Shown here: piece after piece, positions 1-64,000 of the stretch
Layout: each line of letters begins with the position of its first letter
How positions within the stretch are numbered: position 1 is the first letter of the stretch
Assembly: GCF_019649055.1 (NCBI RefSeq)
Contig: NW_026570304.1
Coordinates: 434,001 to 498,000 of the forward strand
Direction: 5' to 3'
DNA: 64,000 nucleotides
Source: Paramacrobiotus metropolitanus
Taxonomy: Eukaryota > Tardigrada > Eutardigrada > Parachela > Macrobiotidae
Program-made: the position numbers and the translations under genes
The notes under the pieces: model-generated
What the model was told of the DNA's origin: nothing
Database searches by the model: none
What the model saw: only the letters and a program-made list of their open reading frames with translations

Positions 1-660
1 TTTCTCAGAACAGCTTAAAATTTTGCGTATCTTATTCCGTAAAAGAACAACTCCGGACGCGCAAAGCTATGGAAACCACTCTCAATCTTTGTTTTTAACT
101 TGAACTGGGAGACATTTTCTTATTCGCTGCTTTAAACACTCCCCCTGTCCACGGGGTTGCCAGCCCGTGCAGGGAGTTGAAGATTGAGTGAGACTAATAA
201 TGTTATTATGCTTGTAGTGATATTGTGAGTGTGCACGTTGTTTTTTTGTTGCTCGCCACAAATTGTACGTACTTCTATTGCGCTGGGTGTTCCTAAGCAA
301 TGGCGAGCCCGAAATAGTGCTGTTCATTAATGTACAGAATATCTATATTCGTTGTGCTGGCGTACGGAACTTTTCGTCTTCTCCAGATTTACTGCGCGAT
401 TTCTATCGCAAGCCGCATTATTGGGTGCAAGTACTGTGTAGCGTTCGACATTGTTTCATACGATGAACTTTATTGTAGGTACAGTACGGAAAACTAAGAA
501 AACAATAAATTGTACTTTTATTATATTCAGTAAAAGGGTATCAAACGGATATCAGGATATCACCCATAGGGCTTAAATAAGAGTAAGCATTTATAAAATT
601 ATATCATATCATTCATTTATAAGCAATATTTATGTCAATATATGACTCATAATATGAGTC
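1..660. other. AT-rich sequence, no gene recognised
   Basis: No open frame here has protein-like composition or flanking splice signals. If the zinc-knuckle exon at 669-985 (minus) belongs to a spliced gene, its next exon should lie here or beyond the left edge, but I could not identify it. Confidence 0.5.
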
Positions 661-668
661 ATACTTAC

Positions 669-985
669 CGGTATTTGGGCTCGCGGTTTGTTTCGGTTCG
701 GCTCGCTTGGCCCGCCTCACCCGCTTGCTTCTCCTTCTCTTTGGCAGCCGTCGCCGCCGCCGCCGCTTCCCTGATCCTCACTTTGGACATGGAAGCTGAA
801 ATTTGCAAGACGTCCCGGTCCTCCTTGGCTGATGGAACGACGCCGTTCTCCTCGCCGTCCTTCTGGCCGGTCGAGTACTGGCGCTGCGCTTCGGCCAGCT
901 TCGGACAGAAGCGCACTGTGTGCCCACTGTCCTGACACAGAAAACACAGGCGCTTGCTTCTGGTCTTGGTAATTCCTCCTCCCCA
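669..985 (-). CDS. Internal exon with a CCHC zinc knuckle
   Basis: Read on the minus strand, the frame contains CFLCQDSGHTVRFC, which fits the CX2CX4HX4C zinc knuckle, a small nucleic-acid-binding fold found in RNA-binding proteins and in Gag-like proteins. It is followed by a charged, alanine-rich stretch that looks like a flexible or coiled-coil linker. The open frame ends at a strong donor, ATACCG|GTAAGTATG, with the exon border at 669, so this is more likely an internal exon than a whole gene. Upstream on the minus strand lies a run of 17 C, which could serve as a pyrimidine tract before GTGGCAG or GACGACAG; the exact acceptor is uncertain. Neither neighbouring exon was found. A retroelement gag origin is an alternative. 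Confidence 0.5.
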
Positions 986-1024
986 TCCGGGCATTCTGTC
1001 GTCCCCGTCCCTGCCACCACGCCC

Positions 1025-1041
1025 GGGGGGGGGGGGGGGGG
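1025..1041. repeat. Homopolymer run of 17 G
   Basis: Uninterrupted run of G on the plus strand, prone to length error in sequencing. On the minus strand it is a poly-C tract just upstream of the zinc-knuckle exon. Confidence 0.9.
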
Positions 1042-1113
1042 CACATACCGGTATACGGTTCGGGTACTAACATATTGCTTCGGCATTTGTTTTTCTATGA
1101 CATTATCTTTTTC

Positions 1114-1426
1114 TTAATCATAATTTTTTAACGAGGATTTTTTAGCCAAATGGCCCCAAAAAGTCAGATCCATTGTAGTGGTTTCGTTGCGAAGATGAAT
1201 GGTCCGGATAATGCGGGAACTGCCTGAGAAACTGCTTCCGAGGAGCAACAAAACTGTTACCAAGACTATCGAAGTGGTCTTGATAAGTGGTTTTGGTAGC
1301 AGCTTCCTATTAGCAACCACCACAACCAGTGCGTAGTGCTTTGCACTGTTCGCATCTTCGGTCTCGTATAAAACTGGACGATAAACACATCCGCACCAAC
1401 GATGCGTTTGAAGGCTTTGCTGTAAG
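1114..1426 (-). CDS. Candidate exon with one hydrophobic segment
   Basis: A minus-strand frame is open for about 100 codons after a possible acceptor (AACTTACAG|CAAAGCC, near 1426) and ends at a stop at 1114. It encodes a polar N-terminal part, a hydrophobic stretch (SIVLVTVLLLLGSSF) that could span a membrane, and a polar tail. I do not recognise the product. The composition is plausible for a protein, but there is no second line of evidence; the frame may be open by chance. Confidence 0.2.
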
Positions 1427-1499
1427 TTAACTTCGGTTCATCGTGTGCTCCCAATCTTGATAGCTCTTCAGACCGAAAACGCTCTGGAAGCAAAAGATC

Positions 1500-4400
1500 A
1501 CAATCCTAGCACCGGTCTCCGGTCCTCTGAATACGCTACTCTGACGTTAATATGGTCCGCATAAGCTTAAGGAGTCACGGGTTTGAAACAGTTCACCAGC
1601 AGTTCACACTTAACGTATGTAGGCAGTTAGTGGCTTCTGCTCCCGCTAAGTACCAGCCGGAATCAACGCAGGATGTATCAGTATGTGAGCGGTAGTTTTC
1701 TGATTGGTGCGCACCCAGACAGGTGAGGGCGGTTGCAACAGTGACAGTGCGACCGCTTCCGACACCCAATTTTCTGGAGCCTGCCCTTGGTCCAAAGATG
1801 GTAACGACAGTACGCTAAAGTCATAGCACACTGTCTCGTTACCTGAAAAAAAACACCCCAGGAATTAGTCACACAGTTGACTCAATTACCTAATTACACT
1901 TACTCGTAGCACAAAGGTGGCATATGTGAATTGTGAATCGTAAACCTTTTCGAAAAAGTGCGTGTCACTTTTGTAGAAAATGGTCGTTGAGTTCATGGTC
2001 CCAAATTGCAATCCAGTACATAACACGGAAACTTTGGCTGCGTGACATAAGTACACACGTGGCGCAAAAGATACAAGCTGCATGCCCTGCTCCTTCATAT
2101 ACACTACGATACAGTTTTTTGGCATCTAATACTCCAGATTTATGTGTCGTGATTGAACGGAACAGCCGTAAAAAACATTAAATTTTGATTTTTTTAATTT
2201 TTTCCTTATTTCTTGCAACAGCAAAATATTATTCCAGCGGCAGCGCCACTAAGCGGACACTAGAGGCTACAGCGGGTGATAATACTGGTTAATTAAGTTT
2301 TATATTTCCATAATTTTTTGAAAAATAATATAACTAGAGTTGACTGATTTCTTTCTAACTCCTTGCCCTTTCAAGCTTCGCAAAATAATTGCACTTTATC
2401 GGCAGAAATTAGTCTGTAAAATTTTAAGGATGGCAATAATGGTGTTGCACCGCAATGCGGTTTTTGAGCGGCCAGCGACCCGCTAGCACTGAATTGGTTT
2501 GTTTCATCAAACCAGCAGTTCCAAACAGCTGCTCTCTTGAATAACGAAATCTAACAGACTGCGTGAACATTCAGGTCATTCAACACTTTCCGTGTTCTCA
2601 GCAACAATGTCATTTCAATCGCGTTAAAGACAGCCCTAGCAATTATCAGTACTTCTTCAATAAGTCCCTTCACAGTTAGGCCCCACTCTTCCAGTTCTGT
2701 GTTGGCCATCGTTTTATTGACCTCCAGTACTGGCGCAGTCGGCGCAGATACAATTAGCGACGGCTAACAACACCGTTTAAAATCTGCAAATAATTATTCT
2801 CTATCTTATATATTTATTCTGCAGTTAATTTAAAACCTACAACACCTTCCGATGGAATATAGTGCTACAACATGCAAGTATTCTAGAATTTCAGTGCATT
2901 AACGATTCGATGATACTGTGTCGGTATTAAGTTTATGGTTTCCGCTTTGAGCAGCATTTGGGATGCCGAAAACTGGCATCTTTCTGCTTGCCCACGGCGG
3001 AAATTCTAAAGGTGATCATAGTAGCCTATCTAAATTGCGCGCATTAAGTTTTGAGGAACGAGCATTTTGATTCGACCTGTATAACAACAGTTTGCATTTA
3101 CTGTCAATGCGCTGTTCTTTGGCGCTTAGCGCTGAGCACATGCACGTATCATACCAAGCGCACACGTTTGTGCGAAATGTAACGCAAAGTTCGTTACACG
3201 CACTGCAGAGAAATAAGTACCTTAAAACGAAAACTTTTGTGCCGAAAGTGAACCGCAATAAAAGTACTCTAAGTACATACAAGAAGATCGTGAACTGCTG
3301 CTGAAAAGGTTATTAGCGGTAACATCATCTGCACTAATATGTACACTTAGCGCTTTACCAGATCGTGATGATAATTTTATTAAGTACAGTAAGTACCTAA
3401 ATTGTTGTTATGTACAAGTAAGTACCAAAACACTGTACAGAGTATGTGCCATGCGACGGCAAACAACTGTGTAAGTAATTCAGTACCAAACAACCGCATG
3501 TCATTTTCGTATACTGCAACAGTGCTGCAAGCAATTACGAAGACGCCAAGACGTAATGACCGACCCACCAGAGACCAAATTTATGTGTTGCCACCATGTA
3601 CAACAAGTATATACTGCTACATAGTTGATAATAATAAAACAACAATATTACTTCCAACATATCTTAATGGCGCGTCAAAAGAACAGTGAGTATTGCAAAA
3701 TTACGATAACTACCGTAATTTTTAACTTTTTTATGGCGAGAAAAGCACCTGCTCAAATTAATTTCGCCGTATTAAGGGAACTTAGGGAAGCGTTCAAGTA
3801 CATGGTACCAAATTTATAGTACCAACACGGAAATTTTCGCTTTCGCGCATTCCCAACCATTTTTTGCATTGTTTTGTAGCCTTTTCTATTTGATATGTGC
3901 ACCGTCGTACGCGACATCCCTTCCTTCGCGCAATATCCGGTTGGGGAGTTATGAGCAAAGTACTATTCCAAAACGCTTAAGCGCAAATACGTGTACAGTA
4001 CCAAAAAGGCGCGTTAACGGTCTTGTATAATTTTGCAAGTAAGAGCACATAACCACACAGAACCAGGATCTAGCATTTTCTCTAGTTGCAAAATAAATTT
4101 AAAGGAATGTAAAATTTAAGTACCATGGCAACACTCATTGCACCCTGCCAACAGTTTTCGCAGTACCTACCGTAAGAATCTACGGCTCTACGAGTACTTG
4201 CTTTCTAATCTGGGCGCAATTTAATTTCTTTCTAATTTCTATTGGAAAATATACAAGTACGGTATCACGTACTATTTATGGTACTGTACATTCCAAAATT
4301 TAAGCGAAATTTTAGTACTCTTTAGCCCATATTCCAGAATTGTGTTCCCAAAACGCGATGGACACTTTCTTGCGAAGGCAGTGTGGAGCGCACTATCTCA

Positions 4401-4740
4401 TTCCGAACACCGACGCCGGGGTAGACAAGTAAGAGAACTTTGCCTTCACAGCCAGTTAAAATGTTAAATTGAAAGGAAGCCATTATTATTTGCAAAGAAA
4501 TCCATTCTAGGCAGTATACGTTTTATCATCTATATGTTGTTTTTGATCGCAATTAGCGAGTTTCAACCAACTATCCAGGAAGGTTACTGCTGATGCAAGT
4601 TATAACTGCTTTAATTTAATAAAGTGCTACCTTTAATTTAATCTGCATTCAGTAAAACCAATTATCTACAAAGTTCTATGGAGTATAAACTCCATAGCCG
4701 CACTGCTGCATATATGAATTCTGGTTTCTAACTCAGGCAC
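1500..4740. other. Gene-poor AT-rich stretch
   Basis: All frames are short, AT-driven and unsupported by motifs or splice pairs. The palindrome GTAC and the strings AGTACT and TACTGTAC are noticeably frequent. Nothing else was identified. Confidence 0.5.
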
Positions 4741-4936
4741 TGAATACTAATTTGATCAACGAATTTTGTTCGATGGCTCCGGCGGCGTTATCCAGAGCGC
4801 GCAGCAGCTGCAGGCGCTATCTGAGGATTTCAAGCGGCTCTTCATACTGCCCGACTCCCGCAGCGGCGTCTATCGTGTTGCGGGCGGTTTTGTAGGCGCT
4901 GACGAGGACTCTGGTCCAGTTCTCGCCCCGGAGAGC

Positions 4937-5538
4937 CTAAACCACCTGCTGATCAGCATACGGCTGGAGCATTACTTGGCCGTTATTGCTGGCTGAAGGG
5001 CAGCTGCGCTGTCCGGCCAGGTAGGCGAGGCACCAACGGAATGCCGTCCGGCAATTCCACTGCGGGGCATCGGAGGGCTGTCGTTCCTCCGCGGCCGATA
5101 TACCGGCCTCCTCCGCCGCGAAACTACAGTAGCGGACACGTGCGCGGTCTTCCTGGGCGATATTATGCCCAATTTCGGCGATGTCGGATTTCAACCCGCG
5201 GCGTACTCCGAAGTACGCCTCGACGGCGGCGCTAATACGGGTCCGCTGGACGAAGACACGACGCTGCAAATAAATATTTAGTAATATAATTTAAATTTTT
5301 ATTTAAATTAATATATATATATATTATTGATTACTATTTGTAAATTATTATATTTATTTATTTAATAAATTATTATTTAAATTAATTTGTTTTAATATAC
5401 CATATTGCGGCGCCCAGCAGCGTTAAACGCAAAAAGGTGTTGGTGGACCGGTCCGTAGTTGCCAGCGTTGTGCCGCCCGCCATCCCATAGGTCGTCCTCG
5501 GACATATGTGTCGTAAAGATAGTACGGTCATCAGCCAT
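4937..5538 (-). CDS. Unrecognised two-exon gene (family A), about 154 aa
   Basis: Exon 1 (5538 down to 5401) starts MADDRTIFTTHMSEDDLW and ends at the donor ATG|GTATAT. Exon 2 (5263 down to 4937) follows a good acceptor (TATTTATTTGCAG) and keeps the frame, giving 154 residues. Exon 2 contains the segment AAVEAYFGVRRGLKSDIAEIG, rich in alternating charges and probably helical. I do not recognise the family. Support for it being real comes from a second, decayed copy on the plus strand at 8.5-9.3 kb that matches both exons in order. Past the stop the same frame continues with protein-like sequence (ALRGENWTRVLVSAYKTAR) to another TAG, so the C-terminus may once have been longer, or the gene may itself be decaying. 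The opposite strand is also open over part of exon 2, which weakens the call. Confidence 0.45.
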
Positions 5539-5693
5539 TTCGAGCCGGAAGAGTACAAATAAAAAATAATAAAAGTTTCAAAACCACTACAAAACGAACA
5601 AATTTTTATTTGTACCCGTCTTGACCCTAGTGCGTCTGTTGTTGCCAAGTGGTTCTATTAATGTATTTTTATATAAGTGCTTACTGTATATAC

Positions 5694-5754
5694 TGTGGTG
5701 CCAAGTCGAAACCGCACTTTTTCGTACAGTGAGCGGTTTCAACTTGGCACCACA
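5694..5754. repeat. 61-nt hairpin with 22-bp arms (miRNA-precursor sized)
   Basis: Arms 5694-5715 and 5733-5754 are reverse complements with one mismatch (a G-U pair in RNA), separated by a 17-nt loop. Size and shape suit a microRNA precursor, but a very short inverted-repeat transposon remnant would look the same. The arm end GGCACCACA also occurs in the inverted repeat at 41113-41286. Confidence 0.75.
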
Positions 5755-5759
5755 AAATA

Positions 5760-8280
5760 TTAAGTACTGTAGTTACCTGTGCACTGTGTATGTTTTACTT
5801 ATGTAGGTATTACGTAGCGTACTTCATATAGCTATTATTATTGTATTTACATGCGTAATCTAGGCTCACATAAATTTTGGTATGCCCAATATCGTTTTGT
5901 CACTGGTGCATTACCTTCCTGGGAATGCAGATAATAAGAAGAGAGAAATAAAATGAAGGAATAAACAAATCACTTTCGTTTTTTTCGTGAGTTCATTTTG
6001 CAAATTAGACGATCTTTAAAGCTAGGTTTACCACCTGACAATGAGGATACCAAACAAAAAATAAACGGTAAGAAAATCAAAAATCTAAATTGTGGGTTTA
6101 GTACATTGTACATTGTTCGGGCGTAAATCCGATGTTACAGTACGAAAGTTTGTTTCCGTTTTGCGCAGCATTTGGATGCCCTAAATGGGTATTTTTTGCT
6201 TGCGTATGACGGAAATTACTGACAAGACTTCAGATTTAATATTGTACAATATAATTGTACACTATGTCGACTGTGCACAATACCGAGAAAAAAAAACGTT
6301 TTGCTTAGATCTACTGTAAACCGCTCTGCAAAATTACTGAAAGTACTGCAAGATTCTTTAGCGTTCGATACTACCAGATTACTATGGATTTTTCTACTCG
6401 TACACAATTAGTCGCGCGCTTGTCGGACAACGCTGTTATAAATGTGTTGTTAATTTTTAGCATAATTATTGACTGTATGTAATAACTAACCATAAGTTAA
6501 AACATGGAAGTTGTAAATATGACAAGTTCTAAATATGTAAATATGAGTACGAGTATAAAAACATTCAGAGTGCGCACAACACAGCTACGCGCTAGACAGT
6601 GTCCAGTACTTTAATAATAACTTGCAATAATTACGAGTATTATTGTGAATTACTACTGTATTTAATTCTGACATAAAGTAATTCGATGACAATGCTGGCG
6701 GCAGGCTAGTCTTCCCGTGAGGCGGTATCGGCATACGTCGGTCGGAGGAATTAGCACTTCCAGCCTTTCTGGCTTCGATTTACTCCGTTTCCGATCTCGG
6801 GTGCTCCCTGCTTCCTGGTCACGCGGCCGTTGAAATCTCAGGCGCCCTAGAGTTGTGAACAAAGGCAGCAGCTGCGTAGAAGCACAAGTACTGAAGTGCT
6901 GCATATTCTGCGCGTACGCAAACTGAAACGTTATGCAGCCTGCGCGTACGCAAACTGAAACGTTATGCAGCGGAAGTCACCCATCATTTACGAACCAGCG
7001 TATCACGCCGTATGTACACGGTATTTGGCAAAATCGAACTGCGCCTGTATGAAAATACAATTCACTCCAGTAACCGGTGTGATTGAACAGGACCATGCAT
7101 GATCAGCAATCTGTGCAGATTGATGGTTAAGGCAGATAAATATGCGCGTATTGCCACTGTAGCACCTGCTTGATGTAAGCTTACATATTTCTAGGGATGG
7201 TTTCGCTGTTTCGATAGTTCCACTGGCTGCATTGCTACCCGCTTAAATGCGATACTAACCATTTTGAAGGAGCCCATAAGCAGGAATTTACAATTACAGT
7301 TTTGATAATCCTTTTGATAACGTCTTGAAAATGGAATGATAGAAGCTATTGTGATATGTATTACTGAGCCACTGTATCATACGACATAAATACTGGTACT
7401 TCTACTCGAAGTACAATTACTGCTTATTGAGGAATAATATTAATAATAAAATCCTTTGCTACATGTATACATCATTTACTGCATCGAAATAAAGGGTGTA
7501 CAGATACATTTTGTCCATCATTGCATTTCTAATGGGAAATGTACTGCATTTCTTTAGAATTTGTATTGAATTTGCATGGTGCGTTGAATTTGAAACAAAA
7601 AGTGAAGAAATTAAGCCCATTCTCACAGTTGTAAGTAATGCTGTACCAGGTGCCAGGTGGTGCGTAGCTGTTCCACAATCAGAATACGTACTTAATTAAT
7701 CATTGCAACTAGATCAAATTTTAGGATCTTAACTTAAGGAGGACTAATACAGTACTTAGTAATGTAGTACGCAGATACGGTATGCAGTTATAAAAAAATA
7801 ATTGTTGAGAATCGTTGTCAGTTCGTTTTCAGCAGACTTTTGTAGTGTAAATTGTCGCATGGAATGGTGAAGAACCCTTAAGATTTCCGCATTCGGCAAG
7901 CAAGCGGATATCGGTTTTACGATATCTGAAATGCTGCCGAACACGGAAACCCGAAGCAAAATTCGCGAATTAGCGTAATGAAAGAGCCAGTACATTTTCT
8001 GAATATTTTGCTAACATGAGTTTGCTTTTCCTAAAATACGGTCCGCCAGATAAAAACACAAGACAATTCGCAATTTATGAAATTCCAAAAAAGCGGAAAT
8101 CTGAGTAAACCGAATATTTTTGTAAGGCCTGCGAAAACGGCAATCAAAAGTGTCAAATACTTACGCAAAGCATGGAAGCTAAAATTAATTAAAGCACCTA
8201 ATTAAACGCTAGCCGCACCGGAAAAACCATGCGCAGCAGAATATACTGACGGACGACTTACACTGGAGTACCCTAGGATA
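5760..8280. other. Gene-poor stretch
   Basis: Short AT-rich frames only. A GC-richer patch at 6660-6900 has an 80-codon minus-strand frame rich in Arg and Ser with no recognisable domain or splice support; I do not call it a gene. The tandem duplication at 6908-6971 lies here. Confidence 0.5.
6908..6971. repeat. Two-copy tandem duplication, 32-bp unit
   Basis: The unit beginning CTGCGCGTACGCAAACTG occurs twice back to back and identically (6908-6939 and 6940-6971), indicating a recent slippage or duplication event. Confidence 0.9.
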
Positions 8281-8509
8281 TATTCAGCACGCACACCTTC
8301 CGCATCGGACCGGTCTCAGTAAAACAAAAACAAAATCATGGAGGAGTGAAAACAGTGGTAACAAAATGCCTAGTTTTGCGGGTTGCCGCGGTGTCCTGGA
8401 AAACTGCCGGCGGCAAAAAACAACAGCCGATTGCATGGCCCACCATACGATTTCAGTCAAAACCACCAGTACACCCCTCGTGCCATCGAGACGAGCGCGA
8501 TCGCACCAT

Positions 8510-9329
8510 GATCAGAAGCCGTGCCGCTGTTGAGGTTTATATCGCTGCCAGCCGCTACCATGGGCGGCTCAAGGCTGATGTCGCGTTAATAGAGTTCATT
8601 TCCCAATGCTCAATAACAAATTAATGAACCGATTAAATAAAAACAATATAAAAATATTCAATACTAGTCGTATTTATTATACTTAAGTAAGATTCCGTTT
8701 GCTGTGTACTGGTGACCTGGTGCTGTCCAGAGATTTTGGCTGGCTGACGACCGGATGCTGTTCGCCGCGCGCGCATCTGTACGGTGATGAACTGCTGGAC
8801 GCTGGACTGCATAATCCGCGAAAACTAGGCGTCATTTCACCATGTAGCGTTTGTTCGACTTGAACGCTGCCGCAAGTCACCACATCTTAAAATAATTTTT
8901 TTAAATAAGCTTCTATGCAAAATATTAGTACAAAAATATTGACTTCTACAAATACTGGATATTTCTTCTGCTGACTCGTGCCGGCTCCGCTGTCGAGGCG
9001 TACTTCGAGCTCCACCCTGGTACTGAAAACGCCGTCGCGGAAATCGGGCAAATAACGCTGAAAGATGGCTAGAAAGAATTCGCTCTGCCTGTCATGCCGC
9101 AGCAAGTGCCCGTCGCCGCATACCATCTGTCCGGGCAGAACCGATGTGAGATGTCATCGAGGATGCCAATCCGGCTTTACTGGTGTGGAACGGACTGCCA
9201 TCATCGTCTCCAGTATCCGCTGACAGTTTGCGATCTGCTGTGGAGTACGGTGGCCTCGATGACTACCTGGTTGATGGGCGGTTGGTGGAATCTGATTATA
9301 CGATGAGTGGTGAAGAGTTTGATGAATAG
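8510..9329 (+). pseudogene. Decayed paralogue of the family A gene
   Basis: Segments matching the family A gene (4937-5538, minus) appear in shifting frames. An exon-1-like part at about 8730-8880 has LADDRMLFAAR against MADDRTIF, then HLYGDELLDAGLHN against HMSEDDLWDGGRHN, then FDLNAA against FAFNAA. An exon-2-like part at about 8968-9070 has AVEAYFELHPGTENAVAEIG against AVEAYFGVRRGLKSDIAEIG. The exon-2 acceptor AG is missing, and the frame hits a TAG soon after. A further piece at 8520-8605 (AAVEVYIAAS followed by LKADVALIE) resembles the same exon, suggesting more than one copy collapsed here. The open segment 9150-9329, ending GEEFDE, may be its 3' end and resembles 10711-11062. Frame changes and stops make a functional product unlikely. 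Confidence 0.4.
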
Positions 9330-9417
9330 TTGTAAAGGTTGTCTGAAGAAGAAGCCTTGCTCGAGATGTTTGTTTAGTGGCTGTTTTGTGCCATCAAGAT
9401 AATTACTGAATGCTTGT

Positions 9418-9600
9418 TGTGTCACGGATTTCTTTCTGCCGAATCCGCAGACGTTGATTTTGAACGACAACAATTTGCTGATGCGTGGATGTGTGCATCG
9501 TTTAGTGAGACGTTTCCCTAATCTGGTGAAGTTATCGATACCCGACAACTGGTTTGGCGAGAACAGCGCATTTCATCCGGAGATGGGTTTGAAGATGATG
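9418..9600 (+). pseudogene. Leucine-rich-repeat-like fragment
   Basis: One plus-strand frame reads LPNPQTLILNDNNL and, about 25 residues later, FPNLVKLSIPDNWF. These are two units with the LxxLxLxxN spacing of leucine-rich repeats, which form a curved protein-binding surface. The frame is closed by stops on both sides and no splice sites of quality were seen, so it looks like a gene fragment. A similar unit lies at 10154-10414. Confidence 0.35.
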
Positions 9601-9679
9601 GGGTTTTTTTTGTTCGTCATTTAAATAATTTATTACTAGTTTTATGTTTATTACAACTGCGGTTCTTCCTCCAGCTGAC

Positions 9680-10120
9680 ACGTGTCAGCTGGAGAATTCA
9701 TCGATTTTACTGCTCTGTCGGTGCATGCTTACGACGGCATGTTTGACAATCGGCCACGTCATCCCACATCCAAACCGTGCCAACCAGTACCAGCAGAGCT
9801 TGCTGAAAAAATGCATTTCAAAGCGGTGCAATCGGCATCGCATCACTGACCGGATATCGCTACATCAAGGTTCACGTATGCCCTTAAGTGGTTTGCTCAA
9901 GAATACCGAACTAAGAACGCTGCTGTTTTGATGTCGCCTACCTAAATGAATTGTAAAGTGCTGTGCATAAAGTTGATTCCATGAGTAACAGTAAATCGCA
10001 GGTCTATGCAATGGCTATGATGTGTTCGACCATCAAAATCTGTACTACAAGTATGGCATATTCAGCCAGTCAGACAACGCCGCAGTCCCGCATTTTAGCA
10101 GTCCCGCAATATTTATTTAG
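9680..10120 (+). other. Coding-like fragments, product unknown
   Basis: Two short open segments have protein-like composition: about 9690-9945 (including HAYDGMFDNRPRHP and FTYALKWFAQEYRTKN, with one internal TGA) and 10002-10120 (after an acceptor ATCGCAG, reading CNGYDVFDHQNLYYKYGIF to a TAG). I do not recognise them. They lie between the two leucine-rich-repeat fragments and could be exons or debris of the same locus. Confidence 0.2.
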
Positions 10121-10153
10121 CAGAAGTTTCTTATATTACTAGACGTTAGCGCC

Positions 10154-10414
10154 ATGTCGTTTTCCTCCAAGATTAACCGTGCTTGTGAGCATTTATGTAT
10201 CTGTACGCTGTCATTAACCCAAACAGCTATTAACCTAGACGAGCGCCGTATGGAAGTCGTGACCGGACGTCGGGAATTTGGGACGCTATCATGGTTTCCG
10301 AATTTGCACACTCTCAGCATGCGAAATTGTGACCTGGACAATTTTTGTGCGTTATCGTCCCTGCCGACTCTGCGCACCCTGGACTTAGGCGACATTGCGA
10401 AAAAAGCTTGTTGA
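10154..10414 (+). CDS. Leucine-rich-repeat exon or fragment
   Basis: The 86-codon frame starts MSFSSKINRACEHL and contains WFPNLHTLSMRNCDL followed by LPTLRTLDLGDI. The 22-residue spacing is that of SDS22/ANP32-type leucine-rich repeats, which normally bind protein partners. It ends at a TGA at 10414, so only about two repeats are present, far fewer than a functional solenoid. It may be one exon of a larger gene whose other exons I could not join, or a remnant related to 9418-9600. No signal peptide is seen. Confidence 0.4.
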   Translation: MSFSSKINRACEHLCICTLSLTQTAINLDERRMEVVTGRREFGTLSWFPNLHTLSMRNCDLDNFCALSSLPTLRTLDLGDIAKKAC

Positions 10415-10710
10415 AGCACGGCTGCCTGTACGTTTGTCCGTCTCCGAAATAGATGTGTGCCGTGCCGATTATGTAAGAATAATTGAGTGTCGATTTGTTG
10501 CAACAATTGCAGCAATGGAGGAACTGATGAAGAAATACCTCATCCTTCGAGATCTCTACTTCATCCTTAATATCTCTATCGCCGAAAGATTCGGAAACAG
10601 CTTAAAGATAAAGAGCCAAACGGAAAGCACAGGAATTACTGCAGGAATTTATGCTTACATTGTCAAGGAGGAAGCGATGCCCACGCAATCGGAGAGTGGT
10701 TACCAACCTG

Positions 10711-11062
10711 TGCCAGCAGTTCCAAGCTGATTTGGCTTTGGCGTGTTCCACCTGCTCGTCCATCGCAGTCTGTCGTTTCATCCAACCAACCGCAGCTTGT
10801 CCCGCTCATTCCACTGTCGCCTCCACAGTCTAAAACCGATGTGAGGTGTCATGTCAGCAGCCGTTGCCGCCTCATATTCTCTCCAACACGGCCGGGATCG
10901 CTACCGGCGAATGACCCAATGCTTGCCTCCGCAGTGGAGCACGGTATCTACGAAGAATTTATGGCCGAAGTTCCGTTGGTGCAAAACGCAATGACCGTAC
11001 AGGAGTTTATTGAGACAGTGTTGCACCTGCCTCAAGAAAATTTGCGTCACATGTTTCTTTAG
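10711..11062 (+). CDS. Candidate 3'-terminal exon, product unknown
   Basis: A plus-strand frame is open from before 10740 to the TAG at 11060-11062. It has a proline/glutamine/serine-rich first half (VVSSNQPQLVPLIPLSPPQ) and a helical second half (LASAVEHGIYEEFMAEVPLV). The second half resembles 9215-9329 (LRSAVEYGGLDDYLVDGRLV), so the same 3' end occurs twice within 2 kb. No domain is recognised. Its position after the repeat unit at 10154-10414 on the same strand suggests one locus, but I could not trace the splicing. Confidence 0.3.
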
Positions 11063-11069
11063 AGTTTTT

Positions 11070-11690
11070 TTTTCGTGAGTTTAACTGTTCATGTTGTGTG
11101 TTATGTGGTGTAAGTTGATTATCATCAAAATTTGCATACAAATACATAACGTCTTCTCGGGTTGTTTTGACCACCTGGGGTAGACTACAGCCAGCCAACT
11201 GGTGCCATCGCATAATTACTCCCACAGCAGCAAAATTAATAACTTAATTCGTTATCCACTGAAAATTTAATGACTTTTGTCCGCATACACATAGAAACTG
11301 CGGTTACCTGAAATCAAAAATTAATGTGTTACTCTGGACGAAATAAGAATGCAGAAAACGGGCAAACACGTACGGCTATTGCTACCGCGGACTTTAAATA
11401 TACTATAATGGGGACGAGAGAATCTGGACAATGTTTGGCTAAGACATGGGAACTGTTTGCGTTCCACAGATCATCTTCACAAATCCAGAGGGAATTCGAA
11501 TGCAGTGATCAGCGTTACCAACCTCCTCAAGTTACCTTAAAAGCGTAAGAAGCTTATGCTGTCGTTAGCATTAGGACCATTACGTTTCAAGAAGCTGCAA
11601 ACTAAAGCTTGGACGCTCGGGACTTTATAGTTGAACTGATCCCAGTCCGAAAAATACTTCTAACTGCATGTATAATTTGTCGGTCAAGTA
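11070..11690. other. No gene recognised
   Basis: Mixed-composition sequence between the 3'-like exon and the first foldback element. A 74-codon plus-strand frame at 11324-11548 has no recognisable motif. Confidence 0.45.
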
Positions 11691-11698
11691 CTGTATTG

Positions 11699-12197
11699 CC
11701 TGATTTGGCGCCCTATCATTTTGGCCACCATTCATTTTGGCCACCATTCATTTCGGCCACCATTCATTTTGGCCACCACTGATTTTAATTACCGCGTTCG
11801 ATTTTCAGCTTATACCGGGTACATGCATTCACTACGCTAATGCAAGTTTGCGAGCCTGTGATCCAGCAATGTTTCTTAATTAGTAAAACACACTAAAAAT
11901 AAACGTAAGAGAACATAAGAAAAAACAAGTAAATCTAATAACCTAGAACAGTAAACACACCAGAAAACCTAGGGTAAGAAAACCTAAGAAACCTAAGAAA
12001 ACCTAAGAAAACCTAAGAAACCTAAGAAAACCTAAGAATAACCTAAGAATAACCTAAGAAAAGTATCACAAAGTAAGTAAATATTAGCTGAAAATCGAAC
12101 GCGGTAACCAAATCAGTGGTGGCCGAAATGAATGGTGGCCAAAACGAATGGTGGCCAAAATGAATGGTGGCCAAAATGAATGGACACGCCTGATTTG
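11699..12197. mobile_element. Foldback transposon copy 1 with 9-bp target duplication
   Basis: The element occupies 11708-12188. Both ends are arrays of a short unit containing TTTTGGCCACCATTCA, arranged as inverted repeats that end in a common GAAAATCGAACGCGGT-type inner arm. The centre (about 11890-12060) is a minisatellite of AACCTAAGAA units. The 9-bp sequence CCTGATTTG lies directly at both borders (11699-11707 and 12189-12197), which is the signature of insertion by a DNA transposase. There is no coding capacity, so it is non-autonomous. A 9-bp duplication is typical of the Mutator superfamily, but the family is not established. A second copy lies at 14653-15241. Confidence 0.88.
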
Positions 12198-14652
12198 TGG
12201 TTAATCTGCATCATTATTATCGGGCATTCAATGACACATTAGGAAAAACAGCATTTGTATCGGAAAAATATTTTGTTAAGCATGCTGTTAGTCTTTATTA
12301 GCAACTATATTTTTATAAGCAAAGTCTTCTGATTGTGGACCTTGCCTGTGCTTTTAGTTGTTCAAGTATACAGATGAAAAACTTGAAACCGTTTAAAAAT
12401 TAGAGGGGAGTCTGTTAAAAAAAACACAATAAAATTATTAATAATTTCTTTTAAGAATTTTTAGCGGATATTATAGGAAAAACGGGCGTTGTCGCGCGAA
12501 ACTGCTTTGATTGATCTCTCAGTCTACGTTGATTTCAGCATTGTAGTTGCTCCTTAAAATTTCTTTAGCTGGAATAATTTTTCCACAAGCGTACTAGTAA
12601 TGATTTACTATTTTGGATCAAAGTTCCCGCAAGTTTTGCAGTAACGAATCTCTAGTTTCGCGCGGAAGTGGATATTCAATTTAATTTATAACATTTATGA
12701 TTTTTTATTCCTGAATTTGACTTTCTTGAAAAAAGATTTTTTTGTTTATGGTAATGCTTGTTGCAGGCACTCCGCCCGGGAGCGCCCAGGGGAACTGTTT
12801 AGTGATAAAAGTTTTGTATTTTGACCGCTGCCGGTGCCTCTTGTGTATCGTTAGCCTAGCCAACTAGCCACAAACATTTCATTCAAAGCAGCTATCATAA
12901 AAAAATTAATACGAATATTTGCAAGGCATGTAGCATGTCTTGGAATTTCGCCTCGGTTGTCTCGTGTAACTACAGTAGTTCACCCCAGCTTTCTTCCTCA
13001 AAGCCTCACAGTTCTTTTGAAAAATTTGCCGCCGGGACTATAATTATTATATAACTATGTACAGAAAATTATTAAGGACTGACGAGGTGAACATGTCAAT
13101 GCATCCCATTGCGCTCGTTCCTATTCCTTCCTTCTGGCGCACGGGTTGTTACACGTTTTCTTAGGTATTTTAAGCCTCCACATTTTTCTTGTGGATCATA
13201 TGTGCGACTGTCTCAGTATCTTGCGTTAGAAAAAAAATATCGATTTCGAAACCATCAACAAAAGATAGCCTCTGGCTCTCTCCTAGAGCTTGCAGCTTAC
13301 TGTGCGCACAGCGCAGTAGCACATAATTATTCGAAAAATTCAATGCAGTACAGGAAGCGTCGGCTGCGCAACGACCAGCTGCGGACAAGTAACCGTTTTT
13401 ATTTTACAAAGTACAAAGTTTTTTACGAACAAAGTTTTCAATGGTTCGTTTTTGCACGAGTAAAAGTTAGTAAATGTTAGCTCCGACTTACCTGCTTAGC
13501 GTCCGATACATCATACGGTAAGATGTACTTTTCCAGGAAAGGGCAGCATATCGACCAAGGTTTCTTATACGCATGGCAACCATTCTGAAAACTATTACTG
13601 TACTTTAACGCAATATTACGGCGATAATGAATTATGGGCGAGTTCCTGGCGAGAACATCGAACGTATGTAGAAGACCTATTGATCAAAAAATTTTAATTA
13701 AGCAGCAAATTTCAGGAATTATTAAAGTTAAGCAAAACGTTAAGCATTGTTTATAAATTTCTACCGCACTGTACACCGAATTACATTGCAGGTTGATTTT
13801 GCGCTTTCGCAAACGACTGCAGCTGTTGAACATTAGTAATTTTGTTACTCATGGAAGTACAGTGCTACAGTCCGTGCGATTGAATTCGAACGAAGTGACT
13901 GCGGCATCATGCGGCGAGTTGCTAAGTTACCATGTTGCAGACTACCGTACATAGTATAAGCCTTAAATTAGCCCCGTAATTTCTGACGAATCGATACAAT
14001 TAATGAGATAACACATTTCAGTGTTCTGCCAAACTCCATACTACAGCGCGCCACGCCACAATGCATGCATGCATGCACGTAACATGCATTTGGCTGGCTG
14101 GTAACTTGGTGCACGCCATATAATTTGATGAGAATACTAGTAATAGTGATTGCCTGGTGGAAGGTGGCAAGTAAATGATCGGTGCAGGAAGCGACCGCTA
14201 ACTGCGTGGCGCATTTAGGCAGTATGATAAACGTAGTGAAGGGACCATCATAATTAAAGCCCAAACTTTGCGCTAGGCTGTACCTTTACGTAGGAAATCA
14301 CCGGGGCTATTAAGCGCCGCGGCTAGACACTGCTAAACTATGTCGGAGCGCGGTGGACTCCCACCGCGGACTTGGTGCAATGTGACGCTTGGGTTAAAAC
14401 CTATAACGCACAGGAATGTAGTGCACGTATCACTGCAATCAATTCTTCATTCAGATAGCATCCAGATGTTTCAGCGTATGAAAATTTATTACCAGACATG
14501 CAGCCAGTGCTGGTACAAGCAGATTTCAAATTTTTCAAATGACTCCCGCTCAATTTATAAAATTTGACAAAGACATACGCTTTAGTCCAATCCAGAACGC
14601 GGCGACCATTAAAATACTGTATTGTCACGAGTTTCAGTACTGTAGTTAATGT
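12198..14652. other. Gene-poor stretch
   Basis: The longest frames (13109-13480 plus, 13968-14264 minus) show no domain, repeat or splice context. I see no gene here. Confidence 0.45.
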
Positions 14653-15241
14653 CATCGAACGGCGCCATGACATTTAGGCCACCTGACACTTGGGCCACCG
14701 TACGTTTGGGCCACCAATACTTTCAAATAAAGGAAAACGTAATAAAATATTTGAATGATAGCTTCTTTATTCTTACTGCACGTAAAAAATTAAATATTGG
14801 CTTAATAATAAAAGTTCTGAACTTGCAGCATTAACAACGTACGAGTAAGTACACAAGATTCGAAAACGAGCGTGCATTAATATTATGGAGTGTTTGTAGG
14901 CCTATAAGCGGATACACGGGCTGCATGGGTTCGATCATTGCACTCTGTAAGGAAATCGAACTCACGCACTGACGATGTCAGCAGTTGCCGTTGAATTTAC
15001 TCCGCATCCCTTTACTTATCAAACAATGTCATCTTCCTGATCAGATTTCTATTTGATCAAAATTGCAATTAATGCATGGCGCTAAAAACCTAAGTAACCT
15101 AAGAAAACTGAGAAACATAAAAACTACAGGGAAAGAAGAGTTACAAGAGACCGTAATGTGCGGTGGCCCAAGTGTCAGGTGGCCAAAATGTCAGGTGGTC
15201 CAAATGTCAGGTGGCCCAAGTGGCAGGACACCCATCGAACG
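14653..15241. mobile_element. Foldback transposon copy 2 with 9-bp target duplication
   Basis: The element occupies 14662-15232 between direct copies of CATCGAACG (14653-14661 and 15233-15241). As in copy 1, the left end starts GCGCC, the right end finishes GGACAC plus one base, both ends carry arrays of a unit with GGCCACC (here GACACTTGGGCCACC and its complement), and AACCTAAG units lie inside (about 15085-15110). Unit sequence has diverged between the copies while the architecture is kept. Non-coding and non-autonomous. Confidence 0.88.
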
Positions 15242-15360
15242 CACCAAGACCAAGCTGCAATTTCAATGTAATAATGTTTATGTACATGTAACTGCCAATG
15301 TAATGTTAATGCAAATGTTAATGTAAATTTCTATTAAGTGACAATTTAAGGGAAATTTTG

Positions 15361-15567
15361 TTACCGTGAATGCCAGCACAAGCGGTAACAAGTACAGTCT
15401 GTACTGTAAGCAGGTGCACCAGTGCTGTTATTCACAGAAACTGTACTTACGCCGACCTTGCGCTTCTCCCGGACGACAGCAAATCGTCTGGTCGGTGTTT
15501 TAAACTGCTTTCGTCCAGTTCGTTTCGGTAACTGCTCAGTCACTTTCTTCTGCGAACGGCGACTCAT
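15361..15567 (-). CDS. Basic, Lys/Arg-rich exon-like segment
   Basis: On the minus strand the frame reads MSRRSQKKVTEQLPKRTG and continues strongly basic to a possible donor (GGTCGGC|GTAAGTACAG, near 15449). It overlaps, in another frame, the 3' end of the acidic/serine-rich open region 15536-16036. A frameshift or an unseen intron could connect them. Basic composition would suit nucleic-acid binding, but no domain is recognised. Confidence 0.25.
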   Translation of the reverse strand: MSRRSQKKVTEQLPKRTGRKQFKTPTRRFAVVREKRKVGVSTVSVNNSTGAPAYSTDCTCYRLCWHSR

Positions 15568-16800
15568 CTGTTCCCAACCGCGCAGGTACTTTTTCCACCG
15601 AGGCGGGCATGACGGTAATTGAAGGAGGTGTACGGTATCTTTTCCCCAGTTCCGGAGTACTCATGGAACTTCCGCCACTCCCCAACTCGGTATCATCGGT
15701 TGATACGGTGATATCTCTGGATTCATCATTTTCCCCATTCTCTTCGCTTTCGTTATCAGTGCTGGACACGTCGTTCAAGGAAGGCGCTGGCAAAACCGGT
15801 GATTCGATGGGCAAGCCCACTAATGCTGCTAAACAAACGATATCATCAAACAGAATGACAGGCAATACTGTGCCGACATCCGCTTTCACCTGTACTGGCG
15901 CCATCTCGTTGTCAACTGGATGGCCGTGTTTCCCGGCATGAATCGAAGGGCGTTTCGTCAACGTCATTCCCAGCAGCAAGTGGACATTGCCGGAAATCGA
16001 CTGCATCATACAAAATTCAAACCAAATATACGCCAAAAGCAGTAAAAAATAAATGTAATTGAATTAAATCAGGTAGGTATCTACGACAGGCTGCTGGATT
16101 TTTTCCTTGCTTACAGATTCTTTTGGCCATTCAAACTTGTAGCCATTCAAAAGGTCACCACAAATATATCCGACGGCAAGGGGATCTTGGTCACGCCAAA
16201 AATATGTAATGTCCGCCGTCGGGTGACTAAATGCCACATACAACGACGATAAAGGTGCAGTCAAATAGTTATATTTAATAATAAATAATTCAAACCACCA
16301 AGAAATTTTTCAATAATTTCTTCTTTCCATTAGTTACGGTTCGGGTTTACATTTGATATACAATGCACGAACACGTATCGTAACTACGAAAAGAATTTAA
16401 ATCACAATTTCGAACGTTTCGCATAATTTCGTGCTTCAGATTAAATAATTTCAGAATCAAACAGGATTTCCAGCATTCTTTTTCTTAAAATTACTGATGT
16501 TTTGCAGTAATAATTACAATAATAATCATTGAAAAGAAATTTTGTATTGTTCAAATTTAAAAATTTCTCATTTGTTTCTATCAAAAATATTTTAGTAATT
16601 CGTAGACAGAGTATGTCCAGAGAAAGCGATAAAGTGACAATTAACGACACCACACCGGCTGAATAAAACTGGCCGTGAAGCTTAAAACGCCATTCAACCC
16701 CTCCAGAACTTCCTTCATTTCCCTCTAGTGTCACGGAGAGAGTAACGTGCGGCCGGTTATTCGCGACGCGTCGTTCATTTCGTCGTCGAGAGGCACATCG
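15536..16800 (-). pseudogene. Possible decayed Cys-loop ligand-gated channel exons
   Basis: Three minus-strand pieces in order recall the pentameric ligand-gated ion channel family, though each is weak alone. The piece at about 16600-16740 includes FYSAGVVSLIVTLSLSLDI, comparable to the YSxRxxLTLxCPMDL strand before the Cys loop. The piece at 16115-16250 includes FSHPTADITYFWRDQDPLAV, comparable to the SYxxTTxDLxxxWxxxDP segment after it, and ends at a good donor (GAATCT|GTAAGCAAGG). The piece at 15536-16036, after an acceptor GTATGATGCAG, begins SISGNVHLLLGMTL and runs into a serine/acid-rich stretch that could be a cytoplasmic loop. Both Cys-loop cysteines and clear transmembrane segments are missing, so I treat it as a remnant or a false resemblance. 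Confidence 0.3.
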
Positions 16801-16879
16801 CTCGCGACATCAACAGAACCGATATACCATTGTTCGACCAGACTTGAAGTCCCTTTTGGGTTGTCTGCTCTTGTGCCGT

Positions 16880-16912
16880 AATAATAATAATAATTATAAT
16901 AATAATTATACC
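16880..16912. repeat. AAT-type microsatellite
   Basis: Short imperfect tract of AAT/ATT units (TAATAATAATAATAATTATAA pattern). Confidence 0.8.
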
Positions 16913-16931
16913 GGCCCCCAAAATGGAACAT

Positions 16932-19500
16932 GTCCGGCGCTGCAGATATTCAAAACTGTACGTTCAGCAACATTGTATAATGCATAGTGCATACATGGAA
17001 TACCAATAAGAACGGAGACTGACCGCCTCGCTGCGGATTGACGCTCGGATCTCGACTAGGTGTGCTTAAAACCGAGAGACAGTGCGCAGATGACCATATT
17101 GCAACAACTGCAATTGACAACGGTACCATCGCTAATGAGGTGTGATTTCGGCTCTATTGTGTCATTTGGAATGAGACGCTCCGCAAGGTTAAGTATATGC
17201 GTCTATGGGAAAAACACCAGTGCAGTCCACATTTCCAAGTGTGTATGCTCTTTTACTTGTTTTTCCCAAGAACAATAAAAGAGGACTTGTTCAGAACAAA
17301 AAGTACTACAAAAATAAACTAATCTTAACAATTTCAGCTGTATCAACAAAATGTCGCACACCATTTTCTGCAAAAGCAGATGATGTCCCACGTTATAGCT
17401 CTTGCCATATAACGTAGCCAGGGCGGCGAATTCGCTGTACTTGCATAGCTTTCGTTTACTCTTGTACAGAACCTGTGAAGTGTGAGCGTCATTAACTTGT
17501 CGTTACAACGACTGAGAAAAACGATTTATGGCAAGTTTTCAGCAACGACTTACAAATTATGTTGCACTTCTACTGCGTTTACTTTATAATCATACATTTA
17601 CAACTTACATATGTATTTGCACTTTTCTGCAATTTATCACTAATCTTTAAAATTTTGCATAGAACTGAACTAGTTTTGAAAAGTTTAAACGGATCTTTTG
17701 AGCATTGCAATTTGCAAGCCAAAAAAAATAACGAAGTCAATTTTGTAAAAACTTCAGCTCTTATTACTATTTGAAAATATACTGAGACGTTTGCACCGTG
17801 ATCCAATATCAACAATTTCGCGGAAAGACGTTTTCCTTTATATCATAAAAAGTGTATAGTGGTACCTACTCTAGGACTAACTACTACTATTTTGTAAACA
17901 TTATCTGAATTATTTACATATCCTGAAGATATTCCAGAAAGGCGCGCCCTATAACATCCTAAATAAACTTTTACAATAAGTCTTTAGCGCGCGTTTTTAG
18001 AGAATCGCTTTTATAACTAAATTGGCTACTACAACCATTCCATAGGTCAAGCAATTTTCGCCAATCCACAGGCTGTTTACAAAATTTTCTGGAACTACTT
18101 ACAGTAAACACAAACACCAATTCAAAAATATTTTCATTTTCTCATTTTGCGCAGCATATAATTTCAACATTGATCATGAACTCTCAAACATATTTGCACC
18201 ATGTCAGTGCAAAAGCATGGTTAGATTACTTCCATATATATGGCATTTCAGTAATAAAAGTGTATAACTTTATTTAAATGTGTTATAGTAAGCGACATTA
18301 AAAGCAAAACGACATTAACGACGAAAAAACGGATCCGTTTCCGAATGGAGTTCTGCATATGGCGGTGTATGTCACACGATATTCTCTCATTCCAAATGAC
18401 AAGCGCTAGGCACGCTACGCCTCTTATACCCTCGGCACGCCTGATGGTACCGTTGCTAATTCACATACATGTACGATCATTAATGAAGGTATTATTTATA
18501 ATATTATGCTCCAGGTCTAGCGTAGGATCAATTTAGATTATCCGGGGTGCGTTGGATTGCAGCGCCTGATTAACATACGAGTACTCATACAGATAAGTCA
18601 TATAAGAGCAAAAACGTACAGAAATATTTTAACATGCTTTCTTAAACCATGGTTTACTGTGCACATAAACGGTAAAACAATCTAAACGAAGCGAATTCGG
18701 CATATGTTTAACTGCGTATGTTCTGCTTGCGCATTGCATTGTTTTGTCGGCACTGAATAATTCTGCGTGTACCATTTAGACTCTCAACAGATATCTCTTT
18801 AATGTAATCCAAATCAACGGAGCGCAAAACAGCAATTTTGCATGCGACTATACGAGTATACGTACATAGCAGTATTTTAGTTACATAATAGACGATAACA
18901 ACTATGTATCTGAAATATCTTAGCAGTCCTCAATAGTATTTACTGTTAGCTGCACTGGAAGGAAGAAATTTTATACGTTGAATAACTGTAAGGTTTGGCG
19001 AATGTGCCGCATAAAGCATAATTATGTGTTTAAGACAAAATACTAACGGCACGTTTATTACCATGCTAATTAATCCACACCGCGATCGAAATTACAAATT
19101 TACAGTACTCCCGGTCTGGTTAACATGCTTTTTGAAGTGATACTTTTGAAATCCCGGGGCAGTATTACCGCTACTCACTCTGATTCCTTCATTACGCTAA
19201 TATACCGATAAACGCACCCTTTTTTAGTACATCCAGATTGTAGTTACAGTATATGTGTTACGAGTTTATTAACCCTCATTAACAGTTTTTATTTAGTGCT
19301 GCGCATGCATCGTTGAAAGGTTTTATGATTCCAAAATCTAATTACCCAAATAACTGGCGTAAAAAAACAGAAAGAATGTTTCTCTGTGCAATGTTGCGTA
19401 CAGATTATCAAGTGTCATTTTCGTCGGTTGGTGCACAAACTTCTGGTCAAAGTTTCGCCATTATCCCCCTCATGAGCGTTAATATTCCCAAGGCGCAAAG
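16932..19500. other. Gene-poor AT-rich stretch
   Basis: Short AT-rich frames without motifs. No gene, large repeat or RNA gene was recognised. Confidence 0.5.
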
Positions 19501-19509
19501 CATCGACTT

Positions 19510-20052
19510 TTTATTTGGGCTAGACGTGCAGTGACAGCAGCCGTTGCCTTCCGGTGGCCAGTGCCACCGGATTTCCGGATGGTTGCCATTCCGGATGCCG
19601 GTGCCGGCAACCCGGAGCCCAGTGTATGGATTCGGATACCGTCTGCACGCAGTCCAACATCGACGTGAATCTGCCGGTCCTCGGACGCGCAATTCCATTT
19701 CCGACGTGGAAGATTGGTGGACAGCACTGTCTATGGACTGCCCCGTGGAGGAAGGACAGCACACGGAATATCTGCAGATATCCATTAACTACTGCTGTCA
19801 CCACATCGCCCGCAACTACAACGGAAGCATTATCTACCACGAGTCTGCAGTTAAATCCGATACAATTACAGTACCGTTAGCGGAGCCGACATTGGTAATA
19901 CGCCGTCTGAGCTGGGAACCACAACTGAGAACACCATCACCGACATCACCTCGACTCCAACGGAAACCTCAACTGACAGTAGCGCTCTGTTGTGTATAGT
20001 GGAAAGTACACGTAGATACAAGTGCACAGATGTGTATTCTCGCGAGTGTGAA
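19510..20052 (+). pseudogene. Mucin-like secreted protein remnant
   Basis: One frame (about 19554-19880) has a cysteine cluster, CHSGCRCRQPGAQC, then a threonine/serine-rich run (AVTTSPATTTEALSTT). A different frame continues from about 19880 with ELGTTTENTITDITSTPTET and ends in a short cysteine-bearing tail, KCTDVYSRECE, before TAA at about 20051. Thr/Ser-rich linkers between small cysteine-rich units are typical of mucin-like or extracellular-matrix proteins. The change of frame in the middle, without splice sites, indicates a frameshift and probably a pseudogene. Related sequence lies at 20205-20365 and, inverted, at 21229-21651. Confidence 0.4.
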
Positions 20053-20204
20053 TAATATCCGATGTCCATCGTGCCGTAGCAGCTGCAGGGTAATGATAGT
20101 AACTGGTAATAATAAAGGTATCAGGTAATAATAAAGGTATTATGCCGTCGCTACAAACATGGCAGACCAGGACTACGACGATACTGATACGACGGTACGG
20201 CTAC

Positions 20205-20365
20205 GATCAGTACTGATACCACGACTACGACGGAAACCACAACCGCCAGCAGTCCTTCTACCCCGATTACAACATAGTTCACAACGGAAAGCAACACAAC
20301 GGATTCCACTGGAACCATCACCGATATCACCACAACCAATACGACATGGATGTTTGTTTGTTAGT
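20205..20365 (+). pseudogene. Second threonine-rich mucin-like fragment
   Basis: One plus-strand frame reads STDTTTTTETTTASSPST, a TAG, then TTESNTTDSTGTITDITTTN. The TGTITDITTTN motif parallels ENTITDITSTP in the fragment just upstream, so the two are likely duplicates. The internal stop and lack of an N-terminus indicate a fragment. Confidence 0.35.
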
Positions 20366-20379
20366 GTTTAATAGTTTTG

Positions 20380-21220
20380 ATAGCGCCCAGCACACACAAA
20401 ACTCAACGGCAGGTTGTTTTGACACACAGGCGTGATTAAGTTATGCAATTTATTTTAATGCGAAGTGTTTTGCATTACACGCTGCTAAACATACAAAACT
20501 TATATAAGTACTCCAGTTCAGGGTGCTGCTTAATTATTGTAGTGGAAATATTAACAATGCAAGTTAAAGAGTTCGGTATGCAGAGCCAGTGCCGCTCTAC
20601 AGTAGTATAGGCTACTGGCGTAGATACTAATGTAGAGCGGCACTGGCAGAGCACTGCTGCTGTACTCGTATGATGGGCCGCATCTATACGAGTACAGGTA
20701 TCACATGTAAGAACAGGAAACCCATCAGAAAATTCATGTTCGTCGATTTCAAAAAAGCATTGTGCGTTGTACGGTATCTGCAGTTCATATTCGCATGATT
20801 GTTTTGTACTGGAACGCTAGATACAAAGATACGTATGTACTCGTGTGGCTTTGCGTTCGGCAGTCACATTTATACTCGCAATAAATTCATTAATAAGCAT
20901 TCGTTTGTCGCAGCAGTAGTACGAAACAAATGAGTTTACCATCAAAATGGTTTTTGCGATGACTCGGTTTTCAAACAGATTGTCAATCAACAACCTGATA
21001 TTTTAATTACAGTAGAAGTAAATAAACGACTCGATGAATACGCAAATAAGTGCTGGTACATTAATTAATGAGCGAAAGAAAGTCACATGTTCAAGTGCAT
21101 CTCAGTTAAATTAAAACCCGACACTCAATCTGCACTGCAACTGTTGAATAAAAGGTACCGAATATTCTATCTAAACAATTCCATACCAAAAAATTTAATG
21201 CCGAAAGCTATCCTGTGAGG
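20380..21220. other. No gene recognised; holds one hairpin
   Basis: AT-rich sequence containing the 63-nt hairpin at 20585-20647 and frequent ACTCGTA/GTAC strings; no coding signal. Confidence 0.5.
20585..20647. repeat. 63-nt hairpin with about 24-bp arms
   Basis: Arms beginning GCCAGTGCCGCTCTACA are reverse complementary, perfect for 17 bp and extended with a mismatch or two to about 24 bp, around a loop of about 15 nt. The 6-mer GCAGAG occurs directly at both borders (20580-20585 and 20646-20651), which could be a target duplication and favours a tiny transposon; the size also suits a microRNA precursor. Confidence 0.75.
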
Positions 21221-21228
21221 ACTGCTAT

Positions 21229-21651
21229 CTAACCAGAGCTGCCAGTGGCAAACATGGTTGGACTCCGGTTGACGGTGATCGTAAGTCCTATTGTGCTTCT
21301 TAATAAAGTCGGCTGGTTTCCGTTGTACCAGGGCTGAGCGTAGTTATGGGTTCCGTGGATGTAGCCATCATTGAAGATGTATCTGGTGACGTTGCCGAAG
21401 CAGTCGTCGTACCCACAGTCATTGTTACCATTGCCCCGGTAGTGGTGGCGGGTGAAATCAAAATAGGATCTTGTGAAACCTTCGGTTTTCGTGTCTGCTG
21501 AAGTTACAGCGCTGGTAACCGTATGCTTCGTCATTCCCGTTGTACCGGTGTCGTAGGTTTTGTTGGTAACTTGTTTGCTGTAGTTGATTCGACAGTCAAA
21601 TTGCTGGCAATTTAAGATGAAAAATGCAAACAAACCAGCGAAATCGCTCAT
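21229..21651 (-). pseudogene. Mucin-like gene start with signal peptide, frameshifted
   Basis: The minus-strand frame begins MSDFAGLFAFFILNCQQF, a plausible cleaved signal peptide, followed by a Thr/Ser-rich part (TGTTGMTKHTVTSAVTSA). From about 21470 the threonine-rich character moves to another frame (SPATTTGAMVTMTVGTTTAS, then STEPITTLSPGTTETS) until a stop near 21300, indicating a frameshift. SPATTT is shared with the plus-strand remnant at 19510-20052, so these are members of one family in opposite orientations. Secreted or mucous/cuticle-associated protein is an inference from composition only. Confidence 0.4.
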
Positions 21652-21806
21652 GAAAAATTGGCCATTTTGTTGTCAAATGCAGCCCTGCAATTTACTTATC
21701 TTTCAATACGATAAATATTTAGTAACAAGAGGAAACGCAACGGAAATACTTAACCATTTTCAATCCTTCAAACACGAGCGTTTACTGGCGACACGAAGAG
21801 CGCTAA

Positions 21807-21876
21807 CCATCGCTCCCTTGTATTCATAGCTGTATTATTATCCATCGCTCCCTTGTATTCATAGCTGTATTATTAT
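21807..21876. repeat. Two-copy tandem duplication, 35-bp unit
   Basis: The unit starting CCATCGCTCCCTTGTATTC occurs twice, adjacent and identical (21807-21841 and 21842-21876). Confidence 0.9.
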
Positions 21877-22113
21877 TTATCACCAACCGGCCGAGAGAAA
21901 CTTCGCGTGACAAAATCGCCTAAGAAACGACAGTTAAAATAACTCTATTAACCACCGGCAGTCAAACGACAAAATTCGCAAATAACACCGAACATCCGCA
22001 CAAAAACAAGCTGCATCACAAGCAGCGAAGGGACAAAATACTGCCGAAACTAGTTGATCAGTGAAGAAACGAGTGTGCGGCCGGAGCGGCCGTGTGGCTC
22101 AACGGACAGCCGT

Positions 22114-24500
22114 TCAGGGACGCCAGGCGCGTGTCTCCACGAGGGTCCGGAAGAATGCCCGCTCGTCCGTTTTCCCAAACCACAGGCGCCCCTTGCAGCG
22201 CAGCTCCCACTCCTCGGCGCACTGCACCACGCAGCCCAGCGCCAGCGGCGACAGCTGGGAGAGGGACAAGGGCTGACGGAAAACCGCATCCTTGCACCGA
22301 CAGCCGCCTAGTCCGGGTGAACCGTCCAGACCCAGCGCCTGCAGCCCACACAACGTCTGCAAAGCAACCATGCATCAAGTACACTATCTTCCGCTTTCGG
22401 TTCCCCGCAAACCAAACAAAATTTCGTTTAAACTCTGCTGAATGGCGTGTGGTTGGAGTAATTGGGTACTACTTGAAGTAATACTTGCTGAGATTAAAAC
22501 ACAGCAGCAAGCTGCACCTACGGTACCTGGCACAGCATTTTCATCATGGTCCCTTCCCAATACCGCCGGCTGTGTTTCTTGAGATGCAGTTGCGCCCGGT
22601 TGGCCTTGATCCAGGCCACCCATTCGGCCGCCCGCCGCACCTCCTCCCCGGTCACGCGCCACTCGACGCTCTCCGCGATCAGCGTCCACACCGTCTCGGC
22701 CAGATCCGCGCTGGCTACCTGCAAACGGGCCAGGGAAATGTGGGCCGGTATGTCCATGATGAAGGCCACCGTATCCCGGTTTGGGAGGTCCGGCTCGGTC
22801 GCACGGGGGTTGACGCTGAGCAGGCGCACCCGGCACTGCAGCAGCACCACCTCCGCGCCCGGCAGCCGACCCAGCGCCTCCGCAAAGTCGTCCGCCACCC
22901 GGATCTCGTAGGAGTCGTACTCCTTGTTGCGCGGACAGGGGTCAACGGACAGCTGCCACTCCATGCGCACGAGGTGCACCACCGGCACACGGATGCCCGG
23001 GAAGTGGGCGGCCATCGCGGCCACCTTCAGAAGGGTGTCTAGATACCCTCCGCGGAAGATGAGGTGGCGGGTGGCGGTGCGGAAGCAGTGGCGGAGGGTG
23101 GCCATCAGGGCGTAGTCGGCGAAGGGGTAGCTGTTGGGCCCGATGACGAGGACGTTGGCCAGCACGCCGGACTGCAGGACGCCATCCCAGAGGGCGCAGA
23201 CGGGGCGCACTCGCGTCTGCTGGATCGTGTCGAGGTGGGCGAAGACTGCTGACAGGAGCGGCAGTGAAAGACGCAATCCGTCGTCACCGGAAGAGGCCAC
23301 GGACAAGTCCAGCATTCGCAGCATCCGCGGCAACGCCAGTTGAAGGCGCGCAGCATTCTCCTTAAAGCCAGTCTGCAACATCAGCATGTTAACTTTTGTA
23401 TGGTGTCTAATTCGCTCTACATCAGCGCGTCCATGTCCGGCCAGGAATCCAGGCGCACTGAATAACTGCTAGGCTTGCACTTTCAGTCACAACTTCCAGA
23501 TCGCAAATTGCAAATATTAAACAAAATCCATTTCGAAATTAAGCGGGTTTACGCAAGTCTGAGAACATTTGAAATTACTCTGGAAAAAGTGCTGTTTTTT
23601 TCAAATAATTTATATCAGATCCTAACATTAGAAGATTTAAGGGGAAAGGGCAGAAAAACGTTGGAATTTTAACACAAATCAAAGCATCCTTACCCAGTGC
23701 GGCCATTCTTCCCAGTCTGGGTCCGTGCGCTCCACATAGAAAAAACCGGCGTCAGTGTCCTCCAGCCGGCGCACAAACACAAACCCGGGTCGCCGCTCGA
23801 CAGCCATGCCGCATCGCAGCACGGCCCTGCTGCGGCAGCGGTCCCGCCAGGCCTCCAGGAGACAGCGCTGCACTGGCTCCGGCAGGGCGGCGCACGAATC
23901 TGGCAACTGCACCTGGCCGACGGCGTAGTCCCCGCGGCGCACCAGGGCGCCCTCGTAATCCTCCCCATAGTAGTCCCGCAACGCCGCCTTCCCGGGGGGC
24001 CCGCTCGCTCCGGCCAGCATGCGCTTCCAGCTGGCCTCGTCCAGATCCGTAGGCGGGTAGCGGATGCGGGTGCTCGGGAGGACGAGCAGAGGCCCGGTAG
24101 CCACGCCCGCCGCGTTGAGCAGACGCAGCGGAGTGGCGCTTAAACAGATGAGCAGCCGAGTGGGCGAGTACAGCGCCATCTCGGCGCTGACCCACGTCCA
24201 GGGAGAATGGGGCTGCGGACGCAGCAGCACCTCCATGAGGCAGCGTTCACCCTCCGTGGGACTCTCCTCCAAATCGTTGCCAACGCCAAACGTCCGGTGA
24301 AAGATGCGTCCGAAGGGGATCAGCTCGCGGCGCCGACCCGCGCACATCAGGTCGATGTACAGCCCTTTCTGCGCCACATCCACGACACGCCCGAACAATA
24401 AGCGCCCGCTCGCATCCCACACATCGACTGTGTCGCAGCCCTCGCCCACCTTCAGCGCAGTCTCCCGCACCATCACCTCCACGGATGCCAGGCTGAGCCG
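22114..24500 (-). CDS. F1: intact F-box-like protein with GLYIDL N-terminal module
   Basis: Three exons join in phase 0 with no stop: 24500-23694, 23372-22527 and 22356-22114, using donors TGG|GTAAGG and CAG|GTACCG and clear AG acceptors. From the first ATG in exon 1 (24473) the product is 622 aa; an upstream exon is possible because exon 1 is preceded by an acceptor (TCGGTTGCAG). Residues about 25-58 hold the module FGRVVDVAQKGLYIDLMC followed by RRRELIPF, shared with F2 and F3 and not recognised. Residues about 296-338 (LPLLSAVFAHLD, RVRPVCALWDGVL) fit the F-box, the SKP1-binding helix bundle of SCF (CUL1) ubiquitin ligases. The C-terminal exon carries several cysteines. The gene is strikingly GC-rich compared with its flanks and with F2. 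Substrate-adaptor function is inferred; the target is unknown. Confidence 0.75.
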
Positions 24501-27500
24501 CTGCAACCGACAGACAAGAAACGCAACATTAGCACAGAATATAAACTAGGCAAGTGCACCGCTGCTCGCTAGCACTAAAAGACCGAAGCGAAGCTAGAAA
24601 TACTTCGAGAAGCACATATTATACCCTAACTAATCCACACATTAAATATCTGTACCAAGGCGGATCTTTACAATTTAAACAAAATAAATCCAATCAAAGC
24701 TTGTCCAGAAATAAACTGCCTAAAAATTAAAATTGAATCATTAACTTTAAATTATCATTGAAGAAATTACAAACAACAAATTTAATCAACACGTTAAAAA
24801 TATTTTAACAATGTGGTAAATTTAACTAAATAAGTAAATTCAAAAACGAACACAAACAAAGCGTCTGGCTGAAGTTTCGATCTTCTCAAGAGGCTCGCAC
24901 TCAGAAATTCATGCAATCTCACCATTGGCAGCTGATTTCCTACCAGTGTTACCATGCTCGTATAATCTGAAATTCCGAATTCTTCGGAAAATGTGCTTCC
25001 TTCTAAAGTTAGTCAGGAAATCAGTTACGAAAATCTAGAACGCACTTTCCCCATCCCTCCACCGTCAACCGCTGATGCTTACATCCTCAGAAATTCCCCG
25101 TGTTATCTCCGTGCACAGTAAGCACAAAAACTGCACGGTGAAGTAGGATTCACGGGAGAAAACGAGAGGCAACGCTGTTAGCGAAAACCAGCTGTACAGA
25201 GCTAGAGTTCGTGTTCGCGGACTGCGCTGCATTGTGCTCACCTTTTCAGATCCATTTAGCAGTGGAGCGTGACACCGAAAAGAAAAGCAGAATCCCAATG
25301 CGGACAGCATGAAACGGTAGTCGAGATTGGAGTAAGTACTAGCGTGAAGCGATGAAAATTGAAAATAGCAGAAAACTGCTAGCTAGCAATCAAAAATTCA
25401 CTGATATTGACGGACAACTGAAATTTCCACATTCAAATGGCCACACGGGTTAGTTTGGACTGCCAATGGGCAGCGAGTTTGAGGGAAGCTGGCATGAAAC
25501 GAAAAATGGCGAGCCAATAGGGGGGATCTGTTCTGAGCTTACGCTCCTCCCACTATATCGAGATAGGTGAGACGCCGGTCGTTCTGACATGCGCGGAAGC
25601 CGGAAGGTGTTTTCGGGGTTCGTGCAGAGCCATCGGTTGAAACGAGATGGCAGCACCCAATCAGACTGCTAATTAAAAATTACTAATACCGTTTTAATTA
25701 TGTACGTACTGCAAGCAGTGTGTGGGACTGTGACGTAAACCGACGTGTCTACCAATGGTAGTCTATGGCAATGTGGATTGGCTGTACTGATGTACTGACA
25801 AGTGAGATAGCTAACGCCTAACAGCGCTGCTCGAATCCTAGCTTAAACTCGCACGTTCCCTGTAACGCGCACGCAATAAAACCTTAACTAGCACGCTCCG
25901 CCCCCCGCTTGCAGATACGCTTGTTCAGGTAGGGGTGAATGAGATCACCTCATCATACTATCACGTCATCATCTCGTCATCATTCTGCCCGCCTGGCGTA
26001 GCTGGGTTTTGGAACCGCTTCCGATATTAGGACATTCGCTACAAGGAATTTCAAAGTTTACTTTCAATGGTATTACTGTACTATCCACTTTTGCTGGTGA
26101 GCACCACTGATGCTGCGAAGTCAGTCGAGGAATCCGAGCTGCCTAGTGCCTACTCACTGTCAGCAAAGACTACAAAATATATCTCGCGATCTGAAGGTTT
26201 AGCAGTATATCTCTTGCTTCCAGATTCTCCAGTTTCTGAGGTGAGATCCCAGTTGCATGGATAATATCGGCCAAGCATTGGGGTAAATTGTTGCACTGCT
26301 GGCATGCTCGTTGTCCACTGAATGCAGTTCTCGATGCTGTCTCGTAATACTGTAGATATTCTACTGTACACAAAAACACTCAAAACTATAGATATTCTGC
26401 ACACAAAAACACACAAAATCGATATCCACACAAACGCACATATATATATTCTGTAGATATTCTGCACACAAAAACACTACATATACAACAACTGCATATT
26501 GTACAACTACGTATTGTATAATCAGCACAAAAAACTGTAGCAAGATTGCAGTAAATGCTGATTAATATGAAGCGTAAAAGTAACAACATGCCGCAATCAA
26601 TCATTTTCAAATTACCTAGCCATAAAAAGGAAAAATTAAGAATGCAGATCTACAGTGCTACCAGATAATACTATGCATTGAGAATTTATTCTCCACCGGC
26701 GAAACATGAAGAGCATATGGCACCTACCCGTTAATACGCTGTCAATATGTACGATACCTGCATTTTCTAAATTGATTTTTCGTCACCCCCCTGCACAATC
26801 GCCGACGAATTTACTTTATTAAGCATTCTCTCTACTTACTCTGTTTTCGAACACAAACCGAAATTTTTCTGAGTGGGAGCCTCTGACCGGTCCGTGGTTA
26901 ATACGCCCAACCAGTGGCTTTGGAGTTGGATGAGTCAATAGCAGTATTCACCAGAACTTAAACACGAGTTTCTGGCTTCGCCTCGGTCTCTTAGTGCTAG
27001 CCCAAAGCGGTGCACTCCCTAGTATCTGGTTATAAACTGAGATCTTAACTAAAACTAAGTTGTAAACACAAGAGAGCCAAACGGAAAAATTCCAGAAAAA
27101 TACAAGCGTACAAAACGACGTTCTGAAGAGATATTAAACAATTTCCGGAAGGACGGTCATTCCATTAGGTAAGAATCCGCACTGCATATTACGACCAAAA
27201 CAGTAGATTCACCACACATCCACTCGTATTGCAGGGGGTTCATCTGACGTTTCACGTGTTTTTACAATTATATCAAACAGGCCTTTTAATCGCGAGCCGC
27301 AGGATGTCGCCGTTTTTAAGTTATAGCGGGAAGATAAAAAAATTATTAATAAAAACCTTTTACTGCTCGTAACTGAGCGCGGAGTCGTAAACATCGGATA
27401 GAATATTTAGTCCATGAACTTGCGTGTGGTGAGCGCTGGAGTGTCCTTGCATGGAAGCAGGCGTGACCTTTCTCCTCTGTAACGCACTACTCATTCCAGC

Positions 27501-27620
27501 CGTTAGTTATATACAAACTCGAACGGTGAGAACACGTACAAATCTAAACTACAGCTGAATTCGAATTTCGAAGACTCTCATTTTTGAATGGCAACTACGA
27601 GCCCACGGCCGGATAGCAAT
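24501..27620. other. Gene-poor stretch upstream of F1
   Basis: No coding signal. At about 26340-26500 there is simple sequence rich in ATATTCTGCACACAAAAACAC-like units. An F1 5' exon or promoter should lie near 24.5-25.3 kb but could not be fixed. Confidence 0.45.
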
Positions 27621-27629
27621 TACCGACTT

Positions 27630-27880
27630 TATAAATGATTTTTTTATTAAGTGCAACTATTTTTTCCGCTGTTTAATTCTCGTTGATCTGATATATTTAT
27701 ACTGCTAACAGATGCATTGTTATTAATTATAATTTGTAAATCGCTTTTGTTATGGTAAGTAGTAAGGTTTTTCACCGTTTTTGCAGTTGTGTGAGTTTGT
27801 GGATGAATCGTTTGATAATTCCGATAGTTTCTTCTCCGAATTAAAACGCTTCACTTTACCGACTTTTCTTGTTGTTTTTT
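27630..27880 (+). repeat. Diverged direct repeat, left copy, with exon-like segment
   Basis: About 250 bp here matches about 235 bp at 30470-30705 in the same orientation, through shared strings such as ATTAAGTGCAACTATTTTTT, GTTTTTGCAG and TTTGTGGATGAAT. After TTTTTGCAG (ending 27786) both copies keep an open frame, here LCEFVDESFDNSDSFF. The two copies flank the two inverted-repeat elements. Confidence 0.65.
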
Positions 27881-27947
27881 TTGCAGTCCGCTCCGCGACA
27901 AATGAATGAAGACTGTCCGCTTTTAAATTAATTTTTTAAATTTATAT

Positions 27948-28968
27948 TCGACCGGAGCGAAGCGAAGGTCCTCTTAATTCAACACCAATGCATTCGTTGA
28001 TTTCTGTCCGTTACGGAAATCCGTTACGGAAGTGCGTTACGGAAGTAACAGTATGACGTCACCGCAGCCGACAGCGATGACGTCATCGCTGGCCACCGTG
28101 ACGTAACGGCTGTATAGAGGGGCACTGCAGCCATTGATTTCTGTCCGTTACGGAACAGCGTTACGAAAGTAACGCCGTGACGTCGCGGCGTGACAGTGCG
28201 TCAAGCCGCGACGTTCGTCCGCGGATGTTGTTGTGTTGCGGGCTCGGAAGTTCTGTTACATAAAATTGTTACATAAAGCGAGTTTGTCGTTTATTTTTTA
28301 AGAAGGCCCGAGAACAGGTTGGTATGTTTTGACAGTTACGGTTGAGACAGTTAGTATACGGACAAAAGTCCACCACATGACGCAGGCAAGGCAACTGGTA
28401 AAATTTCGTTAGCTTTAAACACAAAAGATAAAGCTCAAAATTTTACAGTTGCATTAAGGTGTGACTAAACAAAAATATTTTTACAACGTTTTTTAAAACT
28501 TTTTAAAACTTATTTGTCCACAAAAACCCCATTGGCGCTAGAACGATTAAGAGATATCGTTTTGAAAGAAGTGGTCAAGAAGGGAGAAAGATTCATAAGT
28601 TGCCGACAAGACACTAATTTTGGTATGTAACATTCAGTAACCTAAACGAAACCACAGAGTTACTAAAGTCGCACAAGTGAACGCGAAAGATCGGGAAATG
28701 GAGTTTTGATAGGAAAAGCCCGTCACGCCGCGACGTCACGGCGTTACTTTCGTAACGCTGTTCCGTAACGGACAGAAATCAATGGCTGCAGTGCCCCTCT
28801 ATACAGCCGTTACGTCACGGTGGCCAGCGATGACGTCATCGCTGTCGGCTGCGGTGACGTCATACTGTTACTTCCGTAACGCACTTCCGTAACGGATTTC
28901 CGTAACGGACAGAAATCAACGAATGCATTGGTGTTGAATTAAGAGGACCTTCGCTTCGCTCCGGTCGA
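27948..28968. mobile_element. 1.02-kb element with perfect 247-bp terminal inverted repeats
   Basis: Arms 27948-28194 and 28722-28968 are reverse complements over 247 bp with no mismatch that I can find, around a non-coding core of 527 bp. The ends start TCGACCGGAGCGAAGCG. Each arm carries TGACGTCA palindromes (the CRE/ATF site) and several copies of TCCGTTACGGA or close variants. No target-site duplication is evident. Long identical arms imply a recent insertion, gene conversion between arms, or a foldback-type element; no transposase is encoded. Confidence 0.92.
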
Positions 28969-29153
28969 TTACTTAGTAATAATTATTTATTGTTATTACC
29001 AATAAAACTTTTTATGATGTTATAATATAACCATGATGCACAAATTTTTTTCTCAACAGGAATTTCTGTTAAATGCAACAGGTAGGCAGATATGACTGTG
29101 CTGCTTCCATCTGATCAACGGAATACAGCACCGCCGTACTGATTACTTATTAC

Positions 29154-30383
29154 ACTAATTAGTAGTGCCCTGCAACGGAGTACAAAATTGCGTCCAGTCC
29201 GATCCGAACTTAAAAAATTTTATCCGAACCCAGTCCGACTCCGAATTCTAAAAATCGTACTCCGACCAATCCGATCCGAAAATATTTTTGGCCAATCCGA
29301 ACCCACTCCGATCCAATCCGAAAAATTTTCCGAAAGAATATTGCTTAATTTTATTACACATCCCCAGATTAAAAAAAATTTAATGCCGAAGCAGTTAAAA
29401 ATTTTAATGCCGAAGTACCGTAACATGGCATTCAAAAAAATTTTAGCCATGTTGTCGGTAGCCAAAAGACTTCAGAATTCACAGGTACAAGTTTCTTGGG
29501 CATAATAAAGGTTAAGCTAGAGGATTTATATATACAAGATTTTTTAGGTGAATTTAGTTTTTTAGCACTACAGTGTTGAAGCAATTGGAGAGGTTAGTTA
29601 TCTATCCTCACTGTCAGATATCTGTATCAGATCTTTTTGTTGTATACGCTTCAGGCCACGGATTACCCACGTATTAGTTAGGTTCAAAAATAGGGACAGA
29701 AATTTAGAGGGATGGATGTTTCTAAACGTCCGGAACTAAAAATAAATGGTAGTTTCGTGCATTCCTTAGTGTAAGTTTATATTATTATATATAATGTTAG
29801 TATATATAATTAGAATATATTATTATTGTTATCTTAATCTCAAGTATTAATCGAATTACAAGTGCTGCAAATAAAAACGGGAAGTCGGTGCCTAGCGAAA
29901 CTGACTGAGCTGCACAACACATGTGGTCCGTTTAAACTTTAACCGTACTGTAATAGTTATACTAAAATTATTTGATAAGACAATAACAAATAACGACATC
30001 ATAACAATCGTAAAACACTCAAAATAATAAAAAGTGTCAGGAGAATTAATAAAAGGAAGTAAAAGAGAATTAACAACAGTCAACTAAACAAAAGCAGGTA
30101 CTTCGATGAAAATTAATTAAACGCAAATGGAAGTAGTTGACGAAAATTTTTGTTTTGAAGGCCGGTGAAATTTAATAAAAATTAATTAATAAAATTTATT
30201 TAATTACGGATTATTCGGAGTCTTGATTGCATCCGAACCCGATCCGATCAGGTGCACATAAACTCCGAAACCACTCCGACTCCGAATTTTCCAGATTGAA
30301 ATCCGTCCAATCCGGTCCGAAAATCGGAGTGGGTTCGGAGTGGATCGGATTTCCCAGTCCGTTGCAGGGCTCTACAGTAATTA
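29154..30383. mobile_element. hAT-like non-autonomous element with imperfect 8-bp duplication
   Basis: The element spans 29162-30375. Its ends, GTAGTGCCCTGCAACGG on the left and the complement of GTAGAGCCCTGCAACGG on the right, form imperfect inverted repeats, followed inside by many TCCGATCC, ACTCCGAC and TCCGAACCC units in inverted orientation. ACTAATTA (29154-29161) and AGTAATTA (30376-30383) flank it, an 8-bp duplication with one mismatch. The TAGWGCCCTGCAACGG-type end and 8-bp duplication are hAT-like; no transposase frame is present. Confidence 0.75.
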
Positions 30384-30469
30384 GTAACTGACGACATATC
30401 GCTAGCAAATTTTTTTATTTATTTGTTTTCTGTTTACAAAGCCAAGACATATTAGCGATTTTTTTAATG

Positions 30470-30705
30470 AGTTTTATTAAGTGCAACTATTTTTTGCGGG
30501 TCGCTGGTTTTATTAATCTTCTATTGCCTACGCTTTGCATTGCTTTTGATTTACAATCCATAATTTGCTTTTGTATAAAATGAAGGCAGGTTTGTCGCCG
30601 TTTTTGCAGCTCTGTGTGTTTGTGGATGAATTGCTGGATAATTCTGATAGTTTCTTTCCCGAATTAAAATACTTTACTTTACTCACCTTTTTATCGTTCT
30701 TTCAA
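30470..30705 (+). repeat. Diverged direct repeat, right copy
   Basis: Counterpart of 27630-27880. The frame after TTTTTGCAG (ending 30609) reads LCVFVDELLDNSDSFF, differing from the left copy at several third codon positions (TCC/TCT, TTC/TTT), which is what a once-coding segment would show. Confidence 0.65.
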
Positions 30706-31380
30706 TAAATAATTTTCATTGGTATGGAATGAGCGTAACTCATGGCAGCTATAAATAGTGTAAACCACAGATGCTTGTGGAATTCGAAAGCAGCCATTGC
30801 AGCTGGATATCACATTAATTTGTCATCTATTACTTTTATATGTGCAGCAAGTTATTATAAAGTCAAGTGCAGTACAGAAGCCGAAGATTGTAGAATAGGG
30901 GCACAGCAAACTATGCACTGAGGCATTTGTATTTCGGAAAGCCTTAACTTACTTGTCATATTATGAATTTTGATAACATTGAAACGGATCAAAAAAGATT
31001 TTTTTGCCGCTATATTGAACAGTGAAAACTGAATGAAGTGATAAAACAGAACACTGAAGTGTTCGGCGGTGGACCCAATACCCGTTGTTCATCTTATAGC
31101 TTGCTTGGCTTGCGGCAACTGTAAGTTTTCCTGTCCTTTTTGCATAACAAAAAACTGAAGAGCATTAAAAAATAAAAAAAGCACATTCTTGCAGATATTC
31201 TGTTCAGTGTATTCAAGACTATTGCCGCCGCCCGACCCGTCGGCAGTTTAGCAGGGGAAATGACGTAAGTACCAAAAGAGGAAGTGGAACTGGTCAGGCT
31301 GCAAAAGTCATCGTCATCACTTTACGCATGAAATCCAAAATCTTCACCCGTCAAAATCAACTATCTAAAAATTAAACAAC
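30706..31380. other. No gene recognised
   Basis: AT-rich intergenic sequence between the transposon cluster and the BTB-Kelch/F-box cluster; no motif found. Confidence 0.5.
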
Positions 31381-31381
31381 A

Positions 31382-32430
31382 ATGTCTTCCGGCAATCGGC
31401 ATTTATTCGGGAGCAGCGTCCAGCTACTAACCAGCTTCAGACTGATGTCCCGCATGTTATCCTTGTGCAAGGGCCGTCGCGACCTTTTCGGGGTGGGGGG
31501 GGGCGCTATTGTTCTCCCCGAGGGCGAAATAAAATTGCAAGCAACACTAAGAAAGCTTCAAATTCTGCTGCCTTTGTCCGCGTCATCTGCACTGGGGCCA
31601 CTTCGCGCCACTCCAGGTAGTTTCTGTTGCGCGGTACAGTATGCGAGCCACGAACGTGGGAAATCTCAATCGAATAGGCGACCAGTGGCACTGCGTCGCA
31701 GCCGTCGACGCCAGTGGCCAGATCCTTCAGGCGCCACAGGCCGGGGTCGATGGTGGATTGAAACCGTACACGCTACTTGCATCGTTGTATTCGCAATCAC
31801 CCACGCAGAGGATCTTTTCATTTGCACCTAAAACTAGCAAATATACGGTTCGCCTGCTCGTTTCTCCGCAAAATGGCTATAGTACGTCCGTCCACGAGGT
31901 TACTATAATATCACTCAACGAAGAGGCGTACTGTACTTAATTATTTTGCAATTAATCCAAACTGTGCCAACCCAGTTAACACAAACAGTCGCCTGGAGAA
32001 GAGCTGTATTTCATTGGCCGGGAAACTTATGAACCCAAAGTTCACAAAGTAACACGAGAAACGCGTTCTACTGTTTTCTCAGGCCAGCTTTCCGCTTGGG
32101 AGTGACTACGAGAACCTCAAGTACTCTGTTTTGTAACCACAGAAGAGCAATGGCTTTGGTTTAATTAGTTTTTACGGAAAAGTGTGGCCGTGCCCGCCTT
32201 CTGTTTATTGCAATATATTGGAGAACACATGTCATATAAAATGATGCGTTAACACTCGTATAACTGCAAGTCCTCACCGCACGAATGACGTTCTGCAGTG
32301 CTTCGCCATTTTCCTGCCGAAAATTTCATTGGCAGCCATTTCGAACTACCAGTCCTGTCGATCCTGGTCGCCGAGGAAGATACCCCGAACGTTCTGCAGG
32401 ACAGCGCTACTGCTGCCGACAATGTTGCTG
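31382..32430 (-). pseudogene. BTB-Kelch pseudogene (BACK and Kelch pieces only)
   Basis: Minus-strand pieces match the K genes in order. 32430-32279 is part of exon 3 (BACK: AVLQNVRGIFLGDQDRQDW, then a TAG) ending at the conserved donor GTGCG|GTGAGG. 31827 to about 31500 is the start of exon 4 after a conserved acceptor (ILCVGDCEYNDASS, then NRNYLEWREVAPVQ after a frame change). 31440-31382 is a scrap of exon 6 (SSWTLLPNKCRLPED). Exons 1, 2 and 5 and most of the propeller are missing. It lies head to head with the F3 pseudogene, the mirror image of the K1/F2 pair, so it is probably the decayed Kelch half of a duplicated gene pair. Confidence 0.8.
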
Positions 32431-32449
32431 CCGTGGTTCGAAGTGATGG

Positions 32450-32535
32450 TTAAGGTGACGTACAATGGGCGGCAAAAGTGGCTACCAGTTGAGCCGACGC
32501 TGCCGACCGGTTTTAGCGGCTTTATCGGTCGGGTC
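32450..32535 (+). promoter_or_regulatory. Conserved block upstream of F3 (cryptic exon or shared promoter)
   Basis: This segment matches 48360-48444 on the minus strand, and in both cases it sits about 0.35-0.45 kb upstream of the first recognised exon of an F gene. Conserved strings include GGCAAAAGTGGCT (GCAAAAGTGGCT in the partner), CAGTTGAGCCGAC, GACCGGTTT and AGCGGCT. Read in frame it gives TYNGRQKWLPVE against TDNGLQKWLNVE in the F2 copy, so it may be a 5' coding exon; a GT follows CCGACCG in both, but the splice phase to the next exon does not fit simply. Confidence 0.5.
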
Positions 32536-32918
32536 TACTGCAGTCATTTCACTCCGTTGTACAGTACTCGTTGAGCCGTACTGCAGTACGACTCTACGAG
32601 CGTACTGTAGCTTTGGTCGCTTCAGGCTTTGAAGCACAGAAAGGTAATAGCGTTTTAGTTCAAATTCGTATCTTGCGGTTCTTTTCCAAATTTAATTTAC
32701 TTAGGTTCCCAGTGAATATTAGTGATAGATAATTAATTCCGATTCGTGCATCATCGAGATCCGAGTATACTCTATACAGTCCTGTGGATCAGTTGCCATT
32801 TAGCACCCTAACAAACAGGTACGAGTTGGAGAATTTTTGCTGGACATCCCTGCGCGGGAATTGTGGATACCGTAAAGCGTAAAGGGCCTGCAAGCGCATC
32901 GTTTTGCTTTGATTGTAG

Positions 32919-34982
32919 GCTGCGATCCGAAGTTAGTGTTGTCAGCCATGTTTGCGGAACGGCTAAACTACGTCAATTTTATGGGCGACAACAACGTTTT
33001 CCTGCATGGCCGCGTCATGGCCGTGTCGGAGAAGGGACTCTATATCGATCTGCTGTGCCCCAATCGTCGCCGCGAACTCATTCCTATTAACCGCGTCTTT
33101 CTATCCAGTCACTCAAAATTCAGCGAATGGAGCTATGACAGAGCATTGAGGCGGAAGGCCTGGACGATGCTCCCGGTGGAAGTGTTGCGCCGTGAAAATC
33201 CCGATGGAGCGTAGCGTTAATGGCCCGGGGACCTGATTAACGAAGAAGCGTCGGGATCAGCGGATCGGCTTGGGGGCTCTACGGTGGTGGTCGTGCAGGG
33301 GAAGGATGACAGCGGTGCCATCTGGACGGACATTCTTCCCAAACACCGCGTCCGTTTTCCCGTCTGGCCAGAAGATCGCGACGAAGAGCTGCAGAAATCG
33401 GTGGTGACTTCTGCTGCGGACTGGAGAAGAACGCTTTGTCAAACGCAGTATTCCACTGCAGTTCGAGTGGCGTGCACTATCTGCGGCACTGCTGTGGCAG
33501 GAATGGCTGAAAATGGGACTGCAGACGAAGCGGGGAATAGTTTGGCGACGTGAGAAACTGACCCAGGTGATCGGTATGGGTGTCGCGGATGGACAAGTGA
33601 GCTATATTGTGGAGTTGAACGGGCGGGATGTCGGCCTTGCGCAGCGGCAAGCGGAAGACGTGGCATAGGTACTACGATCGCGTAAATGTTTAAGACGCGG
33701 GCAGCGTACAGTTCTAAGAAAAGTTGCCATGAATATTACTGACTGCATCGTGCAGTAAATGCTAGTGTTAACATTAACTGAAATTTACTGGGTTAAGTGG
33801 GGACCGTATCTTTGCTAAGTTACACTGAAATTCTTGCAGAAGACTGCTGGGTCGTTGCACAAGACATTACTTGATCGACTCCCGGGCATTCTGAGTGCTG
33901 CGAGGCCTCCTGTTGAATGTCTGCATATCAGTGGAACGACTGATGAATCCCGTGTTCTGGGTGTGGATGAGGGGCAGCCGGTCCTTTCCCACCTGGACAT
34001 CCTGACACAGACTAAGCTGCGCGCGGTGTGGCCCGCGTGGAACGCTATTCTGGACTCACCGGCTCTAATGGCCAGCATCATCATCGAGAGAACCGCTGCC
34101 AGTCAACGTTTGCCGGATGTCTAGTACACCCTCACGGCACCCATCTTCAAGTGTCTCCGCTCCTCCACCAAGTACGTGATCATGCATGAACGCGAACACC
34201 CCATACAGACGCTGAATGTCCTTCGCTTGTTGGAAATGATTCACTACGTGGGACGAACCCGTCCCGGGATCTCTCTAACGGCGTTGTATCTGGTGGGTGT
34301 TGCGAGCTTGTCTGCCGAACCGAAATGCGGATTCTTGGAGCCGGGCGAGTGCGGGGTGCACCGTCTCGTCGACGGATTCGGGGAAACGGCTTCCTTCAAA
34401 GGGTTCTTGGATGATCTGATTGCGGCGTGCCGCGGTCTTCCGTGTATTGCCGTCTTTCTGGTCCGCTGCCAATTGTGTCTGCGCTACAACGGTGCAACGC
34501 AACTGCTGCTGAACCGCGACGTCCTCTTACAGCTGAATGTCGACTTCGACAATGTGCGTCTGCCGTTGACCGGGGATTTTGCGTCCACGCTGTGGAATGC
34601 GGTGGAGACGGCGCTGTCGGCACCCAGCAATGCCGAGATGCGAGCACTGTCAAAGTGGCTGAAGTTGTTCATTGCGGAGGAGCGGAGGAGAGCCACAGGA
34701 AGGCAGTTTGTAAAGTAAGGAAATCCTCTCATGTCAAAAACACCAGTACTCTTGGACATCATTCGGAAATAGATGGTTCTTTACAATATGGATGAATTTC
34801 TTATTCCAGCGCATTTCTTGTGTTTTAGGTCCTGTGCATTACGGAAACGGCTGATCCGCGTCCGTCGTGGCAGTAACGCGGGAGAAAGTGGTGCATAAAG
34901 GCAGAAAGCCTGCACTGCAAGAAACTGTCACGTATTGCCCTGCGCTTTCTAATGCTTCTGCAAGGGGCGTAGCTGCATTAAA
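32919..34982 (+). pseudogene. F3: F-box-like pseudogene
   Basis: All three exons of an F2-type gene are present with conserved splice sites: 32919 to about 33668, 33840-34714 and 34829-34982. It keeps the N-terminal module (LHGRVMAVSEKGLYIDLLC) and the F-box-like part (VLSHLDILTQTKLRAV), but a Trp codon has become TAG at 33212-33214 with TAA two codons later, the frame changes further on in exon 1, CAG has become TAG in exon 2 (near 34122), and exon 3 has stops where F2 reads LQYRG and HRLQLH. F2 at 45722-48011 is the closest relative in the window. The spread of lesions with intact splice sites indicates a once-functional duplicate, not a retrocopy. Confidence 0.88.
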
Positions 34983-35612
34983 CCTGTTGTGTGAAACGAT
35001 TCCTAGATTCTACAATCTACAGCGGTGTTAACTTATTTTTACAGTAGCGTTTCCCCATTAAAAGTGTAATAATTCTTGTCACTCTTCTAACAGGCTTTTC
35101 TTGGTTTATTACTGGGTTCTATTTGAAACGCTTTGATCGTTTGATATGGGACAGCTGATTGGTGTTTGCGACATACGTTGAATCTGAAATGAACAGCGTA
35201 ACCGCTACGAAGTTCCAGTATCTTCATCATACACTAACTCACCTGCATTTCCGATAGCTGCATCCATTTTAACAATATAAGTGCGCTCGTAACTTACAGG
35301 AAACTTTTCAGAATTGGCATCTCTCCTGTTTAAGCGTTTACGGTACATATATCTCTGAACTCATCACTCACAGAAGAAATATTGCCGACAAAAATGATAC
35401 TGCTGATAATGGAAGCTAAGGAGACAGCAAGTGTTCTGCTACTGTCACCGCTCTAAACGGACTTGTGCCTACAAACGCCGGAAGGACCTGGATTTGCTTG
35501 GTTCAAACTCCATCAGTGTCGTTTTATTGCGGGGTAATGCTGCTTGTGTTCAGGAAACGCTTTGTGTCGGTAGGAGGCTGGATGAAGTTTATGTGCTGAA
35601 ATAATGTAATGC
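34983..35612. other. No gene recognised
   Basis: Intergenic sequence between F3 and the retroelement fragment. The last part may hold decayed upstream retroelement sequence, which I could not confirm. Confidence 0.4.
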
Positions 35613-36257
35613 GTGACACATGTCTTGTGTTTGACCAGTGCTAGTTTGAACAAGCCAATAAAAGTAATATACTGTCCATGTGCCAAGTGCAATAAACCGG
35701 TTGATGTGTATGGCTACCACGGCTTATCCTGTTCCTTCTCTGCTGGGAGACACGCACGTCACGGCGGCTTAAACAGTATTGTGTGCAGATCGCTAGTGAC
35801 GGCTGGGATCCCGGCAAGACTGGAGCCCCGGGGGACGTTCCACACTTCGGATTGTCACCCTGATGGATGCACCACTTTTGCCTGGAAACGCGGAATGTGC
35901 CTTGCATGGGATGTGACCTGCGTGGACACTGTTGCGTTGTCCCACCGAAAATCTACGTCGGCCACCGCAGGCTCCGCTGCCGCGCAAGCCGAGAACAAGA
36001 AAGTGCGCTTGTAGGCGTATCTAAATGGCAGATACGTTTTCGTACCACTAGCCTTCGAAACACTTGGCCCATGGGGAAAGTCAGCTATCTTATTGGTGAA
36101 AGAAACCGGCAAGCGACTGCAACTTCATACGGGTGACCCTCGCTCTCATGAGTTCCTTCGTCAACGGCTGTCGCTGGAGATTCAGCGTAGTAACGCCGCT
36201 TCCGTACTCGGTACAATGGAGGGAGCAACAGCGTTAAACGAGATTTTATTACTGTGA
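35613..36257 (+). mobile_element. LINE-type reverse-transcriptase C-terminal fragment
   Basis: The frame matches, from memory of the family, the conserved C-terminal region found after the polymerase domain in many invertebrate non-LTR retroelement proteins: a CxxC-type start, then YGYHGLSCSFSAGRHARHGG, AGIPARLEP, PDGC, LAWDVTCVDTVALSH, and after a TAG at 36012-36014 in the same frame, RYVFVPLAFETLGPWG and LSLEIQRSNAASVLGTM to a TGA at 36255-36257. The single in-frame stop is the only clear lesion seen here. No fingers/palm catalytic motif is present upstream, so this is a 5'-truncated or eroded copy, as LINE insertions often are. Confidence 0.8.
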
Positions 36258-36764
36258 TTTACTGTTTTTGTTCTATGTTCGGTGTATCGTACCCGTATTT
36301 TATGAAATAAACAACCGATAATAGATGATATACTGTCCGAGTCAGTAAGCATTGGCTATGATTTTAATTTTGCGACGCTGATCGTCATGTTGTTGAAGTC
36401 TCGTTTCTTGCTTAGCTTTCTGTTACATTTTGCACCGAACCGAGTTCAACGCACAGCGATCATTAATGTTTGCAATAATAAAAACCTGCCTACCGACGAT
36501 CATCGAGAAAAAAAAATCCCACTTCGCAATTCACATCAGAAATGCCACAGAAAGATCTCGGAACTTAAGGGCTAGCCAAGGATAGCAACTGCGGACGAGA
36601 CCATTCCCCAACGTCACGCAGTCAAGAAAACGAAATGTACGTGTGCGGATCAAGAAACAGACGCAGGACTGAAAGTCAACTCCTGGTACGCGTGTGCATC
36701 AGCCCGGCTTGAAGACGAAGATGTGGTGTCATGGAGTTGAAGGGCTTGCGCTCCGCTTGCGGTG
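36258..36764. other. Intergenic, downstream of K4
   Basis: No gene seen. It holds the presumed 3' flank of K4 (minus strand). Confidence 0.45.
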
Positions 36765-39700
36765 TCATTGCTTCCCATTCCAATGCCGTCGCTTCCGCTT
36801 CCTCTCGTTCTCCCTTGGTCGCTTCATCTTCATGACAACACAAGCCATGCCAGATTTGCCCTCCGGCAGTCGGCAGTTCTTCGGAAGCAGCGTCCAGCTG
36901 TCCGTCTCATCATCATACACTTCGATGGTGCCATAACTGTCCCATTCCTCTACATCCCCTCCAATGACGTACAGCTTCCCGTCCAGGTAAGCGCATCCGG
37001 GACTAGAGCGACTCCTGATCAGATCCGCTGCAATAATATCAAATTGGGTTTCGGATAAACCTTAGTTTTAGTGCCAATCACAGTAGAAACAGTTCCACAT
37101 ATTACAGCGGAACGACACCAACCTTTCCTTATCCACTGACCACTGGCAGGGTTATACGCATCCACGCGCACAAACCGATTCACATTAGTGATACTACATC
37201 CACCTAAGGAATTCATCACAAAAACTGGGAATTAATATTCATTATTACTGTATAAAAAATTGCGCCTTATGATGTTCTGTCCATATGCTCGCCGTAGTAC
37301 GCTGCCTGTAAACGTACATGTGCCTTGAGTTCAACCGCTTCTATTACAAAACGGCAACCATTCATTTCATTATTAAAACCGAAACACGCAGAAGATTCTC
37401 AAAATTTTCCAAAACAATTATCCAATACGGTATTATTTCTTTTTAAAGGATCTGGTTCCTGTAATTTTATATTAACAGCCGCAATACTGTAATCATACGA
37501 AGTGTTCAAGTACAAATTATCCCCGCTCACGTACTACACGCGTACCGAAAACGAAAATCAGTCCGCCTGCTCCCACGCAGGCAACACAGCCGTCGATGTC
37601 AGCCGGCATGTCGAGCAGTCTCGTCCATGCATCTGCTTTTGGGTCGTACGAGAAAACCGGATTGTAAACTTCCGCGCTTTCCCCGCCGAACACGAACAAG
37701 CGACCGTCACAAGCCACCAATGCAAATCCCGCCAACTCAACCGGTAGCGGAGCGACTGCACTCCAGGTATCGCTTTGCGGGTCAAAGACTTCCACGGACG
37801 TCAACGAACTGAAGTCCATAGGTCCTTGGTTAAGAGCACAGCCACCGACGGCGTAAGTGCGACCATTCAGCACGGCAAGCGTTGTGTCCGTGCGCGGTGT
37901 CTGCATGGGAGCCAGCTCGCGCCACTCGTCAAAGAGATCCAAGTAGTGGCTGCCGCGTCGTACGGTTTTCATGCCTTTAAAATGGGAAATCAGAATGGAA
38001 GTGGTGTCCAGACATGCTGCGCTGCAGCCACCAGGCGGGATGTCCAGATCCTTCAGGGGCCACACGGCGGGCACCGATGGGCTGAAAACGAATGTGGTGC
38101 CTACATCCCTGTAGTCGTCGCAACCGCCCACGCAGAGGATCACTTCCTGCGCACCTGAAACCCACAACAAAATAACGAAACGCATCAGGTGGGAAGTGGA
38201 ATGCCAACAGGAGTCTACAGTTTATGAGCAAAAAGGACGAAGAATTTCCCATAATGATTTTGCAATTAAACAAGATCGTACACAATCAAATCGACGAGTA
38301 CACCACAATCAATCGGATCATCCACTGATTAAGCGAACTAAATTTCATGAGCCGGAAAATGCGCACCCTGACACGAGCATCGCATTCTAAATTCTGATGG
38401 GATTTTTAAACAGGTAGCGCTACAGAGTGGAGCTTTACGTACATTCCCTCTTGACCCGAGAAGCTTGACACGAGAAGAGAGATACTGGTTGATTTTTTAA
38501 CGTTTAAATTTCAAATCGAATGGAGTGTGACCCGAATGGCACTCTTTTAGTTTGATAGCTATTCCGTATTACAATACTGTAAATTCTGCATTCATTAATA
38601 CAGCCGCGTGGTGATTGGTCCTTACCGCACGAATGGCGTTTCACAGTGCTCTGCGCTTCCCCGGCGGGCACTCCGTTGGCATCCATTACGGACAGGTAAT
38701 CGTATCGATACTGTTCGCTGAGAAAGGGAACACGGACATTCTGTAGAACACTTGGCAGATGCGCCAGTCTCCCCGGATCATGGTCATGGTCCAACCAGCG
38801 CACCACCGCCTGCCATACTTGATCTTCGCTGAACACTTCTACTTCATCCGAGGCGATCAGCGCCGTCAGCTGCAAACAAACTGACTGTATGAATCCAAAT
38901 TGAAGCATTTCATCATTATAACTGGCTTGCTTGATCACTGCCGTATAAAAAATTATACTCGTAGTCGTGGAATAAGGCGCAACGCAAGTTTAAGGCAAAT
39001 AGTTTCGACCGCTTTCGAAATATGCATTCGAATAAATAATTTTAAATTAAAAGGATGCACTTTTAACATTCGTTTTTGACATTTTTTTCTGCAACGAAGG
39101 GAAATACTAAAAGTTATTACCTTATTGGCATTGCAAAAATTGTCCATTATACTTTGCTAAATCGACATTTAATTCGATTTCTCCTCTAACAGTTATTAGA
39201 TATTATTTAAAAACTTGATTTTCTACTTCAAAAAGTTTTAAATACTTGAAACCCGGTTTGGCTTTGCATTAACTCGAGTTGAACGCGTCTGAAGTGTTGA
39301 CCGTTTGTTAAACGGTGTCAGGAAGTGAAACTGTCACTTCCTGACACCCCACCAATGCACACGCAATGTTCTGAACCGTGTAAGACTATAGTCCGTTCTC
39401 AGTTACACCCAGCAGTCAGCACCTGTTGCGCGTCCATCTGCAGAAATTCCTGGCTCTGCGCCACGCGCACGAAGTGTGGAAGGATCAGTTCCAGAGCTGC
39501 GTTCGCCAGACGGTCGTTGTGGCACTGCGAAGCCAGAGCGTGGACGGCCAGGCAGTTGGACAGGCACAGGCGCTGCTCCACGTACTCCCAGCACAGTCGG
39601 ACCACTCGAGTCATCTGCAGGAACTGCGCCGCAATCACAATGGGCCCCACGTTGTCATCGCTCAGGTCCAGATCCAGGGTATACGCATACTGGATCAACC

Positions 39701-40175
39701 TGAAGGATCATTAAGCGATTACTTCACAATACACATTTTTGAAAGACGACCAGATAATATGATGCGAAATCTCGTGGTAGCATCAGCGCATCAATGAAGG
39801 AGCAAAACAGGTGTTTCATGCAGAGTGCAATGCTCGAACACTATACATCACACCTCTCGTTGCAGCATGTTTCTTTCCCTATGGTTTGTTACACAGTGCC
39901 ACTCACTCGTTCAACGTACGGCTGTCGATGTTCTGCAAGTGGTATTCAGGTTGTGAAGAGTCCTTCCAGTCCTGACAGAAAGCTGCCCGAAAGTACAGGC
40001 TGTGCGCGGTGAGAACATTGCGATGGCAGGGAATGCCCACCGCGGATTCCTCGCTGCCCAGCAGTACAACATCGCACAGGCTCCCCGTCAACTGCAGATC
40101 ACGTAGTTCGCGGAGAAACTCCACAGCCAGGCACTCGTGATGAGGCTGCTCGGGACGACTTTGGGGCTTCGACAT
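36765..40175 (-). CDS. K4: intact BTB-BACK-Kelch protein, 580 aa
   Basis: Six exons join without a stop: 40175-39907, 39699-39423, 38869-38626, 38154-37546, 37203-37123 and 37027-36765 (1743 nt). The start at MSKPQSRPEQPHH parallels those of K2 and K3; an upstream in-frame ATG exists but gives an unusual extension. Exons 1-2 encode the BTB domain (SLCDVVLLGSEES, CHRNVLTAHSLYFRAAF), exons 2-3 the BACK domain (LSNCLAVHALASQ, EDQVWQAVVRWLDHD), exons 4-6 six Kelch repeats with GG pairs and spaced Tyr/Trp (ILCVGG, LFVFGG, LYVIGG, DSWTLLP). Such proteins recruit substrates to CUL3 ubiquitin ligases in the cytoplasm or nucleus. Unlike K1-K3, it ends in a basic tail (RPRENERKRKRRHWNGKQ) resembling a nuclear localisation signal. 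The substrate is unknown. Confidence 0.88.
39314..39348. repeat. Perfect 15-bp inverted repeat in K4 intron 2
   Basis: GGTGTCAGGAAGTGA (39314-39328) and its exact complement (39334-39348) are separated by 5 nt, forming a tight hairpin inside the intron between K4 exons 2 and 3. Confidence 0.85.
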
Positions 40176-41112
40176 AATACTGAGGACGACACGGGGTGGT
40201 CCAAACAACGATAATGGATAGGAGGCGTTCAGGGACAAATCGCAAACAGTTCTTAGCTGCAACTGCAGCTCTTCGTCGACGAGAGCGACGCGATGACGAC
40301 GACGCGTCGTAATTCTAGTTATTCCAGTAAAGTGTACTCGTACACAAAATACAGTACGTAACTGCACTGAGTACCATTTACGTGCTGCAGCTGCGCTGCG
40401 ATAAAGAAGTGCTACAGCCGCACATGTGTGGCGGTGTCTGCACTTATTTCGCTGTAGTGGCTCGCGTGGTGTGTCTTTAGTGCTTTCGTCATCGGTTGTT
40501 TATAACGCAGAAAATTTAAAAACGCGTGAACCGATTTTAGAAATTTCAGGTTCTCTGGAAAGAGCAAACTTTCCTGAATTTACATTCAGGCAGAAACGTC
40601 CGGCTGCGAATTTACAGTCAGGCAAGGTCGAAAAAGCAGAAAAAACTGAGTTCCCACTTCTGCTGGTTGCAGCGTCAAGAATTACGCGCAAACTGGCGCA
40701 CGGTAAGTCGGTAAATACTGTAAGCAAACAGACTGTACATGCCGGTCAAAGGAATTCTTCATGGGGGATGGGAACATACCCGGAAGTAAAACTGCACGCC
40801 GGGAGCATCGTTATTTTTATGAGCAAAGTAGCCAAAGAAATACCGAATTTTATTTTTCAATATTTCCTTCGAGTATAGTTTTTATTTTTATTTAGCGGTT
40901 AACAACTGTACTGTACAGTGTGCATACACTACGTAACCCTGCATTTTTGTTTTTATGAAAGTCTTTTCAGTACAGTACATTAAGAATGAGCGGTACGGTA
41001 CTGTATGCCGTCATTGCTGTGTAAGTGAATTGTACAGCGTACCGCTTACTTGCGTTGCGGGTCTAGCTTTAAAGTGCAATCTTGTACTTGTAGCTAGTAC
41101 TGTACTGAGTAC
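40176..41112. other. Intergenic between divergent K4 and K5
   Basis: Presumed K4 promoter region. A 150-codon plus-strand frame (40426-40878) has no recognisable motif and is not called. GTAC-containing strings are dense near 40900-41110. Confidence 0.4.
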
Positions 41113-41286
41113 AGTACTGTAGCGGCTCGATCAAGTGGCACCACAGAGTTGGTGTACGGGAAAACCGCACACACGCAGCGTGTGCATGCTCATGCGCTTT
41201 GCAAGCACGAGTAATGCACACTTTGCAAGTGCTGATTTCCCGTACACAGACTCTGTGGTGCCACTTGATCGAGCCGCTACAGTACT
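41113..41286. mobile_element. 174-bp inverted-repeat element (MITE-like)
   Basis: The arms run from AGTACTGTAGCGGCTCGATC inward for about 48 bp and are near-perfect reverse complements (GAGTTGG on the left against the complement of GAGTCTG on the right). The core of about 75 bp is non-coding. AGTACT stands at both outer ends; being a palindrome it could be either part of the arms or a 6-bp target duplication. Confidence 0.8.
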
Positions 41287-41414
41287 AGGCTACCAGCTAC
41301 AAGTACATTGTAAATTTGTACGTAAGTAGTGCGTACGTACAGACGGTACGAGTACAGTCGATAGCAGCTTCATTTTCGTTACCAGTGAGTAGTTATTGCA
41401 CTACTCCTTTTTAT

Positions 41415-41747
41415 TCTTTACAGTTTCTCGACCATCTAGTGTCATCCTCAGTCCGCTGTCGCAGTCCAGCAGTTGTGCCGACCAGCCTTCTGACGTGCGC
41501 CTGGCTCTGAAGTTTCTCCGCGAACTACGTGATCTTTAGTTGAAGGGGAGCTTGTGCGGTGTTGTTCTGCAGCGAGGATTCGGCGGTGGGCATTCCCGGC
41601 CATCGCAATGTTATCACCGCCCACAGCCTGTACTTTCGGGCCGTCTTCTGTCAGGGCTGGCAAGACTCCACACAACCGAAATTCCGGCTGCAGAACATCG
41701 ACACTCGTACGCTGGATGGCCATTACCAGTTAAATATAATTCTATAA
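41415..41747 (+). pseudogene. K5: BTB exon fragment related to K4
   Basis: The sequence matches K4 exon 1: FLRELRDL, then TAG, LKGSLCGVVL, a frame change, then SEDSAVGIPGHRNVITAHS, YFRAVFCQGWQDS and LQNIDTRTL. The donor after RTL is lost, and no BACK or Kelch exon follows. Because it carries K4-specific residues (SAVGIP, TAHSLYFRA), it derives from a K4-type gene. It lies divergently from K4, with the 174-bp inverted-repeat element between them. Confidence 0.85.
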
Positions 41748-41749
41748 CA

Positions 41750-44700
41750 AATTCGTCGTCCTCTCTGAGGCTTGCTCGGCAATGCTTGCAAATCACGCGG
41801 TCGCGACAGGACATCACACTGGAATAGAGTCCCACAGTATCGTTACAATAAGCCACCAACCTGCGAAAAAAGCTGCCATCCACATGTAGGAAGTGTCGCC
41901 ATCATCTTTACATTCAGTTTACACTTTACAGTACATATGCTTTCTACAATTTCTTAGGTTATTCTACAATTTGCTTGACATTCTCCAGCGCATAACCGGC
42001 GAGCGTGCAGCTCCTAATTATCATAACTTCACGAACAAAAATGCATTCAACCAAAACTGATTAAAACTACCGGTACCCAAAACTTCTAGGCGAACTTTAT
42101 ATTTGTTTCATCGTATGTAAGGAATATTTCCGGTACGCAAACTACTACAGCTGTATCATGCGGTAACTGTATTTATGAAGATGCTTTTCTGTAATGCAAC
42201 AACAGCAGATTAAAGGTTCCATCGCTGGAAACCGATAACTGAATATCGTAAACAAATAATGTTACCGGTGAAATGCGAGGCAAGTTGGCTTGCATGCCAA
42301 CTGCCTAAGAGAACAAACAGGAGATGGAATTTAAAACGCAACGGTGTTTGTACGTTGTTTGTACGCAACGTTGTTTGTTGGCCAAAGACCGCCGGGTTCG
42401 AAGTGGAAACTCGTCATACGGAGCAACAGCGTGGCGTGCTCAATCCCCGACGTGGAGTCAGTGAGCAGAGGTAGCGGGGTGGAACTCCTTCGCCTGACCG
42501 CTCCACAAAAATTATTCGGCATTGATCGGACCATGGAACAGGCGAAACTCAGGGTGAGATATTCGTAAGAGCAGGCTGAGCAGCCGGATCAAACGACAGT
42601 TCATCCGCCTTGGCAGCGCACTTACGTTTTTAATTACTGCATTTTCCATCAGGGATTATGTAATAATTTGAATACGCTTCTGTAATTGAAGGTTACAATT
42701 ACTATGCTGAAAAAAAAGGTAAAATCATTACTCACAGAACCAAATATCCGATTGTTAATTTTTTGGATATTAAAATTCTGGATGGGAGACTCATGCACAT
42801 TATTCGATGCATTTGTTGATAAGAAAATTAATTTGAAAAAAAGTTTGACGTCAAGTTTTCTATCAAATGCAAAACATAAGAAAAATGCAAAAGCGTAATA
42901 ACGAAACTGACAACTTATTTAACCGAAATCCTGTGCTAATTGATATGACATTATTTTTGTATGCACATTACCGCAAATGGTTCTGCAATAGCCCACACAC
43001 TACGCCCGTCGCCCACCAACTTGCAACGCATCCGCAAACCACATGACCGTTAAATAAATCGAATACTCACAAGAAAGCTGCGGCGAAAAATAATGCATAT
43101 TTAAATTTTTTTAATATTATCACATGTAAACGAACGCTGGCACTTACTGACCGGCGATGCGAATGGCGGTCCGATTGTAGACTTCGGTGCCAAATCTGCG
43201 TACTTTTACTTTACATCTGGTGCTTTCTTGCAAAGTTAATTGAAATTATTGAAATTCAAAAATTATTTTCTGTACTAAAATTTCGTCAGCGTAAATAGAA
43301 AAAACGAGAAGTTTAAAAATATGGAAATTCGTTCGAACGCTCGTAAAGGTCGCTTAATTTTCTTCGGCTGAAATGGAATAAAGAAAGACCGGCAAGTGCT
43401 TCTAAAGTTTGTTACTTGTTACGAAGAAACTACGATTAAAACAAGTAAAAATATAAGCCTAATAATAGTTGACATATTTATTCTTGTAATGATAAGACAC
43501 AAAAATTTGAGATGTCAAAAATTTGATATTTCTGCAATATTTACTGTACTCTGTGTGTTTGGTATCTACTCGACCGAAACGAAGAGAAGGTCCTCTATGT
43601 TAGAGAATACGGGATTTTTGTCGGCCACGTCCTTCACGCAGAAAACTTAAAAAAAACTTGTTCAAAATTTGTTAAATTTATTTCGTTTTAAAAAATATGT
43701 ATTGTGAAATGTAATTTTTTAAAATATTTTTTTTTAAAAATCAATAATACTTTCCGGCGTCAATATATAGTATCTACTATGTGATAAATCCGGCTGCAAG
43801 CAAAGACTGATTCCAAAAATGGATTCAAAAAATATTAAATACCGTCTCAACTTGAATATTATCAGAGTTCTGCAAAACAACTGCTGAACATTTTCAAGCA
43901 ATAATGTGATAACACACCGGGAGCGTGATGGAAAACGTAGTACAGTGACCATAATTGGGTCTTAACAATCGAGAGCTGGCAGTTCGTTCCTCGGCAATTA
44001 AATCTCAAATTGAGGAAGCTGCATTTTTTACGCAGCATTGCACGAATGCTAATAAATGATCATAGTTTTTGCAGTAAAAAAGGGTAAAGATATGTCTTTT
44101 GCAAACATATCAGTGATTTGTCATTTTTGAATGTTTAAGTTTTAACTTACAAGTAGTGTACCGGCGCCTGCAATCATTGGTATCTTGGCGGATATTGCTC
44201 ATTAAAGTGTAATTTGTCATTAAATACAAGGGATAAAAATAGGCATTTAAATAAGTAGGCATTTAAAACAGAATTTTGTTTCAAAAGACACGTAAATCAG
44301 AAAAATTGCTTGTACAAACGGTCGCTTTTATCGGAATCTTCCGGGCGCTCAGTTATCTTGCTATGCGGCCGGAACATAGTGACCCGGAAATAGTCCTGAA
44401 GTTTGCGAATCAAATTCGCAACTTGTGAAAAACATCCGTATTGTTCTTGATTTTATTTACTCATCCCCTTTTGTGAATCTTACTTAACTGGTGTTCGTAG
44501 TGTGAAATAATCTGGGACTTACAGCCAATAAAAATTACCAGCAAAATTACAGATATCGTTTACACTCTAAACAGAATTTTCACGTTTAGCTGCTCCAGTG
44601 CGGTCTGCGAATGCGCAACAATGTGCATTTTCCTATTTATTTGTCATTACAGTACAGTAATATTAATTTTGTAAATACAGTGCAGCCCCAGCTGCAGAAA

Positions 44701-45720
44701 AAAGTAAAACTTTATGCTTATCTGTAGAAGTAGTCGGATTCATTGCTAAGTTGACAGGCAAATTAAGCGGACATAACGCCTCAAATGCAAAGGTTCAGTA
44801 CTTTGAAAGCAAACCGGAATGTTTGGATTTCCCTAGCATTAAAACATCAATTGTAATTTGTTTCCGTTTTTTTTCAGATTTTAAAATTAATTCCAAAGTA
44901 ACTAAAATAAAAGTAAAAGTTGAAATAAATTCATAAATGTTTGGACTTCTTCAACGGTTGGACCGCGCCTATGTTACACCGGCACCACAAAAACTGACTG
45001 ATTTTTTGTAGCAGGAAAACGATCAACTTTATTCTGTCGGTACACGCCTTCCCGACAACCGGACAACGTTCGCAATACTCTGGCTAGAAAAAAACTAATT
45101 TATAAATAAGCTTCTTGCTTTAAACTAAAAATCTAGGCTCAGCAGTCGATAGTGCTGTCTGTACACATCGTACGTATCCGCAATTTCGTGTACAGCATAT
45201 GAAACGGCATTTTGTTGGGTCTCTTTTTGCGGTCTCTGCATGACCGAACCGCAGCAGGGTACTTACCCAAGAGCAGCTCAATTTCGGTCACTTAGCTAGT
45301 TGGCAATAAACTTTTATGTAACAGCATCAGATGTACAAATGTACAGCATTCGCAAGTCACCAGCAAAACTGTGTGGATCAACCTTCCGCTAGTAAAAAAG
45401 ACGGCCGTCAATCTGACTATTTTTTACCTGTACCAGTGTGTGTATTCGCTAGCGAGGGATTTTGACGAGCTGACATGTACAAATTCCTTTGTACCAGAAC
45501 TTGTAACGACACTGCAAGGTCACCCACCATCTTTTAATCTTGTCACGACACTTCGGCAGTACTGTCCCATATGACAAACTATCAGGCATTTAAACTGAAC
45601 CAAACCAATCTGCTAGAAAAGCGACAAGAATTATTACGCTTATAACGAGGAAATGCTATTGTAAAATCAAGCAAACGCCGCTGTAGAGTGTAGAATAATG
45701 GAATCGTATCACGCAACAGG
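41750..45720. other. Gene-poor stretch of about 4 kb
   Basis: No gene called. One item: a minus-strand micro-exon-like segment at about 43148-43235, with CKVKVRRFGTEVYNRTAIRI running into GGTCA|GTAAGTGCC, has good composition and a good donor but no identified partner exons. Elsewhere only AT-rich frames. Confidence 0.4.
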
Positions 45721-45721
45721 T

Positions 45722-48011
45722 TTAATGCAGCTGCAAACGGTGCAGAAGCATAAGAAAGTGCAGGGCAATACGGGATAGTTTCTTGCAGTACAGGTTGTCT
45801 CCTTTCGTGCACCATTTTCTCCCACGGTACTGCAACGACGGACGCGGATCAGCCGTCTGCGTCAGGCACAACACCTACAACACAAGAAATCCAAAATAGA
45901 AATTAATCTGGATCCACTTTACACAGAACCCTGTATTACCAAATGATATGTACACAGAGTACTTATGTTATTTTAACATGAGTGGATTCCCTTACTTTAC
46001 AAACTGCCATCCGGTGGCTCTCCTCCGCCACGAACTTCTTCAGCCACTTTGACAGCGCACGTATCTCGGCCTTGCTGGGTCCCGACAGCGCCGCCTCCAC
46101 CGCATTCCACAGCGTGGACGCGAAATCCCCGCTCAGCGGCAGACGCACCTGGTCAAAGTTGACATCCAGCTGTAGGGCGCCATCCCAGTTCTGCAGGAGT
46201 TCCGCAAAACCTTCGTAGCGCAGACGCACCCGGGAGCGGACCAGATGCAGGGCCACACACGGAAGACCGCGACGCGCTGCAATCAGATCATCCATGAACC
46301 CTTTGAAATTAGCCGGTTTCCCGAATCCGTCGACGAGACGGTGCACCCCGCACTGGTCCGGCTCCTCGAAACCGCAATGCGGTTCGGCCATCAAGTTCAT
46401 TACACCGACCAGATACAACGCCGTCAGAGAAATCCCGGGGCGGGTCCGCCCCACGTAGTGAATCATTTCTAACATGCGAAGGACATCCAGCATTTGGACC
46501 GCATGTTCGCGATCATGGATGATCACGTGCTTGGTGAAGGAGCACAGACACGTGAAGATGGGTGCTGCGAGGATGTACTGGACATCCGAAAGACGCTGAC
46601 TGGCAGCGGTCGCCTCGATGACGATGCTGGCCATCAGAGCCGGCGAGTCCAGAATGGCGTTCCACGCGGGGCACACCGCGCGCAGCTTGGTCTGCGTCAG
46701 GATGTCCAGGTGGGAGAGAACATGCTGCCACTCATCCACGCCCAGAACACAGGATCCCTCAGTCGCTCCGCTGATATGCAGACATTCAAAAGGAAGTTTC
46801 GGCTCATTCAGAAAGCCCGGGAGACGATCAAGCAGCGCCTTGTACAGGGCTCGAACAATTTTCTGCAAAGATTGTCTTCAAGTTAGCAATGAGAGGCACA
46901 CGACAAAAACCCATTGAAATGAGTAAAGCACGAATAATTAAGACGGAAAAGAAAATTTGAAAAACATATGGCTACAGAGTGCGGATACACAGTTTAGTAA
47001 CGTAGCCGAGCTACGTCAGCATTTTCAATGCAAAAAGTGGAGAACACACTGATACTCTGATAGGCTGGATACTACCTTAGCTCTTCTTATCGATATAAAA
47101 TGCTTAAAAATATCTGAAAGTGAATGCAAGTTTGATTCGCCAGATATAAGAAGTCCGCAGACCCATGAAGGTTTGCTTCTCCATGAAAAGCCAATCTACT
47201 GCAATGATGCAGTCGACGGCATCAAAAGTCATGGCAGATTTTCTCATGGCTCTACGCTATGATTCTGGAGTTCGTCGTACCTTTGCCTTGGGAACACCGT
47301 CATCACTGTTCAGCTCCACAATGAAATGCACGAGCTCATCCGCAACGTCGATGCCGACCACCTGGTCAGGTCTGTCACGTCGCCAAACAATTTCTCGCTT
47401 AGTTTCCAGTTCCTTTATCATCCATTCCTGCCACAGCTGCGCTGCAGATACCTCGCGCCACTCCAACGGTAGCGGAATACTGCGCTTGACAAAGCATCCT
47501 GGTCCAGTGCGCATCAGGTGCGTCATCACCGCCTGTGGCAGCTTCCCGTCGCGATCTTCTCGCCAGCTGGGAAAACGGACGCGGTGCTTGGGGAGAATGT
47601 CCGTCCAGATGGCGCCGCTGTCCCCCCGCCCCTGCACGACCGCCACCGTGCATTCCCCATACCGTTCTGCTGATCCCGACTCTCCTGGATTAACCAGCAT
47701 CCCGGGCCACCAACGCCACGCTTCACCGGGATGTTCCCGGCGCAACACTTCCACTGGGAGCGTCGTCCAGGCATTCCGCCTTAAAACTTTACCGTAGCTC
47801 CATTCGTTGAATTCTAAGTGATTGGATAGGAAGGCGCGGTTAAAGGGGATGAGTTCGCGACGACGGTTGGGGCACAGTAGATCGATGTAGAGCCCGTCCT
47901 CCGCCACGTCCATTACGCGACCGTGCAGGAGGACATTGTTGTCGCCCACAACGTTAATGTAGTTTAAACGTTCCGCAAACATGGCTGACAGCACTGATCT
48001 TTGATCGCAGC
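45722..48011 (-). CDS. F2: intact F-box-like protein with GLYIDL module, about 573 aa
   Basis: Exons 48011-47281, 46862-45996 and 45874-45722 join in phase 0 through donors AAG|GTACGA and AAA|GTAAGG and acceptors CTTTGCAG and GTGTTGTAG. The first in-frame ATG in exon 1 is at 47982 (MFAERLNYINVVG), giving 573 aa; the exon begins at an acceptor with two extra bases, so a 5' exon probably exists, perhaps at 48360-48444. Residues about 19-47 (LHGRVMDVAEDGLYIDLLC, RRRELIPF) are the unnamed module shared with F1. Residues about 276-318 (WQHVLSHLDILTQTKLRAVC, AWNAILDSPAL) fit an F-box, pointing to SKP1/CUL1 recruitment. The rest, including MLEMIHYVGRTRPGISLTAL, is unrecognised. It is divergently transcribed from K1 across about 0.65 kb, and F3, F4 and F5 are broken relatives. 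Confidence 0.82.
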
Positions 48012-48359
48012 CTACAAGCAAAGCAAAACAATGCGCTGGCAGGCACTTTACGGTTTACAGTATCCACAAATCACGATTCACGCGCAACGATGTTCATCAA
48101 AGATTTTCCATACTCGATACCTGATTCTTAGGGTGCTACAATGCACAACAAGGATGGTACAGGGATATACTGCAATCTCGATGGTGCAAAAATCGGAGTT
48201 AATATCTGTCAAGGATTCACTGTGAACGTGAGCAAATTAATCAGAAATCAGAAAAGAGAAGCCCAAGTGTATCTGAAGTAAAACGCCATATTTTCTACTG
48301 CTTACACGTTGCAGTGACCAAAGCAGTTAGTACGACTGCACCTGCAAAAATGACTTAAC

Positions 48360-48444
48360 GCCCGGCCGATGTAGCCGCTCAAACCGGTCGGCTCAACTGG
48401 TCCCGTTCGACGTTCAGCCACTTTTGCAGTCCATTGTCCGTCAT
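48360..48444 (-). promoter_or_regulatory. Conserved block between F2 and K1
   Basis: Counterpart of 32450-32535. On the minus strand it begins ATGACGGACAATGGACTGC and could encode MTDNGLQKWLNVERDQLSRP up to a CCG|GTTTGA donor, but this donor is in phase 0 while F2 exon 1 needs phase 1. It is either a 5' exon of F2 with an unseen intermediate exon, or part of a bidirectional promoter for F2 and K1. Confidence 0.45.
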
Positions 48445-48675
48445 CTCATTGGCTCCCCCATTTTGGCTTTTTTCATTCAGCTTTTCTAGTTTTCTTTCTT
48501 TTTTCTAAATTTATCTATCTCCGGGTGAATTAGTGCTCGAGAATTATCATTCTGATTAGTTTGCGAACGAATCAAGTGTGCTTACTAATTACTTTCCTGA
48601 CTGCCCGCATTGCCATTCGAATAGTTTATCGTACAGAACTTACAGTTCTCTGACTATCAGTTTCTAGCCGTTGTA

Positions 48676-51178
48676 ATGTATCCCTCCGTACTTTCCTTCT
48701 ACAAGGATAAGCCGAGCAGTTCCGCGCATCACCGACTTCCGCAGGACTGCCCCGCTAACACTGTGGAGTTCCTGCGTGGAATGCGTGATCTGCAAGAAGC
48801 GGGCACTTTCTGCGACGTTGTACTGAAAGGCAGTGACGCGTCTTCGCAGGGTATTCCTTGTCATCGTAGCGTGCTCACCGTGCAGAGTCCGTATTTCCGC
48901 GCTGCCTTCACGCACAACTGGAAAGAATCCTCTGCACCAGTTTTCCGGCTGGCAAACATCGACAACAGCACGTTGAAGGAGTAAGTCTCGTGACAGCGTA
49001 GCACAGTGGTAATTCAGCAAACCTACGTTTGCGATCAGTTGTAGCGCTCCAGGGAATTTACAACCTGGCAATGCTAATCATAAATGTTATATCTGCATGT
49101 TAACCAAAGATCTGGAGATTTCAGTTTTGCTCTTTCGCTTTTGCATGAGTCGGCGTCACTGATAATGTTTGTAAATTGATGCAGCGTATGTTATTAGCAG
49201 TCATTCGGTGATCAGACTTGATTCCCTGTAGATTGGTGACGTATGCGTACACGATGGACCTGCGCTTGAGCGATGACAACGTGGTGCCCATCTTGATTGC
49301 GGCGCAGTTTCTGCAGATGACTCCGGCGGCCCGTCTGTGCTGGAAGTACGTGAAGGAGCGCCTGTGCCTGTCCACATGCCTGGACATCCACGCGCTGGCT
49401 TCGCATCACAGCAATCCGAGCCTGGCCAACGCAGCTCTGCACGTGATCCATCCGAACTTCCTAACCGTGGCGCAGACAAAGGAATTTCTCCTGGCGGATG
49501 CGCAGCAGGTGCTCGGTCTAATTATTGAACTGTTTCAAGAATGCTATTTAAAGGTCATCCTCATTCAGCCACTGAAATTATGAGAAAGTTACTACATTTA
49601 CAACAAGACAATGTCTTCACTTATTCTTACATTTGGTATGCGCTTAGTTAATTTGTTTGCAGCTGGCGGCGCTGATCGCATCTGATAAAGTGGAGGTCTT
49701 CAATGAGGACCAAGTGTGGGAGGCGGTGAAGCGCTGGCAGGACCACGACCGTCCCGGACGTATGGCGCACCTGGCCGCTGTCCTGCAGAATGTCCGCGCT
49801 GCCTTCCTCAGCGACGAGTATCGCAAGGACTGGCAGTCCGCCTATGGACTGCATGTCGGGGATGGGCAGAACACTGCGCCACGCCATTCATACAGTAAGG
49901 ACCTAGCAGCTGCATTTATTATGTTGTACGATTTAACTTAGTTGCAAAAATTTAATCAATAGCCAGTTTTTGTCGTGTGGTTTGTAGCCCTGGCATTTGC
50001 ATTCCACGTTGTCATATTGGTTTGCTGGTTTCAGAGGCGAAGGACGTGATCCTTTGCGTGGGCGGTTGCGAAGTCGACTATGACGACTACACAGCTCCCG
50101 TCACATGCTCCGTGTACGCCTTCAGTCCGTCGATCCCGGCCGTGTGGCGCCTGAAGGATCTGCCCGCTTTCGGCGAAGGCTGCCACGCCGTGCTGCTGGA
50201 CGCGGCTACAATTCTCATTCTACACCGTGATGGCATGCATACCGTGCGACGCAGCAGTCGCTACCTGGGTCTCCGTAACGAGTGGCGCAATGTGGTCCCA
50301 ATGCGGACACAGCGCCGGGAGGCAGCGCTTGCCGAGCTGAATGGCCGGATTTATGTCGCCAGTCAAGAGGATAAGGATCCATTGACGCCCGTGGAAGCCT
50401 TCGACCCGAAAAGTAGCTCCTGGTTCGAGGTCGCATCCATTCCCATTGCTCTTAACGGCTTTGCCATGGTGGCATGTGACGGTCGACTGTTCGTGCTGGG
50501 CGGAGACAGCCACGAAGAAGAATCTGGCAGATACGTCTTCTCCTACGACCCCGGGGCAGATCATTGGACTCGACTGCGCGATATGCCGACCGAATGCAGC
50601 TGCATCGTTGCCTGTGTGGGTGCTGGCGGATTGATTTTCGTTTTCGGTACGTGTTCACCGTTGTGTCGTTCAGTGACAAACTGCATGGTATTGTAAAAAT
50701 TGATTGGAGATAGTGATTTTTATGGTGTACGGTGCAGGTGGAGATGATAGTGCTGAACGGTGTGTGCGCGTGGACGCTTATGACCCCACCTCCGACCAGT
50801 GGGTCAGAAAAGGTAGGTGCCGTTCTGTTGCACATTTTTAATAATGCGTGGCGGTATACGGCGACAAACTTGTACTCCAGTTCTCCTCAAATTAGAGCTA
50901 CTTTCAACGAGAAAGCCGAATTATACTCGTAGTTCATTTACCACGATATTATTGCAGCGGATATGATCAGGGAACGTCTTTATCCTGGATGCGCGTACCT
51001 GGATGGAAAGCTGTACGCCGTTGGAGGAGATCGATGGGTGAAAAATGGCTATTACAGCATCGAGGTATACGATGATGAGACGGACAGCTGGACGCTGCTT
51101 CCGAAGAAATGCCGATTGCCGGAGAACGCGTATAACTTTGACTGTGTAGTCATGAAGATGAAGCCTGAGTTTGACTGA
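48676..51178 (+). CDS. K1: intact BTB-BACK-Kelch protein, 573 aa
   Basis: Six exons, 48676-48980, 49232-49508, 49663-49894, 50035-50646, 50738-50812 and 50958-51178, total 1722 nt with no stop. Residues about 28-145 are the BTB domain (TFCDVVLKGSDAS, CHRSVLTVQSPYFRAAF, LVTYAYTMDLRLSDDN), about 146-270 the BACK domain (EDQVWEAVKRWQDHD, LQNVRAAFLSDEY), and about 272-573 six Kelch repeats (DVILCVGG, LFVLGG, LIFVFGG, LYAVGG). The length is normal for KLHL-type CUL3 adaptors. The third Kelch unit has IYVASQED in place of the GG pair, so one blade may be weak. Splice sites are canonical. The start MYPSVLSFYK differs from the M(S/P)(Q/K)PSS starts of K2 and K3. It shares an intergenic region with divergent F2, suggesting co-regulation of two ligase adaptors (inference). 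Confidence 0.9.
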
Positions 51179-51694
51179 TTTTCATTTTCCGGTTTCCGAT
51201 TACTTTCGTTTAAATTACAGTATGAAATTAGGATTTTGTCTTATCCGTTGATGGCGTACTTTTTATACTTTTCTAGGATGTTTTGATCTTTTCGGATATT
51301 CGATGTGAACGGTCAAGTACCGTATTATTAGTTTTTTTGAGGCGATCTCTGGTAATGGTTTTGCTTGCGAAATGGTGTACAGATACTGGTTAAAATGACG
51401 GTGCGCTGAGCCGGGCTCTGTGCGAGAAGAAACCAAAACCTAAGCGAAACGGAGAACGTTCCAGGCTCCAGCACAACACCCGCAAACATATTCTGATTTT
51501 TTCTTCGAACACGGTTTTACGAGCAGTATCAGGTAGTTTTACCGTATTTCGATTGAATCCGTCACTGTATGAGTGTTACTACGGAGTCTACGGCTACTGG
51601 ATCACTCGATAGGATGCTAGATCGACGGACTAGTAACAAACGGTTAGCTTAACCGCAAAGTAAAAGCTCGATCGGTATCGTAAAGGTGTCACGA

Positions 51695-52340
51695 ACTTGA
51701 TTGCGGAACTGGATTGCGGCGACGACTAATTCCAACCGGACTAGTGCAAGGTGCACCGTCTCGGCGACGGATTTGGGGAATCGGCTACTTTCAGTGGGTA
51801 CTTGGATGATCTGATCGCAGCTTGCCGTGTGTGGCCATCCGTCTGGTCCGCTGCCGAGTGCGTCTGTGCTACGCCGGTTTTACGGAGCCGCTGCAGAGCT
51901 CGGACGTCTCCTTGCAGATGGATATTGTCATGCCCATGGCCCGTCGGCCGTTGAGCGCGATTTCGCGTCCACGATGTGGAATGCGGTTGACGACCCGAAG
52001 TAACGATATACGAGCACTGTCAGATTGGTTGAAGGCGCTCGCGCCGGATAGGAAGCCGAGAGTAGGGTGTTCGAAAAGTAAGCGACTCAGTTATTCATAA
52101 TCCGCTATCTGTAAGTAATTTGGGTAAATGCGGTTTTATCGGCGTGCTGTATTTGAACGGGTTTCTGGTTTGGTACTCTAGGTGTTATGCTTGACGAAGA
52201 TGGTTGATCCGCGTCCGTCGTTGCCGCACGGCGGGTAAGAGTGGTGCGGAGATAGACTGCAGGATCTGCGCTGCGAGAAATTCTCCCGTAATGCACTGCG
52301 CGTTTTTCAACTTCCGTTCAAGGAACAGCTGCGTTTCTGA
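51695..52340 (+). pseudogene. F4: truncated F-box-like pseudogene
   Basis: Only the 3' half of exon 2 (from the part matching CGVHRLVDGFGKPANFKG in F2) and exon 3 remain. Exon 2 shows frame changes and ends at the conserved donor AAAA|GTAAGC (52077); exon 3 starts after a good acceptor (TACTCTAG, 52181) and reads VLCLTKMVDPRPSLP before a TAA. The F-box and the GLYIDL module are missing. It lies between K1 and K2 on the plus strand, probably a leftover of the duplication that made the K array. Confidence 0.82.
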
Positions 52341-53048
52341 ATCTGTTGTATTATTACACTCATTGATTCACCATAGAATATGCACATGTATTGAATACTC
52401 TCTGATTCAGCCGTGTCGTTTTTTCTATATGGAAGTCTTGCAGCGATAGCTCTTTTCACTTTTTTACCTGGTTCTTGGTTTAGGTTGATTCTTGGGACAT
52501 CTCAGGTTTGCTGTCCGCTTCCTTTCATGGAAATTTCTGCCTGTTTTTCTGTTTAGGAGAATTTCAATAGCCACACTCAGAAAAATTGGTTTTGTGGTAA
52601 TTAATACGCATGTCAATGCTAAATCACAAGCATGCGACTCAGTTGTTCGTTCTGTACCTCGTTCCTGCTTTCATTTAGCACTTTTTTGGTTTTCTTCACC
52701 GTTGAACGAACACAAAACAAATTATTAAATTCGGCAAAAATTCTGCTGCATGTAGAATTAGAATTTATATGGGCACTGCCTCAAACAGTTTCCAATTTGA
52801 CTCGCCTGGATTTGATGTCCGCTGAGACCGCGGTTTGTCTGTGACTCTGTGTATTATAATTTTTGCGTTAGCAGTCAAGTACAAGTACCACACAGAATTA
52901 CTATGCATAATGCATGTATAAAGTGTAAAGTAAGTACAGCATTAGTCTCTTCGGTTGAACGACTCGTATAGTCGTCTAGTCGTACTGTACATGCAGACTG
53001 CTGCAGTAACTTTAGCAGCTGCTTTGAAAGCAGTAGGAGGGACATGAG
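52341..53048. other. Intergenic upstream of K2
   Basis: No gene seen. The last part is similar to sequence upstream of K3 (for example CGTACTGTACATGCAG, then GCAGCTGCT), so the promoter was duplicated with the gene. Confidence 0.5.
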
Positions 53049-53074
53049 ACTCTCTGACTGCAAAAAGTGCACAC
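53049..53074 (+). promoter_or_regulatory. Conserved 26-bp element 252 bp upstream of the K2 ATG
   Basis: The string starting ACTCTCTGACTGCAAA and ending GTGCACAC differs by one base from 58888-58913, which lies 251 bp upstream of the K3 start. It contains the palindrome GTGCAC. It is absent from the same position before K1. A core-promoter or transcription-factor site is inferred from conservation and fixed distance. Confidence 0.45.
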
Positions 53075-53300
53075 TGCAATGCTACAGCTTTTGTTTCTTA
53101 CTTCAGAATTTAATTACTGTACTTCACAGCAGGTCGATGCTAGAGAGCTATCATTCTTATTAACTTGTGGCCCAGTAAGTGTGATTGCTTACAAAGTTAC
53201 AGTAACGTTCCTGACTGCCAGCTGTGTCAATCACTAATTCCAGTTCCCTGACCATTGGTTTATAGCTGCTGGATAGTTTTCCCTCCTGATTTCCTGCACC

Positions 53301-55624
53301 ATGTCGCAGCCGAGCGGTTCCGCAGATCACCATCCTCCTCAGGATTGCCCCGCTAACACTGTGCAGTTCCTGCGTGGAATGCGTGATCTGCAAGCAACGG
53401 GCACCTTCCGCGATGTTGTCCTGAAAGGCAGTGACGCGTCTTCGCAGGGTATTCCTTGTCATCGCAGCGTGCTCACCGTGCAGATCCCTACTTTCGGGCT
53501 GCCTTCACGCACAACTGGAAAGAATCCTGAACCAGTTCTCCTGCTGGCCAACATCGACAACCGCACGTTGAAGGAGTAAGTCCTGGTAGCAGCGTAGCAC
53601 GACGATAATTCAGCTAAACTGCCTCTGCTGTCAGTTGTACTCAGTACAACTTGATCAGACTTGATTCGCTGCAGGTTGGTGACGTACGCGTACACGATGG
53701 ATCTGCGCCTGAGCGACGACAACGTGGTTCCCATCTTGATTTGGGCGCAGTTCCTGCAGATGATTCCGGTGGCCCGAATGTGCTGGAAGTACGTGAAGGA
53801 GCGCCTGTGCTTGTCCAACTGTCTGGTCGTACACGCTCTGGGTTTTCACCACCATAATCCGCGTCTGGCCAGTGCAGCTCTGCACTTCATCAATCCTCAA
53901 TTTCTCAGCTTGTCACACTGCCAGGAATTCCTTCAGATGGACGCGCAACAGGTGCCCGGCTATTTGTTTCTGATAATGACAATTACAACATGTCGTCCGC
54001 TGTGTATGAACACAAATTCGCATTACAATTTGCGGAAGGGCTAAAATCTCGAACTCTAGATTAAGGCTTTCAAAATCAAACCAGGCTTCGAATATTTGCA
54101 ACGGTTTAAAATAGAGGAGGTTATTTTTCTAAAAATTGAAAGGTTTAAATGGAGAAACCATGCAATATGCTGATTTATCAAAATAGGTTCCGTAATGTAA
54201 AATTAAATAACTGTTTTAAAAAATGATGTCTACACTGTACAATACATATCACGTACAACATGCGCTTAGTTAATTTGTTTGCAGCTGGCGGCGCTGATCG
54301 CATCCGATAAAGTGGAGGTCTTCAATGAGGATCAAGTGTGGGAGGCGGTGCTGCGCTGGTTGAACTACGACCGTGCCGGACGAATGGCGCACCTGGCCGC
54401 TATCCTGCAGAATGTCCGCGCTGCCTTTCTGAGCCGTCAACATCATAAGGACTGGCAGTCCGCCATGACCGCCTGTGGACTGCCTCTCGGGCAAGGACAG
54501 AGGACTGCACCACGCCATTCGTACGGTAAGGACATCGCAGTTGCATTAATCACGTTGTACGATTCAATTTCATTGCAAAAATTATTCAAGTGCCAGTTTG
54601 CTGTGTGGTGTAAGCCTTGCATTTGCATTCCATGCCGTTTTAATGGTTTGCTGGTTTCAGGGGCGCAGGACGTCATCCTGTGTGTGGGCGGTTGCAAGAG
54701 CGATTGCGACCACCACACAGCTGCCGTGTACGCCTTCGACCCATCGATCCCGGCCGTGTGGCGCTTGAAGGATCTAGCCGCTGACGCCGAAGGCTGCCGC
54801 ACGGTGCTGCAGGACGCGTCTTCGATTCTGATTAAGCACCTTGACGGCATTCACACCGTGCGACGCAACAGGCACTACCTGGGTCTCCGTGATGAGTGGC
54901 GCGAGGTGGCCCCTAACGGAGACGCCGCGCCGGGAGGCAGCGCTTGCCGTGCTGAATGGTCGCGTTCACGTCTCCGGTACCGGCGATAACGAGTGACTGA
55001 CGTCCATGGACGTCTTCGACCCGAAATCTAACACCTGGAGCGCTGTCGCCCCTCTGCCCAGGGATATGAGCGGCTTTGCCATGGCGGCGTGTGACGTGTG
55101 ACGGTCGACTGTTTGTGTTTGGCGGGGTTAGCAGACGAGGACATGACAAATATGCCTTCTCCTACGACCCCGACGCAGATAAATGGACAGGACTGCGCGA
55201 CATGCCGACGCAACGCGTCTACTGCACTGCCTGCGCGGGACCAGCCGGGTTGATATTCGTCGTCGGTACGCTAACGAACGTTAAGTTAAGACAGCATGCC
55301 ATGGTTGAAATCGTTCAGTGATCAAGATGGTTTTCGTCGTGTACTATGTAGGTGGAATTGCGCAAGAGCGTGTGTGCGTGGACGCACCGACCAGTGGGTG
55401 AGGAAAGGTAGGTGCGATTCCGTTGCAGGTTCCGAACTGCGTTGCGGTATTTCGTGAATTACGGGAAGCTGTACGTTATCGGAGGGGAGTCCCCGGGAGG
55501 CGGCGGCAGCATCGAGGTGTACGATGAGGAGATGGACAGCTGGGCGCTGCTTCCAGACGAATGCCGACTCCCGGATAACGAGTACGCCTTTGATTGTGTG
55601 GTCATGAAGATGAAGCGCGACTGA
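53301..55624 (+). pseudogene. K2: BTB-Kelch pseudogene
   Basis: Exons at 53301-53575, 53675-53951, 54285-54525, 54661-55265 and 55352-55407 plus an exon-6 remnant match K1 and K3. In exon 1 a 1-bp and a later 2-bp deletion cancel, so the overall frame is kept but about 17 BTB residues are replaced (LTVQ then IPTFGLPSRTTGKNPEP). Exon 4 has an indel after REVAP that leads to stops, and a further 7-bp insertion (repeating GTGTGAC) near 55090. Exon 5 has lost about 13 bp and reads into TGA. Exon 6 has lost its intron and acceptor but still encodes KLYVIGGESPG and DSWALLPDECRLPDNE. Exons 2 and 3 are undamaged. The product cannot form a Kelch propeller; the BTB-BACK part could at most give a truncated protein. 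Confidence 0.9.
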
Positions 55625-56919
55625 TGCGCGCACCGGCTAGCGGGTGGCTAGGAACTGCGTATCTTTTACTTTCCGGCTGCAATTTAGTTTTCCTTTTATG
55701 GGAAGTTGTCAAATTCGTTTTTTACCGGTTTTTTAAAAACTTTAATAACTTTATGGTGTTATAAGCGTCCTGCCGCATTGCGATGTGAACGGCGAAGGGC
55801 GAAGTGATGTTGGTTTCCTTTGCTATGATCTCCGGTAGATATGAGCTGTTTTTCTTGCGAAATGGTTTGATGGTTGAAATGAATGTGCGCTGAACCGGGT
55901 TTTGTGCGAAGAGAAACAAAAGCTCGCTCCTCTCATTGTTTACATACGTACCGGTTTACATACTGAACAAAACAAGCTTTAACAGATGTAAAAGAACAAA
56001 ATAGGCTCCAAAAATTCGAAACAGGAGATTTACTCGTCCTTTCGCATTCGTAAATAAGCATTCTTGCTCTGCGGAGTTTCTGTATTTTGTTAAAACCGTT
56101 CTAATCCGTGCGGTTCGGTAGGAGTTGCAATAGTGATTTGAAATAGTATCTGTTTCCTTTTTATTACGCGGCAAAAGGAGTATGCGAAGCGGAAGATAGG
56201 GCAGCGGGTTGTGAATAGAGTGAAAGGCGGTACACATGAGTAACTGATACGAATATGGACTTACGATGATATGAAAGGTAGTATGATGACCGGTAGGACC
56301 GAAGTAGTACCATTATGACACTCCGTACGAGCATAAGTTTGGGGTTATAAGTTGGATTATGAATATGAGGTCTCTTGTGAGCACTAAGTACATCCCTAAA
56401 GAGTACTTTTGCCATAACTTGTTGCCAAGAACCAGAACCCACTTTGCACCCTGAACCGTACTTATACCTTGGAAAATTTCTCCAAAAACATATTTCAGGT
56501 TGTCTACCGGCGTTAATCGCGAGAAACATTCCACTTCAGTGACTTTCCCGGCTCACAGTAGAAAAACGTTCGCAACGCAACCAGCAAGAGAACTGAACAA
56601 AAACTTTTCAAGTGTTGATATCCTATTGCTTACGTTGAATTGTTCACTTTTGACAAAGATCAGCGAACATTATCATTTTAATCGAATTAGCAGTTCGCAC
56701 AGAAAAACTGTTGCTGTCTACCGGAGATTATCCCAAGGAAAACAAGCACCATAACGTCGCCGTTCAAGATAAAAAATCTGACAGAAAGACCGCAACATAC
56801 AACAGGAATAAAAAAATGCGTCAAAAAATGGATTTAGCAAATCTTCAATGAAAACCAAATTAAAATGCAGCCATAAAATAAATTATGAAAAACACTGGGT
56901 CAGTCGCTGGCCGGGGCGC
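55625..56919. other. No gene recognised
   Basis: AT-rich intergenic sequence downstream of K2. Frames such as 56164-56529 (minus) show no motif. Confidence 0.5.
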
Positions 56920-57096
56920 GCTTCATCTTCGTGCATCGGGCAATCAAGCAGCGTCCAACTGTCTGTCTCGTCATCGTACACTTCGATGCTGGCCTGACCC
57001 TTCCTCTTCCGCCCACCGCCTCCGATGACATACAGGTATGCCGCTTCCCATTGAGGTATGCGCAGCCGAAGAAGCCATGATCTCTGACCAAACTGC
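56920..57096 (-). pseudogene. K6: Kelch exon-6 fragment
   Basis: After a conserved acceptor (GTTATTGCAG) the minus strand reads FFGCAYLNGK, then after a frame change YLYVIGGGG and ASIEVYDDETDSWTLL, the last Kelch repeat of the K family, followed by MHEDEARP in place of the usual VVMKMK end. No other K exon is adjacent; its upstream neighbour on the same strand is an F-family fragment, so the two were brought together by rearrangement. Confidence 0.82.
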
Positions 57097-57224
57097 CTGC
57101 AATAACATATACAGACAACGAATGTCATGTCATAGATTTGGGTTGTACGCAATACAGACACCGTCAGACAGACAGCCAGCCGGTACGCAATACCGCCACA
57201 ATGGAAGCGACGCCCCGGCGCAGC

Positions 57225-57355
57225 GTGCTGGGCAATGAAGCTCGCGACACCGCCCAGGTACAACGCCGTCAGAGAGATCCCGGGACGGGTTCGTCTCACG
57301 TAATGAATCATTTTCAACATACGAAGGACATTCAGCATCTGTATGGGGTGTGAGC
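57225..57355 (-). pseudogene. F5: F-box-family exon-2 fragment
   Basis: The minus-strand frame reads MLNVLRMLKMIHYVRRTRPG and ISLTALYLGGV, matching F2 exon 2 (MLDVLRMLEMIHYVGRTRPG). The match covers only about 45 residues from the middle of the family; no F-box or splice site is included. Confidence 0.82.
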
Positions 57356-58052
57356 TGTGAGCGGATGCTGTACACGGCCAACGGAGCAGCGGTCAGCTTC
57401 GAGGAGGAACTGGCTTATGCGCGCCCGATCCTGCAGCGCACGGTAATTCACGACGGGTTTCAGTGTGACAAGGCCAATGTGCTGAAGGACGGGCAGTGTT
57501 TGCCTTGCAGTCCCGGCACGTTTTTCCAGGTAAGTTGGTGTTTATGAATTTTCAGATGCTTCTTTAACGGAAGGAATTAACAGCGGGTTTTTCTAAAGGA
57601 GGTTTTCTTAAAATTTATTCTTCATACTAGGGTAGGCTTAAATAAGTTGATCTGAGCAATATTTAATTTTCTTTATATAAATTTATTCTCATAAAAATTA
57701 TTTTTTGTATATTTTCCTCAAATGAAATTACAAATCTTTTTGACAAGAAAACTCAAATGTTGAATCTAGAAAAGGATATTTTCGCTTAGCTCATCTTTTA
57801 TATTAAAACACTTGAATTTAGAAAGATTTTTTAAAAAAATTATTAACCGAACTTGTAGGATAACGACGCGCCCGGTGTCCAGTGGGACATGCACCCGACG
57901 CGTCGTTATCCGGTATCCGTTATCCGTCGTTATCGTTACCCGGACGCAGTCGGTGTCCCACTTTCCAGGACGAATGGGCGCCACCCCGCTGCACCTGCCC
58001 CCACTCGACCATCTGCACTACCGGCGCCACGGGCCCCTGCGACGGCAAATGA
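57356..58052 (+). CDS. GCC2/GCC3 (ephrin-receptor-like) cysteine-rich gene piece
   Basis: Exon a (about 57356-57529) ends at a perfect donor (TTCCAG|GTAAGT) and encodes FEEELAYARPILQ, then GFQCDKANVLKDGQCLPCSP and GTFFQ. Exon b (57969-58052) follows a polypyrimidine acceptor (TCCCACTTTCCAG) and continues in phase 0 with DEWAPPRCTCPHSTICTTG and ATGPCDGK. Together they fit the pattern CxxCxxGTxxQ...CxxCP..TxTTGAxxxxxC of the ephrin-receptor-like/GCC2-GCC3 repeat, a small disulphide-bonded extracellular module. The TGA that closes exon b overlaps the first bases of a perfect hairpin (58052-58089), so the reading frame may have been cut by an insertion. No signal peptide or other repeats are visible; probably a fragment of a larger secreted or membrane protein gene. 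Confidence 0.5.
57858..57911. repeat. Inverted repeat, 13-bp arms
   Basis: GGATAACGACGCG (57858-57870) and its complement (ending 57911) flank 28 nt, inside the intron of the GCC2/GCC3 gene piece. Confidence 0.8.
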
Positions 58053-58089
58053 TTTTTTGTGTAACGGACTTGTCCGTTACACAAAAAAT
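58052..58089. repeat. Perfect 18-bp hairpin with 2-nt loop
   Basis: ATTTTTTGTGTAACGGAC, two T, then its exact complement. Such a tight perfect palindrome is rarely random. Its GTCCGTTAC core is also found in the arms of the 247-bp inverted-repeat element (27948-28968). Confidence 0.9.
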
Positions 58090-58887
58090 GGTTAAAATCC
58101 TGGTTTTCGAAATTCTGCTGATTTTTGTCTTGAGTACTGATAGTGATGGTAATCTGGCTGGTCTTAGAATTTTATTGGCGGACAGGATGGTGGATGCGAT
58201 TTTATTGTGCTCCCACAATTCTACTACCCACACCGTTCACCTTTCTGGTGGTTTAATACAAGGCGTGCCGAGGCTAGCTGCGTGCGGATGTGTCCACGGG
58301 ATCAGATGCACGGTAAGCATATCCTTCGAACAAAGGCGTTGGAACACGTCTGTGAAATACGTTCCTGGCAACTTCCTGCTGGAGGTGCAGTACTCTGTCT
58401 CTGTGTATTACGTATGTTTTTTTACGTTCGCAGTGAAGTAAAGGTACGTATTACTCACTGTAAGTGTAGACAGTGTGGAGTGTAGTAAAACTACACAGAC
58501 TTTAATACGTGTGTTAACTACTTTTTTTTATGGGGGTCCCGTACTTTATTTCAATAGCGTGATGACAATATCAAGATCTGATTACGGTCAAACGAAACAA
58601 CATTCTCGACGGTCCCCATTACTGAAGCAGCATTACCACGTTGAATTGCTAAAGAGATGTTCTGTTTCAAAACTCCAGACTACGAATCTCGCCGGCTTGT
58701 AGCAAAATCCTCTTCCCAATCTCGTTAACAAATCCTACTACTTACTGTACCAGCCTCTTTGGCAGAACTGCTCGTATAGCCGTAAACTAATACAGGCCCG
58801 TACTGTACCGTACTGTACATGCAGCAACTTTTGCAGCTGCTGCTGTATTGTACAAGCAGCTAAAGTGACAGACTGACAGTACTGTAA
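58090..58887. other. Uncertain open frame, then intergenic sequence
   Basis: A frame from an ATG at 58088 starts MVKILVFEILLIFVLS, signal-peptide-like, and stays open to 58441 with a possible donor (CACG|GTAAGC) near 58314, but no domain is recognised. The rest, up to the K3 promoter block, holds no gene. Confidence 0.25.
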
Positions 58888-58913
58888 ACTCTCTGACTGC
58901 AAACAGTGCACAC
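58888..58913 (+). promoter_or_regulatory. Conserved 26-bp element 251 bp upstream of the K3 ATG
   Basis: Counterpart of 53049-53074 with one substitution (AAACAGTG for AAAAAGTG). Further upstream similarity (TACTGTACATGCAGC) and downstream similarity (TTCACAGCAGGTC) show that a promoter of at least 300 bp was duplicated with the gene. Confidence 0.45.
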
Positions 58914-59138
58914 GAATTTACAACTTTTCTTTCTTGTTGCGACATTTAATTTCTTCACAGCAGGTCAGTGCTGGCGAATCTGGTAATTTTGGTAATTTGT
59001 GCTTTGAATAAGCTTATTTGCAAATTGCAACTAATTTTCTGACTCCTACTTCTGTAATCACTGGATACAGAACTTGCAGTTCATTTGACTATCAGTTTGT
59101 AGCTGTTTGATAATTTTTCACTCCTGATTTCTTGCATC

Positions 59139-62100
59139 ATGCCGAAGCCAAGCAGTAACACTGCTGCAGATCCTCAGCTTCCTCAGGATTGCCCCGCTAA
59201 CGCGACGGAGTTCTTGCGTGGAATGCGTGATCTGCAGGCAACGGGTATCTTTTGCGATGTCGTCTTGAAAGGCAGTGATGAATCCTTGCAGGGGATTCCT
59301 TGTCATCGCAGCGTGCTCAGCGTACAGAGCCCTTACTTTCGCGCTGCCTTCACGCACAACTGGAAAGAATCCTCTGAACCTGTTTTCCGGCTGGCCAATA
59401 TCGACAACCTCACGTTGCAGGAGTAAGTCTCCGTATTTGGCAACAGCATGGCACGGTGTTCATTCAGCTGTGATGAACTTCAGAGCGTTTGAATGAATGG
59501 GGAACCTGGCAGTGCAAGTTGTGATTGAATAGTTCTGTGTTTTACCCGGAGCCGGAGAGTGGAGACTACTTTTTGCTTTCATGGTTTTGTGAATTTGAGC
59601 ACCAGTCTTGTTATATCTTTCTGTTATACTGCAATAACATTTAGTGTTCCTCCATGATTAGACTTGATTCTTTGCAGGTTGGTGGCGTATGCGTACACGA
59701 TGAATCTGCGCTTGAGCGATGACACCGTTGTGTCAGTCTTGATTGCGGCGCAGTTCCTGCAGATGACTCCGGTGGCCCGAATGTGCTGGAAGTACGTGAA
59801 ACAGCACCTGTCCCTGTCCAACTGCCTGGACGTCCACGCGCTGGCTTCGCAGCACAGCAATCCGCGCCTGGCCAGCGCAGCTTTGCACTTTATCCAGCTG
59901 CACTTCCAGATCTTGGCGCAAAGCCAGGAATTTCTGGAGTTGGACGCGCATCAGGTACTCGGTCTGCTTTTCTTTGATAATTGTGAATGCGTGATCGCAA
60001 AATTCGTACGCTGTGTACAAATTCAATTACAAGTTGCGGTAGGATTAGAAATTTGAAATTACAGCATTCCAAAACCAAATTGGGCTTCGAATATTTGAAA
60101 CGGTTCGAAATAATAAAACTAATTCTTGTAATAATTACCATTTTATTATCTTAGATGGACAGATCATGTGAAATGCTGATTTGGTAAAATAAGTACTGTA
60201 CTACGAAACGATTGTTTTAAAGGGAAAATAAAGTTTTTTTTCGGTTTCGAGTTTTAATTTATTTGGACTCGGTTTTTCGAATAATTTCAAAACTGTTGTT
60301 CGAAGTTCAGCCTTAATAAGCGACTATAATTATGTCTACTTAGTACATTTGACATGTGAGTTTGTTTGCAGCTGGCTGCACTGATCGCATCGGATGCAGT
60401 GGACGTGTTCAGTGAGGACCAGGTGTGGGAGACGGTGATGCGCTGGTTGGACCACGACCGTCCCGGACGACTTGCGAACATGCCCGTCGTCCTGCACAAC
60501 GTCCGTGCTCCCTTCCTCAGCGATCAGTATCGGGAGAACTGGAAGTCCGCGATGGCCGCCAACGGACTGCCTCTCGGGGAAGGGCAGGGCACTGCAGAAC
60601 GGCATTCGTATGGTGAGGACTACGCAGTTGTCTGACTTGCTTTCCGCGTTTTGACTTCGGTGTAAAAATACGTGGGAGACATATGTGGCGCTGCCAAGTG
60701 TTGGTATTCACCTGAGTCATGAAGAACTCGTACTAGATACTGTTTGCCCTTACGTCGTACTGACTCGTACCTTGTTAATGAGTGTTCGTTAGCACTGTTA
60801 TTGGCTAATTGTGTGAAGGCTGTTGCCGATAAGAAATAGCGACAGCGTTTCTTACAAAATTAACAGGATTACCGAAGTGCTGTACGCACGTTTTTTGACA
60901 AACAAAAAATTGACCGTTGTTTTATTTGGTTTGTTATATTCCAGGTGCGCAGGATGTGATCCTTTGTGTGGGTGGTTTCCTGGGCGACAACGACAAAACT
61001 GCCGTGTACGCTTTCAGCCCATCAATCCCAACCGTGTGGCGCTTGGAGGATCTGCCCGCTGACGCCGATGACTGCCGCACGGTGCTGCTGGACGCCGCTT
61101 CCTTTCTGATTTTCCACCATAATGGTATGCACATCGTGCAACGCGACAGCCACTACACGGGTCTCCGTGACAAGTGGCGCGAGGTGGACCCGACGCCGCG
61201 CTGGAATACGACGGCTGCCGCGCTGGATGGTCGCATCTACGTCTCCGGTGGCAATGCCTGTGACGATGATAGACGGAACGTGGAGGCCTTCGACCCTAAA
61301 CGCAATTCCTGGAGACCAGTCGCCCCGCTGCCCGTCTACCTGACCTGCTTTGAAATGGTGGCTTCCTGCGGTCGACTGTTTGTGTTGGGCGGGGAAGGCG
61401 ACGAAGGCGGCGATGAAGAGTATGGCCGATGGGTTTTTTCGTACGACCCTGATACAGATAAATGGACTCAACTGCGCGATAAGCCGACCGCAGACATCGG
61501 CAGACATGTCTGCGTGGGTGCAGAAGGGTTGGTTTTCGTTATCGGTAAGCGAGTTGAAGTTAAAGATAACATGGCATGGCAGCCTTCAGTAATCACTTGG
61601 TACAGTCGTTCGATTATTTTTAACTCTGGCTTACTCAAGTGAATCAGAATGTGGTGGTATGCGGTTGTATATGAGAATGCACACAGCCGAAGCATAGGTC
61701 TGTAGAAATACTGTAGTATATTGTATATGTCAAGAGGATGCGAAACGGTTTGTGCGCGTGGATGCTTACGACCCCGCCACCGACCAGTGGGTGAGAAAAG
61801 GTGGGTTCTATATCGTTGTTCTATATCTTTAAGCGTGTGGAGCTATAGAATCTGATATGTTCTTCAACTTTTCTCATATATGTTTGCCGCTTCACGTTTT
61901 TATATTCTGACGTTGGGCATCCAGGCACTTTTATATCACCACAAAACGGTGTCTTTAGAAAATATCCCGCTTTTAATCGTAAAATCCTTCTGCTTACGAA
62001 ATTAAAAAACCCTTTGTGTGGTTTCCTGTACACAGAGTACAATTCAGAAATCGCTACTCAAAGTGACCGAAATACGCAAGATATCGTAGTATTGTTGGTA

Positions 62101-62329
62101 TTTGCGATTTGTTATTGCAGCGGATCTGATCAGGGAGCGCGTTAACCCCGGATGCGCGTACCTGAATGGGAAGCTGTACGTTATTGGAAGGGACCGATGG
62201 GTAGAGGATGGATACTGCAGCATCGAAGTGTACGATCATGAGACGGACAGCTGGACGCTGCAGGAATGCCAAATACCGGAGAGCGAGTACGGCTTCGATT
62301 GTGTGGTCATGAAAATGAAACCCGGCTGA
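59139..62329 (+). CDS. K3: BTB-BACK-Kelch protein, 558 aa, open in all exons
   Basis: Exons 59139-59422, 59678-59954, 60372-60612, 60945-61544, 61735-61800 and 62121-62329 join to 1677 nt with no stop. The start is MPKPSSNTAADPQ. BTB residues (IFCDVVLKGSDES, CHRSVLSVQSPYFRAAF), BACK residues (LSNCLDVHALASQ, EDQVWETVMRWLDHD) and Kelch motifs (DVILCVGG, IYVSGG, LFVLGG) are present, consistent with a CUL3 ligase adaptor. Two weak points: exon 5 must start at a CAAG acceptor with little pyrimidine tract, and the join reads FVIEDAKRF, without the GG pair of the fifth Kelch repeat; the sixth repeat has LYVIGRDRW in place of GG. The gene may be active with a relaxed propeller or at the start of decay. 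Confidence 0.83.
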
Positions 62330-63300
62330 CGCACGATCCGACCAACGGCTAACCATGTGTGGTTTATTTTCCGGTTGTGTCTTAATTGCGTTTTGAATTG
62401 TCAGATACGTTTTTTGCCGTATGTTTCAAGCCTTTTTAATGACGTTGTGATGTTTCTGCCGGAATTCCTAGGTCGACTGCGAAGCGATATTGGGTTTCAG
62501 TAGAATGAGCAGCCACTGAGCGCCAAGAACACCCCAGGGGGCCGCGCAGTAACACCTGCCGGCCATTAACTATACAATTAAATTTAATTTAAATAAAACA
62601 ATAGGTATACGTAATTTATACTAATTTAATTAGATTACGTAATTCATTAGTGGAAACAATGGCTAATTTACAGTTTTTTTAATTAGTGAAATAAAAATAC
62701 TACAGTAGAGTAGCTTTAATGAAAAAATTTCCGCCGTTTTATCCCGGTCACCAAAAACCATGAAAGAATTCCCCGTACCACATTTGCAAAATATCACCTC
62801 CGTACCACGCATACAACATTCAAAACAATTTTATCCCCTCGTTACCGCGCGCATAACTAAAAACAACAAATCATCCCCGGCACCACGCGTACACATAACA
62901 AGAAAACAAATGACACTGCAACCACTCCGATGCATTTACGAAGCAAAACAAAACAACTACGCATCCACTCATTCCGAATTCCGCGTTCCGTCCACATCGC
63001 AGTTCCACTCAACGTCCTGCAAAAAGTACGAGTATTAATGTAAGTTGAATAGCGACAGCGTTTTTTCTTTAAATGATTAATCAGGCACACGCGTACAGCT
63101 CAGAACATGCGCAGTCGATTATGGAACTGCTTCGCAGTCATTTCCCCGGCAGGCACACGTGTAATGTTCCCATCCACTGCAACAACAACACCGTTTGGCT
63201 TCCGAACGCCACCCAGCAACTGCATACCCTCGACGGCAGCCTCCGCTTCACGTGGCTGGATAACATCGGTGCCGGCTAAAAGACATAATTGTTAAAATGA
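62330..63300. other. Intergenic, one unsupported short frame
   Basis: Mostly AT-rich. A 68-codon plus-strand frame at 63073-63279 (MINQAHAYSSEHAQ..., ending WLDNIGAG) has protein-like composition but no motif or second copy; I do not call it a gene. Confidence 0.4.
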
Positions 63301-64000
63301 TTAAAATGGTAATAAAAAAACGATTAAAATTATTAAAAGAGTACCACTGCTTGGCTCAGCAGACGACGCCGAAGACGACGACGAAGAACGATCGCGCGCG
63401 GGGGCCACCCGCTGACCACCAAGTCCACGAGCCGTTGCCGGCAAACTGGGATTCACTCCATTAGGCCGACCAAGGCAGATACGCTTCGAGAGTGCAGGGG
63501 CTGGACTCGGTGAGCGCGCACGGACCGGCGCAGCTGTGCGTGTACCGCGGGACCCTTGCATTCCACGAGGCGCACGTCCGCGCGGTGCTCCCCGCGAACA
63601 CACGGCAGTTCCTGGGGCTTTCTTTGGGGATCGAGTGCGCTGCACTTCAGCCGTAGATGTACGGCCACGGGCCGACACAGCATTTCCACGCCCTCGAATG
63701 GCCCGTCCGGGCCGCATGCTACGTCCGCGTGTGCCTACAAAAACATTTTTGCACATAATTATGAACTTAATGCGTCAGAATACGTACGCGGAGTCGGACT
63801 GGTCGGAATCGGCGCGACTTCTGCATCTTCATCCGAAGATGACTCCAGCGCCAAAGGACGCTTCCATCCACCGTGCGCGATAGGTTGTGCGGCTACGGCC
63901 ACGGCCGGTGCAGAACGTTGTGGTGCGGCAGCCGGTACGTACAGGTTTTGGCGGCGCTGTTTCTGGTACTCCAGATATTTATCAAGGTCACCTTCCGGAC
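63301..64000 (-). CDS. RG-rich protein, 3' part, cut by window edge
   Basis: Two exons: from the right edge to 63788, and 63734-63301, separated by a 53-bp intron (donor CCGC|GTACGT, acceptor TTTTTGTAG) that keeps the frame. The first encodes EGDLDKYLEYQKQRRQNLYV, an Ala/Pro linker, then an acidic patch (LESSSDEDAEV). The second is arginine-glycine rich (TRGRSMRPGRAIRGRGN, SRGAPRGRAPRGM), followed by Ser-rich sequence (RDRSSSSSSASSAEPSS) and a short hydrophobic end (LLIILIVFLL) before TAA. RG motifs usually bind RNA and are arginine-methylated, so a nuclear or RNA-associated role is likely. The hydrophobic tail is odd for such a protein and may be intron read-through after a possible donor (CAGTG|GTACTC). 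No known family is assigned. The N-terminus lies outside the window. Confidence 0.6.

Follow-up and report, generated by a model that had tools for sequence, protein, structure and literature searches.

KLHL-type BTB-BACK-Kelch proteins (KEAP1, KLHL3, KLHL12, and KBTBD2) combine a BTB domain, a BACK domain, and Kelch repeats, and the product of the gene designated here K1, from the tardigrade Paramacrobiotus metropolitanus, has the same composition. Unlike these proteins, K1 is part of a large clustered set in its genome, and its binding to CUL3 is a prediction from its sequence. Expansion of F-box families through gain and loss has been described for nematodes and plants. The lineage-specific F-box expansions of Caenorhabditis (PMC8665587) resemble the family of F2, the gene facing K1, in having one F-box, many clustered copies, pseudogenes, and rapid divergence; F2 differs in its N-terminal region of about 230 residues, which has no good match in Pfam or among solved structures. 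A head-to-head arrangement with an F-box gene is also found in the ICK/FBX9 pair, although the partner there differs from K1; correlated expression of the two genes is reported for that pair (PMC2876993). A single literature search found nothing joining tardigrade, kelch, and F-box.

The window is the whole 64-kb stretch of P. metropolitanus DNA that was analyzed. Members of the F-box family are designated F and those of the BTB-BACK-Kelch family K. Their copies in the window, together with two further divergent pairs on contigs C84 and C111, are the following.

22617..24443, minus strand: F1, a distant F relative that shares 33% identity with F2 and has three stops in the spliced alignment
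31388..32408, minus strand: K5, a K gene remnant (pieces of exons 3 and 4 plus 38 bp of the last exon)
32453..32947, no strand: spacer of pair A (decayed), with homology to 47983-48240 and 48361-48446
32948..34744, plus strand: F3, an F pseudogene (three stops, two frameshifts)
36822..40187, minus strand: K4, a K gene with no stops or frameshifts and no divergent F partner
41396..41714, plus strand: K exon-1 fragment (one stop, one frameshift)
45963..47982, minus strand: F2, an intact two-exon F-box gene of 533 aa (coding sequence 47982-47281 plus 46862-45963)
47983..48675, no strand: spacer of pair B (F2-K1), in whole or part common to pairs A, C, and D
48676..51178, plus strand: K1, an intact six-exon BTB-BACK-Kelch gene of 573 aa
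51643..52094, plus strand: F fragment (residues 378-529), in tandem behind K1
53286..55615, plus strand: K2, a broken K gene (five frameshifts, one stop)
56946..57068, minus strand: K last-exon fragment
57195..57353, minus strand: F fragment (residues 353-398), divergent to K3 and 1.8 kb from the K3 start
59124..62323, plus strand: K3, a K gene with no stops or frameshifts and a 97.9% identical copy on C111
C84:515-520 kb, divergent: pair C (FC/KC), both frames broken
C111:346-356 kb, divergent: pair D (FD/KD), both frames broken

The first-pass annotation had recognized F2 and K1 as an F-box-like gene and a BTB-Kelch gene transcribed divergently, and our results bear this out: both are intact, and they stand head to head with 693 bp between their ATGs. 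The F2 frame has no stops or frameshifts. Its F-box (PF00646) lies at residues 279 to 309 and scores 21.6 bits, above the cut-off of 20.5; the same domain is matched by nine of ten F family members, with E values up to 0.1. For the N-terminal region of F2, Pfam gave no good match either with the single sequence or member by member, with Agenet matched in 1 of 13 F members (E value of 0.0043), and the family profile of this region found no firm match among solved structures (best E value of 0.13). With the exon-B profile, F-box/LRR protein 3 was reached at an E value of 0.26, ranked below two unrelated chains. K1 comprises exons at 48676-48980, 49232-49508, 49663-49894, 50035-50646, 50738-50812, and 50958-51178 on the plus strand, and its domains follow the KLHL order: BTB (residues 38 to 144; 6e-21), BACK (residues 151 to 250; 1.9e-22), and Kelch_1 (4.4e-33), the best Kelch stretches falling within residues 394 to 569. 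Of the natural proteins with solved structures, KEAP1 is the closest to K1 (7.3e-46); a designed Kelch protein outscores it. By eye, WKE, a hydrophobic-x-E motif, is present within the BTB domains of K1 and K3, and WKD in that of K4. Hydrophobic-x-E in the BTB domain is a motif associated with CUL3 binding. K1, with its BTB-BACK region and Kelch propeller, is a putative CUL3 substrate adaptor, most likely acting alone. F2 is a putative SKP1-CUL1 adaptor, whose other regions may bind substrates, again most likely acting alone.

An inverted, decayed copy of the pair had been proposed at 31382-34982, and it is indeed present as pair A, in which the K5 remnant on the minus strand faces the F3 pseudogene on the plus strand and both genes are dead. 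The exon 3 and 4 remnants of K5 occupy 32408-31566 on the minus strand, with one frameshift, and the 38-bp piece of its last exon lies at 31425-31388; the BTB exon was looked for at the inverted copy and was not found. The proposed sharing of a spacer block between the two pairs also holds, in the form of two blocks (47983-48240 with 32947-32692, 76.8% identity; 48361-48446 with 32533-32453, 75.6%). The duplication itself thus stands, but the number of pairs does not: a search of the genome (169.8 Mb; 169,799,020 bases in 533 contigs) gave four divergent F/K pairs with common spacer sequence, namely A (K5/F3), B (F2/K1), C on C84, and D on C111. The arthropod cuticle family PF00379 and the nematode SL1 RNA (RF00198) had no match in this genome, but their controls gave none either, so these two negatives carry little weight. 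Since all four carry related spacer, the head-to-head placement most likely arose once and was then copied.

F2/K1 is the one pair of the four in which both frames are open. In pair C, FC has two frameshifts and KC one, which could be an assembly error; in pair D, FD has one stop and one frameshift, and KD consists of exon 1 only, with one frameshift. Elsewhere in the window, K3 and K4 have open frames, yet neither has an intact F partner. The F fragment at 57195..57353 and K3 are possibly the relic of a fifth divergent pair. Between F1 and 31.5 kb, no K1 match was found.

A comparison of the K and F trees for matching topology had been proposed, and the trees disagree. Pair C is chimeric, with a breakpoint at C84:516802/516803: the left side is 94.3% identical to an F gene of C111 and the right side 86.1% identical to F2/K1. 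Its F body comes from another F lineage, grouping in the exon-B tree with the F gene at C111:327 kb (100/100), while its F 5' end (grouping with F2, FD, and F3; 96/92), its spacer, and its K gene belong to the F2/K1 block. The F and K trees are therefore discordant at pair C. In pair D, the F body groups with F3 and F4 (97/96), apart from F2; the 5' end groups with F2 (86/84) and the K gene with K1 (100/98). For pairs B, C, and D taken together, however, the grouping obtained from K exon 1 (100/99) agrees with that of the F 5' ends.

These relationships between C84 and C111 raise the question of whether the assembly retains C111 as a divergent haplotype of C84, in which case some pairs would be alleles and the true copy number would be lower. 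The 97.9% identity of K3 to the K gene at C111:320 kb, the 94.3% identity of FC to the F gene at C111:327 kb, and the conserved order fit this reading. Pair D, however, is about 89 to 90% identical to pair B and its genes are broken, and the flank at 14001-17000 gave no C111 match among the 40 of 566 candidates scored, which were mostly repeats. We regard retained haplotypes as a tentative explanation with a real, if minority, chance of being correct; if true, it would mean fewer pairs and would not rescue the idea of a two-gene module.

That idea, in which F2 and K1 would be co-regulated from one bidirectional promoter, as CUL1 and CUL3 adaptors on the same pathway with their linkage kept by selection, draws on the 693-bp divergent spacer, the four divergent copies, the intactness of both genes of pair B, and the pattern of identity between pairs. 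In the B-A and B-D comparisons, identity is maximal around the spacer and F start, the spacer being similar to the adjoining exons and above the F intron. Values for B-D are 0.93 to 0.98 in the spacer, 0.94 in exon A, 0.88 in K intron 1, 0.79 in the F intron, and 0.72 in the F 3' flank; for B-A, they are 0.84 in the first 125 bp of the spacer and then 0.71 and 0.63, with 0.78 in exon A, 0.77 in the 3' flank, and 0.56 in the F intron (220 gapped columns). Selection on a shared F2/K1 promoter could cause this peak. In B-C, however, K intron 1 (0.91) is kept as well as the spacer (0.89), and identity then drops along K (exon 2, 0.82; exon 4, 0.76; introns 2 to 5, 0.50 to 0.71), the pattern to be expected of a tract that was copied or converted. 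Because K intron 1 is nearly as well kept, such a tract explains the spacer identity equally to a shared promoter.

The first-pass annotation had proposed a search for further divergent K/F pairs, and none at an independent locus was found in the intervals compared. Outside C84 and C111, K1-like sequence was present in 0 of 45 intervals upstream of F genes and F2-like sequence in 0 of 15 intervals upstream of K genes; several of these intervals contain another F or another K instead. The queries were K1 and F2 only, and other adaptors, e.g., MATH-BTB, would escape them. The 45 F intervals leave out six F loci outside C84 and C111, each with another F no more than about 2.5 kb upstream, and include one (L028) with no F match of its own; the 15 K intervals mostly leave out K loci known by later exons alone. 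Among the matches listed, C84 and C111 are the only contigs on which F2 and K1 family members come as close as 50 kb. Of the 150 BTB matches scored out of 1036 candidates, which do not include the K1 BTB exon, none was seen by eye within 10 kb of a listed F locus. Both families have many unpaired copies in the genome. The family counts are minimum values, as 81 of 1269 and 76 of 775 candidates were scored; there are at least 150 Kelch matches (150 scored out of 990 candidates) and at least 150 BTB matches (150 scored out of 1036).

The absence of the partner from these intervals, the exchanged F body of pair C, the broken frames in three of the four pairs (A, C, and D), the open frames of K3 and K4 without an intact F, and the preservation of K intron 1 all speak against a co-regulated F2/K1 module, which we consider unlikely. 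A version with a single origin, in which the spacer is the conserved core, the remaining copies are duplicates that failed, and pair C exchanged one partner while keeping the promoter, is very unlikely. The earlier view of a linked, co-inherited pair of adaptors with joint meaning is accordingly not sustained; a lack of pairing elsewhere and discordant trees, which the same annotation had named as evidence against it, are largely what we found.

The dN/dS values of K1 against KC, K3, and K4 are 0.37 to 0.40. Those of F2 are 0.34 to 0.56 when it is compared with four C8 and C367 paralogues and 0.48 to 0.58 against broken copies; since the latter are barely above the values against open copies, constraint on F2 is weakly shown. 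Some known antidotes are ubiquitin-ligase adaptors, and a selfish or antagonistic element of the toxin-antidote kind, with one gene counteracting the other, would fit the tight linkage and the rapid turnover and decay of both partners. Both proteins nevertheless resemble ordinary adaptors, with dN/dS below 1, and both families are unpaired in many copies, making such an element extremely improbable.

Because the family members checked elsewhere are unpaired, the arrangement looks more like a product of local duplication than like two adaptors working as a unit. We infer, with good confidence, that two large families of ligase adaptors have undergone local birth-and-death duplication, with F2 and K1 most likely each acting alone. 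Counting against this reading are the identity peak at the spacer and F start, the agreement of K exon 1 with the F 5' ends in pairs B, C, and D, the possible fifth pair at K3, the chance of an assembly error in KC, and the weakly shown constraint on F2. The F-box and BTB-BACK-Kelch families, each expanding independently, would have been placed head to head once in the cluster. From that one F/K block, pairs A to D would have arisen through segmental copying, inversion, and unequal recombination, with most copies breaking. The F/K pairing itself is explicable without a new mechanism. What the locus presents is two ubiquitin-ligase adaptor families, both large in P. metropolitanus, mixed in one cluster that produces chimeras and pseudogenes.

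The first-pass annotation had placed two genes head to head in the window, an F-box family (F) gene, F2, and a BTB-BACK-Kelch family (K) gene, K1, and both gene models were recovered there (pair B, intact). The inverted copy it had described is also present, as F3 and K5 (pair A). These two divergent pairs are borne out, and our genome search for F and K genes adds two more, one on the contig of the window (C84) and one on another contig of the same genome (C111).

Features of the F/K pairs (F2 and K1 in window positions)
F2: 47982-47281 and 46862-45963, minus strand, two exons, 533 residues
K1: 48676-51178, plus strand, six exons, 573 residues
Pair C (FC/KC): C84:515-520 kb, divergent, from the F/K genome search
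Pair D (FD/KD): C111:346-356 kb, divergent, from the F/K genome search

K1 harbors strong-scoring BTB, BACK, and Kelch domains. The F-box of F2 is marginal (21.6 bits versus a cut-off of 20.5 for PF00646), and the call is firmer because 9 of 10 scanned exon-B members of the family match PF00646 (E up to 0.1). From their domains, K proteins are predicted to act as substrate-recruiting adaptors for CUL3, and F proteins for SKP1-CUL1. In the F family, the N-terminal region (about 230 residues; window 45963-47982 and stretches L071 to L085) contains motifs that are strongly conserved. Neither Pfam nor solved structures gave a clear match to it; a single member gave a hint of Agenet. A literature search combining tardigrade, kelch, and F-box returned no paper. 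Values of dN/dS were 0.37-0.40 for K1 against KC and two open-frame K genes of the window, K3 and K4 (with KC, over the 374 codons ahead of its frameshift), 0.34-0.56 for F2 against four paralogues, and 0.48-0.58 for F2 against the broken or truncated FD, F3, and F4 (a further F copy). At the codon level, F2 and K1 are likely under moderate constraint, although comparisons with broken copies give values little above those with open ones.

Three stops and two frameshifts disrupt F3, and all that remains of K5 is fragments from exons 3-4 and the last exon. Pair C has two frameshifts in F and a single one in K, which by itself might reflect an assembly error. FD of pair D carries one stop and one frameshift; KD is reduced to exon 1, which has one frameshift, and no further K sequence lies in the following 5.6 kb (L070). 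The pair D spacer, the DNA between the divergent F and K starts, contains two insertions. The larger (L005, C111:346500-356499, at 3144-6845) is 3.7 kb long with 15-bp inverted ends, transposase-like open frames, and an 8-bp target repeat of identical letters on both sides, fitting a hAT transposon on our reading of its structure rather than by database match. The second (L005 6910-8854) spans about 1.9 kb, has inverted ends about 120 bp long (about 72% alike), and is possibly a non-autonomous element.

Whole-genome searches gave at least 112 exon-level matches for F2 and at least 106 for K1, lower bounds since scoring covered 81 of 1269 F2 candidates and 76 of 775 K1 candidates. Grouped by script, the 112 listed F matches represent at least 61 loci, 5 on C84, 4 on C111, and 52 elsewhere, 19 of these on contig C8. 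Among the matches listed, F and K lie less than 50 kb apart only on C84 and C111. Adjacent divergent pairs elsewhere in the genome were sought, as the first-pass annotation had proposed. None appeared in the stretches covered: for 46 F genes on contigs other than C84 and C111, 0 of 45 upstream windows (2.7-5.4 kb) held K1-like sequence, and F2-like sequence was found upstream of 0 of 15 K loci. Six further F loci with another F upstream by coordinates were omitted. Several upstream windows contained head-to-head F/F or K/K neighbors, indicating that inverted duplication is common inside each family.

Other arrangements occur in the C84/C111 cluster. Tail-to-tail neighbors are F3 with K4, F4 with a K tail, and K with F at C111:320-328 kb; tandem neighbors are K1 with an F fragment at 51643, and F and K at C111:415-420 kb. 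K3 and K4 have no intact F partner. An F fragment at 57195-57353, adjoined on the same strand by a K last-exon fragment, is divergent to K3 (start 59124) at 1.8 kb and may be the relic of a fifth pair. K3 (59124-62323) has a 97-98% identical copy at C111:320375-323731, either a recent segmental copy or a leftover haplotype. Two dispersed repeats with many genome copies lie at window 14011-14304 and 14668-15232.

Spacer sequence is common to pairs A, B, C, and D, and a single origin of their juxtaposition is most likely. At other fetched loci, F4 matches over 50 bp at the F start, and the K-proximal end is matched by K3, weakly by the broken K2 of the window, and by a K gene at C111:400 kb with no F within 4.8 kb upstream (L069). 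Identity between B and C is 0.89 in the spacer and 0.91 in both K exon 1 and K intron 1, dropping along K to 0.82 in exon 2, 0.76 in exon 4, and 0.50-0.71 in introns 2-5. Between B and D it is 0.93-0.98 in the spacer, 0.94 in exon A, 0.92 in K exon 1, and 0.88 in K intron 1 up to the break in D, with 0.84 in exon B, 0.79 in the F intron, and 0.72 in the F 3' flank. Between B and A, spacer identity falls with distance from F (0.84, 0.71, 0.63); exon B is at 0.83 (synonymous identity about 0.74, pS 0.256), exon A at 0.78, the 3' flank at 0.77, and the heavily gapped F intron at 0.56. These comparisons place the maximum in the region that runs from the F start through the spacer to the K start. 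A recent copying or conversion tract centered on this region accounts for the peak, since K intron 1, although non-coding, is almost as well kept and since the FD body sides with F3 and F4 (97/96) and not F2 in the exon-B DNA tree. A constrained promoter shared by F2 and K1 would give the same peak and is a less probable alternative.

The first-pass annotation had named discordant K and F trees as a sign of coincidence through one local duplication. The ends facing the spacer agree: F2, FD, FC, and F3 form one group in the F 5' end tree (96/92; F2 with FD, 86/84), as do K1, KD, and KC in the K exon 1 tree (100/99; K1 with KD, 100/98), which omits K5 as it has no exon 1. The F bodies of C and D are discordant. 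In exon B, FC clusters with the C111:327 kb F gene (100/100) and is separate from F2, FD, F3, and F4 (99/99), and a sharp junction between the two F lineages lies inside its coding exon (C84:516802/516803, L001). This indicates that pair C is the F2/K1 block joined to a different F body; pair D looks mosaic too.

Our results demonstrate that the divergent layout is real. Co-function of the single intact pair, F2/K1, would fit one result, the identity peak at the spacer. The most likely cause is an ordinary one, a single F/K juxtaposition copied within one unstable cluster.
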